64,000 nucleotides of DNA, taken from NCBI RefSeq assembly GCF_022869805.1, contig NZ_CP094974.1, forward strand, positions 2,294,001 to 2,358,000. The letters run 5' to 3'. Source of the DNA: Halosolutus halophilus (GTDB lineage: Archaea > Halobacteriota > Halobacteria > Halobacteriales > Natrialbaceae). Both the position numbers and the translations under genes were made by a program. Shown here piece after piece: positions 1 to 64,000 of the stretch; positions within the stretch are counted from its first letter, which is position 1; the number at the start of each line of letters is the position of its first letter. The notes below the pieces were generated by a model, which worked only from the letters and a program-made list of their open reading frames with translations, ran no database searches and had not been told where the DNA came from.

Positions 1-53
1 GGCGACGAGAGACGACCTACCCCTGCGTCGGGGGTGAACCGGATACCGCACGG

Positions 54-1193
54 TCACTCGTCGGACTCGCCCTCGTCGTCTCCATCGGTCGACGGCTCCG
101 TCTCGGCATCCGTATCCGCCGATCCCGAATCGTCGTCTGTACTCTCGATCGGGGCTTCGGCAGTCGACCCTCCGGCGTGTCCTCGAGCGAAGGAATCGAT
201 GGTGAGTTTCGCGCCGCCGAGGACGACGGGTCCGATGAACAGCCCGACGGCACCGAAAACGACGAGACCGCCGAAGATGCCCACGACGACGATAGCGGAG
301 TTGAAGGCGCTGGTCTGGCCGATCAGTGCTGGCCGAAGGTACGAATCGGAGAAGGTGACGAGCAGACCGTACACGGCCATCGCCGCGCCGGCGGTCGGCC
401 GCCCGATCGCGACGAGATAGGCCGTAGTCGGAATCCAGATCCCGAACGCGCCGACGAGCGGAAGTAGCGTCAGGACGAACGTGGCGACGGTGAGAAAGAC
501 GATGGTGGGGACGCCGGCGATCGCCAGTCCGACGCCGAGCAGCACCGCCTGAACGGCTGCGACGGCGACGTTCCCGACGACCGAGGCCCACATGAGCTGA
601 TCCAGTCCCGCGCGGAGGTCGTCCAGAATCCGGTCGTCGATCGGCAGCACCCACTGGAACCACTCGACGAGCCGATCTCCGTCCCGCAACAGGGCGAAGA
701 GGACGAACAGCGTGACGGTCAGTCCGATGAACAACCTCGGCAAACTGCCGACGAGATTGAGCACCTCCGTCGCGATTTCCTGGAGACCCGTCGCGATCCG
801 ATCCTGATTCGATTCGTACAGGCCGACGATATCGACGGTGTAGCCGTTGGTCTCGAGTACGTCCTCGATCGTCTCGATGTCGAACTGTCCTTGTCTGATA
901 GAGCGGACGACGCGGAGTGCCTGTCGAACGGCGACCGTGACGACGTAGATGAGCGGAATCAGTACGACGAGTAACGTCGCCACGACCACGCCGATCGCCG
1001 CGACTACCGGCCTGACGTGCTTCTCGAGGCGTCGCTGGACGGGAAACAGAATGTACGCGAGAACGACGCCGAACAGGACGTACTGGAGATACGGCAGGAG
1101 AACGAACACCGCGAGGAGTCCGCTCAGCAGTGCGATCGCGGTCAGTCCGGGCTGTTCGAGAATCCAATCGGGCGGATCGTGGCTAACTGACAT
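54..1193 (-). CDS. AI-2E family (PerM-like) transporter
   Basis: A 379-residue polytopic membrane protein whose layout fits the AI-2E/PerM permease family. Two hydrophobic segments lie near residues 16-50, one near 65-90, a soluble stretch follows (about 95-145), and then five or so more segments to about residue 330, including the conserved region around PLVGAFGIWIP (near 245-255). The last 45 residues are an Asp/Glu/Ser-rich hydrophilic tail, common in haloarchaeal members. Members export small molecules or, in some lineages, act as Na+/H+ antiporters; the substrate here cannot be read from sequence. It stands alone, in the same direction as the next permease gene upstream. The family call is firm, the function is not. 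Confidence 0.85.
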   Translation of the reverse strand: MSVSHDPPDWILEQPGLTAIALLSGLLAVFVLLPYLQYVLFGVVLAYILFPVQRRLEKHVRPVVAAIGVVVATLLVVLIPLIYVVTVAVRQALRVVRSIRQGQFDIETIEDVLETNGYTVDIVGLYESNQDRIATGLQEIATEVLNLVGSLPRLFIGLTVTLFVLFALLRDGDRLVEWFQWVLPIDDRILDDLRAGLDQLMWASVVGNVAVAAVQAVLLGVGLAIAGVPTIVFLTVATFVLTLLPLVGAFGIWIPTTAYLVAIGRPTAGAAMAVYGLLVTFSDSYLRPALIGQTSAFNSAIVVVGIFGGLVVFGAVGLFIGPVVLGGAKLTIDSFARGHAGGSTAEAPIESTDDDSGSADTDAETEPSTDGDDEGESDE

Positions 1194-1260
1194 GGGAGGT
1201 AATTCGACGGTCCGAGAAATTAGCCCGTTGATACGACGCGTCAGCCGCGCCGGCCCGGAA

Positions 1261-2040
1261 TCAGAGCGCCAGGTAGGGGCCGACGCCGAAGAGGACGACC
1301 CCCAGCGCGATCTTCAGCCGATCGGGATCGGCGACGTGGGCCACCTTCCACCCGACGACGACGCCGAGGAGCAGCGGGGTGCCGATGACGACGGCGAGCG
1401 GGAGCAAGACGTTCCCCTGGAGGTAGTACCCCGAAGCCGCGAACACCGCGATGAAGATCGACTGGACCTGTGCGACGGCGACGGCGAGCAGCATGGGAAC
1501 GCCGACAAGCACCAGCGTCGGGACGGCCAGCACCGGCCCGCCGATGCCGAGCAGGCCGCTACAGACCCCGAGGCCCAGGCCGAGGCAAGCCAGCCCGAGT
1601 CGACCGAATCGCGACATCGGATCGACTTCGAACAGCGGATTGAAGCCGCGCCGTTCCCGGTAGAGGATGACGCCGCCCACCGCCATCGAGACGCCGCCGA
1701 GCAGGACGCCGAACAGCGATCGGGGGACGTAGGTGTTCGCCTGCGCGCCGAGCAGCGCCCCGACGATACTCGAGAGGCTGAGCACGATCGCGATCGCGCG
1801 GCTCTCGCCGGTGTTCATCTCGCCGGAGTGGAGGTACGCGGCGCTGCCGACGAGTCCCGTCACGACGAACGTTGCGTGTGCGGTGCCGGCGACCTGGCTC
1901 GAGGGGAGCGGCGTGAGCGAGTAGAGCGCGATCGTCACGAAGATGCCGCCGGGACCGATCGTGGTGATGCCGATGCCGGCGAAGAACGCGATCGCGACGA
2001 GCAACAGCGCGAGGGACGGGTCGAAGGGGACTGCGAGCAT
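1261..2040 (-). CDS. TauE/SafE family sulfite exporter-like permease
   Basis: A 259-residue integral membrane protein with the two-repeat layout of the TauE/SafE family. The N-terminal half has a glycine-rich membrane region around GIGITTIGPGGIFVT (residues 22-36). The second half carries the matching segment CSGLLGIGGPVLAVPTLVL (about 160-178), the family's signature repeat. About eight membrane segments are predicted by eye. Relatives move sulfite, sulfonates or other organosulfur anions across the cytoplasmic membrane. Length is normal for the family and the protein is intact. No sulfur-metabolism genes are adjacent, so the substrate is unknown. Confidence 0.88.
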   Translation of the reverse strand: MLAVPFDPSLALLLVAIAFFAGIGITTIGPGGIFVTIALYSLTPLPSSQVAGTAHATFVVTGLVGSAAYLHSGEMNTGESRAIAIVLSLSSIVGALLGAQANTYVPRSLFGVLLGGVSMAVGGVILYRERRGFNPLFEVDPMSRFGRLGLACLGLGLGVCSGLLGIGGPVLAVPTLVLVGVPMLLAVAVAQVQSIFIAVFAASGYYLQGNVLLPLAVVIGTPLLLGVVVGWKVAHVADPDRLKIALGVVLFGVGPYLAL

Positions 2041-2195
2041 ATCACGTCGTGGAGCGGATTACCCACTCGTCCGGATCCGCCTAACCCTTCCGATCGGTAT
2101 CCGTTTCACCGGTTTCCGGTGAGTTGGGACCGGGGAGCGGGGAGTGGTCTGGAAACACGAGTCCGGCACATGGATCCGATCGTCGCCCGTCCCGA

Positions 2196-3452
2196 TCACA
2201 GGATGGTCACGATCGTCTCGTAGAGCGACTGGACCGTCAGGAGGCTGCCGATCAGCAGGACGAGCCCCGCGGCGAGAAAGCCGAGGTTCTCGTACCACTC
2301 GACGTCGTAGAACTCGTTGACGGCACCGATGAGCGCGAAGACGGTGATCGGAAGACCGATCGCGCCGTTGATGGCAGGCATGACGATCGCCATCTCCACG
2401 GGCCCGAAACCGGTGTAGACCAGCATCGGGAGGGCGGTCAGCGCCGAGAGGACGATCAGTCCGACGACCGTTCGCCGGAACGCGGCGTCGCCGAAGACCG
2501 TGTGGCGGCCGAGCGACTGCGGCACCATGAAGCCGGCACCGAACAGCGTCCCGGTCGCCGACGTGATACTCGCGAGGAACACCGCGAGCATGAAGACGAC
2601 GAGCGCAGTCCGGCCGAGAATGTCCGCGAGCGGAACGCCCGGTCCCGTCAGCGTCATCTCCCCTTCCGAGAGCGTAACCGCGGAGACGATCATCACGAAG
2701 CTCCCGATGAGCAGCGTCGTCGCGATCCCGACGGCGTTGTCCTGTCGGTACCGCCAGATGTCGGTCCACTCCTTGGTCGGCTTGATGCTCGACTGGATGA
2801 AGAAGTTCGGCCAGTAGACGGTCGTCCCGAGCAGGGCGATGACCGCAGTGAGGTAGCCGATCTCGCTCTCGAGTACCGGTTGCAGGCCGGCGGCGACCGA
2901 CTGCCACGGGACGTCCAGTCCGGCCAGGAGCAGCCCGTACGAGCCGAAGACGGCGAAGACGGCCGCTGCGATCGCCGCTTCGACGCGATCGTAGACCTTG
3001 AGCTGGACGATGGCGATGCCCGCGCCGGCGGCGAGGACGATCCCGCCGATCACGTCGTCGAACCCCGGGAGGAGCCAGGCGAGCGCGGCGCCCGCGACGG
3101 CGTAGTTCGACACGGCCCACAGCGCGGACATCAGCGACATCGAGACGACGACCGTGGTCCCGCCGATCGGGAGCCGATCGACGATGTAGTCCGCGAGCGG
3201 TTCGTTGGCGACTGCGAGGCGGGCGCTCATGTCGTGTAACGCGATGTCGATCAGGAACGCCAGCGGGAGCACCCAGAGCAGGGAAAACGCGAAGTTCGCT
3301 CCCGTGTCGGCGAGGATGTACACCGATCCGGCGCCGAAGACGTTCGCGGCGAACAGGACGCCGAGCCCGTACCTGTAGAGTGCACCGTGGATGGTTTCGC
3401 CGCCGGGAATCGCCTTGATGAACTCGGAGGACGACGCAGTTCGTTCGCTCAT
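2196..3452 (-). CDS. Nramp-family-like metal ion transporter
   Basis: A 418-residue membrane protein with about eleven membrane segments. The first segment contains NVFGAGSVYILADTGANF, where Nramp proteins have the unwound metal-binding helix (DPGN region). The segment near residues 205-225 (LLGTTVYWPNFFIQSS) resembles the second Nramp signature with its conserved PxxxxxQ-type core. Members import Mn2+, Fe2+ or other divalent metals with protons. The canonical Asp-Pro-Gly-Asn is not conserved exactly, so this could be one of the divergent Nramp-related haloarchaeal proteins with another substrate. It is transcribed away from gyrB with a long gap between them. Confidence 0.7.
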   Translation of the reverse strand: MSERTASSSEFIKAIPGGETIHGALYRYGLGVLFAANVFGAGSVYILADTGANFAFSLLWVLPLAFLIDIALHDMSARLAVANEPLADYIVDRLPIGGTTVVVSMSLMSALWAVSNYAVAGAALAWLLPGFDDVIGGIVLAAGAGIAIVQLKVYDRVEAAIAAAVFAVFGSYGLLLAGLDVPWQSVAAGLQPVLESEIGYLTAVIALLGTTVYWPNFFIQSSIKPTKEWTDIWRYRQDNAVGIATTLLIGSFVMIVSAVTLSEGEMTLTGPGVPLADILGRTALVVFMLAVFLASITSATGTLFGAGFMVPQSLGRHTVFGDAAFRRTVVGLIVLSALTALPMLVYTGFGPVEMAIVMPAINGAIGLPITVFALIGAVNEFYDVEWYENLGFLAAGLVLLIGSLLTVQSLYETIVTIL

Positions 3453-4156
3453 CCGTAATCACCGCGACCAGCGAATCGGTGGACGCGCTCGTCGGTACAG
3501 ACGCGGGCACCGATCGCGAATTCGGGTACTCCGACTCCTGGATCGACTGGCAGGTCGACCCCGGGTGAACGAAAGCGAGTGGTCGTATTCGATTCCGGTC
3601 CGTCCGTCCGATCGGATGGGCCTAACATGTCTGAGTTACTCCGGAGACGAACGCTGTCGCCCCCTGTCCAAACGGAGCGGCCGTCTCGGCGTTCGACCGC
3701 GGGGGGCGATACGTCGTCTGAGTCGCCTCACGTGTCTCTGGAAGTTCCCAGCGGATTGAGGACGAAGCCGTCATGTGAAAGCAGCCTATCAATAGCTGTC
3801 GTACAGAACGAGGTGAACCGCGACCGTACGGCTTTCGGGCGCTCTCAGGCCTCAGAAACGCCGTTCACTGACAGGCGTGACGACGACCTACTCTCAGACT
3901 GGTTACACACGCGAGTTCCGTCACCGTTTCGATCGACGCGAACGCACCGATCGGCGAGGGATGGATTCTCACGCGTCGACCGGCGACTGTATCGGTGCCG
4001 CCGATCGGGCTCTGCGGTCTCCCCGGGCAGGCTGGCGGGTTCACGACGTCGTGGCAACGGTCACGCTGTCGCGACAGTCACGTTGGATCGGATCGCGCTC
4101 GCGCGCGTACGCGAACCTTTATAGGCCGCCGGGCGCTACCCGCACACAGGTTTTAC
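3453..4156. other. 700-base non-coding gap upstream of gyrB
   Basis: The divergent gap between the Nramp-like gene and gyrB. Open frames cross it on both strands, but none has haloarchaeal protein character (they are Arg/Ser-rich with no acidic bias and no recognised domain). The only clear element is the gyrB promoter at its right end. Unusually long for a gyrB leader region; no RNA gene recognised. Confidence 0.5.
4118..4124 (+). promoter_or_regulatory. TATA box of gyrB
   Basis: TTTATAG preceded by the purine/C-rich GCGAACC, which fits an archaeal BRE-TATA. Its centre is about 27 bases upstream of position 4148, giving a leader of roughly 9 bases before the ATG at 4157. This supports that ATG over the upstream in-frame extension. 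Confidence 0.65.
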
Positions 4157-6088
<1,932 letters not shown>

Positions 6089-6106
6089 ACGAGGTGAGGT
6101 AACTAC

Positions 6107-8656
6107 ATGAGTTCAGACGTACCCGATCCGACCGACGTAGAGGCACGGGCGATCGAAAACGTCCGCATCGAAGACGAGATGGAACAGAGCTACATCGACT
6201 ACGCGATGTCCGTCATCGCGGGTCGTGCCCTCCCGGACGTCCGGGACGGCCTGAAGCCGGTCCACCGGCGCATCCTGTACGCGATGCACGAGATGGGCGT
6301 CACGAGCGGATCGAGCCACCGGAAATCCTCCTCGATCGTCGGCGAGACGATGGGTGACTACCACCCGCACGGCGACAGTGCGATCTACGACACGCTGGTC
6401 CGGATGGCCCAGGACTTCTCGATGCGCTATCCGCTGGTCGACGGCCAGGGGAACTTCGGCTCGATGGACGGCGATCCGCCCGCCGCGCCCCGCTACACGG
6501 AGGCCCGGATGGCACCCATCGCCGAAGAGTTACTCGAGGACATCGACAAGGACACCGTCGACTTCTCCGCGAACTACGACGATCGACTGCAGGAACCCGA
6601 CGTGCTCCCGTCGGCGTTTCCGAACCTCCTGGTGAACGGCTCCTCGGGGATCGCCGTCGGGATGTCGACGAACATCCCGCCGCACAATCTCGGCGAGGTG
6701 ATCGACGCGACGATCGAGTTGATCGACAACCCCGACGCGACGGTGGAGGACCTGATGGAGCACGTGAAGGGACCGGACTTCCCGACGGGTGCCAACATCG
6801 TCGGCCGCGACGCTATCTACTCGGCGTACAAGACCGGCCGCGGCCGCATCCGCGTCCGTGCCGAGTTCGAGGTCGAGGAGTGGAAGTCGGGCCGCGAGCG
6901 CATCGTCATCACCGAACTTCCCTTCCAGGCCAACAAGGCGCGACTCGTCGAGCGCATCGCCGACGACGTCAACGAGGGCGAGATCGAGGGGATCTCCGAC
7001 CTCCGCGACGAGTCCGATCGGGACGGCGTGCGCATCGTCGTCGAGTGCAAGCGCGGTGCCAACGTCGAGGTCGTCAAGAACAAACTGCTCGAGAACCACC
7101 TCGAGCGAACGTTCGGGGTCATCAACCTCGCGCTGGTCGACGGTCAGCCGCGGGTCCTCTCGCTGAAAGAGACCCTGGCGGAGTACGTCGCACACCGGCG
7201 CGAGGTCGTCCGCCGGCGCAGCGAGTACGACCTCGAAGAGGCCGAGGACCGCGCGCACATCCTCGAAGGCCGGTTGACGGCCGTCGAGAACGCCGAGGAC
7301 GTCGTCGAACTGATCCGCAACAGCGAGGACCGATCGGCGGCGAAGGAGGCCTTGCAGGAGGCCTACGACTTCTCGACGGACCAGGCCGACCACATCGTCC
7401 GGATGCAACTCGGCAGCCTCACCTCGATGGAGGCCGCCGAGATCGAGGACGAGTACGAGGAGGTCCAGGCCGAGATCGAACGCCTGACCGAGATCCTGGA
7501 GAGCGAGCAGGAGTTGCTCGGCGTCATCAAGGACGAACTCCGGGAGATTAAAGAGGAGTACGCCGACGACCGCCGGACCTCGATCGTCGAGGATCGGGGA
7601 ACGGTCACCCACGAGGACCTGATCCCCGAGGAAGAGGTGTTCGTCGTCATGACCGAGGACGACTACGTCAAGCGGATGCCGATGGACCAGTTCGACCCCC
7701 AGGGTCGGGGCGGGAAAGGGATCATCGGCGCGGACGTCAAGGAGGACGATCGCGTCGCGACGGTGTTCCGGGCCAACACCCACGACTACCTGCTGTGCTT
7801 TACCAATCACGGCGCGGTCTACCAGCTGAAGACCTACGAGATCCCGGAGATGGGTCGCACGGCTCGCGGCAAATCGGCGGTCAACATCCTCGATCTCGAT
7901 CCGGGCGAGGACATCACGGCGATCGTCGACACCGACGCCTTCGGTGACGGCGAGTACGTGACGATGGTCACCCGGAACGGCTACGTCAAACGGACGGCCG
8001 GCGACGAGTTCGACAACATCCGGTCGACCGGCATCATCGCCGCCGACCTCGAGGAGGGTGACGAACTGGTCGACGTCGAGGTGACCGACGGCTCGCAGGA
8101 CCTGGTAATCGCGACGGAAGGCGGGATGACGATCCGGTTCGACGAGGACGAAGTGCGCGCGATGGGCCGGAACGCTCGCGGCGTCAACGGCATCAAACTT
8201 CAGGACGGCGATGCCGTCGCCGGGCTGGTTGCCACCGACGAGGGCGACGAGCAGGCGCTGTTGACCGTGACCCGGAACGGGTACGGCAAGCGGACTCGCC
8301 TCGCCGAGTATCGCACCCAGTCGCGCTACGGCAAGGGGCTGATCGACATCAAGACGGGCGATCGGAACGGGCCCGTGACGGCCGTCAAGGCCGTCTCCGA
8401 CGACGACCAGATCGTCCTGATGAGCGAACGTGGGCAGATCGTCCGCACGCGCGTCGACGAAATTTCGACGGTCGGACGAAACACCATGGGCGTGATCGTG
8501 ATGGACGTCGAGGACGGCGACGCCGTCGCGAGCGTCGACGAGATTCCGGCGGTTGCAGCGGAGGGAACGGTCGACGACGAGTCTGCAGCGGAGGGAACGG
8601 GCGACGACGAGTCTGCAGCGGACGGCGGGGCCGACGACGAACCTACAGCGAACTGA
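6107..8656 (+). CDS. gyrA: DNA gyrase subunit A
   Basis: Breakage-reunion subunit of DNA gyrase, 849 residues. The winged-helix/tower region contains the active-site tyrosine in APRYTEARM (Tyr130), and a coiled-coil-like acidic stretch spans about 430-490. The C-terminal DNA-wrapping beta-propeller has repeated blades ([26 protein letters not shown] and similar) and the GyrA box QGRGGKG near residue 533, which marks true gyrase rather than topoisomerase IV. It begins 18 bases after gyrB with a purine-rich GAGGTGAGGT in the gap, a plausible ribosome binding site, so the pair is an operon. The last 35 residues are an acidic tail built from a threefold repeat. Confidence 0.97.
8557..8652 (+). 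repeat. Tandem repeat encoding the GyrA acidic tail
   Basis: About three copies of a roughly 33-base unit, each beginning GCAGCGGA and containing GACGACGA, encode a repeating Ser-Ala-Ala-Glu-Gly-Thr-x-Asp-Asp-Glu motif at the end of GyrA. The copies are very similar but not identical. It lies beyond the folded propeller and is probably free to vary in number. Confidence 0.75.
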
Positions 8657-8772
8657 CGATCGGTTCTATGGAGTCTATGGCCCGTTTTGGCCACCTGGAG
8701 GGCGATGTCGCTCCGGGTTCGATTCCACAGGGGGGTCGACGGTGACGCGACCGATCGGAGGAATCGACCGAC

Positions 8773-9306
8773 TCAGTGCTCCGGCTCTTCGGCCGGCGCG
8801 ATCATGTCGTCGATGCGCAGGATGAGGATGTTGTTGGTGTCGTCTTTCCCGTCGAGCGACCCCTCGATGACGAGTTTCGACAGCGGCGTCGGGCCGACCG
8901 TCACCGAGTCGCCCTCTCGAATCCCGCCGAGGGCACCCTGAATGTGGACCTCTGCACGGCAGAGTTCCGGGTGGTGGACGCTCGAGAGGTCGATTTCCTC
9001 GACGATGACGCCCTCGACCACCTCACCCTCGTGTTCGAGCGGGACCGAGGCCGGGTCGTCCATCTGCTGGATCTCGAGGGCCTCGTAGGCGGCGGCCGTA
9101 GGTTTGTAGCCGCCTTTGGGGCCAGGTACTCCCTCTACCAGTTGCAGGGCCTTGAGACTCTGCATCTGGTTCCGGATGGTGCCGGGGTTGCGGTCGACCT
9201 GTTCGGCGATGTCTTCGCCCTTGATCGCGTCCTCGGACTCCTTGTGAAGGTTCGTCAGTGCACGGAGGATTTTCTTCTGGCTCGGGGTGAGTTCGATGGA
9301 TGACAT
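8773..9306 (-). CDS. Winged-helix transcriptional regulator, haloarchaeal type
   Basis: A 177-residue protein with an N-terminal winged helix (residues 5-75: ELTPSQKKILRALTNL, then GEDIAEQVDRNPGTIRNQMQSLKAL as recognition helix, and a GPKGGYKPT wing). A small beta-rich C-terminal domain (about 90-170) contains GIREGDSVTVGPTPL. The GG-Y/F wing resembles Rrf2/CBS-linked archaeal regulators, but no cysteine cluster or CBS pair is visible, so the ligand is unknown. It converges on gyrA and stands alone. Regulatory function is likely from the domain; target genes are not identifiable. Confidence 0.75.
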   Translation of the reverse strand: MSSIELTPSQKKILRALTNLHKESEDAIKGEDIAEQVDRNPGTIRNQMQSLKALQLVEGVPGPKGGYKPTAAAYEALEIQQMDDPASVPLEHEGEVVEGVIVEEIDLSSVHHPELCRAEVHIQGALGGIREGDSVTVGPTPLSKLVIEGSLDGKDDTNNILILRIDDMIAPAEEPEH

Positions 9307-9501
9307 AGTGAATTGTTCGCAATTGACTTCCTTAAACCCGACGGGTGTGCCGGAGAGTTCGTTCAGTTACGAATCGGTGGCCCAGTACAGTAATCAGTTT
9401 CCTTTCTCGTCGTTTTCGAATCGTCACGCCCCGATCGGCTCCTAGCGGTCGGGACGCCGTCGGGAAACCGATCGAGCGGCGCGTGATAGCAAGATGCCAG
9501 T

Positions 9502-9735
9502 CTAGCCGGGAAGCAGCCAGCCCTCGACCACGCCGTCTTCGAGGACGAACATGATGGCGACGCCGATTACGAACGTCGTCGCGTCGAGGCGCGAAAGAAT
9601 CGCGTCGGCGTCGAAGCGGATGAGTTCCTCGAGTCCGACCAGGACCTGCGGGATCACCCCGATGGCGACGGTGTAGAACGCGATCGCGAGCGCCCACTGT
9701 GGAACCCGATCGTGAATCGGTGCCCGATCAGACAC
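9502..9735 (-). CDS. Small membrane protein, hypothetical
   Basis: A 77-residue protein with two hydrophobic stretches (about 14-33 and 52-66) joined by an acidic loop, consistent with two membrane spans. No family recognised. The acidic loop and third-position GC bias are like those of neighbouring genes, which supports it being real. It could belong to the common set of short haloarchaeal two-span proteins of unknown role. Confidence 0.6.
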   Translation of the reverse strand: MSDRAPIHDRVPQWALAIAFYTVAIGVIPQVLVGLEELIRFDADAILSRLDATTFVIGVAIMFVLEDGVVEGWLLPG

Positions 9736-10181
9736 CGTGTGACTCCTCGGGTCGACCGGCCTGCCGTTCCATTAGCCGTGTTTAGGCTCGTCGAAACAAC
9801 CTGCAAGGACGAGTTCCCAGACCCACCGGGGTCAGGGGTGAAGCCCGACACTCGATCTAGTGTTCCGTCTCCTCGATATACCGCTCAACCGCGAGAAGGC
9901 AAAACTCGACGGCAACAACACGAATTACCGGACTCACAGAACCCACCCACGGGTCCGGTTGGTGCGTCTGTCCGGGTCGGGGCGCGTAAGCCGCCCAACC
10001 TCATCCCATTCCCTCGCGGAACAGGGAGTGCTAGCGCACGGCTGAGGGAACCAACAAAGCCTCGGGCGCGGTGGCTCGAGGCTGTTTACTGTTATCTCTT
10101 CCTCGAGCAGAAGTCGATTGTGATCGCTCTACCTGTTCGCCGGGCTGAGACGGGTTCCGACCGTCGCCAGCGCCCCTCGAA
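9736..10181. other. Structured non-coding gap, possible ncRNA or transposon-end remnant
   Basis: A 446-base gap with unusually many complementary segments. Examples are CTCGTC...GACGAG around 9785-9815, CACT...AGTG at 9848-9862, TTCCCTC...GAGGGAA between about 10010 and 10050, GGTTGGT (9957) with ACCAAC (10050), and a final GCCTCG...CGAGGC hairpin at about 10058-10083. Open frames here lack acidic composition. The stretch around 9783-9845 (AAACAACCTGCAAGGACGAG onward) resembles, from memory, the non-coding ends of haloarchaeal IS200/IS605-type (TnpB) elements. No transposase is present. It does not show the hallmark sequences of SRP RNA or RNase P RNA. Confidence 0.35.
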
Positions 10182-10862
10182 TCAGTGGTCGATGTCGACC
10201 GGACGGCCGACGCGGACCTGGTGAGCGACGGTTTCCGGGAGCGACACCGGCTCGTCGTGTGTCGCCGATCGGGCCGTCACCATTCCGAACGGGGCGATCT
10301 CGACGATTTCGAGTTCGACGCCGGGTTCGATGCCGTGGTCGGCGAGATACGAGAGCATCTCCGGATCCCGATCGGCGACTTCCTCGACGATCACGGTGTC
10401 TCCTTCGGCGAACTCCGTGATGGATTCGCCGGTTGGACGTTCGGGCGGTTCGAGGTCGGCACTCGGGATCGGCGAGCCGTGTGGATCGACCGTCGGCTGG
10501 TCGAGGGCGTTCGCGACGCGTGCCTCGAAGTCCTCGCTGATGTGGTGCTCGAGGCGGTCGGCCTCCTCGTGGACCTCCGACCAGTCGTAGTCGAGGTGTT
10601 CGGTCAGGTAGGCCTCGAGCAGGCGGTGGTGGCGGACGACCTCGAGTGCGACCGTCTCGCCCTCGTCCGTGAGCGTGACTCCGCGGTACTTCTCGCGGTC
10701 GACGAGCCCTCGATCCTCCAGTTTGTCGACCATACTGGTGACGGTCGGCGACGTGACGTCCAGCTCCTCGGCGATCGCCGAGGTCTTGATCCGGTCGTCG
10801 GTGGACCGCTGGAGCTGGTAGATGGCTTTCAGGTAGTCCTCCATCACGTCGCTCAGCATCAT
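10182..10862 (-). CDS. DtxR/MntR/SirR-family metal-dependent transcriptional regulator
   Basis: A 226-residue regulator. The N-terminal winged helix (LSDVMEDYLKAIYQLQ, then TSAIAEELDVTSPTVTSMVDKLEDRGLV) and the following dimerisation/metal domain (about 70-135, with HHRLLEAYLTEHL and EADRLEHHISEDFE supplying metal ligands) are classic for the DtxR family. A C-terminal FeoA-like SH3 domain covers about 150-225. The family represses metal uptake genes when Fe2+ or Mn2+ is bound. Two adjacent ATG codons are possible starts (10862 and 10859). An inverted repeat resembling a DtxR-type site lies 9 bases upstream of the first ATG, suggesting autoregulation. Confidence 0.9.
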   Translation of the reverse strand: MMLSDVMEDYLKAIYQLQRSTDDRIKTSAIAEELDVTSPTVTSMVDKLEDRGLVDREKYRGVTLTDEGETVALEVVRHHRLLEAYLTEHLDYDWSEVHEEADRLEHHISEDFEARVANALDQPTVDPHGSPIPSADLEPPERPTGESITEFAEGDTVIVEEVADRDPEMLSYLADHGIEPGVELEIVEIAPFGMVTARSATHDEPVSLPETVAHQVRVGRPVDIDH

Positions 10863-10870
10863 CGTACCCG

Positions 10871-10896
10871 GATTTAGAGCGGTCTAACCCTAAATC
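10871..10896. promoter_or_regulatory. Candidate DtxR-type operator
   Basis: An interrupted palindrome GATTTAG...CTAAATC, with TTAG/CTAA half-sites also present inside (TTAGAGCGGTCTAACCCTAA). It is placed where the regulator's promoter and start should be, and also between that gene and the divergent arginase-family gene. Resemblance to TTAGG-type DtxR/IdeR boxes is by eye. Confidence 0.5.
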
Positions 10897-10954
10897 TGTC
10901 GGCGTCGATACCGGAAATCGTCACGGTCAAACCCCCGTCCGTCGAACGAGTGGT

Positions 10955-11875
10955 ATGGAAGAGACCGTTCGGATCATCGGTGCGCCGATGGACTACGGTG
11001 CGAATCGACGCGGCGTCGACATGGGACCGTCCGCGATCCGATACGCGGGCCTGGCAGACGAACTCGAGGAGGCGGGCGTCGATCCGGTCGACGGCGGCGA
11101 CCTGTTGATGCCGCGGGCGGAGGAACGCGACCCCGACGCCGACCCGCCGAGTCGCGGGAGCGCGAAGTTCCTCCGGGAAGTCGAGGAGGTCTGCCGACGG
11201 CTGGACGACGAGGTGGCGGCCACGCTCGCCGATGGCGCGTTTCCGCTCGTCCTCGGCGGGGACCACTCCGTCGCGATCGGCTCGATGCACGGCTCGTCGC
11301 GCGAGGCGGATCTCGGCGTGATCTGGTTCGACGCCCACGCGGACCTGAACACGCCCGGGACGTCCCCCAGCGGCAACGTCCACGGCATGCCGCTCGCTGC
11401 GGCGCTGGGTCGGGGCGTCTTCGGTGAGATGGGGTGGGCGCGCGCGCCGGGCATCCGCGAGGACTCGATCGCCTACGTCGGCCTCCGGAGTATCGACGAC
11501 CGCGAACGCGAACTGGTCCAGGAGAGCGAGATGACGGCGTTCACGATGTCGGACATCGACCAGCGAGGTATGACGTCGGTCGTCGAGGACGCCCTCGCGG
11601 TCGCGACCGACGGGACGGACGGCGTCCACGTCAGCCTCGATCTCGACTGGCTCGACCCGAAGACCGCCCCGGGCGTCGGGACGCCCGTCCGCGGCGGCGT
11701 CACCTACCGGGAAGCCCACTCCGCGCTCGAGACCGTCTCGACGCGCCACGAACGCGACGGCGTGCTCCGATCGATGGACGTCGTCGAGGTGAACCCGATC
11801 CTCGACGAGGCGAACGAGACGGCCACGCTCGCCGCCGAACTGACCGCGAGCGCGTTCGGCAAGCGAATCCTCTGA
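10955..11875 (+). CDS. Arginase/agmatinase (ureohydrolase) family enzyme
   Basis: A 306-residue ureohydrolase that splits a guanidino group from arginine or a related compound, releasing urea, with two Mn2+ ions. All metal ligands are visible: His104 in GGDHSVAIGS, Asp126, His128 and Asp130 in WFDAHADLN, and Asp229 and Asp231 in SLDLDWLDP. The stretch SPSGNVHGMPLAA (about 137-149) and the N-terminal GAPMDYGANRRGVDMGP are arginase-like rather than agmatinase-like, so arginase is preferred. The start matches the family's N-terminus. It is divergent from the metal regulator, which may be incidental or may reflect Mn2+ dependence. Confidence 0.88.
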   Translation: MEETVRIIGAPMDYGANRRGVDMGPSAIRYAGLADELEEAGVDPVDGGDLLMPRAEERDPDADPPSRGSAKFLREVEEVCRRLDDEVAATLADGAFPLVLGGDHSVAIGSMHGSSREADLGVIWFDAHADLNTPGTSPSGNVHGMPLAAALGRGVFGEMGWARAPGIREDSIAYVGLRSIDDRERELVQESEMTAFTMSDIDQRGMTSVVEDALAVATDGTDGVHVSLDLDWLDPKTAPGVGTPVRGGVTYREAHSALETVSTRHERDGVLRSMDVVEVNPILDEANETATLAAELTASAFGKRIL

Positions 11876-11971
11876 CACCGCCACTTTCCGCACGTTTCGA
11901 CGAGTGGGAACACGACACACGCTGGTTCGTGTTTCAACACCTTTGTATCGGAGTGTTTCTGATGGTCGGGT

Positions 11972-13141
11972 ATGACTGAAAACGTCGTCGTACTCGGGGC
12001 CGGATACGCCGGGGCCGGTGCGATCAATACGCTCCAGTCGGAGCTCGGGGACAACGTGCGGCTAACGTGGATCGCCGACGTCGATTATCACCTCGTTCTC
12101 CACGAATCCCACCGCGTGATCCGGGATCCCGACGTTCGGTCGGACATCACGTTCCCGGTCGACGAAATCGCCGATCCGTCGACCCAGTTCATCCGGGCGG
12201 ACGTAACCGGTCTCGACACCGAGGAGCAGGTCGTCGAACTCGCGGACGAGGAAGACGTCGAGTACGACTACGTACTGGTCGCGCTCGGCACCAAGACCGC
12301 CTACTACGGTATCCCCGGACTCGAGGAGCACTCGCTGACGCTGAAGAGCCTCGACGACGCCCTCGAGATCCACGAGGCGGTCAAACAGGCGAGCAAGGAC
12401 GCCACGCGCGGCGATCCTGCGCAGGTCGTCATCGGCGGCGCTGGCCTGTCCGGCATCCAGACCGCCGGCGAAATTGCGGAGTTCCGCGACAACAACCGCG
12501 CCCCGATCGAAATCCACCTCGTCGAGGCGCTGGAGGAGATCTTCCCCGGCAACGATCCGAAGATCCAGCAGGCACTGCGTGACCTCCTGGAGGAGGCAGG
12601 GGTCCAGATCCACACCGACGACCCGATCACCGAGGCGAACGAAGACGTCATCGAGTTCGACGACGGTGAGCCGCTCGACCACGACGTGCTCGTCTGGACC
12701 GGCGGGATCACGGGTCGCGACGCCCTCGAGGACGCCGACGTCGAGAAAGAGCACAACCGCGTCCACGCCGACGCGACGTTCCAGACCTCGGACGAGCGCG
12801 TGTTCGCGATCGGCGACTCGGCGATCATCGACCAGGGCGACCAGCCCGCACCGCCGACGGCACAGGCTGCCTGGCAGGCCGCCGAGATAGTCGGCGAGAA
12901 CATCGCCCGTGCCATCGAGGGCCGGCCGCTGAAGACCTGGGAGTACGAGAACAAAGGGACCGTCGTCTCCGTCGGCGAGAAGGCCGTCGCCCACGAAATC
13001 AAGCCGGCTTTCGGCGTCTCTCTGCCCGTCGATACCTTCGGCGGCTTCGCGGCCCAGAACCTGAAGAAGATGATCGCCGCGCGCTGGATCGCCGACATCA
13101 CGTCCTGGAACACGGCCCGCAAGTGCTGGTCGTCGCTGTAG
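11972..13141 (+). CDS. NAD(P)/FAD-dependent oxidoreductase, type II NADH dehydrogenase-like
   Basis: A 389-residue flavoprotein with two Rossmann folds. The FAD-binding glycine motif GAGYAGAG lies at residues 8-15. The NAD(P)-binding motif VIGGAGLSGIQTAGEIAE lies near 154-171. The FAD-contacting FAIGDSA lies near 272-278. This layout is shared by type II NADH:quinone dehydrogenases and sulfide:quinone reductases. The sulfide:quinone reductase cysteines are not evident, so NDH-2 (non-proton-pumping entry of NADH electrons into the quinone pool, membrane-peripheral) is the better call. It is monocistronic, with a short gap to a convergent gene. Confidence 0.85.
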   Translation: MTENVVVLGAGYAGAGAINTLQSELGDNVRLTWIADVDYHLVLHESHRVIRDPDVRSDITFPVDEIADPSTQFIRADVTGLDTEEQVVELADEEDVEYDYVLVALGTKTAYYGIPGLEEHSLTLKSLDDALEIHEAVKQASKDATRGDPAQVVIGGAGLSGIQTAGEIAEFRDNNRAPIEIHLVEALEEIFPGNDPKIQQALRDLLEEAGVQIHTDDPITEANEDVIEFDDGEPLDHDVLVWTGGITGRDALEDADVEKEHNRVHADATFQTSDERVFAIGDSAIIDQGDQPAPPTAQAAWQAAEIVGENIARAIEGRPLKTWEYENKGTVVSVGEKAVAHEIKPAFGVSLPVDTFGGFAAQNLKKMIAARWIADITSWNTARKCWSSL

Positions 13142-13233
13142 GGCTCGAATCGTCGAAGGGACAGTTCGATTTTCTTCGGTCCTCGTCTCGATCGGATTCG
13201 AATCGCCCGACGTCGCCGTTCCCAGTTGTAGCG

Positions 13234-14346
13234 TTACGTGATCCCCAGGGAGTCGTCGGGTTGTACTGGGTCGACGTCACCCGCTTTTGCTGCCCGGTTG
13301 TAGACGTAGCCCCAGACGGCAAACAGCACGTTCACGAGATAGACCGGGAACGCCACGACCAGCGGAATCGCCAGGAGAATACCGACGATGGTGAACACGA
13401 GCGCGACGAGGAGGACGAGGAACGCGACGTAGCCGACGACCGCGACCACGGCGGTTATCACGAGCCCCAGAAGATAGTGTCTCGTGAGGGCGAACGTCGC
13501 GAACTGGAACTCGCCGACCGTCTCGCGGAGGCTGCCGGTGCCGATCAAGACGGGACCGATCGCACCTGCAAAATACGTCCCGGCGAGCGCGCCGAGAACG
13601 ACGACGCCGTCGAACGCCGGGGCCAGCGGTGATCCGGCCATCATTTCGTCGACGGCACCGATTGCGACGAGACCGACGACGAACACGACGACCCCCAGGA
13701 GACCGATCCCGAAGAGAATTCCCCCGTCTTTCGCCATCCCACCCCAGTCGTCGAACGAGGGTGGTTCCGAATCCCCTCTCGCGGCGGCCCGGCCGACCCG
13801 GAACGAGTACCCGTAGGAAAACAACATGGGGACGATCAGGAAATACGCCATCGACATCACGGTATCGATGAGCAGGGGTTTGCCGCTCTTTCCGAGTGGA
13901 AACGTGACCGAGAAACTGACCAGATCCGCGTCGTGGAACTGTGGTCCAGTCGTCGCCGCCGACGCTGGCTCCTGCTGGGTCGGTTTCGGGCCCCGCGATT
14001 CCCGTGCTTCGTGGTGCGCGGCGGCGGTCGCGGCCCCACCGCCGGTGGCGTCGTCGACTCCCCGCCGATCCGTCGCGTCCGGGCCGGACCGGCTACTACT
14101 CGACCCAGTTCCGTCGTCGCCGGACCAGCCTCTCGACGAGTCCGCATCGTCGTCCCGGAACCAGTTGTCGGCAGAGTCACCTCCATCGTCGCCGAACCAG
14201 CCCTCTGTCGCGTTCGCCGGGTCGTCGCCGCCCCAGTCGTCGACCGAGTCCGAGGGCGACTCCTCATCGACCAGCCCGGAATCACACCTCGGACAGCGTA
14301 TCGTCCCCCGCTCGAAGGTCTCGTCACAGTCGCGACAGTAGGACAT
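13234..14346 (-). CDS. Zinc-ribbon and DUF4013 membrane protein
   Basis: A 370-residue protein in three parts. An N-terminal zinc ribbon with two CxxC pairs (YCRDCDETF and RCPRCDSG) occupies residues 1-25. A low-complexity acidic linker (about 28-125) repeats a Trp-centred Gly-Asp-Asp unit four times (DDWGGDD, GWFGDDG, NWFRDDD, GWSGDDG). A C-terminal DUF4013-type membrane domain has about five or six hydrophobic segments. DUF4013 proteins are common in archaea and of unknown role. The Trp/Asp linker is the odd part and could be an interaction or phase-separating segment. Confidence 0.8.
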   Translation of the reverse strand: MSYCRDCDETFERGTIRCPRCDSGLVDEESPSDSVDDWGGDDPANATEGWFGDDGGDSADNWFRDDDADSSRGWSGDDGTGSSSSRSGPDATDRRGVDDATGGGAATAAAHHEARESRGPKPTQQEPASAATTGPQFHDADLVSFSVTFPLGKSGKPLLIDTVMSMAYFLIVPMLFSYGYSFRVGRAAARGDSEPPSFDDWGGMAKDGGILFGIGLLGVVVFVVGLVAIGAVDEMMAGSPLAPAFDGVVVLGALAGTYFAGAIGPVLIGTGSLRETVGEFQFATFALTRHYLLGLVITAVVAVVGYVAFLVLLVALVFTIVGILLAIPLVVAFPVYLVNVLFAVWGYVYNRAAKAGDVDPVQPDDSLGIT

Positions 14347-14438
14347 GGACGGGGAATTCGTTCAGAAAGTGATAACTGTTCTGAAGTATCGCTGTTGAGG
14401 AATGGACTATCAGGCCGGGACCGCGCTCGCGAACGGCG

Positions 14439-14984
14439 TCACGTCGCGGACCCGGACCCGAGATCACCGTCGTCGATCGCGTCGCTGTTCATCGGGCGAG
14501 CGGGAACCCCCGCGACCGTCTCCCCGGGGGCGACGTCCTGGGTCACCAGCGAGTTCGCCGCGACGCTCGAACCCTCGCCGATCTCGACGCCGGGGAGGAC
14601 GATCGCGCCGGCCCCGATCATGGCCCGTTCGCCGACGACGACCTCGCCGGTGCGGTATTCGTCCTGCAAGAACTCGTGACAGAGGATCGTCGCGTCGTAG
14701 CCGACGATCGCTTCCCGCTCGATCGTGATCAGGTCCGGCCAGAAGACGTCCGGCGTCGCCTCGAGACCCCAGGAGACTCCCGGACCGACCGTGACGCCGA
14801 TCCGGCGCAGAAGCCAGCGTTTGAGCCGAAGACTCGGAGAGATCCGCACGAGCCAGACGACCACGTAGTTGATCGCGACCCGCAGCGGGTGGCGTGCACG
14901 CGTCCACGCTGCGAGGGAGTTTCCGGCACCGGGCGTCGGGTGGGACGTGACGCGATCGTGCCGCCGGGTCGTATCGTCCGTCAC
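14439..14984 (-). CDS. Acyltransferase with left-handed beta-helix (hexapeptide repeats)
   Basis: A 181-residue enzyme of the LbetaH acyltransferase superfamily, which transfers acetyl or other acyl groups, often to sugars. A hydrophobic, basic N-terminal stretch (about 30-60) precedes hexapeptide-repeat turns, seen as IGAGAIVLPGVEIGEGSSVAA, VVGERAMIGAG and the closing VAGVPARPM. The start chosen is GTG at 14984. A TATA-like TTGATAA at about 15010-15016 lies 27 bases upstream, giving a leaderless message, whereas the longer frame to 15089 begins with a basic, unhaloarchaeal segment. Acceptor unknown; the neighbours give no pathway. Confidence 0.8.
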   Translation of the reverse strand: MTDDTTRRHDRVTSHPTPGAGNSLAAWTRARHPLRVAINYVVVWLVRISPSLRLKRWLLRRIGVTVGPGVSWGLEATPDVFWPDLITIEREAIVGYDATILCHEFLQDEYRTGEVVVGERAMIGAGAIVLPGVEIGEGSSVAANSLVTQDVAPGETVAGVPARPMNSDAIDDGDLGSGSAT

Positions 14985-15188
14985 TGCAAGCAGGGTTCGC
15001 ACCAGGACCTTATCAATTCGATCGATCCGGCATCGTGGGCGTCCGCGTGGCTCGCTGTCCCGGCAGCGGTCGGTGTGCGTCGGCCTCACGACCCGAGCGT
15101 CTCGACGGCCGGATTTCGCGGGGGTGCCTCGAACCGGAACGCTTCGGAATCCCGGACGCGGCGGTTCGAACCGGTGGATCCCGCAGCC

Positions 15189-16010
15189 CTACGGCGAGGT
15201 CGAGGCCGACCCGAGTTCGAAACCCGTCCGTTCGCCGGGAATCCCGACCCGATCGCGGAACGTCGCACCCGACTGGGCACACCGGTAGGCGGGTTTGTAC
15301 ATCATGTTTCGGCCGCCGGCCGCCACGGCGAACGCCGACGCGACCTCGTCGCGGAGGTAGTACTGCGGGCGCTCGTTGCCGTCTTTCACGTAGTAGTCGC
15401 TGAGCCTGATGGGGTTGCGATCGAAGAGTCCGCCGGGTTCGCGGCCGTCGACGATGACGACCGGTTTGTCGAGGTAGAGATCGCCGTCGCGGGCGCGCTT
15501 CGCGTGGGCGTTTTCGGGATGGGCGTCGAGGAGGCGGCGACGTTCGGCGGCCGGCGCGTCGGGTCGGATCACCGTCACGTCGGCGACGGTCATGTAGCCG
15601 ACGAGATAGCGGTGGGCGCGATCGCCACCCGGTCGCCGCAGGCCGGCGTAAAAGCCGACCACGTCGCCGGGTTCGAGGGCCGAGAGCCGCGAGACGTAGC
15701 CGCTCGTGCGGTGTTCGCCGTAGGTCAGCGCCTCGAAATTGGGGTCGCGGTGCAGCGGCCAGTCCGCCAGTGCGTCCCCGCCGACGGGGTCGGCGTCGCC
15801 GCGGACCGGTTGAGGATCGATTCGGGTCGTCAGGTCGGCGGCCGTCCCGTCGCGGCCCCGCAACTCCCACGTCCCCAGGGTCTCGGGCTCGTCCGTTCGC
15901 CGGGTCTTCTCCGGGATCGGTACGTACTCGAAGCGGCCATCGTCGTACAGCGGCCCCAGCGCACCGAGATTGGTGCTGTCCGCGCCGACACCCGCGAGGA
16001 CGACCGTCAT
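15189..16010 (-). CDS. Nmad3-like (nucleotide modification-associated) protein
   Basis: A 273-residue soluble protein. The N-terminus (VVLAGVGADSTNLG, then DDGRFEYVPIPE) resembles the start of the Nmad3 family, predicted from genomic context elsewhere to help modify DNA bases. Further features include PGDVVGFYAGLRR (about 114-126), VIVDGREPGGLFDR (about 187-200) and a C-terminal GERTGFELGS. No methyltransferase motifs are present and no modification genes are adjacent. The resemblance is to the family's general pattern rather than to a tested catalytic site, so the family call is tentative and no activity should be assumed. Confidence 0.45.
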   Translation of the reverse strand: MTVVLAGVGADSTNLGALGPLYDDGRFEYVPIPEKTRRTDEPETLGTWELRGRDGTAADLTTRIDPQPVRGDADPVGGDALADWPLHRDPNFEALTYGEHRTSGYVSRLSALEPGDVVGFYAGLRRPGGDRAHRYLVGYMTVADVTVIRPDAPAAERRRLLDAHPENAHAKRARDGDLYLDKPVVIVDGREPGGLFDRNPIRLSDYYVKDGNERPQYYLRDEVASAFAVAAGGRNMMYKPAYRCAQSGATFRDRVGIPGERTGFELGSASTSP

Positions 16011-16276
16011 GGCAGGCCGTCGGATCGGTGGGACGAAAAAGCCCCCGATCGCTCGCGGAGACGCCGCCTGCTCGTCCCGATCCGCCTCGTCGGTCCGCTG
16101 TGTACCGACAGGGAACGGCGACAGTCGTTACTCTGATCGATCGGTCACGGGGCGCCTAACGAACCTCGACTCGATCGATCGAATGTTTCCGATCGATCGA
16201 TCTGCGACAACCCGGGTTCGCCACCAATACGATTTGGAGATGGCCTGATTACGAAACGGACCCCTGGACTAGTACG

Positions 16277-16444
16277 ATGCCATCCTCAACTTCACGAAGA
16301 CGGGTCGCTGCGCGGTGTGCAAACTGCAGTGCCATCTTCGTTTCCGAGGTCTGGGACGACGGGTCCGTTCGGCCGATCGGAACGAAGCAGGGATGCAGTT
16401 GCGGTGACAGCGACTTTCGGCCGTTAGAAGCGTCCCTGAACTGA
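16277..16444 (+). CDS. Small zinc-finger protein (55 aa)
   Basis: A 55-residue protein beginning MPSSTSRRRVAARC. It has a CxxC pair (RCANCSAIF) and a second Cys pair CxC (QGCSCGDSDF), spaced as in the many short CPxCG-type zinc-finger proteins of haloarchaea. A clear paralogue occurs at 61062-61241: both have CANC, a short spacer, PIG/PLG, then CSC/CDC followed by SDF. That similarity is the main reason to accept so short a gene. Function unknown; such proteins are often regulators or adaptor proteins. Confidence 0.75.
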   Translation: MPSSTSRRRVAARCANCSAIFVSEVWDDGSVRPIGTKQGCSCGDSDFRPLEASLN

Positions 16445-16624
16445 TCTCGATCACTTTTCCAACACACCCCGCCTCGTCCGCGCGGATCCACGATCGAGTT
16501 CTCGCCGGAATCGGCGTCTCTCACGTAGCCGGCGTTCCCCGATTCGGGCTTCGAGACGGCGTTCAGTAGGGTACTTTCCGAATGGGGCCACACTCCCTCG
16601 AGTTTGGCAGCGGTACCTCCATTA

Positions 16625-16645
16625 ATCTATAGTATAAAATTGATA
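16625..16645 (+). promoter_or_regulatory. TATA region of the subtilase gene
   Basis: AT-rich island in GC-rich DNA containing AGTATAAAAT at 16631-16640. Its centre predicts transcription starting near 16663, which leaves about 40 bases before the ATG at 16705 or about 20 before the GTG at 16684. Confidence 0.55.
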
Positions 16646-16704
16646 ACTATTTTGATTGTGGTTGCCAAAACATTCATGCATGAGTGAGTGTCACGTGGGG
16701 ATGG

Positions 16705-17850
16705 ATGTCAGATGACAGCCAACCAGTGAACAGACGTACAGTGTTGAAAGCCGCTGGGGGCGCACTCGCCACCGTCGGCACGACCGGACTCGCAGCGGCC
16801 GATCCGGGCGACGTCGTCGAAGTCAACGTGGGGTTCGCCAACGCCGACGGACGGTCCGCGGCGCTCAACGCGGCGTCGGAGACGGTCCGCGAGTTCGCCT
16901 TCGACGCCGTGACGATCCGGACGCAAAAGCGTGCGGTCTCCGGGCTCCGGCAGAACCCGAACGTACGCTACGTCGAGGAGAACGGCGAGATGCACGCGCT
17001 GGCGCAGACGATGCCGTGGGGTATCGATCGCACGGACGCGGACGTCGCCCACGACAACGGCGAAACCGGCGCCGGTGCCGACATCGCGATCGTCGACACC
17101 GGGATCGACTCCGACCACCCCGACCTGCAGGCCAACCTGGGGAAAGGCAAGGCGTTCGTGGAGTGCAAGGGTAATCCGAGGATGTGTCGCAAGCCCTGGG
17201 ACGACGACAACGACCACGGCACCCACTGTGCGGGGACCGCCGACGCCGTCGACAACAACGAGGGCGTCGTCGGCGTTTCGACGGAGGCGACGCTGCACGC
17301 GGTGAAGGTGCTCGACAAGCGCGGTAGCGGGTCGTTCTCCGACGTCGCGGCCGGCATCGAGTACGTCGCCGACCAGGGCTGGGACGTCGCCAGCCTCAGT
17401 CTCGGCGCGAGTTCCGGGTCCCAGGCGGTCAAGGACGCCGGTCAGTACGCCTACGACAAGGGCGTGTTGCTCGTGGCCGCCGCAGGTAACGACGGCCCGT
17501 GTACCGACTGCGTCGGCTATCCGGCCGCCTACTCGGAGTTCGTCGCCGTCAGCGCGACCAGTGAGGACGACTCGCTGGCGAGTTTCTCCTCGACCGGTCC
17601 CGAGGTCGAGATCGCCGCGCCGGGCGAGGACGTCTACTCGACGATCCCCGGCGGCTACGACACGTTCTCGGGGACGTCGATGGCGTGTCCGCACGTCTCC
17701 GGTGCAGGCGGCCAGTTGATGGCCAACGGCTACACGAATACCGAAGCCCGCCAGCAACTGACGGACACCGCCGAGGACATCGGCCTCGCGGACAACGAGC
17801 AGGGAAGCGGCCTGCTCGACGTCGCTGCAGCGCTCGGACTCTCGAGTTGA
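16705..17850 (+). CDS. Secreted subtilisin-like serine protease (halolysin type)
   Basis: An extracellular protease of the S8 family, 381 residues. A Tat signal with twin arginines (NRRTVLKAAGG, residues 9-19) is followed by an Ala-rich segment. Next comes an I9-type propeptide (about 34-100). The catalytic domain has Asp131 (VDTGIDSDHP), His171 (NDHGTHCAGT), oxyanion Asn262 (AAAGNDG) and Ser325 (FSGTSMACPH). It ends directly after the catalytic domain, so it lacks the roughly 120-residue C-terminal extension of classic halolysins. Cysteines at about 154, 161, 266 and 269 could form two disulfides. An in-frame GTG at 16684 would add seven residues; the ATG gives a cleaner Tat signal. Confidence 0.92.
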   Translation: MSDDSQPVNRRTVLKAAGGALATVGTTGLAAADPGDVVEVNVGFANADGRSAALNAASETVREFAFDAVTIRTQKRAVSGLRQNPNVRYVEENGEMHALAQTMPWGIDRTDADVAHDNGETGAGADIAIVDTGIDSDHPDLQANLGKGKAFVECKGNPRMCRKPWDDDNDHGTHCAGTADAVDNNEGVVGVSTEATLHAVKVLDKRGSGSFSDVAAGIEYVADQGWDVASLSLGASSGSQAVKDAGQYAYDKGVLLVAAAGNDGPCTDCVGYPAAYSEFVAVSATSEDDSLASFSSTGPEVEIAAPGEDVYSTIPGGYDTFSGTSMACPHVSGAGGQLMANGYTNTEARQQLTDTAEDIGLADNEQGSGLLDVAAALGLSS

Positions 17851-17976
17851 ATCGGCTCGGTCCCCGTTTCGTCGGTCACGAACGGCTATTGGGGCCCACG
17901 TCGACGGGTGCGGCTGACCCCGATCGCGGACGCCGGTGCGCTCGATGATTCACCGAATCGGGTGAGACGATCGAGA

Positions 17977-18610
17977 ATGAACCGCTCCGAATACGCTCGT
18001 AGCGAATGTGTTCTCCGGTTGCTCGATCGTGACGGGGAACTCCGTCCCCTTTTTCGTACTTAACGAGAACGGCCGCCATTCACACGTCGTCGACGCTCTC
18101 GAAACGACGGGTATCGCCTCCGAGTTCGTCCACGCGGACAGCGACGATCGCGCGAGTGAGGCTTCGGCCGACCGAGGACGGAACGGTGCTCGGTCGAGTG
18201 CTGGCCGTCCTGGGAGCACACGTCGGCCCGAAAACCGACCTCGACGATAACTCCCATCGTGGTATCTCGACGAGGCACCACACCAGACGCGTGAAACGTT
18301 CGTACTCGCGTATCTCGCGAATCGAGCGCTCCACTGTCCGGACAAAGATACGATCCAGGAACAGGAACAGGAACAGGAACAGGAACAGGAACAGGAACAG
18401 GAACAGGAACAGGAACAGCGGCCCAAATCGCACCGCGACGAACTGGCCGCGCTGATCGAGGACGTTGCCGGCGAGCGCGTAACGTCCGGCGATCGAGTGG
18501 TGACGATCTGGCCGATGCCGCTCGATCGCTTCGGCTCTAGTCCCGATAGCGAAAGCGATCTGAACCTGAAAACCAACTTCCTAGGCCGTTTCGAACCCCT
18601 CAGCAAGTGA
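17977..18610 (+). pseudogene. Frameshifted remnant of an unknown gene
   Basis: Coding-like segments in shifting frames on the plus strand. The ATG at 17977 opens a frame (MNRSEYARSECVLRLL...) that stops at about 18061. A second frame carries SHVVDALETTGIASEFVHAD (about 18080-18140). A third carries DGTVLGRVLAVLGAHVG (about 18178-18228). After TAA at 18247, another shift gives RETFVLAYLANRALHC, the Gln-Glu repeat, and ELAALIEDVAGE up to TGA at 18610. Each piece has the acidic, GC3-rich character of a haloarchaeal protein, but no single frame joins them. The parent family is not recognised. Confidence 0.6.
18356..18418 (+). repeat. (CAGGAA) hexanucleotide tandem repeat, 10.5 copies
   Basis: Ten perfect CAGGAA units plus CAG, encoding alternating Gln-Glu in the frame that continues into the 3' part of the pseudogene. 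The perfection of the repeat against a decayed flanking gene suggests recent slipped-strand expansion. Confidence 0.95.
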
Positions 18611-18759
18611 CGGAAGACACATGCTGAAGACAGAGTCTGGATTCATCGTAACTCAATCGTCACTTTCTCTCCCTCGAGACTGAACCAGCCGTCTGTGAAG
18701 ATGCGCACCCAGCAAATACTACCGATGTAACGCTCGAGGCGAGACACCAGAATACACTT

Positions 18760-18784
18760 ACAGATATTGTAATTTCATATCTGT
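18760..18784. promoter_or_regulatory. Perfect inverted repeat abutting the start codon at 18785
   Basis: ACAGATAT, a nine-base spacer, then ATATCTGT, ending at the base before the ATG of the next gene. The position suggests an operator or a structure over the start site. Confidence 0.5.
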
Positions 18785-19504
18785 ATGAACTACCGTCGGA
18801 TCACACTCCGTTTTGCGGTTGTCGTGGCGCTGTTTCTGACGCTGGGCGCTTTTGTCTCCGGGCCCTTTCACCAACCGTACGAGACTCGTTCGCCGGACTA
18901 CGCAATTGCTCATGAGTCAACCGAGGCGTTCGACGAACTACTCAATGGGACGAACCTTGACACGGACGATCCCGTCGAAATTAGCGACCTCTCACCCGAG
19001 ACGCAACGCGCGTTTTACGAACTGAAAGCCCAACCGGTTGAGTCACGGTACGGGGGACACTCGGGTTGGCAGCATACCGATATCGACGTCTGTTTCCGAG
19101 GAATGCTCGTGTGTGACGAGTACGCGGAGCGGCCAGATTTTCGAACGACCGAATCGTACGCTCCCGCCGCAGATGGGCCTTCGATTTCCGGGAGTGTCGT
19201 GACGCACGACGGCGAACTCTACGTCGCGGTTGAAGTTCTTCCGTCCTGGGACGTGTCGGCACTGCTCTACATGGTGACGATAGTACCATTTGCTGCGTAC
19301 GGTCTGTTCATCGTCGGATTCGCGTACTACAGAGGCGAATCTAATCCCCTGCTGTCGCTCGGATCCACTGGATACGGCGTTCCACTCGTCATCTGGCCTT
19401 ACATTATGATTTATTCGGGGATCGATACGAATCCGATCGGGTTCACCGTTGCTGGACTGGCGCTCGGAATCGGCTGTTGGATCACGGTATGGGCCACTGA
19501 CTGA
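18785..19504 (+). CDS. Membrane protein with N-terminal anchor, hypothetical
   Basis: A 239-residue protein with a hydrophobic N-terminus (residues 9-28), an extracellular-type hydrophilic region of about 125 residues with four nearby Cys (DVCFRGMLVCDEYAE), and three membrane segments near the C-terminus (about 157-178, 185-215 and 220-237). No family recognised. The relatively AT-rich, less biased codon use and the decayed neighbours on both sides suggest a recently acquired or fast-evolving region. The perfect inverted repeat abutting its ATG may regulate it. Confidence 0.6.
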   Translation: MNYRRITLRFAVVVALFLTLGAFVSGPFHQPYETRSPDYAIAHESTEAFDELLNGTNLDTDDPVEISDLSPETQRAFYELKAQPVESRYGGHSGWQHTDIDVCFRGMLVCDEYAERPDFRTTESYAPAADGPSISGSVVTHDGELYVAVEVLPSWDVSALLYMVTIVPFAAYGLFIVGFAYYRGESNPLLSLGSTGYGVPLVIWPYIMIYSGIDTNPIGFTVAGLALGIGCWITVWATD

Positions 19505-19598
19505 TTCTCCCAAAACGGATTGTATACGATCATTCGTGCTTTGATACGATTTCCAGCCAATGGGGATGGTCCGGCCGCTATGTGTAGATGCGTACCGC

Positions 19599-19969
19599 TT
19601 AGAACGTGGCCAGAAGCACGCCCCATCCGAGGATAACCGCACTTGTCAGAACAAACAGTAGACGGATCGAAAGTGGGAGTTGGGCATACGTTCCCCCGGG
19701 GACCTCCCTCGCGTAGGTTGCGGCCGAGAAGCGCACCAGTTCACCGGTTGGACGCGCCGCATCCATCCGCCGTCCCCATCCCGCGAGGACCACCCACGCA
19801 ATGGCGGTAATTCCGGTGAGGACGAACACCACATACCGAACTCGAGATCGGCTGCTCGGCTGCCAGCGTAGAGGACAGCGAGGACGACGAGTGGGATGTC
19901 CACCCCGAAGACTGCCACAGCACGAACGAGTCGACTGGAACGGGATTGATCATCATACGCGAGCGGCAC
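19599..19969 (-). pseudogene. Frameshifted small membrane protein gene
   Basis: Two overlapping minus-strand frames together read as one membrane protein of about 123 residues. The N-terminal part from ATG 19969 has a hydrophobic segment (VFGVDIPLVVLAVLYAG) and then runs into non-haloarchaeal sequence. The C-terminal part, in the frame open from 19832 to 19599, has two more segments (VFVLTGITAIAWVVLAGW and IRLLFVLTSAVILGWGVLLA). A single-base indel near 19830 would join them. It may be a real frameshift or a sequencing error. Confidence 0.55.
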
Positions 19970-20069
19970 GTCGTCTAACGGGACAGGAATTTCGATCCGA
20001 TGAGACTGAACTAACCGCTACGTGTAGATGCGTATTGAACGCTGTATAGTGAGTAGGAATTCGCCAGTA

Positions 20070-20525
20070 CTACGAATCAGATGGTGAGCAGAGAACGGTC
20101 AGCCAAAAGAACTCGAATGAGCGAACGAGTGAGACGAATTCATCGGGAGCGATCGGCTTGGTGAGATAGGCGTCGAACTGGATCTCGGGCGAATTGAGGA
20201 AATCTTCTCCCGCATCGGAGCCCGTTAACACTATTACGAGAACCTCCTCCAACTCGTGATCATTCCTAATAGCACGAAGCACATCCTCACCGGTCGCTCG
20301 CGGGAGATACCAATCGAGCAAAACGAGATCTGGTCGCGGGGCGTCGGTGAACTCGCCGCGCTGATTCAGGAAATCGAGCGCCTCTTGTTCGTCAGTAGCA
20401 ACGTGAAGTGTGTTTGTAATAGCTGCGTCTGAAAACAATTCTCTGACGAGTCGAACATCGCCGGGATTGTCTTCTACTAGCAGAACCTCTGCCTCCTGGC
20501 CGGGGACAGAGGACTTCCGATTCAT
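20070..20525 (-). CDS. Single-domain response regulator (receiver)
   Basis: A 151-residue stand-alone receiver domain of the CheY/Rcp1 type. The acidic pocket is in VLLVEDNPGDVRL, the phosphoryl-accepting Asp in PDLVLLDWYLPR, the Thr in VIVLTGSDAG, and the Lys in AYLTKPIAPDEF. It has no output domain, so it would signal by protein contact, typically with PAS/GAF histidine kinases. The start chosen is the ATG at 20525 (MNRKSSVPGQ), since the upstream extension to 20579 lacks the usual character. No kinase is adjacent; the six-PAS kinase at 56445 is the only histidine kinase in the window. Confidence 0.9.
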   Translation of the reverse strand: MNRKSSVPGQEAEVLLVEDNPGDVRLVRELFSDAAITNTLHVATDEQEALDFLNQRGEFTDAPRPDLVLLDWYLPRATGEDVLRAIRNDHELEEVLVIVLTGSDAGEDFLNSPEIQFDAYLTKPIAPDEFVSLVRSFEFFWLTVLCSPSDS

Positions 20526-20841
20526 TGACCCTACTATGCTGGTGCCGACTTTAAGTTGCGTGGTCAGTATCCCCCGCACTCGATAGTGACTTCCGTACCA
20601 CCTAACTGCAAAAATGGCGAATTCTACGTACGCGGTAGTTCCTGGTAGCTCGTTCTCCTCCCCGGGAAGAGAACGAGGGCTACGCCAGCGGCACCGAACA
20701 GGGCATCGAGCCGTACTTCGCTGTCGCTCGATCGAACCAACTTCCCGAGTCGTCCACGGGTGGTCATCCGAGCTCGGATCGGCAGGATCGGCATCGTCAC
20801 CCCCGTCGCGTTCTGCCTGAGCGACGCGCTGTATTCGTCGC

Positions 20842-20950
20842 CTACCGTCCGCACGGCTGCAGCGGGCTGGCGATCGTCACCGAAGACGCGACGGAATCGA
20901 TCGGCGGCGTGGGCACCACAGTGAAGACACGTCGATCGACTGAGGGCCAC
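20842..20950 (-). pseudogene. Possible remnant of a small DUF7563-like zinc-finger gene
   Basis: From GTG 20950 the minus strand reads a CxxC finger followed by a short segment (CLHCGAHAADRFRRVFGDD) very like the start of short haloarchaeal zinc-finger proteins with a CxxCGxxVSxxFxRVFG pattern. The expected second Cys pair is missing in that frame. A one-base shift near 20865 gives a Cys and a stop at 20842. A TATA-like AGTATAT lies near 20981-20987. The rest of the 20526-21083 gap shows nothing recognisable. Confidence 0.4.
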
Positions 20951-21083
20951 GGCGCGATCGTCACGCCGACCACCCCCAGGATATACTGTAAGATAAGTTA
21001 TAATGCACCGAAACCGAGAATTGGATTTTCGGCCGTCTCGAGGGTATGAGACGCTAAGAGTTGAACACTTAGATAATTTCGAG

Positions 21084-21154
21084 TGGGACCGCCGAGAATT
21101 GAACTCGGGTCCTACGGACCCCATCCGCAGAGGATACCACTACCCCACGGTCCC
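21084..21154 (-). tRNA. tRNA-Pro (anticodon GGG)
   Basis: Minus-strand cloverleaf: acceptor GGGACCG pairs with CGGTCCC, the anticodon stem TGCGG/CCGTA holds the loop ATGGGGT with anticodon GGG (21120-21122), and the T arm is CCGAG-TTCAATT-CTCGG. Discriminator base A; no CCA encoded, and no intron. Such tRNAs are frequent integration sites, but no integrase lies nearby. Confidence 0.93.
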
Positions 21155-21311
21155 GCACGTGGATCGACGGTCGTCTGCCGTTTAAGCGTGTCGTTTCGAG
21201 ACCGGGCTCCGGGGTGATCGACCGGGTCTCGATAGCGTCGTGCGTCACCGAGCCAACGCAGGGCCGTGTCCGATCGGGCGCGACACCGTCGTCGCAGAAG
21301 GGGGAGTCGGC

Positions 21312-22679
21312 TTACCGCCGGTAGCGGTCGAGCACGTCGGGGAGCCGTTTGCCGACGGGGCCGCCGACCCGATCGCGAAGGGAGCCAAGCAAGCCGTCGG
21401 GGACGAAGAGCACGAACAGCACGAAGATGATCCCGAGGTACAGCGGTGCGCGACCGGTGAGGGCCGTTCCGACGAGGTCGTAGAGCGTCACGCCGCCGAT
21501 TTCGGTCGTAAGGATTCCCTCGGGGAGGAACTGTTCCAGATACGTCGCGATTCCCTCGTCGTCCGTCGTGAGGATGTCCCCGAGCCACTCGTGAAAGAGC
21601 GCCCCGTACAGCGGCCCGGCGAGCGACCCGATACCACCGATGATCGCCATGATCAGCGCGTCAGCCGTGACGAGGAAGTAGAAGGAGTTGTCCGGCGACG
21701 CGCCGCGGGCGTACGCGGCGAACAGGGCCCCGGCGATGCCGGCGAAGAACCCGCTGGTCGCGAACGCGGCCATTTTATACCAGAAGACGTCGTATCCGAC
21801 CGCTCTCGCTCGCTCCTCGTTCTCGCGGATCGCGACCATCACCTTCCCGAACGGGGAGTGAAGGATCCGCTGCATCGCGAAGTAGCAGACGAGGACGACC
21901 GCTCCGAGGGCGTAGTAGGACGTCATCGTCGCGGAGACGTCGATCCCCAGGCCGAGGACGTTCTCGAAGCGATCCCCGGTCAGTCGTCCGACCGCAAAGG
22001 TGAGCGAGTCGACGTACGGGACGCCGATCGAGAGCCCGTCCGGAGTGGCTATCGTCGCGCCCTCGGTCGGGTTCGTCCCGACGTACCCCCAGTGACGGAC
22101 GAACTCGTAAATCACCTGGGCGAACCCGAGGGTGATCATCGCGAAGTAGACGCCGCTGAGGCGGAACGACACGGCACCGATCGCGAGCGCCACGACGAAC
22201 GCAAGCAGCGCGGCCAGGAGCACGATCAGCATGAACGGCGTGTCCGCGGGTACACCCGGCACCTTCCCGTTCGCCGCGAGGACGACGACGTAGGCGCCGG
22301 TCCCGTAGAACGCGGCGTGGCCGAACGAGAGGTAGCCGGTGTAGCCGCTGACGAAGTCGAAACTCATCGCGAACAGGCCCATGTAGAGGACGACGATCAT
22401 GGCCGTCAGTCCCGGCAGGAACGACGACGCCTCGGTCGCGAGCGGCGTCCGATCGAGGACGCCGAGGACGATCGGGTACAGCGCGAAGGCGGCGACGACC
22501 AGCAGGTGTGCGACGTGATCGCGAGCGTACGACGCGAGCCAGTGGTCGTCGCTGGAAATCGCGGAAGCCGTCGATCGGGTGTCGGCCGAGTCGGCACCGT
22601 CCGACGGCGTCTCGAGGGCGGAGTCGGCTCCGCCGTCCGATCGCGGCTCGCGACCGCGGTCAGTCGGGCTAATGGCCAC
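21312..22679 (-). CDS. livM: Branched-chain amino acid-type ABC transporter permease, LivM
   Basis: The second permease of a LivHM-type importer, 455 residues. A polar N-terminal tail of about 50 residues precedes about nine or ten membrane segments. The LivM signatures are YTGYLSFGHAAFYGTGAY near 160 and the EAA-type cytoplasmic loop around AIRENEERARAVGYDVFWYK near 300. Its start overlaps the end of the livH gene by a few bases, and it is the last gene of the five-gene operon. Substrate may be branched-chain amino acids, other amino acids, amides or urea; sequence alone does not decide. Confidence 0.92.
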   Translation of the reverse strand: MAISPTDRGREPRSDGGADSALETPSDGADSADTRSTASAISSDDHWLASYARDHVAHLLVVAAFALYPIVLGVLDRTPLATEASSFLPGLTAMIVVLYMGLFAMSFDFVSGYTGYLSFGHAAFYGTGAYVVVLAANGKVPGVPADTPFMLIVLLAALLAFVVALAIGAVSFRLSGVYFAMITLGFAQVIYEFVRHWGYVGTNPTEGATIATPDGLSIGVPYVDSLTFAVGRLTGDRFENVLGLGIDVSATMTSYYALGAVVLVCYFAMQRILHSPFGKVMVAIRENEERARAVGYDVFWYKMAAFATSGFFAGIAGALFAAYARGASPDNSFYFLVTADALIMAIIGGIGSLAGPLYGALFHEWLGDILTTDDEGIATYLEQFLPEGILTTEIGGVTLYDLVGTALTGRAPLYLGIIFVLFVLFVPDGLLGSLRDRVGGPVGKRLPDVLDRYRR

Positions 22680-23727
22680 CCACCTCCTCGACGCCGTACA
22701 GCCCCTGTGGACGGAGTATCAGCATGAGTACCAGCAGGCCGAATATCGTGAGCGCCGGCAGCCCGGTGAACGTCACGATTCCGGTCGAGAACAGCCAGGT
22801 CGTGAACGAGTCGGTGATCCCAACCAGGAGCGACGCGACGACGGTTCCCTCGAACGAGCCGAGGCCGCCGATGATCACCACGACGAACGCGTACAGCAAC
22901 ACGTCCATGGCGAGCAGTGCACTCGGTCCCCAGAGTGGATCCCACATGAGGAACACGCCGCCGATCCCGGCGAGTCCCGTTCCGAGCCCGAACACGATCG
23001 TAAACGTGCGGCGCACGTCGACCCCGAGCGCTTCGACCATCTCCGGGTCCTCGCTGCCGGCCCGGATGTAGAGGCCGTACAGCGTCCTGTTGAGGAACAG
23101 CCAGACGCCGACGACGGCGAGGACGCCGAGGACGATCTCGAACGCGTAGAGTCCGCGGATCGACGCACCCAGAAGATCGTGCCGATCGGTAAACTGCGTC
23201 GGCGCCGTCGCCATCGCCGCGGACCACGCCGGATCCGGCTGGATCCCCCGGGCGAGCACGACGATCCGCGTCACCTCCTCTACGATCAGCGCGAGCCCGA
23301 ACGTGAGGAGGATCTGGTACATCGGCGTCCGATCGTAGATCGGCCGGATGAGCGAGTACTCGATCGTGCTCCCGAACGCGGTGAGGACGGCGAATACCGC
23401 GACGATGGCGACGAAGAAGAACGCGATTCTCGCGACTGTCCCCGTTCCGTCGGAGACGGCGAGCACCATGAGGAGCCCCCCGATGTAGGCACCGAGCATC
23501 GCCATCGCCCCGTGAGAGAAGTTGAGCACCCCCATCAGTCCGAAGACGAGCGTCAACCCGACGGCGAGAACGAAGTACACGGCGGCTTTGCCGAGTCCCT
23601 CGACGAGAATCCGCGCGAGCGTATCGGGCTGGAACAGTCGGGCGAGCGTATCGACTACCAGCGGGAGGTCGGTCGCCATCGGAAAGTCGGTCGCCGGCGG
23701 TAGGCCGGTCGCCAGTTCGATCGTCAT
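22669..23727 (-). CDS. livH: Branched-chain amino acid-type ABC transporter permease, LivH
   Basis: First permease of the importer, 352 residues, with about eight membrane segments. The family pattern GLMGVLNFSHGAMAMLGAYIGG lies near residues 60-85 and the EAA-type loop is RAGSEDPEMVEALGVDVRRTF near 195-215. It pairs with LivM to form the membrane channel driven by LivG and LivF. It lies 70 bases after livF and overlaps livM. Its N-terminal extension (a Thr/Pro/Ala-rich first 25 residues) may mean the true start is slightly downstream. Confidence 0.92.
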   Translation of the reverse strand: MTIELATGLPPATDFPMATDLPLVVDTLARLFQPDTLARILVEGLGKAAVYFVLAVGLTLVFGLMGVLNFSHGAMAMLGAYIGGLLMVLAVSDGTGTVARIAFFFVAIVAVFAVLTAFGSTIEYSLIRPIYDRTPMYQILLTFGLALIVEEVTRIVVLARGIQPDPAWSAAMATAPTQFTDRHDLLGASIRGLYAFEIVLGVLAVVGVWLFLNRTLYGLYIRAGSEDPEMVEALGVDVRRTFTIVFGLGTGLAGIGGVFLMWDPLWGPSALLAMDVLLYAFVVVIIGGLGSFEGTVVASLLVGITDSFTTWLFSTGIVTFTGLPALTIFGLLVLMLILRPQGLYGVEEVGGH

Positions 23728-23797
23728 CGGCGCGTCACCCTCTCGAGAGCCGTGCGCCTTGCGTCGTTCCGGTCTCTATCGCGTAGTCTCCATCCGA

Positions 23798-24496
23798 TCA
23801 TGCGCTCAGATACCTCCGTATCCGTTCGTCGTCCGCCGTGACGCCCTCGGTCGAACCCGACTCGACGACCGTTCCGTGGTCGATGAGGTAGAACCTGTCC
23901 GCGAGGTCCATCGCGAGCGGGAAGTTCTGCTCGACGAGGACCATCGTCGTCTCTTCGGAGGCCGTCTCGAGGGCGTCGACGACCTGGTCGACGATCATCG
24001 GGGCGAGTCCCTCGCTCGGTTCGTCGACCAGCAGCAGGTCGTTCTCGCCGACCATGCCGCGTGCGATCGCCAGCATCTGCTGTTGGCCGCCGCTGAGGTT
24101 CCTGGCTTCGTTCTCCCGGAACTCTTCGAGCGCGGGAAACAGCGAGTAAACGTACTCGCGCTGGGCCTCGAAGTCGCCGCCGGGGGGGACCGCCACGCGG
24201 ATGTTCTCCTCGACGGTGAGGTAGCCGAACATCCGTCGTTCCTCCGGGACCCAGCCGATGCCGTCGGTTGCGACCTCGTGCGTGTTCTTGCCGGTGATGT
24301 CCTCGCCCCGGTACCGGATCGTCCCCTCCCGGGGCGGGGTAAGCTGGAGGATCGATCGCAGCGTCGTCGTCTTTCCGACCCCGTTGCGACCGATGAGCGC
24401 GACGATCTCTCGCTCCTCCACGTCGAGGCTCACTCCCTGTAGCACGTGGCTCTCGCCGTAGTAGGTGTGGACCTCCTCGAGTTCGAGGAAACTCAT
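23798..24496 (-). CDS. livF: ABC transporter ATP-binding protein, LivF
   Basis: A 232-residue ATPase. Walker A is GRNGVGKTTTL, the signature is LSGGQQQ, Walker B is LLLVDEPSEGLAP, and the switch His-region is MVLVEQNFPLAMDLADR. The short length and the SEGLAP after Walker B are typical of LivF. The ATG overlaps the stop of livG (24493-24496), so the two ATPases are translationally coupled. Confidence 0.94.
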   Translation of the reverse strand: MSFLELEEVHTYYGESHVLQGVSLDVEEREIVALIGRNGVGKTTTLRSILQLTPPREGTIRYRGEDITGKNTHEVATDGIGWVPEERRMFGYLTVEENIRVAVPPGGDFEAQREYVYSLFPALEEFRENEARNLSGGQQQMLAIARGMVGENDLLLVDEPSEGLAPMIVDQVVDALETASEETTMVLVEQNFPLAMDLADRFYLIDHGTVVESGSTEGVTADDERIRRYLSA

Positions 24497-25311
24497 CCGG
24501 TCGCCACCCCCGTCCCGGTGTCGTCGGACTCCGTTCCGTCCAGTTCGTCGTCGCCGTAGCCGCCGAGGTAGGCCCGCTGGACCCGTTCGCTGTCGCGGAT
24601 CGCGGCCGGGTCGCCGTCGGCGATCAGCGACCCGTTGTCGAGGACGACGACACGGTCGCTGATGTCCATCACGATGTCCATGTTGTGCTCGATCAGCATG
24701 ATCGAGTGGTCCGCCGCGATGTTCTCGATGAGGTCGGTGAGTCGGCCGACGTCCTCGCTGGAGACCCCGGCGGTCGGTTCGTCCAGCAGGAGCAGATCCG
24801 GATCGCCGGCGAGTGCGATACCGATCTCGAGGCTCCGTTTTTCACCGTGGCTGAGGTTCTGAGCGTCGATGTCGGCGTCGTCGGCCAGACCGATCCGCTC
24901 CAGGATCGCGCGTGCCTCCTCGAAGTGTCCCTCGAAACTGTTGACGTTCCGCCAGAATCGCCACGAATCGGTTCCGCGGTGGGCCTGGGCCGCGATTCTG
25001 ACGTTCTCGAGGACCGACATCGTCGGAAAAATATTCGTTATCTGGTACGATCGGTGCAGCCCCAGGCGCGCGGTCGCTGCCGGGTCCGCCGTCGTGATGT
25101 CGGCGGTCCCCTCCGTGACGGAGGAATCGAACTCGACCGTGCCGCTCGTGGGCTCGAGTTCGCCCGTGATCAGGTTGAAGAACGTGGTCTTGCCGGCACC
25201 GTTCGGACCGATCACGGAACAGAGCTGTCCCGGTTCGAGGGCGAACTCGACACCGTCGACGGCAGTGATGCCACCGAAGGACTTCGTCAGTTCGGACGTC
25301 GAAAGCAACAT
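24493..25311 (-). CDS. livG: ABC transporter ATP-binding protein, LivG
   Basis: A 272-residue ATPase. Walker A is GPNGAGKTTFFNLITGE, the signature is LSHGEKRSLEIGIALA, Walker B is LLLLDEPTAGV, and the His loop is IMLIEHNMDIVMDI. The LivG-specific extra stretch around RSYQITNIFPTMSVLENV is present. The start is the ATG at 25311 (MLLSTSELTKSFGG), 10 bases after the binding-protein gene. The frame is open further upstream, but that part overlaps the neighbouring gene and is not LivG-like. Confidence 0.94.
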   Translation of the reverse strand: MLLSTSELTKSFGGITAVDGVEFALEPGQLCSVIGPNGAGKTTFFNLITGELEPTSGTVEFDSSVTEGTADITTADPAATARLGLHRSYQITNIFPTMSVLENVRIAAQAHRGTDSWRFWRNVNSFEGHFEEARAILERIGLADDADIDAQNLSHGEKRSLEIGIALAGDPDLLLLDEPTAGVSSEDVGRLTDLIENIAADHSIMLIEHNMDIVMDISDRVVVLDNGSLIADGDPAAIRDSERVQRAYLGGYGDDELDGTESDDTGTGVATG

Positions 25312-25321
25312 CGGTGAGCTA

Positions 25322-26689
25322 TCAGCGGCTGCACCCGACGTCGTCTTCCGGCACCATCGCGTCCTCGGCCGACACGTACTGGACCGGTTCACCGGGCATG
25401 ATGTTGGCGTCCCAGGTGTCCGCCCACTCGTCGCTCGTCGGGACCGGATACGCGATCGCCATCTCCGACGCTGCCTGATTGTTCGCCTCCCGGAACTCGT
25501 ACCCGTTCTCGCCTTTCGGCGTGTCCGTGACGGTCATTCCCGTCATCGCATCGACGATGTCGTCGGTGGCCGTCGAGCCGGACTCGTCGATCGCCTGGGC
25601 GAGCGCCGAGGCGAGCGTGAACGTTCCCGAGTGGAACAGGTCCGGAACCTGGTCGTAGGCGTCGATGGTCATCTCGATGAACGCGTCGTTGATCGGGTTG
25701 TCGAACTGGTTCCAGTGATACCGCGTCGTGAACGGACCGAGACCTGCGTTTTCGATGTCTTCGGCGGTGAAGTCTTCGCCGAGTGCCTGTCGCAACGCGC
25801 CACCGAGCGCACCGATCGTCAGCATCTCCGCGAACCCGCCGAAGATCTCGACGTCGTAGTCCATCGCCGTGGGTATGAACGACGGGAGCGTCACGGCCGT
25901 GTAGACGCCGGCGACGGCGTCGGCGCCGTTGGCGACGGCCTCGTCCAGGAGTCCCCCGAACTCGGCGTACCCCGCCTCGGTGTACCGGGGTTCTTGCAGT
26001 TCGATGTGGTCGTACTCCTCGAACACGGCGGCGTAGTTTTCGACGCCACCCTTGCCGAACGAGTTGTCCGATCCGAACATCGCGACGTTCTCGACGTCCA
26101 TCTGCTCGGCGACGTAGGTGGCACCCGAGCGGGCGTCCATCGCGGTGTGTTCGCTCGCACGGAAGACCCGCTCGTGGCAGTACTCGTCCGACGTGGTGAT
26201 GTCCCCGTCCGCCGCCGGGCCACAGAGATACAGCACGTCCGACTGTGTGACGACGGTGTCGATCACGCGGCGCGCACTGTCGGACGACGTACCGCCGAAC
26301 AGCACGTCCACCTCGTCGTCGACCACCAGGTCCTCCGCGACGAGCTGTGCGGTGTCCGGATCGAACGCCGTGTCTTCGACGATAATCTCGTACGTCGGTC
26401 CGTCGTCGGGATCGATCGTGTACTCGCCGACGTCGAGTCCGTCGATCGGGTCGACGTCGTCGTACTTGTACGCCAGTCCACCGTAGAACCCTTGCAGGGC
26501 CGTCTGTCCGTAGTACTGGAGGTCGGCCGAGGTCGGCTGGAACGCGCCGATCCGGATAGTTTCGTCGTTCGGATCGCCGTTGTCGTTGCTGCTGTCTTCC
26601 GTGACACATCCCGCGAGCGCCGCCGTTCCGACTGCGGCGAGTGCACCTGATCGCTCGAGTACCGTTCGACGCGTGAGGTCTCGTACCAT
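25322..26689 (-). CDS. ABC transporter substrate-binding lipoprotein, LivK-like
   Basis: A 455-residue periplasmic-type binding protein of the Leu/Ile/Val (type I) fold. The N-terminus has a Tat motif (LTRRTVLERSG) and a lipobox LAGC (Cys28), followed by a Ser/Asp/Asn-rich tether, so it should be a Tat-exported lipoprotein anchored outside the cell. The body has IRIGAFQPTSADLQYYG at the start of the first lobe and VDVLFGGTSSDSARRV where ligand-contacting Ser/Thr residues usually occur. First gene of the K-G-F-H-M operon. An AT-rich stretch at about 26697-26717 supplies its promoter. Confidence 0.92.
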   Translation of the reverse strand: MVRDLTRRTVLERSGALAAVGTAALAGCVTEDSSNDNGDPNDETIRIGAFQPTSADLQYYGQTALQGFYGGLAYKYDDVDPIDGLDVGEYTIDPDDGPTYEIIVEDTAFDPDTAQLVAEDLVVDDEVDVLFGGTSSDSARRVIDTVVTQSDVLYLCGPAADGDITTSDEYCHERVFRASEHTAMDARSGATYVAEQMDVENVAMFGSDNSFGKGGVENYAAVFEEYDHIELQEPRYTEAGYAEFGGLLDEAVANGADAVAGVYTAVTLPSFIPTAMDYDVEIFGGFAEMLTIGALGGALRQALGEDFTAEDIENAGLGPFTTRYHWNQFDNPINDAFIEMTIDAYDQVPDLFHSGTFTLASALAQAIDESGSTATDDIVDAMTGMTVTDTPKGENGYEFREANNQAASEMAIAYPVPTSDEWADTWDANIMPGEPVQYVSAEDAMVPEDDVGCSR

Positions 26690-27006
26690 ACTAACTAATA
26701 AAGTATCATTATATCTTCAAAGAGTGGTAGGTTAACAGGTAAACATATCGTGAGGTTCTCCCGACCGCCGAGTCGGCGGATCGAGAGACGAGCAGGCGTC
26801 GACCAACCGCTACGATCGGGAGCAGTACGTGGAGACCGATCGAGATCGATCTCCGGATCGAGACTGGTCCCTGTGTCGAGATGCGGGAATGCTGTATCGA
26901 GCGTGATCTGTCGTGGTCGAGAACCGAAGCGGGTTCAGGGTGACTCGAAGCGAAACCTCCGGTCCCACAGTGTGAACCGTGTCAGTAGTGGTCGAGTAGA
27001 GGGCGT
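26690..27006. other. Intergenic gap with livK promoter; otherwise empty
   Basis: The left end is AT-rich (rc: GATATAATGATACTTTATTAG, trimmed here to its core TATAATGATACTTTATTAG) just upstream of the binding-protein ATG and is the likely promoter. The remainder shows no acidic open frame, repeat or RNA that can be supported. Confidence 0.45.
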
Positions 27007-27915
27007 TCACACCAGTACCCGTTCGAGATCGACCACCACGCCGCTCTCGCCGGCGGGATCGCCGACCAGTTCGCCGAGACAGACCGCCGCGCCGTCGGGC
27101 GTGTAACAGGCCACGAGGTCGCCGCGATCCGCCCCGTCGTCGACGTCGAACACGCCGGGGGCGTAGACGGGCGCGCCCGTGGCGACCTCGCGAGCGGCGC
27201 TCTCGGCGATCACGACCGATGGGAGCGGTTCGAGGATGCGTTCGGCGGGCGAGACGACTTCGCGGAGCGGTCCGGAGTCGTCGTCCTCCACCCAGAAGGC
27301 GAGCGCGTCGAGGAACGTGGCGGCCGTGTGAAGATCGGTGTCGTCGAACGGCTCCGTCATCGTCCGCCGCAGGTGGCCCATGTGGCCACCGGTCCCGAGC
27401 GCAAGGCCGAGGTCGTGACAGAGTTTCCGGACGTAGGTCCCGCTCTCACACCGGATCCGCAGGAGGACCCGCCGATCGTCGGTCTCGAGCACGTCGAGAT
27501 CGTAGATCTCACGTACTCGCAGACGACGCGCGACCGCGCTCTTGCGCGGTGGTTTCTGGTAGATCGCCCCCTCGAACTCGGCGATGACGGCCTCCGCGTC
27601 GGCCGGCACGGGGCCGTGACACTCGAGCACCGCGACGTACTCCTTCGCCCCCTCGAGGAAGACCTGCGCGAGCCGCGTCGCGTCGCCGAGCATGACCGGG
27701 AGACAGCCGGTGACCTTCGGGTCTAGCGTCCCGGCGTGGGCCGCCTGGTCGATCGTCGCGTCGGCGTCGCGTTCGGCGAGGGTGTCGGCAACGGCGTCCC
27801 GGAGCCAGCCGCTCACCTGGTGTGAGGAGGGGCCGGGCGGTTTGTCGAGGTTGACGACGCCGAAGGAGAGCAGTTCGGCGGGCGATCGGTCCTCGGGTGG
27901 GCCTCGGAGCGTCAT
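27007..27915 (-). CDS. cbf5: tRNA/rRNA pseudouridine synthase Cbf5 (H/ACA RNP subunit)
   Basis: The catalytic subunit of archaeal H/ACA guide-RNA complexes, which also makes tRNA pseudouridine 55, 302 residues. The TruB-like catalytic Asp is in QAAHAGTLDPKVTGCLPV (near residue 65). The upstream motif is NLDKPPGPSSHQVS, and GTYVRKLCHDLGLALG is the third conserved block. A PUA domain occupies the last 75 residues. The ATG overlaps the cmk stop (TGATG), in the conserved archaeal order cmk-cbf5. Confidence 0.93.
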   Translation of the reverse strand: MTLRGPPEDRSPAELLSFGVVNLDKPPGPSSHQVSGWLRDAVADTLAERDADATIDQAAHAGTLDPKVTGCLPVMLGDATRLAQVFLEGAKEYVAVLECHGPVPADAEAVIAEFEGAIYQKPPRKSAVARRLRVREIYDLDVLETDDRRVLLRIRCESGTYVRKLCHDLGLALGTGGHMGHLRRTMTEPFDDTDLHTAATFLDALAFWVEDDDSGPLREVVSPAERILEPLPSVVIAESAAREVATGAPVYAPGVFDVDDGADRGDLVACYTPDGAAVCLGELVGDPAGESGVVVDLERVLV

Positions 27916-28493
27916 CAGAACCGGTAGTCGATGCCGGTCACGGGTGCTTTCCCTTCGTCACCGGCGGCGTCGTACTCCCCCACGGCGGTGACGAGCATGT
28001 CCAGCACCGCGTCCGGTTCCCAGCGAGCCGTGTTGATAGAGAGGTCGTAGATCGTCAGATCCCGGATGTCGATCCCGTAGTACTCCTCGTATCGCTGCGC
28101 CTCGCTGGCCTCTCGCGCTTTGGTCTCTTCGGTCGCACGCACGGGATCTTTCGCCTCGCGTTCGGCGATTCGCTCGCCGCGGACGTCCGCCGGCGCGTCG
28201 AGCCAGAACCGGAAGTCGGCGTGTTCGCCCGCCAGCCAGCCGGCGAGTCGCGACTCGAGCACCAGGTCGTCCTCCTCGGTCGCGATCTCTCGCAGTCGGC
28301 GATCGAGATCCCGATCGATCTGGTCGTTCTCTTCGGCGAGTTTGTTGAACTCGAGCGGCGTATAGCCGCGTTCGTCGGCCAGTTCGCGGAAGATGTCTCC
28401 GCCGCTGACGTGGTCGAGATCGAACGCATCGGCGAGCAACCCCGCCGTCGTGCTCTTCCCACTTCCCGGTGGGCCGGAGACGGTGAGTAACAT
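27915..28493 (-). CDS. cmk: Cytidylate kinase
   Basis: A 192-residue archaeal-type (d)CMP kinase, making CDP/dCDP from CMP/dCMP with ATP. The P-loop is at the very start ([18 protein letters not shown]). The CMP-binding region contains [11 protein letters not shown] (about 35-45), and the lid region is [20 protein letters not shown]. Length and N-terminus match the archaeal family, so the start is secure. It lies between the DUF106 gene and cbf5 in the conserved cluster. Confidence 0.93.
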
Positions 28494-28636
28494 ATCCCTG
28501 CTCCGATGCGGTGGGTAAAATGGGTTTTGGATCAGTCGGCGTTGCCCGCGCTGTTATGCGGCATAGTCGGGTGTCAACGTGTCTACACTGGGAACGGCGG
28601 TGAACGAGCGGGGACGACGGATGTCGACGGCGATTG

Positions 28637-29578
28637 CTACGATCCCGTCGGCGACATGTCGATGTTCAGCGACTTGCGCAACAGCTGGGTGAATCCCATC
28701 GAACAGAGGAAGTACCAGACGATCCACGCCTGCATCGGACCGAACACCCCGGACTGCCAGGTGGTTTCGCCGACCAGCGGCATAACGACCGTCGAGTCGC
28801 CGACACCGCCGGCCCTGATCTTCCAGTACATCCAGAGGAACAGCGGGATGGTAAACAGCATGATCCAGACCATCGGCCGGAACTGCTCTTTGAACATCCC
28901 GATGTTCTCCGTCATCGCTTCCATCTGCTCTTCGCGCGCCCGTTCGAGTTCGTTTTCGAGGCGTTCGATCTCGGCCTCGCTCGCGCCGCGCTCTTCGGCC
29001 TCCTGCTTGCGTTCCTTGATGTCGCTTTGCTTGTCCTGCATCGCTTTCATCCGCTCCTGGTACTTGCCGATGATCTCGGGGTTCATCAGGTTCGCCTGCA
29101 GCAGCGTCGAGTACAGGCCCGTCAGCAACGCGACGGAGAGGATCACGGCGTAAAACGGCAGGGCCGTGTCCAGCGGTCCGAGCACGAGATCGAGGGTACT
29201 TCCAACCGTGTTCTGGACTGGGTCGAGCCAGTAACCGACCATCAGCAGGACTGCACCCATGGCAGCGGTCTTGTCCCACTGTGACCAGCTCGTCTCGTTG
29301 TCGTCGATGTCGACGTCGGGGACGCTGGCCTCGCCGTCACCGTCGAGTGCCTCGTCGAAGGCCTCGCGATCGGCGATCTCGAATCCCTCGTCGCCGTCGA
29401 CCAGTACTCCTTTTTCGATCAGGCGGCCCCACTGGCCGCTCGTCAGGTCGTCGCGGACGTCGGCCCACTCGACCTCGCCGCCGTTCTCGTCGGCCTCATC
29501 GCGGATGGCCTCTAGGGCCGCTGCCATCGAGGAATCCTCGCTGACGAGGGCGTTGATCTTCTCGGCTGTACGCGTCAT
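28637..29578 (-). CDS. DUF106 membrane protein (EMC3/TMCO1, Oxa1-superfamily insertase-like)
   Basis: A 313-residue protein. An N-terminal hydrophilic part of about 105 residues is not found in all members. Next come membrane segments near 108-125 and 140-165, a long charged coiled coil (about 170-225, rich in Glu/Arg/Lys, with ERLENELERAREEQMEAM), and segments near 240-258 and 280-300. This layout is that of archaeal DUF106 proteins, homologous to eukaryotic EMC3 and proposed membrane-protein insertases near the Sec translocon. The gene commonly sits beside adk and secY; here adk is displaced by the insertion starting at 29.8 kb. Confidence 0.9.
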   Translation of the reverse strand: MTRTAEKINALVSEDSSMAAALEAIRDEADENGGEVEWADVRDDLTSGQWGRLIEKGVLVDGDEGFEIADREAFDEALDGDGEASVPDVDIDDNETSWSQWDKTAAMGAVLLMVGYWLDPVQNTVGSTLDLVLGPLDTALPFYAVILSVALLTGLYSTLLQANLMNPEIIGKYQERMKAMQDKQSDIKERKQEAEERGASEAEIERLENELERAREEQMEAMTENIGMFKEQFRPMVWIMLFTIPLFLWMYWKIRAGGVGDSTVVMPLVGETTWQSGVFGPMQAWIVWYFLCSMGFTQLLRKSLNIDMSPTGS

Positions 29579-29825
29579 CTAGTCGTTGGCTAGGGCCCGT
29601 CCGATATACAAGTGTTTTTCTTCGGCGGGCCACGCTCGGAGCAACCGAGGTGCTATTCGGAGTCCGAATTCCGGTTCCCGAAAGCCTCGTCGCGGCTCTC
29701 CCGCCGGTATCTCTCTCCCGGAGCCTCTGAACACCCTACGATAGCCCGATCGCCAGACGGCCCCTAAAAGACGTCACTGACTCGGTAAATTTTTGTAGTT
29801 CTATCATGCATATATTGGGTGTTCT

Positions 29826-32252
29826 ATGGGGTGCATAGACAATCGACCATCCGGAACCGAACGTGGGATGAGTCCACAGGTGGGGCTCGTATTGCTGTTC
29901 GGGATGGTCTCCGTGGGAGTTGCTGTGGTAGCACTGACAGGTATGGTTGCGCTCGACACGGTCGAATCGCAAGCGTCGGCAGCGCAAAGCGAGCAGGTCA
30001 TGCAGCAGTTCGACCACGACCTGCGGACGGCGATGATGGATAGCGATTCGAGCGGATCCGTGTATCTCGACGAGGACGGTAAATACGAGGTGTCCAGTAA
30101 TGGCACGATCTCGATCAGCGTCTCCAACGGATACAGTGAACCGAAAGAACTGGACGACATCACGATGGGAACGCTCCGGTACGAGGACAGTGCAGGCAAC
30201 AAATTCGGCCACCAGGCCGGTGGCATCTGGCGTGAGGTAGACGGAGGAACGACGCTCGTCTCGAAGCCGGACGTTCGGTACTATACCGAAACGAACGCCG
30301 CGGGCGAAGAGGTCGGCCGAATCGATCTCTCGGTAACGAATCACCAGGGCACTGCCGGGGGCGGCGAACACGCCGTCACCAGTCAACCGGTGGACGAGTC
30401 GGCGAACGTCGACGACGTGATCGACGAGGTCGGGTTCGTCGACGAGATCGAACTGACGGTTACGAACACGCCGTATCACGACGCCTGGTACGACTTCCTA
30501 CAGGAGGAGTTCGAGGCGGTCGATTGCGAGGAGAACCCCGCTCCGGACGAGAACGAGGTCTGTCACGATCCGGCGAACGAGTCGGTCACCGTCGTCGCGA
30601 CGATCGACAACGCCAATCCGTTCGCGGAGCACGTCGGGATCGATCCGGTGGTTTACGGCGGCCTCCACACGGAAGGCATCGGGGGACAGTTCGGTAACAG
30701 TACGAGCGTGACGGCCTACGATAATCACGACGCGAGTGCGAACGTCACCGACGATCTGTTCGTCGTCGACGACCGACTCACGCTGGACGCCGGGGCCGAT
30801 ATCGACGCGGTCCCCGTCGTCAACGGAGAACTAACCAAGGACGACGGTTCGAATCCGTCCGTCTCACAGATCGCGTACGCTGCGGACCTCGATCGGGCCG
30901 ATCCCCCGGCGGGATACGGATACATCAATACGTCCGGAGACGGCGAGACGGCCGTGTACTGGCTTGACGAGGACGAAGAAGAGATATTAGTAGCGAACGT
31001 GTCGGAACCGTTCGAGTCGATCGACGACATCGACGACGAACTCGAGACGGCCGTCGACGACCTGGAGTACCTCGAGAGCAACGGCGACGCTCAAGATGTC
31101 GAGTCTAACAACAGCATCGGCGCCGGATTATACTACGGGGACGAACTGAACGACGATCTCAACTCGATCGAGACCGGCGACGGCGACGCTCACATCGGCA
31201 TCGACGGGGACGTGACGCTGTCGGATCTCGAGGTCAAGGACGAGAATTCCGCGTACATTTACACCGAGGACGACGTCACGATCGACGGCGACATCACCAT
31301 CAAGGACGATGACCGGGCCAACGCACTCTGGGTCTACGCGGGAAGCGGTGCGACGGTCAGAGTCGAAGACGACTTCGACGGCGTGATCTACGCCCCCGGG
31401 AGTAATCTCGTGATCGAAGACGGCGTCGAGATCACCGGTGCGGTCATCGGCGGCGAAACGACCCTCGGCGACCACGTCGACGTCAACTTCGATCGATCGC
31501 TGCGAACGGCGGTGCCGATCCCCGAGGAGAACAGGGAGATCGAACTCGTCGAGGAAGGCGACCGAGAGCCGCTGGACGTGACGTTCGTGCTGGATCGATC
31601 GGGATCGATGTCGACGAACGATCCACACGGAGAACGTATCGACGCGACTCGGGACTTTATCGGATATCTCGACGAGTCAAATAACGATCGGGCTGGTGTC
31701 TACGAATTCAATACGGACGGATACGTAGAACACGAACTGGGTTCCGATCTCGAATCAGTTAACGACAGTGTCGAAGCCACTGCTGGCGGCGGTACCGATA
31801 TCTCCCGAGGAATGAAAACTGCGCTAGACGATTACGAAGACGAGCCATCGGAGGATCAAAATCGGACGATGATCCTGCTAAGCGACGGTAAAAACAACCC
31901 ACCCTGGAGCCGGTATGCGTTGTGGACCAACCCCGAATATGATAATGCCCGTGAAGCGACAATGGCTCAAGTAGACCGGGCACAGGACATGAACGTCACC
32001 GTTCATACCATCGGTCTAGGTTTCAATGACCTCGACGAGGAGTTGCTTGAAGACATCGCGAACGAAACTGGTGGGAAAAATGTGAACGTCGACAACGCGG
32101 ACGAACTCGACAGTGTCTTCAAAGCCATCGCAGACGACGTGACTGCCGACTCGGACGTTAGCTTCGACGTCGGATCGGCACCCGACTCGTCGAGCGGTTC
32201 GAGCGACTACGTGATCGACATCGACGAACAGAACGTCGTGATCGAGGACTGA
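29826..32252 (+). CDS. DUF7289-type pilin-like surface protein with von Willebrand A domain
   Basis: An 808-residue protein. An archaeal class III-like signal (GTERGMSPQ, then about 25 hydrophobic residues) resembles pilin precursors cut by PibD. A long beta-rich, Asp-rich ectodomain follows, including a region near 470-560 with repeated short strands (DVTLSDLEV, DVTIDGDIT, VRVEDDFDG). A von Willebrand A domain covers about 590-795 with a complete MIDAS: DRSGSMS, the Thr in GGGTDIS, and the Asp in LLSDG. It is likely surface-anchored with the vWA binding a metal-dependent ligand. TATA-like ATATATT at 29810-29816 fits either this start or the ATG at 29868. Confidence 0.8.
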   Translation: MGCIDNRPSGTERGMSPQVGLVLLFGMVSVGVAVVALTGMVALDTVESQASAAQSEQVMQQFDHDLRTAMMDSDSSGSVYLDEDGKYEVSSNGTISISVSNGYSEPKELDDITMGTLRYEDSAGNKFGHQAGGIWREVDGGTTLVSKPDVRYYTETNAAGEEVGRIDLSVTNHQGTAGGGEHAVTSQPVDESANVDDVIDEVGFVDEIELTVTNTPYHDAWYDFLQEEFEAVDCEENPAPDENEVCHDPANESVTVVATIDNANPFAEHVGIDPVVYGGLHTEGIGGQFGNSTSVTAYDNHDASANVTDDLFVVDDRLTLDAGADIDAVPVVNGELTKDDGSNPSVSQIAYAADLDRADPPAGYGYINTSGDGETAVYWLDEDEEEILVANVSEPFESIDDIDDELETAVDDLEYLESNGDAQDVESNNSIGAGLYYGDELNDDLNSIETGDGDAHIGIDGDVTLSDLEVKDENSAYIYTEDDVTIDGDITIKDDDRANALWVYAGSGATVRVEDDFDGVIYAPGSNLVIEDGVEITGAVIGGETTLGDHVDVNFDRSLRTAVPIPEENREIELVEEGDREPLDVTFVLDRSGSMSTNDPHGERIDATRDFIGYLDESNNDRAGVYEFNTDGYVEHELGSDLESVNDSVEATAGGGTDISRGMKTALDDYEDEPSEDQNRTMILLSDGKNNPPWSRYALWTNPEYDNAREATMAQVDRAQDMNVTVHTIGLGFNDLDEELLEDIANETGGKNVNVDNADELDSVFKAIADDVTADSDVSFDVGSAPDSSSGSSDYVIDIDEQNVVIED

Positions 32253-32552
32253 GTCGGTAATTCGGAGCCTTCGATCCTCCGGTATCGAATTTCTCAGCAG
32301 GACCGATTCGATCGACGAACCGGACCGTGAACTGTGTCCGAAAACTCGTCGACTCAGCGCCGACGGTAGTCGTCAGATCACGATCGTTTCTGGCGACATT
32401 ATCACTGATATATTATATATAATATCTGGATTGTTTATAGAACGATTCGGCTTCAGTCTGCCAATTATAGCAATCACGATCTGGTGTATAAACTATCCTG
32501 AATGGTTTGATACGTCGACTTACTTAATACGAAGAGTATCCGTGTGACGGCT
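32253..32552. other. AT-rich promoter region between DUF7289 genes
   Basis: Non-coding. It contains a dense AT run (TATATTATATATAATATC near 32408-32425) and the duplicated promoter block that ends about 20 bases before the next ATG. No terminator hairpin was identified. Confidence 0.5.
32485..32532 (+). promoter_or_regulatory. Promoter block A of the second DUF7289 gene
   Basis: GTATAAAC followed by TGAATG and CTTACTTAATACGA. The same arrangement precedes the third DUF7289 gene (34337-34383). The TTAATAC is centred 27-28 bases upstream of the ATG at 32553, making that message leaderless. Confidence 0.7.
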
Positions 32553-34085
32553 ATGGAGTCTCGACTCGGGAGCAAATATATAAACTCTATTACATCTAAC
32601 CGAGGCCAGGCGGCGCTACTGGGAATCGTGTTGCTTATCGGGATGGTCGCAGTCACCAGCGTCGGAATCTTCCTCGTCGGTGGTGAGGCCATCACTAATA
32701 CGGAACAGCAAACGGAGAACGAACGCATCGAACAGTCGTTCGTCGAGATGGGACACACGATGGCGACGGCGTCGGCGGACAGTGATGGGATGCGGTCCAT
32801 GCAGTTCGAGGCCGGTGACTCGGGTGCGGTCACGAAATCCGACGCCGGCTGGATCAGGATCGAAGGCGATGACGTGGATATCAACAGGTCGATCGGTGCC
32901 GTCGAGTACGAGGGAGACGACGGCACGGTCGTCGCGTACCAGGCGGGCGGGGTCTGGAGCGAACGGGGGAACCAGACCAGGATGCTCTCTGCTCCAAACG
33001 TCAACTACGATCCGGAAGCCGAAACCCTCTGGTTCCCGATCACGACGTTGAGTGGCGAGGGAACCCTCGACTCCGGCGAGATCGCCGTCCGGCAGAACTC
33101 GACGGATCCGATGGACGGCGTGCGGTTCGTGGAGAACGATTCGGTCACGATGACGATCCAGAGCGAGTACTACCGCGGCTGGGAACAGTTCTTCCGGGAG
33201 GAGGCTGGCGGCGTGTCGGTCCAAGAAGTCGATCACGAGAATCGAACGGTGAAAGTGATGCTCGGATACGCGGATTTCGACGATGCGTTCCAAGAAGGCG
33301 TGATGATTAACGGTGGAGAAGGGGATTTTGACGATAAACAAGGCGTTATCGGTGACGAATACGAGACCGGGACCCCAATGCCGCCGATGGACGATGTCAT
33401 TGACGAGATGATTGAGGACGCACAGTCCGGTGACGTCGACGAGAACCTCACTGGTGACCAGACTGCCACTCTTGAAGATGGAACGTACTACGTCGATGAG
33501 GTCAACGGAGATGTTGATTACAACGTCGATCTCTCGGACGGTAATACGACGCTCATAGTGGGAGGCGACTGGAAACATGAAGGGGAAATAAACGTCACGG
33601 ACCGTGCTGGAGACAACGTTCTCCGGATCTATGTCGGTGGTGACATCGCCGAATTTGACGGCGAAGTCTGTGTTAAAGGGTGTAATGGAAATGCAGAGGT
33701 GATCCAGTTCTACGGTCCGTCAACAATGGCTGTAAGTTTTGGTCCCAATAACAGTGGACATTTCGAGGGGATTCTCTATGTCGCATCAGACGAAAAGAAA
33801 GACTGGTGGGATGGACTAACGATTCAAGACGGAGGAACCTGCGCACCAGACCAGAATCGTGATAAGGAGGATTACCAGGTTCACATGCAGGCAGGAGGAG
33901 GCACGAATTTCAGTGGTTCAATAGTTGCGTACTCGGTCTGTGCACTATCGAATGCGTCGACCTTCAATTATGCCGAGGCCCTTGCAGATGCGGACGTCGA
34001 TCCTTACCCCGAGGGATACGAACGGCCGCCTCAGATCACGTACCTGAACGTCGCAGTTCACGAACTCGACGTGAAAAACGAGTAA
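32553..34085 (+). CDS. DUF7289-type pilin-like surface protein
   Basis: A 510-residue paralogue of the neighbouring genes. Pilin-like N-terminus: SNRGQAALLGIVLLIGMV, with the RG-Q site typical of archaeal prepilin peptidase cleavage, then one transmembrane helix. The ectodomain contains SEYYRGWEQFFREEAGG (about 205-221), a beta-strand-rich segment (about 310-460), and closes with PPQITYLNVAVHELDV. The start is the ATG at 32553, set by the promoter 27 bases upstream; a GTG at 32544 is also in frame. Three of the Cys (about 372-436) cluster in the strand-rich region. Role unknown; surface location inferred. Confidence 0.82.
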   Translation: MESRLGSKYINSITSNRGQAALLGIVLLIGMVAVTSVGIFLVGGEAITNTEQQTENERIEQSFVEMGHTMATASADSDGMRSMQFEAGDSGAVTKSDAGWIRIEGDDVDINRSIGAVEYEGDDGTVVAYQAGGVWSERGNQTRMLSAPNVNYDPEAETLWFPITTLSGEGTLDSGEIAVRQNSTDPMDGVRFVENDSVTMTIQSEYYRGWEQFFREEAGGVSVQEVDHENRTVKVMLGYADFDDAFQEGVMINGGEGDFDDKQGVIGDEYETGTPMPPMDDVIDEMIEDAQSGDVDENLTGDQTATLEDGTYYVDEVNGDVDYNVDLSDGNTTLIVGGDWKHEGEINVTDRAGDNVLRIYVGGDIAEFDGEVCVKGCNGNAEVIQFYGPSTMAVSFGPNNSGHFEGILYVASDEKKDWWDGLTIQDGGTCAPDQNRDKEDYQVHMQAGGGTNFSGSIVAYSVCALSNASTFNYAEALADADVDPYPEGYERPPQITYLNVAVHELDVKNE

Positions 34086-34403
34086 TTCCCGGTCTCGAAA
34101 CACTCGATCTACCGTTCTTTCCGACGATCCGATGGCTGACGCCACGATCGGTTCCACCGACATCGGGGCGTGAGCTCGCGTCGGATCCGGAATACAATTC
34201 GTTAGTCCGGCGTCGGCAGACCAACTGCAGCTAGGACTCGAGTGAGAGTATTGTTCGATCGAGAATGTGGTCAAATTACGAACCATTTATCGTCCAATCT
34301 ACCTGCCGCACGGTTATTATATATCTACAAAGTGTGGTATAAACCGTCGTGAAATGTCTGGCAGGTCGTCTTTCTTAATACGATGGTGTTCAGTGAAAGA
34401 GAT
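34086..34403. other. Gap with the duplicated DUF7289 promoter
   Basis: Non-coding. It holds ATTATATATCTAC near 34315-34327 and promoter block B (34337-34383); otherwise nothing recognised. Confidence 0.5.
34337..34383 (+). promoter_or_regulatory. Promoter block B of the third DUF7289 gene
   Basis: GTATAAACC, then TGAAATG, then CTTTCTTAATACGA, parallel to block A. The TTAATAC centre is 27 bases before the ATG at 34404, which decides that start over the ATG at 34383 that lies inside the promoter block. Confidence 0.7.
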
Positions 34404-35897
34404 ATGAATTCGCGGGATCACAGTGACGGCCCCGAAACTGCCGATCGGGGTCAGTCGGCGATGATTGGAATCGTTCTCCTGATCGGGATGGTCGGGGTTA
34501 CCAGTTCCGTTCTCTTTCTCACGGCGGGCGAAGTGCTAACGAACACGGAAGCACAGACGGAAGCGGAACGTGTCGAACCGGCGTTCGTCGAACTGAGCCA
34601 GAAGATGGGGTCGGCCCGGATCGACAGCGACGTGACACACTCGATGGATCTCGATGCCGGTGAACGAGGTGCGGTAGCGCGAGCCGAAACCGGGTGGATC
34701 AACGTCTCCTCGGCGGAACTCGACGGACCGATCAACGAGACGATCGGTACCGTCGAGTGGGAAGGCGACGACGGAAGCAGGATCGCCTACGAGTCCGGGG
34801 CCGTGTTCAGCGGGACGGGTAACGAGACGCGCGTCGTCTCCGTTCCGCCGATATACTACGACGCGAGGACGGAAACGCTCACGTTGCCGGTGACGACCAT
34901 CAATGGCGAAACGATGCTCGACTCGGGCGACATCTCGGTCAGTCACGAACGGACGACGGTTTACGCGGACGCCAACGTCGAGAACGCCGAGGTCCGGATT
35001 ACGATCACGAGCGAGTACTACCGTGGCTGGGAACGGTTCTTCACGCGCGAAGCCGGCGACACCGTCGTCCGCGACGTCGATCACGAGAACCAGACCGTCT
35101 CGATCAGGCTTGGCTATCTCGACATCGAGGACGCCTTCGACTCCGGTGTCACGCTCTCGGAACCGGCCGAAGAATCGGGTGAGGTCGATTACGGAAACGA
35201 GACCGTCCGGCACGAGCAAATGCCCGAACTCGACGACGTGATCGAAAGGATGCTCGAAGACATGGAAAACGACGAGTATTACGACGACGTCGAAGAAGTC
35301 GGTTCGATCACGGACAACGAAACCTTCACGAACGGAACCTACCTGGCGGACGAGGTCGTCCTCGACGACAATACCGACGAGGTGACGTTCGACCTCTCGG
35401 ACGGGAACGCGACACTCATGGTGGACGGAGACGTCTCGCTCAATCACACCGGATCCGCGCTAAATGTCGAAAACGCTACCGGAACGAACAACTCACTGAA
35501 GATCTACTCGACGGGCAACCTCAGCACAAATGGCGATATGGGTGGGAGTTCGGCGACGCATATGCAGGTGTACGGCACGTCGGAGATGTACGTGGCGATG
35601 CGGGACGGCTCGTTCACGGGGACCATCTACGCACCCAGTAACGACTGGACGGGGACGAACCCGATCGAAGGCGGGTGCGATGACGAGCAGATCTGTATCC
35701 TCTCGAACGTCGACTTCACCGGGGCAATCGTCACATCTACGGCACACTTCCAGGGCGGTCTCGGCGGCATTAACTTCGAATACGACGACGACCTCGGGGA
35801 AGAACCGGTAACGCTCTACCCGGACGAGTACGATCTCCCCCCTCAGCTCACTTACCTCAACGTCGCCCACCACGAAATCGACGTCGAGAACACGTAG
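34404..35897 (+). CDS. DUF7289-type pilin-like surface protein
   Basis: A 497-residue paralogue of the preceding gene. N-terminus ADRGQSAMIGIVLLIGMV (RGQ processing site plus helix), ectodomain with SEYYRGWERFFTREAGD, and the closing PPQLTYLNVAHHEIDV. Only two cysteines (CDDEQIC) are present in the strand-rich region. Many NxT/NxS sites suggest N-glycosylation, as expected of haloarchaeal surface proteins. It ends 34 bases before the convergent adk stop. Together the three form a tandem-duplicated surface cassette. Confidence 0.82.
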   Translation: MNSRDHSDGPETADRGQSAMIGIVLLIGMVGVTSSVLFLTAGEVLTNTEAQTEAERVEPAFVELSQKMGSARIDSDVTHSMDLDAGERGAVARAETGWINVSSAELDGPINETIGTVEWEGDDGSRIAYESGAVFSGTGNETRVVSVPPIYYDARTETLTLPVTTINGETMLDSGDISVSHERTTVYADANVENAEVRITITSEYYRGWERFFTREAGDTVVRDVDHENQTVSIRLGYLDIEDAFDSGVTLSEPAEESGEVDYGNETVRHEQMPELDDVIERMLEDMENDEYYDDVEEVGSITDNETFTNGTYLADEVVLDDNTDEVTFDLSDGNATLMVDGDVSLNHTGSALNVENATGTNNSLKIYSTGNLSTNGDMGGSSATHMQVYGTSEMYVAMRDGSFTGTIYAPSNDWTGTNPIEGGCDDEQICILSNVDFTGAIVTSTAHFQGGLGGINFEYDDDLGEEPVTLYPDEYDLPPQLTYLNVAHHEIDVENT

Positions 35898-35931
35898 CGC
35901 GGCGTCGAAAAATACGGTTACGTATCCGGGA

Positions 35932-36567
35932 TTACGCGGCGTCCTCGATCGTCGCCTTCACGTCCGCCCAGACCTCGTCCGGTGCCTGCTCGCCGTCGAT
36001 CCGTTCGAGGTCCCCCTGCTCGTCGTAGTGGTCGATGACGGGTTCGGTGTTCTCGCGGAACACGCGCAGCCGTTCGCGAACGGTCTCCTCGGTGTCGTCG
36101 TCGCGCTGTTCGAGTCGGGCTTCGACGTCCGGATCCTCCGGCGGGTTGTACTCGACGTGGTAGATCTCGCCGGTCTCGGGATCTATCCGCCGACCCGTCA
36201 ACCGATGCACGAGTTCCTCCTCGCTCACGTCGAGATAGAGGACGACGTCGAGATCGGTCATCTCGTCGAGTTCCTCGGCCTGTTCGAGGTTCCGCGGGTA
36301 GCCGTCCAGGACGAAGCCGTCGGCCGCCGAGAGGGCCTCGTCGACGATCGCGTTGACGACCTCGTCGGGGACCAGTTCGCCCCGGTCCATGTACTCGCGT
36401 GGCGTGTCGTACTCCGTGTCCATGTCGGAGATGTCCATGTCCTTGTTCGCGCGGAGCGCGTCGCCGGTGGTAACGTGGTCGACGTCGAACTCGTCGGTGA
36501 TCTTCTGGCTCTGTGTCCCCTTTCCCGCCCCGGGTGCACCCAGGATGAGGATTCGTGGCTGTGCCAT
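35932..36567 (-). CDS. adk: Adenylate kinase
   Basis: Catalyses ATP + AMP = 2 ADP, 211 residues of the bacterial-like long type. P-loop [10 protein letters not shown] is at residues 8-17. The AMP-binding Arg is in [13 protein letters not shown], the AMP motif is [16 protein letters not shown], and the lid starts at [21 protein letters not shown]. The lid lacks the four-Cys zinc site. The start is secure from the P-loop spacing. Confidence 0.95.
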
Positions 36568-36626
36568 ACGCGCTCGTTCAGCGCCACCGCATAAAGGCTT
36601 AAAGAATTGGTCACATCCGTACGGGT

Positions 36627-37052
36627 ATGACCAGATTCGATGCAGTCGACCCGGTGGAGCGACGGAAACTGTACGTCGACGCGATCACGGCCCACCGCGA
36701 TCGAGGAAGCGGCTTTCTCACACTCGAGGTCGACGAGGAACTGCTCACGGGCGAAACTGCCGAGGCCGGTGCCGGTCCCGATCCCGACCTCGGGGTCCCG
36801 TGGATCCAGTTCGGCGACGGCACGATCAACCTCGACTGTACGGACGACGAACTCGAGACGCTGAAGACGCTTCTGGGGGAGTACCCGGCGTTCAAGATCG
36901 CCGACCTCCATCGCCCCGAGGAAGCCGAGGGGGTCAACGCCCGGATCAGCGCCAAGGCCGACCCGAACCGGATCGCCCAGTTCATCGACGCCGCGTTCCA
37001 GCGGGTGTACGACCTGCCGTCGGAGTTCCGGGTCTGGGTCGTCGAACTCTGA
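36627..37052 (+). CDS. Conserved haloarchaeal protein, function unknown
   Basis: A 141-residue soluble acidic protein beginning [20 protein letters not shown]. Recognisable features are a helical N-terminus, [26 protein letters not shown] near 82-107, and a closing beta-strand ([10 protein letters not shown]). There are no metal or catalytic motifs. Composition, length and divergent position next to adk suggest a real, conserved gene. I do not recognise a named family with certainty. Confidence 0.75.
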
Positions 37053-37063
37053 CGCCGATCGGG

Positions 37064-37354
37064 CTATTCGATCGTCAGCCCACCCGATCCCTCGTCCCCG
37101 CCGTCCGCACCTTCGTCCCACTCGAGTTCGAACTCGACGCTCAATTCGCCCGGACCGCCGGTACTCGAGGTCTCTCGTTCGGCCTTGATCTCGAACGTCG
37201 GCCGGGCGGGCGGTGACATCGTCACCGACTCCCCGCCCGCTTCGAGGGCGAGATCGTCGCCGCGCTCGAGTTTGTCCGCGATCGTCCGGAGGTAGTCGGC
37301 GATCTCCGCCGTCTCCATCGACTGTTCGAACTCGAAGAGAACTTCTTCCGGCAT
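37064..37354 (-). CDS. Amphi-Trp domain protein
   Basis: A 96-residue protein matching the amphi-Trp domain pattern: an initial EEVLFEFEQSMETAEIADYLRTIADKLE, a GDDLALEAGGESVTM strand, then a C-terminal strand with ELSVEFELEW ending in the family's Glu-Leu-x-Trp. The acidic Asp/Gly tail is disordered. The start is the ATG at 37354; the longer frame adds a basic segment not found in the family. These proteins are frequent in haloarchaea; their function is not established. Confidence 0.85.
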   Translation of the reverse strand: MPEEVLFEFEQSMETAEIADYLRTIADKLERGDDLALEAGGESVTMSPPARPTFEIKAERETSSTGGPGELSVEFELEWDEGADGGDEGSGGLTIE

Positions 37355-37923
37355 GCTCGCCGGTAGGTTCCCCCGGGTATAGAGTCTACCGACGGGAGGA
37401 CAAACGCCGTCGGGACGAGATCCATCCACCCCGGCAGGTAGTCAGCATCGGGTAGTATCGCGTGTCGCGAGCGATCGCCCGCCCCGGCCCGATCGGTTCT
37501 TGCGGAAGGACGTCGAACAGCAGGGTGCGCCTGAACTCGGCGCCCCCGGGGAGATCTTCGTCGGCCGACTCACTGTCCTGTTGCGGTCGGATTAGTCGTC
37601 CGTCCCTGCGTCTGCGATCGAACCGACCTCTTGCCACCGCCGGCGCAACAGGTGGTTAAGCGCCGAACGCCTTCGACGGGGATGGCGTGATCGGTGGTAA
37701 TCCGGTTTTGCACCGCGGCTGTCCCACGAGACGAACGATAGACAAAAGTCGTGGCGGTCCAACGGATCGGTGATGGATCGAGTCGGAGTTCGCGAACGCC
37801 GATTGAATATTTCCGGTAACGTTCGCCGATACCCGCCAAATGACGGGACGCGGCAGGGCGGTTTCCAAATAGATAAGTGCTCTCAGACATCATCGTCCGA
37901 CATATAAGAGGTCTTCAAAAGAG
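37355..37923. other. 570-base gap, no gene recognised; coxB promoter at right end
   Basis: Minus-strand frames here are Arg/Thr/Ser-rich, not haloarchaeal in character, and show no domain. A TATA-like CATATAAG at 37901-37908 lies just before the oxidase subunit II gene. Confidence 0.5.
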
Positions 37924-38736
37924 GTGAATACGATCTTCAACGCAGTTACGACTCCGATGCAGGTGCAGACGCGCGTCGACGTATTCGAGGAGATTTTCCT
38001 CGTCTTCCTCGGACTCGGGACGCTCGTCGGCGTCGTCGTGGTCGCGTATACGCTGTACAACGCGTACAAGTACCGCGATACTGGCTCGACAGACGACGAC
38101 GACACACCGACGCTCGGAGAGTTACCGACTGGTGGAAAGGGCGGCAAAAAACTGTTCCTCTCGTTCGGTCTGAGTGCCATCATCGTGATTTCGCTGGTCA
38201 TCTGGACGTACGGGATGCTGCTGTACGTCGAAGATGGCCCGGGCGAGAGCCCGGGTGAGGACGCCGTCGAAATCGAAGTGACCGGTGAGGGCTTCGCGTG
38301 GTTCTTCGAATACGAGAACGGCGCAGAATCGGTCAGTACGATGAACATTCCGGCGAACACGCCGATCTGGATCGAGACGACCGGCGGCGACGTATGGCAC
38401 ACGTTCGGTATACCCGAATTGAAGGTGAAATCCGACGCAATCCCCGGTGAGTACGAACAGACCTGGTTCATGGCAGAGGAGCCAGGCGCGACGTACGAGA
38501 TCAAGTGCTTCGAACTCTGCGGTGAGGGTCACACCCAGATGACCGGCCAGGTCAACGTCATGGAGCAAGAAGAGTTCGATCAGTGGCTCGAAGAAGAGGC
38601 ACCCGAGGAAGACGGCGGTGGCGGTGACGAGAACAGTAGCGACGGAGAGAACGGCGGCAACGAAGACAGTGACAGCGAAACCGGAAACGAAACGAACAAT
38701 GACAGCGCTGACAACGAGAGTGGAGGTGGGAACTGA
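37924..38736 (+). CDS. coxB: Cytochrome c oxidase subunit II
   Basis: The CuA-bearing subunit of a heme-copper oxidase, 270 residues. There are two membrane helices (about 23-45 and 75-98). The cupredoxin domain has the first copper His in VWHTFGIPEL and the rest in CFELCGEGHTQM (Cys, Cys, His, Met), so CuA is intact. The last 45 residues form an Asp/Glu/Asn/Ser/Gly tail with NxS/NxT sites. The GTG at 37924 is close to the TATA at 37901; an ATG at 37957 is an alternative start. The stop overlaps the next ATG (TGATG), coupling it to subunit I. Confidence 0.93.
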   Translation: MNTIFNAVTTPMQVQTRVDVFEEIFLVFLGLGTLVGVVVVAYTLYNAYKYRDTGSTDDDDTPTLGELPTGGKGGKKLFLSFGLSAIIVISLVIWTYGMLLYVEDGPGESPGEDAVEIEVTGEGFAWFFEYENGAESVSTMNIPANTPIWIETTGGDVWHTFGIPELKVKSDAIPGEYEQTWFMAEEPGATYEIKCFELCGEGHTQMTGQVNVMEQEEFDQWLEEEAPEEDGGGGDENSSDGENGGNEDSDSETGNETNNDSADNESGGGN

Positions 38737-41189
38737 TGAGTGATCTTCCACCGAGGACATCGGTCAAGCGGTGGCTCGTGACGACAAACCACAAGGACGT
38801 CGGCATCCTCTATCTCTCGACGTCCCTGTTCTTTCTCGTCTTCGGCGGCGTCCTGGCCCTGATCTTCCGTACGCACTTGTGGGAAGCCGGCGGGATCGAT
38901 CTGCTGACGAACCGCGAGTACAACCAGTCCGTCAGTGTACACGGGCTCGTGATGGTCTTCTGGTTCCTCTCGCCGATCGCGACCGGGTTCGCGAACTACC
39001 TCGTCCCCCTTCAGATCGGGGCGAAAGACCTTGCGTTCCCACGACTGAACGCCCTGAGTTACTGGTTCTATCTCTTCTCGGGAATGCTGCTCGGGATTTC
39101 GTTCTTCCAGGGCAGCTCCTTCGCCGGTGGCTGGACGATGTACGCGCCGCTGAACGTGCCAACGTACACGCCGGCGATGGAGGCGATGACCGGCGGTACC
39201 GCGACGATCCTCGCGTTGACGCTGTTCGTCATGTCGATCACGATCGGGACTGTGAACTTCCTCGTGACGATCCACCGGTCGCGCGCGGAAGGACTCGGGC
39301 TGTGGAATCTCCCGATGTTCACCTGGTCGTGGCTGCTGACCGTCTGGATGATGCTGTTCGCGTTCGCAGCACTGCTCGCTGCGCTGTTGTTGCTTTCCAC
39401 GGACCGCATCTTCCTCACGCAGTACTTCGCGACCGACGAGGGCTCGAGCCTGATGTGGGCACACCTGTTCTGGTTCTTCGGTCACCCCGAGGTGTACATC
39501 GTCTTCTTCCCCGCGCTGGGGATCATGTTCGAGACGTTCCAGACCTTCTGTGGACGACGTCTCGTCGGCCGGAAGTGGGTCATCATCGCGATGGTGCTCG
39601 TCGCGGTGCAGTCGTTCCTCGTCTGGATGCACCACATGTTCCTGACGGCGATCAACCTCGAGATCAAGACCCTGTTCATGGCGACGACCATCGGGATCTC
39701 GCTCCCGTTCGACCTGATGGTCTTCGCGCTGATCTACACGATGGTCAAGGGCCGGGTTCGGTTTACGACCCCGTTCCTGTTCAGTCTCGGCGCGCTCGTA
39801 CTGTTCATCCTCGGCGGAATCACCGGGGTCTTCCTCGGTGCCGTCGTGCTGGACTACGAGTTCCGGGGCACCTACTGGGTCGTCGCTCACTTCCACTACG
39901 TGATGGTCGCGGGAGTCACCGCACTGGTCGGCGGCCTCTACTACTGGTGGCCGAAGATCAGCGGGAAGATGTACTCCGAGGCGCTGGGCAAGCTCAACTT
40001 CGCGGTCTACTTCATCGGGTTCAACCTGCTGTACTTCCCACAGTTCCTGGCGTGGGAGACGCCCCGACGGGTCTTCCACTACTCCGAAAGCGTCCAGATC
40101 TACCACCAGCTCTCGACGGTCGGGGCGTTCGTCTTCGGTGCGTCGTTCCTCATCATGTTCGCGACGTTCGCCCACAGCTGGCTCAGGGGGCCACGGGCAC
40201 CCGACAACCCGTGGGAGTTCTCGCGAACCGCCGAGTGGGCGATCCCCTCGCCACCGCCGCTCGAGAACTGGCACGATCGGCCGAGCTACGCGAGCGGTCA
40301 GCTCGAGTTCGTCGACGACTCGACGACCGCCACTGACGGTGGCGTCGCTACCGCCGAGACGGCGGCCCACGAGGAGGAACACGCGGACCACGCCAGCATC
40401 TGGCCTCTCGGAATCGGGCTCGGGATGGGCGTGTTCTTCCTCGGTCTGAGCGGCATGACTCCGTACGTGGCCCAGTTCGCGTCCCAACGCGGCGCCGAAC
40501 TGACCAACATGGGCCAGACGAACGTGCTCTATCCGGTCATTCTGGTCGCGGGGCTCGCCATCCTGGCGATCACCCTGTTCAACTTCGGCAAAGAGGAGTT
40601 CAACGTCCCCGAGATGGCGATCGCCGAACGCTGGCCGTTCGGCGGCGTCGACAACACCAAGTTCGGCGTCTGGGTCTTCCTCGCGTCGGACGTCGTCGTC
40701 TTCGGTGCCGCGATCGGCGCGTACATCTTCGCGCGCATCCACGCGGGCTGGGGCACCTGGGATCCCGTGCCGCCGTCGACGGAGGCCGGGCTCATCAACA
40801 CGTACATCCTGTTGACCTCGAGCTTCACGGTCATCCTCGCGCTGGTGATGGCCGAACGCGAGAACAGGAAGGGGCTGCTCGGAACCATGGTCGCGACGCT
40901 CCTGCTCGGGCTCACGTTCCTCGGCGTGAAAAGCTGGGAGTGGTCGTACGAGTTCGCTCAGGGCGTCTACTGGTTCACGGAGTTGCACTACTCGATCTAC
41001 TTCGTGACCACGGGGATGCACGCGCTGCACGTGATCCTCGGGCTGCTGGTCGCCAGCTTCATGATCTACCGGATCGTGTCCGTCGACGCCTACCTCGAGG
41101 ATCACCGGCCAGTCGAGTACTTCGGGCTCTACTGGCACTTCGTCGACATCGTGTGGGTGTTCCTGTTCCCACTGTTCTACCTGATGTAG
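38736..41189 (+). CDS. coxA: Cytochrome c oxidase subunit I/III fusion
   Basis: An 817-residue fusion. Residues 1 to about 540 are subunit I, with heme and CuB ligands in SVHGLVMVFW, FFGHPEVYIVFFP, WMHHMF and VVAHFHYVMVAG. The HPEVY motif indicates the A-type family with the cross-linked Tyr. A linker with acidic/His residues (about 525-550) leads to two extra helices and then a subunit III domain (about 625-817, ending YWHFVDIVWVFLFPLFYL). Such CoxA-CoxC fusions occur in several archaea and bacteria. With subunits II and IV nearby, it is the terminal oxidase that pumps protons while reducing oxygen. Confidence 0.95.
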   Translation: MSDLPPRTSVKRWLVTTNHKDVGILYLSTSLFFLVFGGVLALIFRTHLWEAGGIDLLTNREYNQSVSVHGLVMVFWFLSPIATGFANYLVPLQIGAKDLAFPRLNALSYWFYLFSGMLLGISFFQGSSFAGGWTMYAPLNVPTYTPAMEAMTGGTATILALTLFVMSITIGTVNFLVTIHRSRAEGLGLWNLPMFTWSWLLTVWMMLFAFAALLAALLLLSTDRIFLTQYFATDEGSSLMWAHLFWFFGHPEVYIVFFPALGIMFETFQTFCGRRLVGRKWVIIAMVLVAVQSFLVWMHHMFLTAINLEIKTLFMATTIGISLPFDLMVFALIYTMVKGRVRFTTPFLFSLGALVLFILGGITGVFLGAVVLDYEFRGTYWVVAHFHYVMVAGVTALVGGLYYWWPKISGKMYSEALGKLNFAVYFIGFNLLYFPQFLAWETPRRVFHYSESVQIYHQLSTVGAFVFGASFLIMFATFAHSWLRGPRAPDNPWEFSRTAEWAIPSPPPLENWHDRPSYASGQLEFVDDSTTATDGGVATAETAAHEEEHADHASIWPLGIGLGMGVFFLGLSGMTPYVAQFASQRGAELTNMGQTNVLYPVILVAGLAILAITLFNFGKEEFNVPEMAIAERWPFGGVDNTKFGVWVFLASDVVVFGAAIGAYIFARIHAGWGTWDPVPPSTEAGLINTYILLTSSFTVILALVMAERENRKGLLGTMVATLLLGLTFLGVKSWEWSYEFAQGVYWFTELHYSIYFVTTGMHALHVILGLLVASFMIYRIVSVDAYLEDHRPVEYFGLYWHFVDIVWVFLFPLFYLM

Positions 41190-41602
41190 CGGGCTCCCCG
41201 CTTCATCCGATTCCCCGTAACTGTAGCGCACTTTCGACTGCACACCGTTCGACACTGTTCTCCGCGAGCGCACTCTTCTCGACCGCGGGACGATCGACCG
41301 AAGCCGTGTCGCGGCCACGCCGGTCCACAGCGGCGACTGACGCGCTGGCTCTCCCCCGGATCAGACGGCCACCGGGTAGTTCGCCCGTGTCAGTCGCACG
41401 ATCGGGTCTCCAGCGATCACGACGCCAGCGGGAGCGAACCCGCGAGGACGACGCGTCGGTGGTTTCGCGAGACGGGAACCAACGGGAAACGAGCGGCCGC
41501 GAGGCCTCTACAGGACAGTGACGAAGGATCGAAATACTGGGCAGCGATTCGAACCCGGTGATCGGGTCAGTCGTCGACGCCGCGACTGATCCCGTTCTCC
41601 GG
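41190..41602. other. Gap between convergent genes, nothing recognised
   Basis: The only open frame is a continuation in another frame of the oxidase gene and is Arg/Ser-rich. No RNA, repeat or clear terminator identified. Confidence 0.4.
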
Positions 41603-41926
41603 TCACCCGGACCAGACGAGGGCGTACAGGAACGTGAAAACGAAGTACAGCAGGAAGACGGTTACGGCTGCCTTGAGGTGGAAGGTGAACAGTTCGTACT
41701 GTTCGTCGTCGCGCGCTTCGTCGAACGCCTCGCGTTCCGACTCGGAGCACTCTTCGGGGTGGGTACTCCCGACGTGGAAGGTCACGTACCGTTCCGATCG
41801 GAAGGGACGGTCGCAGTAGGGGCAGGTGTGATCTGGCGACTCATCCGTCGGGACGTCGTACTCGACGTCGGTCACCTGTTCCACGGCGGCCGCCGATTCG
41901 GCGTCCGCGACCCGTTCGACGTTCAT
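41603..41926 (-). CDS. Zinc-finger membrane protein of the oxidase neighbourhood
   Basis: A 107-residue protein with a C2H2-type finger (CPYCDRPFRSERYVTFHVGSTH, trimmed to its core CPYCDRPF and FHVGSTH), an acidic linker with EECSESEREAFDEARDDEQ, and a C-terminal membrane helix (AAVTVFLLYFVFTFLYALVW). It resembles the DUF7410-type proteins seen near haloarchaeal oxidase genes. An ATG at 41941 would add five residues. Possibly an assembly factor; this is context only. Confidence 0.75.
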   Translation of the reverse strand: MNVERVADAESAAAVEQVTDVEYDVPTDESPDHTCPYCDRPFRSERYVTFHVGSTHPEECSESEREAFDEARDDEQYELFTFHLKAAVTVFLLYFVFTFLYALVWSG

Positions 41927-42053
41927 TGCCAGTAGGATCACCTTGTGGCGTCTCGATCAAGTGTGTACCGGTGTCGGTCGGGCCCCGCTGCCCGCCGATC
42001 GAGTCGGGCGGTGCCCGGGCGGCGACCGTGACACGCCCGTGACCGGGGGCATC

Positions 42054-43466
42054 TCACCCCGCCACGTACGGCGGGTTCACGGTCGGCAGCGAAACGAGAT
42101 AGAGGCTGACCATCGTAAAGAAGATCATCACGACGATGAAGGGGTACTGGCTACGGATCGCCTGCAGTTTTCCCGGGAAGAGTTCGAACGAGATCGTGTG
42201 GGCGACCCAGACCGCGAGGATGTGCCCGATCAGGATGCCGGCGATCTCGACGTAGCCGAACCACGACGTAAGCCGGTACTGAGTCGGGTTCGCGGGCGGA
42301 TTCAGCGGTGCCGCGAGCGTCTCCAGCAGCGACGGCCACAGCGTGATCGTGAATCCGGCGTAGTGGGCGAAGTGATACCCGGCCGCGATCGCCAGCAACG
42401 CCGGCGCGAACCGGAGCGCGAGGTAGCGCGTCGAGATATAGGTCCCTGCGCGTTCACGCGTTCGCTCGGCCGCGAGCCAGTAGACCTTCCAGAACAGCCA
42501 GAAGCCGGCGAGCAAGAGCGCGAGGTAGACGAACGCCGGCGGGAACCCGAGGTCGACGAGGAATCCGATCGTGGTGACGCCGGGTGCGGTGACGATGAAG
42601 CCGCTGTAGGTCAGTTCCCAGACGAGGACGAGCACGAACGCGATCGCCGAGACGTCGGTGATCACGTCGTCGTCGCTGAGACGCGCCCCGGGGAACCGCA
42701 CCGCGAGGCCGTCGTCGGTCCGCTGGACCGGGGCGACGGCCCCGTAGAGGCGGAACCACGTCGAGAGCGGGTCGCCCCGTTGGAACCACGAGTCCGGCGA
42801 GAACGCGACGGCACCGCCGATCGTGAACGCGGAGTAGCCCAGCACTGCGAGGAGCAGTGCCCCCGGTGAGGAACTCAGCGGCGCGACGATCTCGAGCCAG
42901 ACGAGCACGAGGAGCGCAGCCACCGCCGGCCACGAGCCCAGTCGCCGGGGATACTCGTCGGCGACGAGTCCGTTCGGGAGGACCAGGGCGATCCGTCGCC
43001 ACGGGTTCAGGGCGGGCCACGGGTTCCCGACGGTGTACGCGATCGTCGTCAGCAGTGCGCGAGCGCCGACGAACGTCAGGAGGACCGCGGCGCTGGCGAA
43101 GCCAGCGACGTCGGGGTTGAGCCCGGCGACGATTATCACGAGGGCCAGCCCGAACAGCCCGATGGTGCCGAGTACGAGCGAGCCGGCGGCGAGTAACTGC
43201 TCGGTCGTGATCCCGAGCGTCCGGTCGTGATAGTCGGCGATGACAGCGCGATCGGTGACGAGCATCGTCATGAGGGCGGAGGCGCCGATGACGCCGCCAC
43301 CGGTCGCGATGTAGAGCCACGTCGGAACGGTGACGTCGCCGCTCTCCTGGGAGAGTCCGGCGGCGACGTTACTCGCGGCTACGATACCGACGCCCACCGT
43401 GAGCGTCGCGAGGACGATCACGACCGCGATCGCGGTCCGGCGACCGAGAGCCGAACGTCCACTCAT
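42054..43466 (-). CDS. Polytopic membrane protein, oxidase-linked, unknown function
   Basis: A 470-residue protein with about twelve hydrophobic segments. His and Trp residues occur in membrane segments (YHFAHYAGFTITLWPSLL near 376-393, and HILAVWVAHTISFELFPGK near 425-443), as in heme or metal-binding membrane proteins. It lies between two oxidase-associated genes and divergent from the small subunit IV-like gene. I do not recognise the family. A role in terminal oxidase assembly or as a separate membrane enzyme is possible but unproven. The ATG at 43466 is preferred; an ATG at 43493 adds nine residues. Confidence 0.75.
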   Translation of the reverse strand: MSGRSALGRRTAIAVVIVLATLTVGVGIVAASNVAAGLSQESGDVTVPTWLYIATGGGVIGASALMTMLVTDRAVIADYHDRTLGITTEQLLAAGSLVLGTIGLFGLALVIIVAGLNPDVAGFASAAVLLTFVGARALLTTIAYTVGNPWPALNPWRRIALVLPNGLVADEYPRRLGSWPAVAALLVLVWLEIVAPLSSSPGALLLAVLGYSAFTIGGAVAFSPDSWFQRGDPLSTWFRLYGAVAPVQRTDDGLAVRFPGARLSDDDVITDVSAIAFVLVLVWELTYSGFIVTAPGVTTIGFLVDLGFPPAFVYLALLLAGFWLFWKVYWLAAERTRERAGTYISTRYLALRFAPALLAIAAGYHFAHYAGFTITLWPSLLETLAAPLNPPANPTQYRLTSWFGYVEIAGILIGHILAVWVAHTISFELFPGKLQAIRSQYPFIVVMIFFTMVSLYLVSLPTVNPPYVAG

Positions 43467-43568
43467 TGTCCGATGGTTCGTCCGCGGCCCCATCTACGTG
43501 TCGTTTTCGGCGGCCGGGTTCGATCGCATGAGGAAGCTATAAGTGGCCGTCAATCCGATAGCGTACCA

Positions 43569-43835
43569 ATGGCTGGCCTTCGCACGTACGCACTCATCTA
43601 CGTCGCACTGCTGGTGTTGGCTACGGGGAAGTTCGTGTTCTTCGAGTTCGACGAGATCTTTACGTATCAGATGGCGGTGGGCGGAACGATCGTTCTCGCC
43701 ATCATCAAGTCGAGCCTGATCGCGGGCTACTTCCAGCACCTGATCGAGGAACCGCGATCGATCACCTATCTGATGGCGACGGCCCTGTTCATGGTCCTCC
43801 TGCTGACGATCGCGGCGGGCTACTCGATCCAGTAA
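43569..43835 (+). CDS. Cytochrome c oxidase subunit IV-like small membrane protein
   Basis: An 88-residue protein with three membrane helices (about 7-20, 37-57 and 68-85) in the CyoD/CtaF-type pattern. AIIKSSLIAGYFQHL corresponds to the conserved (V/I)KxxLxxxYFMHL motif of prokaryotic subunit IV. It completes the oxidase locus 2.4 kb from subunit I/III. The frame stays open upstream, but the ATG at 43569 gives the family length. Confidence 0.88.
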   Translation: MAGLRTYALIYVALLVLATGKFVFFEFDEIFTYQMAVGGTIVLAIIKSSLIAGYFQHLIEEPRSITYLMATALFMVLLLTIAAGYSIQ

Positions 43836-44139
43836 TCGGGTCCCGAAACCGCTTCTTCGACGGTTCTCCGTCCGGATCTCGTTCTGGCGCGATCGGCCGC
43901 GTCAGACTGACGCGTATACTCGACTGCGCTTCCCGATCGAGCCGATCCCAGCCACCCGTCGTTGGACGCCGACGGTCGGCGTCGCGCAGAGATAGCGAAC
44001 GGGCGTGGCATCCGCCGGATGGTGGCCGTGTGTCCCCCGGGCGATGGCCCGGGTCAAACGCATCCCACGGAGGGTTCCGACGCCGATCGGCGACCCACTG
44101 CGGCAGTTCTATAACGGTCCGGCGTTGGACTGCGTATAG
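43836..44139. other. Gap with promoter of the GH32 gene
   Basis: No gene recognised. At the right end TTCTATAACGG (44109-44119) is centred about 26 bases upstream of the ATG at 44140, predicting a leaderless fructosidase message. Confidence 0.5.
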
Positions 44140-46296
44140 ATGAGTACATCCGCGAATCCCGTCGGGTTTCTGGTCGACGGGGAGTTGTCGCCGGAACAGC
44201 GAGCAGCGCTCGACTGGTGTGCGGAGGCGGGGATCGACGCCCGGCCGCTGGCGATCGCCGACGTTGCCGCTGGACCCGGACCGATCGACGCCTACGACGT
44301 CCTCTGGTGGCACCGGACGGACCCGATCGAGTCGATCGCCGAACTGTCGGACTGCCGGGAATCGATCGAGGCACACCTTCGGGACGGGGGTGGACTCTTG
44401 CTCTCCCTCCGGGCGCTCGAGGCCGTCACGTCCCTCGGGATCGATCCCGTCTCGCCGGACGTCTCGCTCGTCGAGGAACCCACGTCGACGACCGGGCTGC
44501 TCGTGAAGGCGGCGTCCGTCGGTCACCCGGCGTTCGACGGGCTGGACGGGCTGCGAGTTCCGACGCGATCGGCCGACGGCCCGCAGCCGTCCACGCGGTA
44601 CGAATCCGTCCTGCCCGAGCGTGGCGAGGTTCTCGCGAGTACCCTTCGCGAGCACCACGAAGCCCCCACCGAGGTCGCTCTCGTGGGGTGGCAGGTCGGT
44701 GACGGCGACGTCGCCGGCCTCGGAACGGCACTGCAGTTCGAGGGACCGGCGACCGGAGACCCGGTGCAAAACCGGACACGGCTCGTCGACAACCTCCTCG
44801 CCGTCCTCGGAGCCGACGGGGAACGGATCGCGGAGCGACGGCCGAAAGACGCCGCCGCCCTCTCGCGCCGTCGGGCCGCGCTGGCCGGCGATCACAACCG
44901 CCCGCAGTATCACCTCACGCCGCCGGCGAACTGGCTCAACGACCCCAACGGGATGATCCAGTGGAACGGCAGGTACCACGCGTTCTACCAGTACAACCCG
45001 GGTGGACCGTACCACGAGACGATCCACTGGGGCCACGCCGTCAGCGACGACCTCGTCACCTGGGAGGACCGACCCGTGGCACTCACCCCGTCACCCGACG
45101 GCCCCGATCGGAACGGCTGCTGGTCCGGCTGTGCGATCGAGGTCGACGGAACGCCGACGATCCTCTACACCGGTGGCCGCGGCGACCTGCAACTGCCCTG
45201 TCTCGGGACGGCCGTCGACGACGACCTCTCGGCGTGGGCGAAGTCGAGCGAGAACCCCGTTATCGACGCCCCTCCCGAGGAGCCGCCGTTACGATCGACG
45301 GAGCACTGGCGCGCGGAGTTCCGGGACCACAGCGTCTGGCAGGCGGACGACGGGACCTGGCATCACCTGATCGGCTCCGGCATCGAGGACGGCGGCGGGA
45401 CGGCCCTGCTGTACACGAGCGACGGCGACATGACCGACTGGGAGTACCGGGGGCCGATCCTCGTCGGTGATCCAGAACGCGACGGGGCGATGTGGGAGTG
45501 CCCGGAACTGCTCGATTTCGGCGAGAGCCAACTGCTCCACGTCTCGAACTACGAGGAGGTCCGGTACTACCTCGGTACGTACGACGCCGACGAGGGTTCG
45601 TTCGACCTCGATCGGTCCGGGCTGCTCGATCACGGCGACTTCTACGCGCCGCAGTCGCTGCGCGACGATGATGGCCGGTGGCTGATGTGGGGCTGGGTGA
45701 AGGAGGACCGGGACGCGAGCGCCCAGTGGGACGCCGGCTGGTCGGGCACGCTGTCGCTCCCGCGTCACGTCGACCTCGACGCCGACGGTCGACTTCGCCA
45801 GCGACCTGCCCCCGAACTGACGGCCCTTCGCGAGGCACACGTCCACGGCGAGACGACGACGCTCACCGACGATCACCGGTCGCTCCCCGTCACCGGACAC
45901 GCGCTCGAGATCGGGGCGGAGATCCGGATCGAGGACGCAGACGAGTTCGGGTTCGTCGTTCGCGAGTCGCCCGACAACGAAGAGGAGACCCTGATCAGAT
46001 ACACGCGAGAGAGCACCGTGGTAGTCGATCGAGCGGGGTCGAGCCTGGACCCGCGCGCTTCGAACGCACCGGTCTCGATGCCCGTCTCACCGGTCGACGA
46101 CTCGCTCTCGCTCCGGCTCTTCGTCGACGGCTCGGTCCTCGAACTCTTCGCGAACGATCGCCACTGTCTGACGACCCGGATCTATCCGACCCGCGAGGAG
46201 AGCGACGGCGTGTCGATGTACGCGGCAGGCGGATCGGCCACCCTCGAGGAACTGGACGTCTGGGAACTCGGCAGCGCCTGGTCCGAACACGAGTGA
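44140..46296 (+). CDS. GH32 fructosidase (sucrose/fructan hydrolase) with N-terminal extension
   Basis: A 718-residue protein. Residues 1 to about 235 form an alpha/beta domain resembling a class I glutamine-amidotransferase/ThuA-like fold (GFLVDGELS, then [14 protein letters not shown] and [12 protein letters not shown]) without an obvious catalytic Cys. Then a GH32 five-bladed propeller: WLNDPNGM with nucleophile Asp268, FRDHSVW (family RDP motif with His for Pro) and WECPEL with acid/base Glu453. A beta-sandwich follows from about 585 ([20 protein letters not shown]). No Sec or Tat signal is visible, so it is probably cytoplasmic. It converges on the GH68 gene; the pair suggests sucrose/fructan use. 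Confidence 0.88.
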
Positions 46297-46378
46297 CAGG
46301 GGTTCGGCGACGTACTGGAACAGTATCGACGGTCTCGATCGAACTGCGCCGTGCGTGATTCGGTGTGTCAGTGACGAA

Positions 46379-47713
46379 TCAGTGACTTGCGGTTCCGTCG
46401 TCGTACCCGTCCCCCGATTCGGTTCCAGATCCGTCGTCCACGAACGTCGAGAGCAGTGGTGGCAAGTCCTCGTCAGCGATCGGCAGGTGGCCGTGTTCGA
46501 GCGTCCCGAGGATGCGAGTCTCCGCGTTCTCGGCCGCCAGTCGAAGGGTCGGTGCCAGCGTCCCGCCGAAGCGTCGCTGCTGTTCTGCGGGCGGGAGGTA
46601 GGCGACGTCGTCGAGTGAGAGTCCCTGCAGGTCGTAGTAATTGAAGAAACTGCTGACGAGGATCTCGTCGCGGTGTGGATACGCGAGCCACGAGTAGGTC
46701 TGGAACGGGGCGCGTTCCGGATTGGTGACGACGAGTCCCGAGTCGTTCAGGGGCGCGTACTCGCCGCGAAGCGAGTTTGCGACGAACCCGTACAGCGCGT
46801 CGTAACCCGTGATGCCGGGTGCGAACGTGTGTTCGTGGCTCGAGACGAACAGGTAGTAGCTGCCGTCCTGTACCACCACGTGGGGCCGTTCGAGTTCTTG
46901 GTTCGTCCCCGCTCCCTCGAGCAACGGCGGTTCTAGCGTCCAGTCGGTCGGATCGCCGGACGGGGAGACGGCGATCCCGACGCTACCGTTGAAGTCGAGC
47001 GCGGCGGGATCGGCGTCGAAGCGGTCCTCGCCCTCGGGATCCGGAATCGGCGTGTTGGCTTCGAATAGCAGGCACGTCTCGCCGGACCGTGGATCCTCGA
47101 AGAACCACGGATCCCGGAAGGTGTAGATCATCCCCCGGGACTGGTCCTCACGCTCGTAGTACTCGCCGTCCGGTTCGAGCAGGATCTCGTGCTCGAACGG
47201 TCCCGCGATCGACACCCCGTTCTCGTCTGCGGCGATCCTGCCGCCGGCACCAACTGCGATACGCTGCGTGTAGCTGAGGTCGTCCTCGTCGCGTGAGCCG
47301 GCAGCCGTGTAGAACAGGAAGAGTCGATCGTCGTCGTAGAGCGCAGAGCCGGCCCACTGGCGGGAGCCGAACGCGGTCCCCTCCGGGAAGACCGGTCCGC
47401 CGCAGGTCCAGTTCCGTCCGTCCGACGAGTAGAAGTACCGGATCGTCGCCACGTCGTGGCGTGTGCCCGGCAGCAGATCGGACGGCGCAGTCAGCGAGAA
47501 GATGACGCGATAGCCGTCGATCTCGGCGATCGAGCCGTCGCGGGTCCGGAGCAGCCACGTGTCCCAGAGGTGAACGTCGGGATCGATCTCCGAATCGGGC
47601 GGATAGACGATCGGGGCGACGGTTTCGTCGGTACGCTCGATCCCGGCGGCCTGCGATCGCGTCCACTGCGGGGGCGATCGTGCCGCTCTGTCGGGTTCCA
47701 TCCGGTTTGCCAT
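46379..47713 (-). CDS. GH68 levansucrase/inulosucrase-type fructosyltransferase
   Basis: A 444-residue GH68 protein, which cleaves sucrose and either hydrolyses it or polymerises fructose. The three catalytic residues are present: nucleophile Asp51 in LWDTW, transition-state stabiliser Asp201 in TFRDPW, and acid/base Glu275 in NQELERPHVV (family pattern DEIERP). QWAGSALY (about 120-127) and YSWLAYPHRDEILVSSF (near 373-389) also match GH68 blocks. There is no visible Sec or Tat signal; bacterial relatives are secreted. Whether the product is levan or inulin cannot be read. GH68 is uncommon in archaea, so transfer is likely. Confidence 0.9.
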   Translation of the reverse strand: MANRMEPDRAARSPPQWTRSQAAGIERTDETVAPIVYPPDSEIDPDVHLWDTWLLRTRDGSIAEIDGYRVIFSLTAPSDLLPGTRHDVATIRYFYSSDGRNWTCGGPVFPEGTAFGSRQWAGSALYDDDRLFLFYTAAGSRDEDDLSYTQRIAVGAGGRIAADENGVSIAGPFEHEILLEPDGEYYEREDQSRGMIYTFRDPWFFEDPRSGETCLLFEANTPIPDPEGEDRFDADPAALDFNGSVGIAVSPSGDPTDWTLEPPLLEGAGTNQELERPHVVVQDGSYYLFVSSHEHTFAPGITGYDALYGFVANSLRGEYAPLNDSGLVVTNPERAPFQTYSWLAYPHRDEILVSSFFNYYDLQGLSLDDVAYLPPAEQQRRFGGTLAPTLRLAAENAETRILGTLEHGHLPIADEDLPPLLSTFVDDGSGTESGDGYDDGTASH

Positions 47714-48175
47714 ACGTCGACCTCCGGCCGACCGGCGAAAAATAGTTCCGGTTCACAACATGTGTTGTTAATTGATATCCAGGCTGCCGGACGGTTCACC
47801 GTCGCCGGCGCCGTCGACGTCGACCGCGACGGCGTTGCCGAGGCGGAAGCGTCAAGACCGTCTTCGCTGGCGTCACGACGCAGGGTTCGACGCGGTCGTC
47901 GAGTCGTTTCGAGGTACGTTCGCTCATCGTCACGGAGGCTGCGAGTCGAGATACAGGCCTCCGTGGTGTCGATGGTCGGGACACTGACTCGATCGACGAT
48001 CGGGCAGGACGCCGGTCGTGACGCCAGTTTCACGGCTTCACGAGCATTGGCGTCTCAGCGTCACGATCGAGACGAAACCGGACAGCGAAAAGAACTGCGG
48101 GCCGTTACTCTTTGCCGAACATCTGGCGCGTTTCTGTGCTAGGGAACCAAATATCTGGGGCAGTATCATGTTCCT
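47714..48175. other. Gap at the left edge of the integrated element
   Basis: Between the GH68 gene and the integrase. Open frames are low-complexity Arg/Ser/Pro readings of GTCGACGTCGAC-type sequence; none is convincing. CCAAATATCTGG at 48147-48158 is the likely integrase TATA. The element's left end should lie in or near this gap, but no tRNA fragment or obvious core site is visible. Confidence 0.4.
48147..48154 (+). promoter_or_regulatory. TATA box of the integrase gene
   Basis: CAAATATC centred about 26 bases upstream of the ATG at 48176, predicting a leaderless transcript. Confidence 0.5.
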
Positions 48176-49504
48176 ATGGCCGACATTAACGATCCGAATA
48201 ATACGCTCGAGAAGCTCGAACGCGAGTGGGAACACCTCGAGAAGTCGTCGATCAACGACGCCGACCGGGAGGCGATCGAGGACTTCGCCCGCCACCGCGA
48301 GCGCCAGGGTGTCGCCGAGAATACGCTGATCAACGACCTCGGGAACCTCCGGCGTGCCAGTGAGAGGGCCGAGAAATCGCTCATTGAGATGGATATCGGC
48401 GACGTCCGCGTCTTTCTGGGCGTGCTTAGTGATCCTCGCGACGCAGGCGGCTATGGCCTCGACCCCAACGGCAGCGGAATGTACAATTACTGCCGTGCGC
48501 TGCGGGTCTTCTTCAAATGGCTCGACGACGATCCGGACTATGACGACGAGTTCGACTTTTACGACCGAATCGAACTCCCTGATCGGAACGTCGAAGAGGA
48601 CACGATCACCCGTGACGATCTCCTCTCCGAAGACGAGATCGAGGAGCTGAAGCGAGCAGCTGCGAACAATCGAGATCCAGTTCTGATTGACTTTCTCGCT
48701 GACGTCGGGGCCCGAATTTCGTTGGCTCTCTCGCTGCGCGTCGGTGACGTCTCCGGTATCGACGGTCCCAAACCAACCTTCCGGCCGAATAGCGCCGCAG
48801 TCGGGTTGAAGGGTGTCGAAGACCGACCGTACCCGATCCTGTACTCGCGTGCGGAGCTCCGGGAGTGGTTGAACCGTCATCATCCCGATCGAACCGGTGA
48901 CCGGGGAAGACCACACGACGACGCACCATTGTTCCCCGTTATCGAGGAGTACGACCACGATCGTTGCGACGAGATGGCGTTGTCGACCGACGGGTTCCGT
49001 GGGACGCTCGATCGGATCGCTCGACGAGCCGGCATCTCGCGCCGGATCACACCCCACCATTTCCGGCACGTCTTCATGACTCGGGTCCGGAACTCCGACC
49101 TCGAGGATCGCGAGATCGAGCACATGTCGATGCTGACTGACGACCAGATGCGGATGCTCGACAGGTACGATCACACCACTCACGAGGAGCGGAACGATTC
49201 CATCTTCGAACGCCACGGGTTTGTCGACGAAGATGAGGACGAAGATGGCGGCCTCGAGATCGTCAACTGTTTCAATTGCCGTTCGGAGGTAAAATCCTCG
49301 GCGTGGCACTGTCCCAAGTGTGGAGTCGCGCTTCGAGACGAGATTCGCGAAGCGATCGACGAAACCCGTGTCGAAATGCAGGACCGGGCCGTCGAAGAGG
49401 ACGATCCGGACCGTCGAAAAGTGGCGATCGACATCGCTCGGGTTGCGGAGACCGATCCCGAACTGGCCGAGAAACTCGCCCAAACGCTCGGTCACATCGA
49501 CTGA
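48176..49504 (+). CDS. Tyrosine recombinase/integrase with C-terminal zinc ribbon
   Basis: A 442-residue XerC/D-type site-specific integrase. A SAM-like DNA-binding domain spans about 25-120, with a catalytic domain from about 145. The first catalytic Arg is Arg180 (DVGARISLALSLRVGDV), the HxxR box is His294-Arg297 (TPHHFRHVF), a second His-like position is His316, and the nucleophile is Tyr331 (LDRYDHTT). The C-terminal 90 residues carry an acidic linker and a zinc ribbon with two CxxC pairs (CFNC, CPKC, about 365-382), as in several haloarchaeal integrases. It ends one base before the stop of the convergent cassette. It probably integrates and excises this element. Confidence 0.92.
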   Translation: MADINDPNNTLEKLEREWEHLEKSSINDADREAIEDFARHRERQGVAENTLINDLGNLRRASERAEKSLIEMDIGDVRVFLGVLSDPRDAGGYGLDPNGSGMYNYCRALRVFFKWLDDDPDYDDEFDFYDRIELPDRNVEEDTITRDDLLSEDEIEELKRAAANNRDPVLIDFLADVGARISLALSLRVGDVSGIDGPKPTFRPNSAAVGLKGVEDRPYPILYSRAELREWLNRHHPDRTGDRGRPHDDAPLFPVIEEYDHDRCDEMALSTDGFRGTLDRIARRAGISRRITPHHFRHVFMTRVRNSDLEDREIEHMSMLTDDQMRMLDRYDHTTHEERNDSIFERHGFVDEDEDEDGGLEIVNCFNCRSEVKSSAWHCPKCGVALRDEIREAIDETRVEMQDRAVEEDDPDRRKVAIDIARVAETDPELAEKLAQTLGHID

Positions 49505-49505
49505 A

Positions 49506-49682
49506 TCACGCATCGTCATCACCCGCCTGCCCTGCAACTTGGAGAACGGCTTTCGCGATTTGTCCGGCACGGGAGTCTTCGGTAGCCCAGTCCTCAAGGA
49601 CGGGACCGTGCTGCTCGTAGAGCTCCTCGGCAGAATTCGGTTCGTCTGGCCCATCTGTTAGAGAGTTCGTTGCTTGGCTCAT
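49506..49682 (-). CDS. Small acidic protein (58 aa), last gene of the overlapped cassette
   Basis: A 58-residue hydrophilic protein, MSQATNSLTDGPDEPNSAEE followed by a helical segment (VLEDWATEDSRAGQIAKAVLQVAGQ). No family recognised. Its ATG overlaps the upstream stop as ATGA, and its own stop lies one base from the integrase stop. Accepted as real because of the unbroken chain of 4-base overlaps. Confidence 0.7.
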   Translation of the reverse strand: MSQATNSLTDGPDEPNSAEELYEQHGPVLEDWATEDSRAGQIAKAVLQVAGQAGDDDA

Positions 49683-50008
49683 CGGTCGATCACCTGATTG
49701 CGGACGTAGACGCGCGCGGACCACGGTCGGTCCATCAACTCGATACACGTCACGAGCCCACCCTGACGGGCGAGCAGGACGGTGTCGGTACGACGATGGT
49801 AGCGGGCGACGGCGCCCCGATAGGCACTTGGGTAGTGGATCGGCGCGGCCTCCTGCCATGCCTCTTGGACGTCGACGTCGTCGAGTAGCGCCCGGTCGGA
49901 CCAGCGGTCTTCGACGTGGTCCGTGATCTCGCCGATCGAGACCTCCGCAGCGCGCCGGCGCTCGTGCTCGGCGACATCGTCGTCGAAACCGAAGGTGGCG
50001 GCGCTCAC
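49679..50008 (-). CDS. Cassette protein, 109 aa, unknown
   Basis: The start is the GTG at 50008 forming a GTGA overlap with the preceding stop; the frame is open to 50017 but the overlap fits the cassette pattern. Acidic N-terminal half with helices (VAEHERRRAAEVSIGEITDH) and a C-terminal half of alternating strands (YRGAVARYHRRTDTVLLAR, then VTCIELMDRPWSARVYV). No known family, Cys cluster or DNA-binding motif seen. Confidence 0.7.
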   Translation of the reverse strand: MSAATFGFDDDVAEHERRRAAEVSIGEITDHVEDRWSDRALLDDVDVQEAWQEAAPIHYPSAYRGAVARYHRRTDTVLLARQGGLVTCIELMDRPWSARVYVRNQVIDR

Positions 50009-50301
50009 TGCAACCACCTCGCTTCAAGCTGGCGATCGAGACGGGCCCCGTACTCTCGCACCTCGAGCGTCTCGACCGCCGACCACTCGCCGGAGAACTT
50101 GCTGCTTTCCTCCGACCGAACCTCGTGGCGGATGTCGACACCGACGCCGTGCGTGTACTCGACGACGAGCCGATGCTCGACCGTCTCGTGGCGGTGTCGA
50201 AACCCAGTGAACGGTTTCGTCGACCATTCCGCCATAACGTGACGGGTGTCGGATTCCCAGTGGGTCGCGTCGTCGCGGCCGGTGGAGTACTTCGCCGTCA
50301 C
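50005..50301 (-). CDS. Cassette protein, 98 aa, unknown
   Basis: A soluble 98-residue protein with alternating basic and acidic patches and strand-like segments (HRLVVEYTHGVGVDIRHEV, then GEWSAVETLEVREYGARLD). No recognised domain. Joined by 4-base overlaps on both sides. Beta-rich composition suggests a compact fold; function unknown. Confidence 0.7.
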   Translation of the reverse strand: MTAKYSTGRDDATHWESDTRHVMAEWSTKPFTGFRHRHETVEHRLVVEYTHGVGVDIRHEVRSEESSKFSGEWSAVETLEVREYGARLDRQLEARWLQ

Positions 50302-51065
50302 GCCTTCTCACCCCGCGGTGGGACATCGCGAACGTCACTATAGCACCCGAACGCTACTGTGATCGTTCTGGCCCGGCCACGTGTGACACCGATCGTTTTG
50401 GCGACTTCGCCGAGCGTTTCATGCTCGTCGACGGCCGCTTCGACGTCGCCTTGAGTTACCCCCTCTGGAAGTTCGACGTCGATCTCGTCCTGATCGTCGA
50501 CGGCGTCGACGGTGATCGTCTCGGCGTCGTGATTATCCGTCGGTTCGTCCTGGACGTCGTCGCCGGTGCCCGCTGGCGCGTCGTCCGCGCCATCCTCCTC
50601 GAGGTCGACGTCTCGTGCCTCTGACTCTGACGTTGACTTTGAATCGGGTGTGTCGTCCTCGATGGAAGTGCCGCTCTCGCCAGTCTCGTCACTCTCGGTT
50701 TCGTGGACGCCGTGTTTGACCATCCGACGGTAGACTGCACCGTAGCCGACCTCGAAGCGATCAGACGCAGCGCTGATATTCCCGTCCGCCTCGTCGTAGG
50801 CACGCTGGAGATCCGCGGTCGACGTGTGGTCGAGCATTTCCTCGGCATCCTTCTCGCGATCATCGTCGGCGTCGGCCCCCCGCTCCTCCGTTGGCATCGC
50901 GAGGGTATCCAGCTCAGCATCATCGGGAACGGTCAGCGTCACGCGGCCGCGGATCGCATCCTCATTGGCCTCCAGTAGTTGCGCGCCGTCGATGTCGACC
51001 GGCGTGTTCTGGAGTGCATCGACGACATCGGCGAAACGGCGAAGGTCGTCAGCGGCGATCGTCAT
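50298..51065 (-). CDS. Two-HTH DNA-binding protein of the cassette
   Basis: A 255-residue acidic protein. An N-terminal helical/strand domain (1-65) is followed by a helix-turn-helix near 80-120 (TADLQRAYDEADGNISAASD, then FEVGYGAVYRRMVKHGV), resembling Fis/resolvase-type HTH. A long disordered Asp/Glu/Ser linker (about 122-200) leads to a second HTH near 205-245 (GDVEAAVDEHETLGEVAKTI, then GVTRGRARTITVAFG). Two HTH units joined by a flexible linker suggest binding of two DNA sites. It may regulate the cassette or act in element maintenance; no homologue is recognised. Confidence 0.72.
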   Translation of the reverse strand: MTIAADDLRRFADVVDALQNTPVDIDGAQLLEANEDAIRGRVTLTVPDDAELDTLAMPTEERGADADDDREKDAEEMLDHTSTADLQRAYDEADGNISAASDRFEVGYGAVYRRMVKHGVHETESDETGESGTSIEDDTPDSKSTSESEARDVDLEEDGADDAPAGTGDDVQDEPTDNHDAETITVDAVDDQDEIDVELPEGVTQGDVEAAVDEHETLGEVAKTIGVTRGRARTITVAFGCYSDVRDVPPRGEKA

Positions 51066-51454
51066 CGAGAACGCACCTCCTCGCGATCGTGGACCACTCC
51101 ACAGACGCCGCAGGTCACACCGTCGACGCCGCGCTCGTTACGGATCGCCGAGTGACCGCACGGGAGGGCGCCATCGCGATCGTTGCCCTCGAGGACGGCC
51201 TGGATCCGCTGGTAGGCGTCCGGATCGGTTTCCCAGAGACAGCGGCGTTTGGACCATTCCGTGCACTTGACCCGATCGACACGGCGAACGATCCCCTTGT
51301 TCTGGAGGCCGACCAGCTGGTTCGCGAGGTCGTCAGGGATCACGTCGGATCGCCAGCGCTCCCCTGGTTCGGGAAGAGCCAGGAGCCGCTGGGCATTCCG
51401 CCGGATGTACGGCAGTTGGTCCTGCGGGATGTCACTGGGTACTCCGGCACTCAT
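51062..51454 (-). CDS. Cassette protein with C-terminal zinc finger, 130 aa
   Basis: An N-terminal winged-helix-like part (YIRRNAQRLLALPEPGERW, then IPDDLANQLVGLQNKGIVRR) and a C-terminal Cys/His cluster (LPCGHSAIRNERG, then VTCGVCGVVHD) that could bind one zinc. Both junctions are 4-base overlaps. Likely a small nucleic-acid-binding protein; family not recognised. Confidence 0.72.
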   Translation of the reverse strand: MSAGVPSDIPQDQLPYIRRNAQRLLALPEPGERWRSDVIPDDLANQLVGLQNKGIVRRVDRVKCTEWSKRRCLWETDPDAYQRIQAVLEGNDRDGALPCGHSAIRNERGVDGVTCGVCGVVHDREEVRSR

Positions 51455-51825
51455 CGGCTCTCACCCCGCTCGCGTTTGTACGCGACTGGATCCGGTCCGT
51501 GGATGGTCACGCCCGTGCCGCCGCAGTCGGCGATCAGTCGAACGTCGCTGTTCTCGTCGGCGCGCTGCAGGATGGACGCCCGCCAGACGTGCCCGACCGC
51601 CGATCGAAGCGCAGCTCGGACTTCGGGATGGTCGACCTCGTTGCGGAGGGCCTCGAGGGACGAACAAACGTCGTCGATCTCGTCGCCGGTCTCGCGATCA
51701 CCGACCTGGATCCCGTCGTCGGTGATCCACGGCTGCCGATCGCCGCAGATCGGACAGTAGCGCGCAGATGCACGAATCTCTCCCCCACACCCGTTGCAGG
51801 TGATGCGGTACGATCCACCCGTCAC
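51451..51825 (-). CDS. Cassette protein with N-terminal zinc ribbon, 124 aa
   Basis: A zinc ribbon at residues 8-28 (ITCNGCGGEIRASARYCPIC) is followed by a helical middle (EIDDVCSSLEALRNEVDHPE, then VRAALRSAVGHVWRASI) and a short strand end with CGGTGVTIHG. This CxxCG-CPxCG ribbon is widespread in haloarchaeal element proteins. Function unknown. Confidence 0.75.
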   Translation of the reverse strand: MTGGSYRITCNGCGGEIRASARYCPICGDRQPWITDDGIQVGDRETGDEIDDVCSSLEALRNEVDHPEVRAALRSAVGHVWRASILQRADENSDVRLIADCGGTGVTIHGPDPVAYKRERGESR

Positions 51826-53084
51826 GCGGATTCACCTCCGTCCTGTTCAGTACCCATGTCTGCTGAACAGTCCGGGCAGTAAGCGGGCTGCTCACCGTTT
51901 TCGAGGGTTTCGTAGGTCCAACCCTCTGACTCCATGTCGTTGTACGGCACCGTAGCATCGCAAGTGTGACACGTCACGTCCGGGTTGGCCGGCCACGGCC
52001 GTTGTGTTCCGGTCAAGGGTTGATCGATCCCCCCGTCGGTCGCGACGGCTCGCTTGAGGTCGACGTCGTGCATCTCCTTGCGCGCATGGCGGTCCATCTC
52101 GTCGGAGACATCGACGAGGTCCGTGTTCTCGAACGACCAGGCGCAATCCTCGCACGTCGCACGGTGGATCGGCTGCCCGCCGTCCGTGGTCGCGACCGGC
52201 GCCGAGTCATCGTGATCGTCGTCTGGCCAGTCGTCGAAAGCAGCCTCGGGTCCGACTAGGACGGTCATCGCGCTCTCGGTCTGTGCGCGGATTCCACGGA
52301 GGTAGCGTTCACCTGCCTTCCGGGTGGGCTCGGCGAGGTCCTCGTCGTCCTGGACGTCCTCGAGGAGCGACTCGGTCAGCTGGTCGATCTCCTCGAGGCG
52401 GCTCTTGATCGAGGGGCGATTCTCGATCGAGACATGGTCCTGGACGCGTCCGCCATCAGTCACCAGGTCGACGTCGTCGTTCTCCCAGCGGATCGTCGTG
52501 TTCGACGTGAGTGCGAGCAACTCGAGTGCGCCGTCGGTCGCGACGATGTGCTCGGGCCCGCGATCGCGTGCTGCTGCGGCCGCCAATTCTTTCGCGTTGA
52601 ACGGCCCGTCGACGACCGCCGATCGTGTCTCATCGACAACGTAGTACTCGTCGTCCTGGTCAGCACCACCGTCTGTACGGACTGGCCGGCAATCGTGGTT
52701 CGCGAGATCAGTGATCGTATCGAACGGTCGCTTACAGAGATCACACCAGTGGGCGTTGCCGGTGAGGAACGCCTCACGCCCCTCGGACTCGCGGCCACCG
52801 TCGGTCGCGACCTCAGATTCGCCATCCGTCCTAGATTCCTCGCCTGGAAGCGGACCGATGTACCGGCGGCGATGTGCACTACACTCTGGACACGGAGCCG
52901 AGCCGGTGTACTCGTGCCCGCAGCTCGTACACCGGTACTCGAGGTTGTCCTGATTATCTTGGTCATTGAGGTCGGCGGCCGTCTCGAAGTGGTCGGACGG
53001 AACTCCGTGGCGGCTCTCGAGGGCCTCCATCTTACACTGCTGGCAGAGCCACGAGTGGTTCCCGCAGGTCGGGCAATCGCTCAT
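51822..53084 (-). CDS. Multi-zinc-finger protein with TDGG linkers, 420 aa
   Basis: Largest cassette protein. At least five Cys clusters occur: CPTCGNHSWLCQQC (residues 4-17), YRCTSCGHEY...CPEC (about 50-68), WCDLCKRPFDTITDLANHDC (C2H2-like, about 112-131), CEDC...H (about 312-335) and CHTC...CPDC (about 375-408). Between them the linker motif (V/A)-x-TDGG recurs about five times (near 92, 136, 209, 298 and 348), separating modules. It looks like a string of nucleic-acid or protein-binding modules rather than an enzyme. No overall homologue recognised. Confidence 0.75.
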   Translation of the reverse strand: MSDCPTCGNHSWLCQQCKMEALESRHGVPSDHFETAADLNDQDNQDNLEYRCTSCGHEYTGSAPCPECSAHRRRYIGPLPGEESRTDGESEVATDGGRESEGREAFLTGNAHWCDLCKRPFDTITDLANHDCRPVRTDGGADQDDEYYVVDETRSAVVDGPFNAKELAAAAARDRGPEHIVATDGALELLALTSNTTIRWENDDVDLVTDGGRVQDHVSIENRPSIKSRLEEIDQLTESLLEDVQDDEDLAEPTRKAGERYLRGIRAQTESAMTVLVGPEAAFDDWPDDDHDDSAPVATTDGGQPIHRATCEDCAWSFENTDLVDVSDEMDRHARKEMHDVDLKRAVATDGGIDQPLTGTQRPWPANPDVTCHTCDATVPYNDMESEGWTYETLENGEQPAYCPDCSADMGTEQDGGESA

Positions 53085-53371
53085 CGTCCACCCCCGTGGA
53101 AGAAGACGCCAGCGCGCAACTCGGTGCGCTCGAGGGCGGCCACCAGGTAGTTCGATTTGTCACCGGTGTTGTTATCCCCGTCGCGCGTTGACGATCCAGT
53201 TGGACGGGCCTGAGCTCCTGAACAACCTCCCGTCCGTGCTGCCGCATCCTCGCGCGGCGGCGTTTTTGCTACGGCGTCGCGATCCGTACTCTGATCTCGA
53301 CTGTCCGCACAGCCGGCTATACCGCGGTCAGTGGGGCAATACTCATTTACCCCGAAGCTCTCGTTTTGCAT
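53081..53371 (-). CDS. First gene of the overlapped cassette, 96 aa
   Basis: From ATG 53371 (MQNESFGVNEYCPTDRGIAG). A polar, Thr/Arg/Gly/Asp-rich N-terminal 65 residues, probably disordered, leads into a helical end (KSNYLVAALERTELRAGVFF). Its stop overlaps the next ATG. Weak as an isolated gene, but its position at the head of the chain and in front of a promoter region makes it likely to be translated. Confidence 0.55.
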   Translation of the reverse strand: MQNESFGVNEYCPTDRGIAGCADSRDQSTDRDAVAKTPPREDAAARTGGCSGAQARPTGSSTRDGDNNTGDKSNYLVAALERTELRAGVFFHGGGR

Positions 53372-53569
53372 GGTCGGAAACCTCGTGCGGAGGTTGACCC
53401 GACCCCGGCGTGCTAGGGACACGTCGGACTTTTGGCCCGAAAGGGCCGGGTCGATTGAATATTGAGCCTCCCCTTACAAATAATTTCCTAACGATTTACA
53501 ATCGTCTGATAACGATACACCACCAGTTTCAAACACTTTGGTTACGTTTTCGTACGTATCGGTAAACCT
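53372..53569. promoter_or_regulatory. Divergent control region between cassette and repressor
   Basis: Holds, from left to right: the cassette 5' leader with a stable GGCCC-GAAA-GGGCC hairpin (53440-53453), an ATATT-containing TATA-like stretch near 53457-53464 for the minus-strand cassette, the ACGAT-TTACA-ATCGT palindrome (53491-53505), and further ACGATAC/GTATCG half-sites (about 53512-53560) before the repressor ATG. Confidence 0.5.
53491..53505. promoter_or_regulatory. Palindromic operator candidate
   Basis: ACGAT-TTACA-ATCGT, a perfect five-base inverted repeat between the divergent cassette and repressor promoters. Related half-sites (AACGATAC at about 53511, CGTATCGG at about 53555) lie closer to the repressor start, as expected for autoregulation by a winged-helix repressor. 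Confidence 0.5.
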
Positions 53570-53869
53570 ATGGCTACTAATCGCCCCACCGTAGATGTGG
53601 TACGACAACGGGCCGAGTGGATGCGCCCAGTTGATGAGCGCATCATGGAAACGATGCGTGATGAAGGGAATCTCACGCCGCAAGCTGTGGAAAACTTCGA
53701 CGTTTGCTCCCGTAGCCATGCAAGCCTTCGGCTTTCCAAACTTGCGAAATACGGGCTGGTTGACCGAATCGCACAAGGCCTCTATCGACTCAACGACGAC
53801 GGCCGGGATTTTCTTGACGAGGAACTCGACGCGAGCGAACTCGAACCAGTCGAGGATATCGAGGACTGA
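53570..53869 (+). CDS. PhiH1-like winged-helix repressor
   Basis: A 99-residue winged-helix protein of the kind found in haloarchaeal proviruses and related to the phage PhiH1 repressor. Pattern: a WMRPVDERIMETMRDEGNL start, recognition helix around NFDVCSRSHASLRLSKLAKYG, and a wing ending LVDRIAQGLYRLNDDGRDFL. The acidic C-terminus is short. Divergent from the eight-gene cassette with a palindromic site between them, it is the natural candidate for its repressor and for control of element state. Confidence 0.85.
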   Translation: MATNRPTVDVVRQRAEWMRPVDERIMETMRDEGNLTPQAVENFDVCSRSHASLRLSKLAKYGLVDRIAQGLYRLNDDGRDFLDEELDASELEPVEDIED

Positions 53870-53877
53870 CATCGTTT

Positions 53878-54144
53878 TCACCGAAGTTTGCCGCGAACGA
53901 GTTCGATCGCGTCACTGATCCACTGGGGCAGAGGTCTCGTCGGTGGATCCCGATTGACACATTTCCCTGCGCTGTCGAACTCAAGGACCCACTCGTCCTG
54001 GCCGTGATCGATGGTGACCGTTCGATCGCCGTCCTCGCTGTGGGTCAACTCTAACGTAGCTGTTCTGGGGGCCTCCGGTGGTACGTCGGCCCCGAGATCG
54101 GGCCGGAGATCGATGTCGATTCGTTGGCGGTCAGTCGTCGACAT
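53878..54144 (-). CDS. Small hypothetical protein, 88 aa
   Basis: From ATG 54144 (MSTTDRQRIDIDLRPDLGAD). Mostly beta-strand character (TATLELTHSEDGDRTVTIDH, then DEWVLEFDSAG) and a C-terminal helix (QWISDAIELVRGKL). Typical haloarchaeal acidity. Convergent with the repressor. The frame to 54228 includes a less typical segment. Family unknown. Confidence 0.65.
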   Translation of the reverse strand: MSTTDRQRIDIDLRPDLGADVPPEAPRTATLELTHSEDGDRTVTIDHGQDEWVLEFDSAGKCVNRDPPTRPLPQWISDAIELVRGKLR

Positions 54145-54229
54145 AACAGTCGCTTGTTGGGCTGGAAATTGCTTAAAAACCCCTTGGATTTCCGAATCCT
54201 CATGCCGAAAGTTATGATGATATGACACA

Positions 54230-54345
54230 AATGACTAGTAGAGGAGGTTTTGAATATCTTTATAATAAATTGGAGTTAGCTAATAATATGTATCCATGAT
54301 AACATATACATATAATTAATTTACAAAATTTTAAATGGTATGGGT
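54230..54345. other. AT-rich island
   Basis: About 115 bases of mostly A/T (runs such as CTTTATAATAAATTGG and ATATACATATAATTAATTT) in otherwise GC-rich DNA, followed within 30 bases by a C-rich/G-string element. Candidate DNA-unwinding element or strong promoter region. No gene. Confidence 0.6.
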
Positions 54346-54372
54346 TCCCAGATCCAGATGGTGGGCTACTAT

Positions 54373-54400
54373 CTCACACGCCCCACCCCCCTCTTCCAAC
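54373..54400 (-). promoter_or_regulatory. G-string element (partial origin-box-like)
   Basis: On the minus strand GTTGGAAGAGGGGGG followed by TGGGGCGTGTGA. Its 3' half matches the G-string of the element at 61826-61860 (GGGGGTGGGGGTGTGTGA) nearly base for base, in the same orientation. The GAAAC core of an origin recognition box is not conserved here. Confidence 0.4.
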
Positions 54401-54404
54401 GTCT

Positions 54405-54557
54405 ATGACAGGTGATCAATCGACGGTCGGGCAGTGCCCAGAGTGCGGCAGTTCGATCTCGAGCGGATGGAAGTTGATTGAGTACGAACGCGATGACGGA
54501 CCACTCGGAGTCTTCGCTGAATGCCCGTCGTGTAACGAAGTCGTCGCTCCAGAGTAA
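54405..54557 (+). CDS. Small zinc-binding protein (50 aa, DUF7837-like)
   Basis: A 50-residue protein, MTGDQSTVGQCPECGSSISS and onward, with a first CPxCG pair (residues 11-15) and a second CPSC pair (40-43) around a short core (GWKLIEYERDDGPLGVFAE). This matches the short haloarchaeal CPxCG proteins of the DUF7837 type. Starts right after the G-string element. Confidence 0.75.
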   Translation: MTGDQSTVGQCPECGSSISSGWKLIEYERDDGPLGVFAECPSCNEVVAPE

Positions 54558-54679
54558 TACCGGTGATCCGACTGTTCTGATCGGCAGTGCTGCTGAAACC
54601 ACACTAGATATCAGGGACGTTGTGTAGGACTACTCACTCGGAAGAAGGACGAACGCGCCGCTGTACACCCGCTTTTCCG

Positions 54680-55270
54680 CTACTCTTCGGCTGCCATCGC
54701 GCCAAATACGCCGGCGGCGTCCTCCGGAACGTCGAAGTCGTGATAGTGCTCCCCCTTCTCCTTCGAGAGGATATTCAACGCGGCAGCTGCACCGTCACCG
54801 GCGGAAATAATTGCTTGCCACTCTTCGGCTCGAACCATCGCTCCTGTCGCGTACGCGTCGGTAACGGTCGTCTCCATCGTGACATCAACGTCTACGACAT
54901 CTCCATCGAACGAGCAGCCGAGCGATTCTGCCAAGTCACGGTTTGCGCCGGTCGCAAGCACGACGTAGGTGGCCTCGTATTCGTCCGCTGGTGTTTCGAC
55001 AACAAACCCGTTGTCCGAGGGAGTGACGGCTTCGACCGTCTCACCCTGCTTTCGTTCGACACCGAAACGGTCTACCTGCGTTCTCGCGGTCTCCATGAAC
55101 GCCGACCCATCTATCGAGCCGATACCGAGATAGTTGAACAGGTGGGCCTTGTGCATCCACGTCGAGTCCGTGTCGAAGAGAATCGTTTCGAGCCCGTTCT
55201 TCTGCGTGTAGAGACTAGCGCTCAATCCGGCCGGCCCGCCACCGACGACGATGACATCTGTGTCACTCAT
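54680..55270 (-). CDS. FAD-dependent oxidoreductase, thioredoxin-reductase-like (short)
   Basis: A 196-residue flavoprotein. The FAD motif is DVIVVGGGPAGLSASLYTQK at residues 5-24. VVLATGANRDLAESLGC follows near 105-121, and the closing TDAYATGAMVRAEEWQAIIS, then GDGAAAALNIL, matches the C-terminal FAD site of thioredoxin reductases. The NAD(P)-binding domain and the redox CxxC are missing. It is therefore a short, single-Rossmann relative, common in haloarchaea, whose electron donor is unclear. Intact frame with no sign of truncation at either end. Confidence 0.85.
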   Translation of the reverse strand: MSDTDVIVVGGGPAGLSASLYTQKNGLETILFDTDSTWMHKAHLFNYLGIGSIDGSAFMETARTQVDRFGVERKQGETVEAVTPSDNGFVVETPADEYEATYVVLATGANRDLAESLGCSFDGDVVDVDVTMETTVTDAYATGAMVRAEEWQAIISAGDGAAAALNILSKEKGEHYHDFDVPEDAAGVFGAMAAEE

Positions 55271-55546
55271 GCACTGATCGGTTTGTGTCTCAGCAATAAG
55301 TATTTCCGAGTAACGTATACGTCACCCCCTGCTACTCATGACATAACTGTCGATCCGATCTTATTTCTATACTGCTTGTAAAAATCGATCATCCTTGCCC
55401 CCTTTGCGCGTTCTATTCATGTAAAACAGTTATCGAAGTATCAATTTATTCTCAAAAAGTTGTCAGATACAGAGGACGTTTTCAATCGGAGAGTGATGTC
55501 AATCGGAACACAAGATTCATGCTGGTAGGTAGAAATCGTATGCGAA
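55271..55546. other. Gap of lower GC, no gene recognised
   Basis: Relatively AT-rich (e.g. TATCGAAGTATCAATTTATTC near 55433, trimmed). Probably promoters for the divergent flavoprotein and the membrane protein. Confidence 0.4.
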
Positions 55547-56050
55547 ATGAATATCGAACCGATTGCAATTCTGCATATGGGGGTCTTTCTCGCAATTGTC
55601 AGTGGACTCTACGGATTGCTCATCGCACTCTTCTGGTCGCCCTTCCTCCTTACGGAACACTTTCGTCAACTCTTCGGCTTGCTTTCTTCCTTCGATTGGC
55701 ACATAAACTACGTTCTCTGGATACCGCTCCCGGCGGTGTGCTGGGGGTTTCTCTGTGGGAGTGTCATTTCGCTGAGCCTCGACGTCCGACCGCCAACCGA
55801 TGCATCGCCGCTCTATGTAGCCGGACTGGACGGTATCATAGTGGCGACCGCGGTCTCGGTCCTTTTGTGGCCAGCCCTGCTGCTGTACGTGCTGCCAGTT
55901 CATGGGGTTGACTGGTACTCAAACAAAGACACGTCACCGACGGTTACACTCGTCATCGGGGGAACCATCTGCTATCTACCGTGGCTCATCATCCCGACCT
56001 ATCTCATCGTCCTCTTTGCTGGCTTTGGGGACGTCATGACCGGACCCTGA
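55547..56050 (+). CDS. Membrane protein, hypothetical (167 aa)
   Basis: A 167-residue protein with four or five hydrophobic segments (about 7-33, 50-75, 84-112, 130-165) and few charged residues. No family recognised. Codon use is less GC-biased than chromosomal genes, consistent with acquired DNA. The ATG is preceded by weak AT-rich sequence. Could be a small transporter-like or signalling membrane protein; not decidable. Confidence 0.6.
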   Translation: MNIEPIAILHMGVFLAIVSGLYGLLIALFWSPFLLTEHFRQLFGLLSSFDWHINYVLWIPLPAVCWGFLCGSVISLSLDVRPPTDASPLYVAGLDGIIVATAVSVLLWPALLLYVLPVHGVDWYSNKDTSPTVTLVIGGTICYLPWLIIPTYLIVLFAGFGDVMTGP

Positions 56051-56444
56051 GTAACCAGACTGTGCCGCTGGATGGCGGATGTGGCAATGGCTACCATAAC
56101 CTGGTATAGGGCGAGAAACATGCATCGAGTCAGTCAGAAGTTCTCGACTACTTGGTTGAATCATCATCGATCAGTACGCACGTATAGTTGCCGTCCAGTA
56201 CAGGTGAAGCTGTTACCGGTCCTGTCCCCAATCGATCTGATAGCTATCAAAAATGGCCTGCTGAATACAGAGTATGGCTCCGACAACGGCGTTCTCAGGA
56301 GACTCATTCATCGAATGCGAGACCGGTGCCTGAAATCTGGAACGAGGGTGGAACCTGCCGTCTCATGGTATCCAATCGAGGAGGAATTCACGACCCGGTC
56401 AGTACACGACGAACTTATCCTACCTGGGACCCACCATCGTTCAT
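56051..56444. other. Gap holding one copy of a TGCTGAATACAG repeat
   Basis: No gene recognised. At 56263-56276 it contains CTGCTGAATACAGA, whose inverted copy lies at 59564-59576, so the pair flanks the histidine kinase. Nearby CTGATAGCTATCA (56238-56250) is a short palindrome. Confidence 0.45.
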
Positions 56445-59400
56445 ATGAGCGATCAAGCAAGGAGTTCAGGGGGCAGATTCTGGGCGGACGCTGCCGGCGA
56501 ACACGCACTCGATCGCTACTCTACTCTCGTCAATATGGTCGACGACGGTATCTACCAGCTCGACGCCGATGGGCGGTTCGTCGCGGTGAACGATACCATC
56601 GTCGAATTAACCGGCTACTCTCGAGAGGAGATCCTCGGCGAGCACGCGTCGCTCATGCTCGCCGACGACGACGTCAGCCGTATCCAGCACGAGATCGATC
56701 GGCGGCTCACCGCCGACGACCGTCAGAACGAGGCCATCGAGTTCACGGCCTGGACGGCCGACGGTGACACAATCCCGTGTGAAATGGAGCTACACCTGGT
56801 CGTCGAAGATAGCACGTTGCAGGGGTCCATAGGGGTCGTGCGCGACATCACCGACCGCAAGCAGGCGGAACGCGAACTCCGACAAGAACGCGATCTCGTC
56901 AAAGGAATCGTCGAGACCAGTCCCGTCGGAATCGCGGTCGTCGACGCCGACGGCGAGGTGTCCTTCGCCAATGAGCGCGCCGAGAAGATATACGGTCGCT
57001 CCCGTGACGAACTCAGCGGTTTCTCCCACGACGACCCTCGCTGGGATCTCGTTGACGAGAATGGCAAGCCGCTCAAGACGGGAGAAGCACCGTTTGACCA
57101 CGTAGTCACGGAGGAAGAGGCGATCTACGATCAGGTCCTCGGCCTTCGCAAGCCCTCCGGTGAGCGCGTCTGGGTGTCAGTCAACGGCGCCCCGCAATTG
57201 AACGAGGACAGTGAACTGGAACGGGCCGTATTCGTGTTTGAGGACGTGACCGAGCAACGTGAGAACGAGCGCAGGCTCGAAAAGAGCGAACAGCGGTACC
57301 GGACGCTTGTCGAGAACTTCCCGAATGGATCGGTGGGTATGTTCGACGAGGATATGCGGTACACCGCAGTTGGTGGACAGCTCTTGAATACGCTCGATAT
57401 GGAGCCGGAGGACCGAATCGGAAGAACCATCCACGAAATCCATTCGGACGATCTCGTTGAACAAATCAAACCATACTTCCAGGGCGCACTCGCGGGAGAG
57501 GCCGGTACCTTCGAGATCGAGTTCAGGGGCCGATACCTCCACGTGCACGCTCTCCCGGTAAGGGACGCCACAGACGAGGTGTTCGCTGGCATGATCGTCG
57601 TCCAGGACGTTACCGAGCGCAAGAAACGCGAACGCGAACTCGAGCGAAATAAGGAGCACCTCGAGACTCTATTCGAGGTGCTCCCGGTCGGTGTCGTCGT
57701 CGCGGAGGCTGACGGAGAGATAATCGAGGCCAATGATACCGCACACATGATCTGGGGCGGGGACGTCTTCGACGCCGACTCCATCGAGGAGTACGACCGG
57801 TACCCGGTGCGATGGGCTCATTCGGACGTGCGAGTCGAACCTGAGGAGATGACGCTGGCCCGTGTGGTCAACGGCGAAGAGGTGACCGAACCCGATATCT
57901 TCGAGATTGACACTGCTGACGGCGAGCGACGGATCATCCGAGCGGAGGGCATGCCGATCCGGGACGGGACTGGCGAGGTGACCCGCGGAGTCGTCACCCT
58001 GAGCGACATTACCGAGCGCAAGGAGGCGCAGCGTCAACTCGAAGAATCTGAGCGACTCTACCGTACATTGACCGAGAACTTTCCGAACGGGACGGTCGGC
58101 GTCTACGACCACGACCTCCGGTACACGCTGGCGGCAGGGGAGAAAGTGGGCGACCCCGCACCCAGCGCAGAGGAAATCGAAGGGACACGAATGCCAGAGC
58201 TATACTCCGACGATGCCGTGACGGATCTCGAGCCGTTATTCCGAACTGCCATCGAAGACGGCGAGACCGGAACCATCGAAACCGAGGTTGTCGGTCGCGA
58301 CTGGCGGGTATGGGCCACACCGTTACGGGATGCGGACGGCGAGATATATGCCGGACTGAGCTTCGCCCAAGATATCACCGAGCAAAAGGAACACGAACGT
58401 GAACTCGAACGGGCACTCGACTTGCTTGAGCGGACTGAGCGCATCGCGGACGTCGGTGGCTGGGAGCTCAATCCACAGACCCAGGACGTGTTCTGGACCG
58501 ACCACGTCTTCGAACTCCTGGAGGTACACTCCGACGAGGAACCCCCGCTGGACGAGGCGCTCGACATGTATCACGAGGAGGACAAACCGATCGTTGAGGA
58601 TGCCGTCGAGGACGCGCTCGCCTCCGGCGACCCCTTCGATGTCGAGGTGCGGCTCCGGACGGCGGCCAGCGACCAAATACGCTGGCTTCGACTTCAGGGA
58701 GATCCGGAGACCGTCGACGACGAGGTCATCTCGTTCCGCGGGGCGGTTCAGGACATCACCGAACGTAAACAGCGCGAGCAGCGACTCGAAGAACTGATCG
58801 AAAGGCTCGAGGAATCGAACGAACGCCTGGAGCAATTCGCCTACGCCGCCTCTCACGACCTGCAAGAACCCCTGCGGATGGTCTCCAGCTACCTCCAACT
58901 CATCGAACGACGCTATGCTGACGACCTCGACGAGGATGCGCAGGAGTTCATCGAGTTCGCCACCGACGGCGCCGACCGAATGCGCAACATGATCGATGGG
59001 CTCCTTCAGTACTCACGAGTCGAGACACAGGGTGACGACTTTGAGCCAGTCGAGTTGAACGCCGTCGTTGAGGACGTCTGCGATGATCTTCAAGTCCGGA
59101 TCGAGGAGACTGACGCCGAAATCACCGCTGACTCGTTGCCACGCGTCAACAGTGACGAGGAGCAGTTGCGCCAAGTGTTCCAAAACCTGCTGGACAACGC
59201 CATTGAGTACAGCGACGATGAACCGCCCAAGGTGGATATCTCAGCCGAACGAAACGATGCTAAATGGGTCGTCTCGGTCAGCGACGAGGGGATCGGTATC
59301 GAGCCAGACGACGCCGACCGCGTCTTCGAGGTGTTCCAGAGCCTCCACCCCCCAGACGAACATGGAGGGACGGGGATCGGGCTCGCGGTGTGCAAGCGCA

Positions 59401-59501
59401 TCGTCGAGCGCCACAATGGTGATATTTGGATCGACTCCGAACCTGGCGAGGGGACAACATTCTCGTTTACACTACCTGCGGCGAGTGACCACGAGGGATA
59501 G
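56445..59501 (+). CDS. Six-PAS-domain sensor histidine kinase
   Basis: A 1018-residue soluble kinase with no membrane segments. About six PAS domains in series: roughly 25-140 (GIYQLDADGRFVAVNDT), 150-270, 285-395, 405-525, 535-650 and 660-785, each ending in a D(I/V)TERK/Q linker. The third and fifth are very alike (YRTLVENFPNGSVGMFDEDM and YRTLTENFPNGTVGVYDHDL). HisKA has ASHDLQEPLRMV (phospho-His near 804), and the ATPase has LLDNAIEYS, DEGIGI and GTGIGLAVCK. No receiver domain is attached. It probably senses redox, light or small ligands in the cytoplasm and could feed a single-domain regulator such as 20070-20525. Confidence 0.92.
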   Translation: MSDQARSSGGRFWADAAGEHALDRYSTLVNMVDDGIYQLDADGRFVAVNDTIVELTGYSREEILGEHASLMLADDDVSRIQHEIDRRLTADDRQNEAIEFTAWTADGDTIPCEMELHLVVEDSTLQGSIGVVRDITDRKQAERELRQERDLVKGIVETSPVGIAVVDADGEVSFANERAEKIYGRSRDELSGFSHDDPRWDLVDENGKPLKTGEAPFDHVVTEEEAIYDQVLGLRKPSGERVWVSVNGAPQLNEDSELERAVFVFEDVTEQRENERRLEKSEQRYRTLVENFPNGSVGMFDEDMRYTAVGGQLLNTLDMEPEDRIGRTIHEIHSDDLVEQIKPYFQGALAGEAGTFEIEFRGRYLHVHALPVRDATDEVFAGMIVVQDVTERKKRERELERNKEHLETLFEVLPVGVVVAEADGEIIEANDTAHMIWGGDVFDADSIEEYDRYPVRWAHSDVRVEPEEMTLARVVNGEEVTEPDIFEIDTADGERRIIRAEGMPIRDGTGEVTRGVVTLSDITERKEAQRQLEESERLYRTLTENFPNGTVGVYDHDLRYTLAAGEKVGDPAPSAEEIEGTRMPELYSDDAVTDLEPLFRTAIEDGETGTIETEVVGRDWRVWATPLRDADGEIYAGLSFAQDITEQKEHERELERALDLLERTERIADVGGWELNPQTQDVFWTDHVFELLEVHSDEEPPLDEALDMYHEEDKPIVEDAVEDALASGDPFDVEVRLRTAASDQIRWLRLQGDPETVDDEVISFRGAVQDITERKQREQRLEELIERLEESNERLEQFAYAASHDLQEPLRMVSSYLQLIERRYADDLDEDAQEFIEFATDGADRMRNMIDGLLQYSRVETQGDDFEPVELNAVVEDVCDDLQVRIEETDAEITADSLPRVNSDEEQLRQVFQNLLDNAIEYSDDEPPKVDISAERNDAKWVVSVSDEGIGIEPDDADRVFEVFQSLHPPDEHGGTGIGLAVCKRIVERHNGDIWIDSEPGEGTTFSFTLPAASDHEG

Positions 59502-59755
59502 ACTACCTATAACAACCGGTTTCTCTAATTTGGTTTATACCGTACAGAATGGTGGATACACCCCTGTATTCAGCACGGCTCTGCCAACATCACCGATTAC
59601 TGATAGAAGTATCAGCGGTATGTCCGCACTCTCCACATAACAGCTGTTTCAGATCGCACTATATCTAAAGAATAGGAGTTCAACACAACCCGATCAATTA
59701 TCAGACGTGAACTCAGATCGATGGAGATCATCCGATGCGCTCTCAGTCGATCAGA
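59502..59755. other. Gap holding the inverted copy of the TGCTGAATACAG repeat
   Basis: No gene recognised; CTGTATTCAGCA at 59565-59576 is inverted with respect to 56263. CTATATCTAAAG near 59660 is AT-rich. Confidence 0.45.
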
Positions 59756-60817
59756 CTATCGGGAGAGTGTCGGATTGTCCGGCAACTCGACGACTGGTTC
59801 GATAGTCGGATCGATCGCCTCGTAGACCCGATCTTTGGTCGTCCCGTCGAATGCGATGAGATCGTACGCCTCGAGCTTCGGGAACTTATTACGCCGGGCC
59901 CGTTCTCCGATCGGACAGACGGGCGTCCCTTCGTAGACCGCATCGGCCACTGCATCATAGCGATCGTGTAACTCTTCACCCGAAAGCTCACCGGCCTCGT
60001 GGACGATCGCGTAGAGCACCTGATGATGATACGGGAGTGACTCCAGGTTCAACTCTCGGATCCGGTGCTGCGCGCGCTCGTAGGCATCGTCGACGTCGCG
60101 ATCCTGGATCCAAAGATGGCCACGATCGTGTGCTAACTCGGCAGCGGCTCGCAACGACTGGATTCCCTTGCGGGCAACGCCAGCGACCTCATCCGCGATC
60201 GCCTCGAGTTGCGCTCGCGAGACGACGTCCCCGTGCAATCCCTGCCGGGCCCGCCGCTCGAGGATATCCGCGAGCTCGGGTACGCGATAGCGATCGAGTT
60301 CGACGTGTTCCTGGTCGAATGGATGGCCGTCGTCGACGTCCAGTCGCGAGAGCCAGTCGGTCCCATCGTGAGCGATCGCGACGACGGTCACATCGGCAAT
60401 CGCGAGTAGTTCGCCGATCGCCTCGGTCTCCGGCAGGTCGTCACCTTCGTCCAGAACGACGATCGTCTCGTCGTCGATCGCGTCGCGGAGTTCGCGGCAG
60501 GCCACGTCCACTGTCATAGTCCGTGGGACGTCGTCTGGTCCATTTGGGTGCTGCTCGAGGACTGCTCGAAGGACGCCCCCAGTGGTTTTGCCGAGTGAAT
60601 CAACAAAGACACGGGTGACGCCCGTCTGTCGTTGAAGACGATCGACGGCCTTCTTCGCGAGGAGTGTCTTGCCGACCCCGCTCGGGCCCGAGATGAGTGC
60701 GTCCGTGTCGCAGGGGCCGGTCGTGAATCGGCGGAGAAGCTGCTCGATCTCGTCCTCTCGATGCAGCAGATTGGGTGGAATGAACTTGTCGTCGAACACC
60801 CGCGGATCCGCGATCAT
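59756..60817 (-). CDS. Orc1/Cdc6 family replication initiator
   Basis: A 353-residue AAA+ initiator from ATG 60817 (MIADPRVFDDKFIPPNLLHR). Walker A is GPSGVGKT at 44-51 and Walker B IVVLDEGDDLPE near 119-130. Sensor-like DVTVVAIAHDGTDW follows, and then ELDRYRVPELADILERRA, typical of archaeal Orc1/Cdc6. A C-terminal winged helix (about 270-345) ends with KLEAYDLIAFDG. The Walker B has EGDD rather than the usual DExD order. It is smaller and more divergent than chromosomal Orc1 proteins, as expected for one carried by a plasmid or integrated element. Likely initiator of this element. Confidence 0.9.
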   Translation of the reverse strand: MIADPRVFDDKFIPPNLLHREDEIEQLLRRFTTGPCDTDALISGPSGVGKTLLAKKAVDRLQRQTGVTRVFVDSLGKTTGGVLRAVLEQHPNGPDDVPRTMTVDVACRELRDAIDDETIVVLDEGDDLPETEAIGELLAIADVTVVAIAHDGTDWLSRLDVDDGHPFDQEHVELDRYRVPELADILERRARQGLHGDVVSRAQLEAIADEVAGVARKGIQSLRAAAELAHDRGHLWIQDRDVDDAYERAQHRIRELNLESLPYHHQVLYAIVHEAGELSGEELHDRYDAVADAVYEGTPVCPIGERARRNKFPKLEAYDLIAFDGTTKDRVYEAIDPTIEPVVELPDNPTLSR

Positions 60818-61061
60818 ATTCTGTCCGACGATCAGGTAACACAAAAAGACTACTTGCAATTCCGAATTGTATTTTCGTTATAGGGGTAGCAGCTCTATTG
60901 AAACGATATTTGGGACACGAGAACTCCTGGCAGTGAAAGCTGCCTCGGGAGAGGAACTCATTCACCTTCCATAGAAGAATTCCTCTGGGGGGTATGCCCG
61001 AGGCAAGTGAGATGAAAGTAGGTCACATATAAAGCCATTCAGCAGGGAAAAGCAAGCCTCG
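60818..61061. promoter_or_regulatory. Upstream region of the initiator gene with long inverted repeat
   Basis: AT-rich start (TATAACGAAAATACAATTC on the minus strand) is the initiator promoter. Further out is the inverted repeat 60941-61005. TTGAAACGAT at 60898-60907 has the GAAACGA core seen in the origin-box-like element. Confidence 0.45.
60941..61005. repeat. Long imperfect inverted repeat
   Basis: Arms TGCCTCGGG (60941-60949) with CCCGAGGCA (60997-61005), and inside them AGAGGAA (60950-60956) with TTCCTCT (60980-60986). It is 56 bases beyond the stop of the small zinc-finger gene at 61062, so it could terminate that transcript, or it may be an origin or termination structure. Confidence 0.65.
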
Positions 61062-61241
61062 CTACTCCTCGTTAGCAGGGTCATCTTTACTAAGGACTTG
61101 AAAATCAGACTCCTCACAGTCACATGTGTTGGCCGCTCCGAGTGGGGTAACCGTCCCATTCGGCTTGATCTGGGCTGGCACAATTGATCCGCAATTAGCA
61201 CATTGGAGTGCCGCCCGTTGGATTTCATCGTCGTCAGACAT
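61062..61241 (-). CDS. Small zinc-finger protein (59 aa), paralogue of 16277-16444
   Basis: A 59-residue protein, MSDDDEIQRAALQCANCGSI and onward: CANC pair (residues 14-17), then PNGTVTPLG, then CDC (40-42) followed by EESDF. The same spacing and SDF ending as the chromosomal protein at 16277 marks them as paralogues. Acidic N-terminus. Encoded between the initiator gene and the origin-box-like region. Confidence 0.75.
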   Translation of the reverse strand: MSDDDEIQRAALQCANCGSIVPAQIKPNGTVTPLGAANTCDCEESDFQVLSKDDPANEE

Positions 61242-61860
61242 CTATCTCAAACCCAATCAGAACACTCTGTCAAGGCTGATAAAACCCAGACGTTTCGCGA
61301 TTTGCCCGGGTCAAGGGACAGAAACTGGATTCCAGATCCGATTAGATTGGATGGCTTTGCTGAATCGCCATACGGCGTTAGGTTGAGTGGTTTTAGAGGG
61401 CCTGTGGCAGAGTCCAATCGCTCCGCTATCATGGATTCCTTCGAAATCGTAGCTAAATTGTCCCAGAATAGCGCCTCAAGTTATCGGATCTTATCCCTGG
61501 AAGTCGACGCCGCCTAGTGATTCACCAGAACCGATTGGACCGAATAAACGAGAATACAACAGTATCTGATGTTCTGTTTTGGTCACGATGATCATGAAGA
61601 AGTATTGCGGCCATCAACTCGTAGTTGGGCAATTGAACCAATGGCCGCGTATGTACAGTGTATCCAGACACGGATAAGGAACTGGTGAGTTCAGAAGTCT
61701 ATCAGCAGTTCCAAGAAAGGTCTGTTCAGTTCAGACAACCCTTATATCTCTCAATACAGGACAAATACAGAGTTAGGACTTATGAGAAAAAATTGATTCT
61801 GGAGGGCTTGGTAGTTCAAAGCCCGTCACACACCCCCACCCCCATCGTTTCTACTGGAGA
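61242..61860. other. 600-base gap with no secure gene
   Basis: Several short frames exist. One on the plus strand, about 61330-61517 (FAESPYGVRLSGFRGPVAES), has some coding character and could be a fragment of a lost gene. Another, 61658-61864, is short and ends in the C-rich element. Lower GC than the chromosome. Confidence 0.4.
61826..61860 (-). promoter_or_regulatory. Origin-recognition-box-like element
   Basis: Minus strand: TCCAGTAGAAACGATGGGGG followed by TGGGGGTGTGTGA. This matches the archaeal ORB pattern (TCCA, then GAAACnAnGGGGG and a G-string) with one base changed in the palindromic core (TAG for TGG). It lies 1 kb upstream of the Orc1/Cdc6 gene, on the same strand. Confidence 0.55.
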
Positions 61861-61983
61861 TTAACATTCTTTGTCCAGAAGTGTTTCCCACACTTCCTCG
61901 CACTCGCCACAAAGATACCCGGTAAACCCGTCTACATCGTAACATTCGACAGAGGTATCTTTCCCACATCGTTCACATTTCAT
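61861..61983 (-). CDS. Very small zinc-finger protein (40 aa)
   Basis: A 40-residue protein, MKCERCGKDTSVECYDVDGF and onward to CGECEEVW and a C-terminal Cys. CERCG and CGECE pairs (residues 3-7 and 25-29) give a zinc-knuckle. TGYL precedes the second pair, as in short haloarchaeal rubredoxin/zinc-ribbon proteins. It ends directly beside the origin-box-like element. Short, but with a clear two-CxxC pattern. Confidence 0.7.
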   Translation of the reverse strand: MKCERCGKDTSVECYDVDGFTGYLCGECEEVWETLLDKEC

Positions 61984-62095
61984 GAACTGTGTTTGAATTC
62001 ACACGCACTAAATATCCGTACTTAGTTCACATCTGTACTTATCACAGTTGTCGAATACGTGTCACCGGCGGAGGATGAAATAGGATCAGAAAGGA

Positions 62096-62314
62096 CTACT
62101 TCTGGAGGAAGCGATCGCGCCAGAAATCGGTCTTCGCCCAGCGCTGCGGGCAGTCCGACGCATGTGGGATCTCGTCAATGTTCAGCGCCGACTTTCCACA
62201 CCCACAGCACTCAATTTCGCCGGTCGGTTCGCCGACTTTGAAGCCGTCGTCCCAGACTGGCGTCTCACTCCGGATGAGTTTGTACTCCGTCTCAGGGGCG
62301 AGCGCGTCACGCAT
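62096..62314 (-). CDS. Small Cys-rich protein, 72 aa, second cassette
   Basis: A zinc-finger-like cluster IECCGCGKSALNIDEIPHAS, then DC (about 34-55), between a helical N-terminus and a basic end (WAKTDFWRDRFLQK). Its ATG overlaps the upstream stop by one base (TAATG). Probably nucleic-acid binding; no family recognised. Confidence 0.7.
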   Translation of the reverse strand: MRDALAPETEYKLIRSETPVWDDGFKVGEPTGEIECCGCGKSALNIDEIPHASDCPQRWAKTDFWRDRFLQK

Positions 62315-62511
62315 TACCGCACCCCCAGCACGATCACGAGGCGGCCGATCTCGACTGTCCGGTTGTCGGTGTGTCGGAGCACTGTTCCAGCGGCCCCGCT
62401 GGGCTGCGGGCCGATCACGAGCTCAAGTTCACCGTCACCCGTGGCGTCGGCCACACTCACGAGGGGGAGTGTCTCGATGATCGCCGCGAGAAGGCCACGT
62501 TTGAGCCCCAT
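62314..62511 (-). CDS. Small protein, 65 aa, second cassette
   Basis: A short beta-rich protein (LVSVADATGDGELELVIGPQ, then TVLRHTDNRTVEIGRLVIVLG) after a hydrophobic N-terminus. The ATG directly abuts the upstream TAG. No family recognised; accepted on its place in the tight cassette. Confidence 0.6.
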   Translation of the reverse strand: MGLKRGLLAAIIETLPLVSVADATGDGELELVIGPQPSGAAGTVLRHTDNRTVEIGRLVIVLGVR

Positions 62512-62709
62512 CTATCTCCCCTCCACGACACCGTCAGCGCACTCGATCGCGACGTCCTCGACGGGTTCGCGACCCACCGGCTTCCACATGCCAGCGATGC
62601 GCTCGTATTCGATCCGCATGTGATCGCCGCCGGCCATCGGTTCGAACGCGACCTTCCGGATTTTGCCATCGACACCACGCCAGCGAACGTCGAACCCTCG
62701 CTCGGTCAT
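62512..62709 (-). CDS. Small protein, 65 aa, second cassette
   Basis: From ATG 62709 (MTERGFDVRWRGVDGKIRKV). A compact beta/alpha sequence with basic patches (GKIRKVAFEP) that could contact nucleic acid. Its start overlaps the stop of the SWIM-protein gene by four bases. A longer upstream frame is Arg-rich shadow sequence. Unknown family. Confidence 0.65.
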   Translation of the reverse strand: MTERGFDVRWRGVDGKIRKVAFEPMAGGDHMRIEYERIAGMWKPVGREPVEDVAIECADGVVEGR

Positions 62710-63047
62710 CGCGACCACCGCGGTTCCCCGCTGCAGTGCTCGCCGAGCTCGCCGGCGATGTCGTCGCGATCGACAACCGACGGGACCGGCCGAGCGCCAG
62801 TCGCGTAGGCGACCCGTTTGAGGTGCTTGCACTCTCGCTCGCGGTACCGGTGATCGGGACACTCGCACGCCTTCAGCCTCGTGTCGACGAGGTACTCCGA
62901 GCCGCTCTCCGAGACGACGAGATACTGGCCATCGGCGCCGGCGACGCGGCTGACGTCCTCGAGGACGGTGAGGTACTGCGTCAGTGCTCGGCGATCGATG
63001 CCGTCGACGTCCTCTTGGATGGACTCGGCTTCGGCGGCTGCCATCAT
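62706..63047 (-). CDS. SWIM zinc-finger protein, 113 aa
   Basis: From ATG 63047 (MMAAAEAESIQEDVDGIDRR). A helical N-terminal half precedes a SWIM domain: LVVSESGSEYLVDTRLKAC, ECPDHRYRERECKHLKRV, giving the CxCxxH...CxH pattern (near residues 65-82). SWIM domains bind DNA or proteins and are frequent in haloarchaeal elements. The start makes a 4-base overlap with the upstream stop. Confidence 0.85.
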   Translation of the reverse strand: MMAAAEAESIQEDVDGIDRRALTQYLTVLEDVSRVAGADGQYLVVSESGSEYLVDTRLKACECPDHRYRERECKHLKRVAYATGARPVPSVVDRDDIAGELGEHCSGEPRWSR

Positions 63048-63637
63048 GCATCGACCTCCTTGAGCAGTGCCTCGACATGTCCCTCGAGGTTCTCCCGGTT
63101 GCCGTGCTTGACTGCGAGTTCGGCAATTCGAGCGCCAGGTCCCCACAGCGAGGATGGTTTCAGGTCGTGAGCGAAGCCCGCAACGAGTTCGTCGACGTCT
63201 TTGCCGATGTTGTTCGCGATGCGCTGGAAGAACCGTCGATCCGGCGCGTCGAAGACGTCGAGGTCACCGTCGAACTCGACGATCGTCTCGGCGAGGCCGA
63301 AGTAGGCCTGGACGTGGCCGTCGATCTGGACATCCCACTCTTCGACCTGTTCGTCGTACCGAACTTGGTCGTCGTCCTGCCGCCCGAGTAGCTTGTGGAT
63401 CGCCTTCTGCTTCGGGTGGCGCTTGTTCCGCAGCGCCCAGAACTCACCGAACTCCTCGAGGGTCTCGATCCGGTAGGAAATCTCGACCTCGCCTTCGGTT
63501 CGTTCGGTCACGTCGCCATGCTCGCGGATGATCGTCGCCGGTCCGCTGGCCTCGACGAGAAACGATCGCGGGAGTGGCGTCACCTGCTCACCTTCGAGCG
63601 CCCCTGCGACGTCGGCGCTACTGGCCTCGATCGCCAT
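63044..63637 (-). CDS. Cassette protein, 197 aa, unknown
   Basis: From ATG 63637 (MAIEASSADVAGALEGEQVT). A strand-rich N-terminal half (RSFLVEASGPATIIREHGDV, then EGEVEISYRIETLEEFGEFW) precedes a helical C-terminal half (RFFQRIANNIGKDVDELVAG, then IAELAVKHGNRENLEGHVEAL, trimmed). No catalytic motif seen. Overlaps its neighbours (TGATG upstream, ATGA downstream). Possibly a structural or regulatory element protein. Confidence 0.65.
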   Translation of the reverse strand: MAIEASSADVAGALEGEQVTPLPRSFLVEASGPATIIREHGDVTERTEGEVEISYRIETLEEFGEFWALRNKRHPKQKAIHKLLGRQDDDQVRYDEQVEEWDVQIDGHVQAYFGLAETIVEFDGDLDVFDAPDRRFFQRIANNIGKDVDELVAGFAHDLKPSSLWGPGARIAELAVKHGNRENLEGHVEALLKEVDA

Positions 63638-64000
63638 CACTCCTCACCTCCGACGTCGTGGACGGATGCAACGCGCTCGAGTCGGCTTCGGGGGAACGCG
63701 TAGCGCTTCAGCGTCTCGATCGACTTGGTAGTTCGATCAGGGTAGACGACCTCGTACACGTCATCCTTTGGATCGAACTCGGGGTTGACGTCCGCGACGG
63801 TCTTGTTCGTGCCCTCGAGGCGGTACTCGTCGGCGTTGTGCGGCGTCGTTTCGACAACGACCATCGTCTTCTCGTCGTCGTCCTCGGTGACGTCATGGAC
63901 GTGATCGCCGACGTACAGCGGACCGCGATCGCCGTCGCCCGCGCCGTCGGCCATGCGCAGTTGGGTCTCGGCGGGCTCGGCGTGGCTATCCTCGCCGCCG
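63637..64000 (-). CDS. Cassette protein, at least 105 aa, possibly cut by the window edge
   Basis: The clear part starts at ATG 63954 (MADGAGDGDRGPLYVGDHVH). The frame stays open to the window edge, reading EDSHAEPAETQLR before that ATG with haloarchaeal composition, so the true start may lie outside. Beta-rich body with YEVVYPDRTTKSIETLKRYA, perhaps a small DNA-binding or KOW/Tudor-like fold. No named family. Confidence 0.6.
   Translation of the reverse strand, partial: GGEDSHAEPAETQLRMADGAGDGDRGPLYVGDHVHDVTEDDDEKTMVVVETTPHNADEYRLEGTNKTVADVNPEFDPKDDVYEVVYPDRTTKSIETLKRYAFPRSRLERVASVHDVGGEE

Follow-up and report, generated by a model that had tools for sequence, protein, structure and literature searches.

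In the L-region of Halobacterium phage phiH1, the early lytic transcripts, which have untranslated 5′ leaders, run divergently from RepR, and another early transcript is the target of an antisense RNA, T-ant (record annotation; PMC6210493). A module composed of an Orc1 gene, a divergent regulator, a run of coupled small genes, and a convergent integrase is found in the isolated viruses BJ1 (ORF20-ORF31), Humcor1, and HJTV-4. Coupling by 4-nt overlaps of the kind discussed here has been shown by experiment in Haloferax volcanii (PMC6728339). We analyzed a window of 64,000 nucleotides from Halosolutus halophilus, by which we mean the whole stretch of DNA studied, and found in it a module of this type. 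We favor, with moderate confidence, the reading of its eight-gene cassette as the operon for early/lysogeny control in a temperate tailed halovirus, with a leader RNA as a second gate.

Results

A coupled operon at one end of a provirus

The cassette runs from 53371 to 49506 on the minus strand and comprises eight ORFs (g1-g8; 96, 420, 124, 130, 255, 98, 109, and 58 aa in the order of transcription) joined by seven consecutive 4-nt overlaps. All eight linked genes given with these lengths in a first-pass annotation were found, and an independent, custom-written gene caller based on codon usage picked all of them. The seven overlaps that the annotation described are also there, but its single GTGA is not, as the junctions read ATGA four times and GTGA three times. 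When the caller gave 4-nt overlaps no bonus, 6/7 junctions were still 4-nt; the seventh (g1/g2) hinges on the start of g2, which homologs fix at MS-x-C-x-TCGN.

In the host DNA on either side, 4-nt overlaps account for 7% of pairs on the same strand; within 36 homologous cassettes, they account for 60-68% of the junctions, the remainder being mostly 1, 8, or 11 bp. The strong coupling first proposed is real, with overlaps far above the host background. At 60-68% per junction, a 7/7 run is expected in ~3-7% of cassettes (0.60^7 to 0.68^7), that is, in one or two among 36. The full uniformity is not special, and the uniform 4-bp overlap was rejected as a special signal because relatives have 4, 1, 8, and 11 bp.

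The element that carries the cassette is a ~63-kb head-tail provirus in the 3′ end of secY (111047-112504, window numbering continued), and the cassette sits at its integrase-proximal end. The attL core (48115..48129) is a 15-bp direct repeat, CCGAACATCTGGCGC, and the same 15 bp recur as the attR core within the 3′ end of secY (G000:C1:2405057-2405071); in the empty site of a congener, the att core occurs once and the flanks are adjacent. Portal, capsid, and tail genes, called by their size and order and by homology to HJTV-4 (38-46% for the tail proteins), lie in the same element and are transcribed in the same direction as the cassette.

The genes on either side of the cassette are arranged as first described. 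A tyrosine integrase with a C-terminal zinc ribbon (48176..49504, plus strand; Pfam PF00589, E 1.7e-10; PHROG 1 integrase, E 1.7e-20) is convergent with it, a single base separating the stops of g8 and the integrase; a tblastn search of phages with the integrase gave no match. Divergent from the leader is rep (53570..53869, plus strand), which encodes a PhiH1-like winged-helix repressor (PHROG 2440 transcriptional regulator, E 3.1e-29). It is 37% to the HHPV4 "PhiH1-like repressor", and phiH1 RepR itself is not among the 11 records matched by rep at E 1e-3. Next to rep lies a gene for an 88-aa c28-family protein (53878..54144, minus strand), a family that flanks rep in rep-type elements. Further upstream are the gene for an Orc1/Cdc6-type replication initiator (59756..60817, minus strand; 46% to ChaoS9 Orc1) and a second coupled small-gene operon (62096..64000, on to 64318 past the window, minus strand), which is common to related elements and has homologs in HJTV-4 and in the IMG/VR provirus G415.

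Predicted products of the cassette

No cassette product has a Pfam or NCBIfam match above cut-off, in line with the initial impression that none belongs to a recognized family. Cys-rich or HTH proteins are encoded as that first reading had it, but there are four of them (g2-g5) and not five. g2 (51822..53084; all cassette genes are on the minus strand) encodes 420 aa with multiple CxxC motifs and a variable middle. g3 (51451..51825, 124 aa) combines an N-terminal zinc ribbon and a helical domain according to sub-threshold profile matches, and has a homolog in HJTV-4 (47%). g4 (51062..51454, 130 aa) appears to be a winged helix followed by a C-terminal Cys4 zinc ribbon; searched alone it found no relative in genome contigs and none in phages, and a g4 alignment had no match in viral contigs. 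g5 (50298..51065, 255 aa) has an acidic linker and a conserved C-terminal HTH-like segment, read by eye and from sub-threshold matches, and two more homologs in the same genome. g6 (50005..50301, 98 aa) has no homolog in the loci compared.

Structure-based searches, suggested at the outset as a way to place the products, gave weak matches for g4 and g7. The AF2 model of g4 (pLDDT 82.6) weakly matches wHTH regulators and TFE-alpha in Foldseek. The best-conserved cassette protein is g7 (49679..50008, 109 aa), which adjoins g8 before the integrase, is found in 65/391 genomes of the class, and is homologous to BJ1 ORF28 (E 1e-10). Its model (pLDDT 88.8) has as best PDB matches colicin D tRNase, CdiA-CT, colicin E5, and HigB (weak, E 0.15-0.3, prob 0.54-0.75), and also matches a phage DUF4258 protein (weak, prob 0.84). 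From these Foldseek matches, at E about 0.03-0.3 and TM about 0.45, g7 is probably a BECR/DUF4258-fold RNase. Because it adjoins the integrase, g7 was also considered as an excisionase and rejected, the predicted fold not being a small DNA-binding Xis fold. An Rfam mir-1540 match at 49923-49978 was dismissed as chance (27.7 bits vs a cut-off of 90).

The final gene, g8 (49506..49682), encodes an acidic protein of 58 aa whose position and shape match the c8/c31/c51 proteins of relatives; the c8 family is matched by BJ1 ORF29 and its Humcor1 counterpart. As g8 has no direct sequence match, its family membership is positional. It is conceivable, although we think it unlikely, that g7 and g8 form a toxin-antitoxin or addiction module that stabilizes the provirus, with g7 as the BECR-fold RNase and g8 as the acidic antitoxin. 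This would fit the predicted fold of g7, the conservation of H31, R39, and R69, and the g8-like acidic protein, whose overlap with g7 is 4 nt in most relatives and 1 nt in BJ1. However, the two are not the obligate two-gene pair of a type II system, as several elements (L005, L075, L083) have g7 but no g8; the same is true of HJTV-4, in which the ORF after g7 is on the other strand. Unlike in many type II pairs, g8 is also the second gene.

The module in related elements

A search for the same gene order beside integrases in other haloarchaea, which had been put forward as a check, retrieved the module in ~30 haloarchaeal elements. Among 37 loci compared for synteny, the integrase is convergent in 30 and Orc1 is present in 29, always of the same family. 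Across the ~30 elements, the g1 position, g7, and g8 stay, as does g5 in some cases, while g2, g3, g4, g6, and others are freely exchanged. The genes are thus not co-inherited as a set, unlike what would be expected of the subunits of a single machine, and we rejected a fixed multi-protein machine or complex. The fixed stoichiometry that the first-pass annotation had read from the coupling is not supported. Coupling does not in itself fix stoichiometry, since the downstream genes of an operon can exceed upstream ones several fold (Huber et al., PMC6728339). The recurrence of the module, in isolated viruses too, with freely swapped middle genes points instead to the early/lysogeny-control operon of a temperate virus. 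The suggestion that the system may be new is not supported either, for the module exists in isolated viruses, although no functions have been assigned to it there.

Element control and defense had both been named as possible roles. The former is in keeping with the early position by the repressor and the integrase. A provirus defense or anti-defense island, acting in superinfection exclusion or in inhibition of host immunity with the swapped genes as variable armament, seems to us quite improbable. The middle genes turn over rapidly while the ends stay fixed, as is typical of variable cargo, and g7 is predicted to be RNase-like, but searches of Pfam, NCBIfam, and PHROGs matched no defense family, the cassette sits between replication and integration genes beside the repressor, and its backbone is common to ordinary temperate viruses.

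A structured leader RNA at the head of the operon

The head of the operon carries a structured RNA of ~285 nt (R1; 53170..53453, minus strand) with covariation above controls. Its 5′ domain (53453-53375) is upstream of the ORF1 start codon, and its 3′ domain (53352-53201) lies inside ORF1. In 31 sequences, compensatory changes occur in 27/33 pairs, with 106 double-change cells vs 33 in shuffled and 20-28 in slid controls; a 7-sequence core is free of gaps, and with 7 sequences the count was 17/53 pairs vs 5.6 after shuffling. Rfam 15 had no match at E 1 for the leader and none at gathering threshold in three further loci. R1 is present in 36/125 genomes of the host family, almost always next to a gene for a PhiH1-like repressor; the linkage to rep holds in 24/28 loci, these being all those that retain the start codon. 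No match to the leader was found in phages by blastn, nor its exact pattern in viral contigs. BJ1, Humcor1, and HJTV-4 have the module without R1, so R1 is not essential to it. Repeats overlapping start codons were reported in Hardycor1 (PMC7911831); as candidates for R1, they gave no credible match.

The element could in principle be a DNA feature, such as an operator array or a replication origin near orc1, which we hold to be very improbable. GC-rich dyads do lie beside the gene of a DNA-binding repressor, and most relatives have an Orc1 gene close by. However, the dyads covary rather than retain a binding sequence, the stems contain many G-U pairs (in helix 2, for example, GU in 2, 4, and 4 and UG in 2 cells), and a strand-specific start-codon context is retained.

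ORF1, or g1 (53081..53371, minus strand), is a leader ORF of 96 aa whose stop overlaps g2 via ATGA. It had been taken for an ordinary protein gene, a view that does not hold, as its conserved part behaves as structured RNA: the initial ~57 codons overlay R1 without protein-type constraint, and the C-terminus is short and partly conserved. It is unusual for a translated ORF to span a strong fold, and translation of ORF1 may not occur. R1 might be a free-standing non-coding RNA (processed from the leader, for example, or an antisense target as in phiH1), in which case base conservation would have produced ORF1 as an artefact and translation would begin at g2. We regard this as somewhat unlikely, while noting that substitutions are equal over the three codon positions (476/439/494), that divergent copies have indels not divisible by three, that four divergent copies have lost ORF1, and that plausible starts are present in g2-type genes themselves. 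On the other side stand the retention of the start codon, at -19/-20, in 27/31 R1 copies and in Harhisp1, with the frame open through R1 in all 27, and the placing of the leader ORF stop in an NTGA overlap in 20/28 loci, despite lengths of 36-348 codons and unrelated next genes.

Three divergent R1 matches (L139, L141, L142) are without rep and without the start codon, with only the 3′ stems well kept. They may represent a different element, and the R1 set is weakest here.

Discussion

If the cassette is an early/lysogeny-control operon, the divergent repressor would silence it in the lysogen, and induction would yield a single transcript starting just upstream of R1. Ribosomes would enter at ORF1 within the structured leader and be passed through the subsequent genes by termination-reinitiation at the NTGA junctions, with the leader fold as a second, RNA-level gate for the whole operon. 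The products would be exchangeable early proteins, namely, the zinc-ribbon/HTH regulators g2-g5, the putative BECR-fold RNase g7, and the acidic g8, which probably tune how host and viral genes are expressed when lysis, lysogeny, and excision are decided. More tentatively, R1-type leader RNA with its built-in leader ORF could be a new class, a portable regulatory unit of tailed and pleolipoviral haloarchaeal viruses that adds a second, RNA-level lock beside the repressor. Such a unit would sit between a PhiH1-like repressor and any operon that comes next, and would switch that operon on or off by combining one gated ribosome entry with chain NTGA coupling.

The cassette gives a function by position to widespread orphan haloarchaeal genes: temperate tailed viruses carry them as their variable early region. 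As a marker, g7 locates this early region or its relatives in the 65 genomes. The leader is more surprising than the cassette: it is a long RNA with covariation and no Rfam match, linked to a repressor gene, and within it starts a leader ORF under little protein constraint that, as we propose, delivers ribosomes downstream. If confirmed, it would open to testing, in many genomes, the old phiH1 observation that haloarchaeal lysogeny is controlled by RNA as well as by a repressor, and haloarchaeal genetics would gain a ready-made regulatory part.

Among described systems, phiH1 shares the divergent arrangement of repressor and early transcripts, but its RepR is unmatched by rep at E 1e-3, it has no credible R1 match, and RepH replaces Orc1. 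Halorubrum virus BJ1 (Beejeyvirus, Graaviviridae) was compared over ORF16-ORF31. The locus contains the parts of a BJ1-like early module (Orc1 upstream, divergent repressor, coupled operon with g7/g8, integrase, and provirus ends), with g7 assigned by sequence and g8 by position only. Orc1 is 44% to ORF16 over 99% and the divergent wHTH regulator 56% to ORF20, and both have the overlapping small-gene run, a g7 homolog (ORF28), a g8-family protein (ORF29), and the convergent integrase. BJ1 differs in its PadR regulator as first gene, its overlaps of 1, 4, 8, and 11 bp, its mostly unrelated middle genes, and the lack of an R1 match better than E 0.7. Humcor1 of Halorubrum coriense (MW344765; PMC7911831) likewise has Orc1, a rep homolog (62%), the coupled operon, and g7/g8 homologs followed by the integrase with attP adjacent; its first gene is again PadR, and its integration site is a tRNA-Met gene rather than secY. 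HJTV-4 (OP374082, gp53-gp61) has Orc1 and coupled small genes in the order (leader gene)-(c9)-(c16)-g2-like-g3-g5-g7. Unlike here, an opposite-strand small ORF with ribbon-helix-helix-type relatives replaces rep, the structured leader is another one (R2), and there is no g4 and no annotated integrase beside g7. Finally, Haloarcula virus Harhisp1 (MW344767) is a pleolipovirus of another realm and has no cassette, yet it shares a rep homolog (60%) and a leader with the same 5′ stem, in which the first third of the R1 fold alone scores (E 3.5e-4). Upstream of its integrase gene, a leader ORF of 36 codons has its start codon at -19 and finishes in GTGA.

Genes and products of the cassette

The cassette consists of eight minus-strand genes, numbered in order of transcription: g1 (53371-53081, 96 aa), g2 (53084-51822, 420 aa), g3 (51825-51451, 124 aa), g4 (51454-51062, 130 aa), g5 (51065-50298, 255 aa), g6 (50301-50005, 98 aa), g7 (50008-49679, 109 aa), and g8 (49682-49506, 58 aa). 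All eight were picked by a codon-usage gene caller trained on the window and its relatives, and all seven junctions are 4-nt overlaps, as the first-pass annotation had described. It had counted GTGA only once, but the junctions read, in order of transcription, ATGA, GTGA, ATGA, ATGA, GTGA, GTGA, and ATGA, giving three. Such overlaps make up 7% of same-strand pairs in the host DNA flanking the element and 60-68% of junctions in 36 homologous cassettes, where the remainder are mainly 1, 8, or 11-14 nt or short gaps; at these rates, 3-7% of such operons should show seven in a row. Haloviruses often have overlapping genes, and half of the Hardycor1 genes show start/stop-codon overlap (PMC7911831).

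None of the g1-g8 products reached the cut-offs of Pfam or NCBIfam, which agrees with the initial view that they belong to no recognized family. Zinc-ribbon-like Cys pairs occur in g2 and g3, the conserved C-terminal segment of g5 reads as an HTH, and g4 is predicted to combine a winged helix with a zinc ribbon (pLDDT 82.6) and weakly resembles wHTH regulators and TFE-alpha. The predicted structure of g7 is confident (pLDDT 88.8). Its best PDB neighbors are the colicin D tRNase, CdiA-CT of NC101, and colicin E5, with HigB lower down, and a named phage neighbor is a DUF4258 protein, all of these at E-values of 0.03 or worse. We take these neighbors to be BECR-fold RNase relatives, and the model suggests that g7 is probably a small RNase.

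The provirus and its ends

The window corresponds to G000:C1:2294001-2358000 of the host genome, and the sequence was extended to the right for the analysis of the element. A 15-bp direct repeat, CCGAACATCTGGCGC, lies just left of the integrase gene (48115-48129) and again at 111057-111071 in continued numbering (G000:C1:2405057-2405071), within the final codons of a gene for a 485-aa protein. This gene closes an archaeal ribosomal-protein operon, and we read it, from position and sequence, as secY. In a congener (G015, locus L111), both flanks adjoin and the 15-bp core is present once; this is an empty integration site. Together with the repeats, this site places the element between ~48.1 and 111.07 kb (62.9 kb). 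A head-tail gene set oriented like the cassette lies inside it at 83.4-103.2 kb (tail and head genes at 83449-103179, continued numbering; loci L006 and L010); one of its products is a 1478-aa tail-fibre-like protein with a segment that matches gp42 of the virus HJTV-4. The cassette and integrase are the left end of a ~62.9-kb head-tail provirus in the 3′ end of secY. Our literature search found no paper on haloarchaeal proviruses at secY. A lower-GC stretch between rep and orc1 (54680-59501), probably cargo or an insertion, holds a short ORF resembling an FAD reductase (54680-55270) and another, of 1018 aa (56445-59501), that looks like a PAS sensor kinase.

Relatives of the module

The best marker of the module is g7, whose six-sequence profile matches 65 of the 391 genomes of the class. 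Regions around profile matches (32) and earlier loci gave 39 loci, in two of which the caller missed g7; synteny counts rest on the other 37. Here and in the counts below, several loci stem from related genomes and are not independent events. Outside the window, gene starts are the output of a home-made caller. The order begins with Orc1/Cdc6 (29 of 37 loci), followed by either a pair of regulators or a divergent one (PhiH1-like rep, ribbon-helix-helix, or AbrB). Next come a leader gene, a set of exchangeable genes (c9, c16, c33, c36, c39, g2, g3, g4, c29, and others), often g5, then g7, an acidic ~55-aa protein in the position of g8, and the integrase. The gene order thus recurs beside integrases in other haloarchaea, as had been proposed for checking, with the integrase convergent in 30/37 loci. 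However, the suggestion of a novel multi-protein system is unsupported, since the middle genes are exchangeable among relatives.

A further complete cassette in the host genome (L005:7848-13055, G000:C1:4007348-4012555) has an integrase of its own and a leader of the ribbon-helix-helix type, and lies ~1.1 kb from a tRNA-Lys gene. A decayed third copy (L004:9819-11950, G000:C1:3001819-3003950) retains remnants of g5, g4, and g2 (the last 94% identical) and a 50-aa CxxC ORF, whose counterpart in the window is at 54405-54557.

A structured leader RNA over g1

Seven rep-type loci align without indels across 152 nt (53352 to 53201). Over the first 66 codons of g1, pairwise substitutions number 476, 439, and 494 by codon position (1386 codon comparisons), an even spread indicating that protein selection is not the cause. 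The alignment instead folds into stems bearing compensatory changes; with the 5′ domain included, double changes occur in 17 of 53 pairs, versus 5.6 in shuffled and 1-6 in slid controls. R1, a covariance model built on the 3′ domain, has matches in 36 of the family's 125 genomes, plus four genomes from a different family. When 31 copies are aligned, double changes appear at 27 of the 33 pairs (106 double-change cells versus 33 in shuffled and 20-28 in slid controls); this alignment was fitted to R1 and is hence biased towards the model, a bias from which the seven-sequence MAFFT alignment is free. An RNA (53170-53453, minus strand) is favored over a DNA dyad because G-U pairs are frequent in the stems. 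It has no match in Rfam.

The start codon of the leader ORF (ORF1, here g1), 19-20 nt ahead of the R1 core, is retained in 27/31 copies, and the frame runs uninterrupted across the RNA in all 27; the remaining forward frames are mostly closed (seven loci). ORF1 ranges from 36 to 348 codons. Its TGA falls within an NTGA overlap in 20 of 28 cases, counting the pleolipovirus Harhisp1; the next ORF, with which it overlaps, varies by locus. The start, fold, openness, and coupling are what is conserved, with little sign of selection on the protein; on this comparative evidence, g1 is not an ordinary gene. Among the 28 R1-recruited loci (L115-L142), rep is immediately upstream and divergent in 24, and the four without rep also lack the start codon. 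Downstream genes vary, from this cassette to other coupled operons or, in Harhisp1, the integrase gene. In L135 and L138, a short leader form runs in frame into a protein starting IGVDLGEH(N/T)LYTACP, TnpB-like by eye.

Elements with a ribbon-helix-helix regulator have a distinct leader of ~310 nt, wholly upstream of the first cassette gene (L025, L027, L028, L066, L078, L098, and others). This leader also covaries (17/31 pairs), and its model, R2, matches 15 of 292 genomes.

Proposed mechanism

The cassette is best read as a single-entry operon. Rep (53570-53869, plus strand) would control a putative promoter, and a TATA-like AT-rich box was seen by eye upstream of the fold in the leader sequences compared. 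Ribosomes would load at ORF1, inside the structured leader, and termination-reinitiation at the overlaps, demonstrated for H. volcanii gene pairs (PMC6728339), would hand them along the gene chain. The fold would gate ribosome entry; candidate agents are a ligand, a protein, possibly one of the zinc-ribbon products, an antisense RNA, for which phiH1 offers a precedent (PMC6210493), or ribosome progress itself.

Comparison with isolated viruses

As far as Rfam and the literature searched extend, neither the leader RNA nor the leader ORF has been described. Harhisp1 scores weakly with R1 (E 3.5e-4) and separately has the 5′ stem and a start codon at -19. The module itself is found in isolated viruses: in HJTV-4 at gp53-gp61, with an R2-type leader, in Humcor1, and in BJ1 at ORF16-ORF31, where the g7 profile picks up ORF28 (E 1e-10), and ORF29 and ORF23 match the g8 and c9 families, respectively. 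On every point of membership tested, the cassette agrees with the early/immunity region of BJ1-like temperate viruses; it works like that region and is a new member of these modules.
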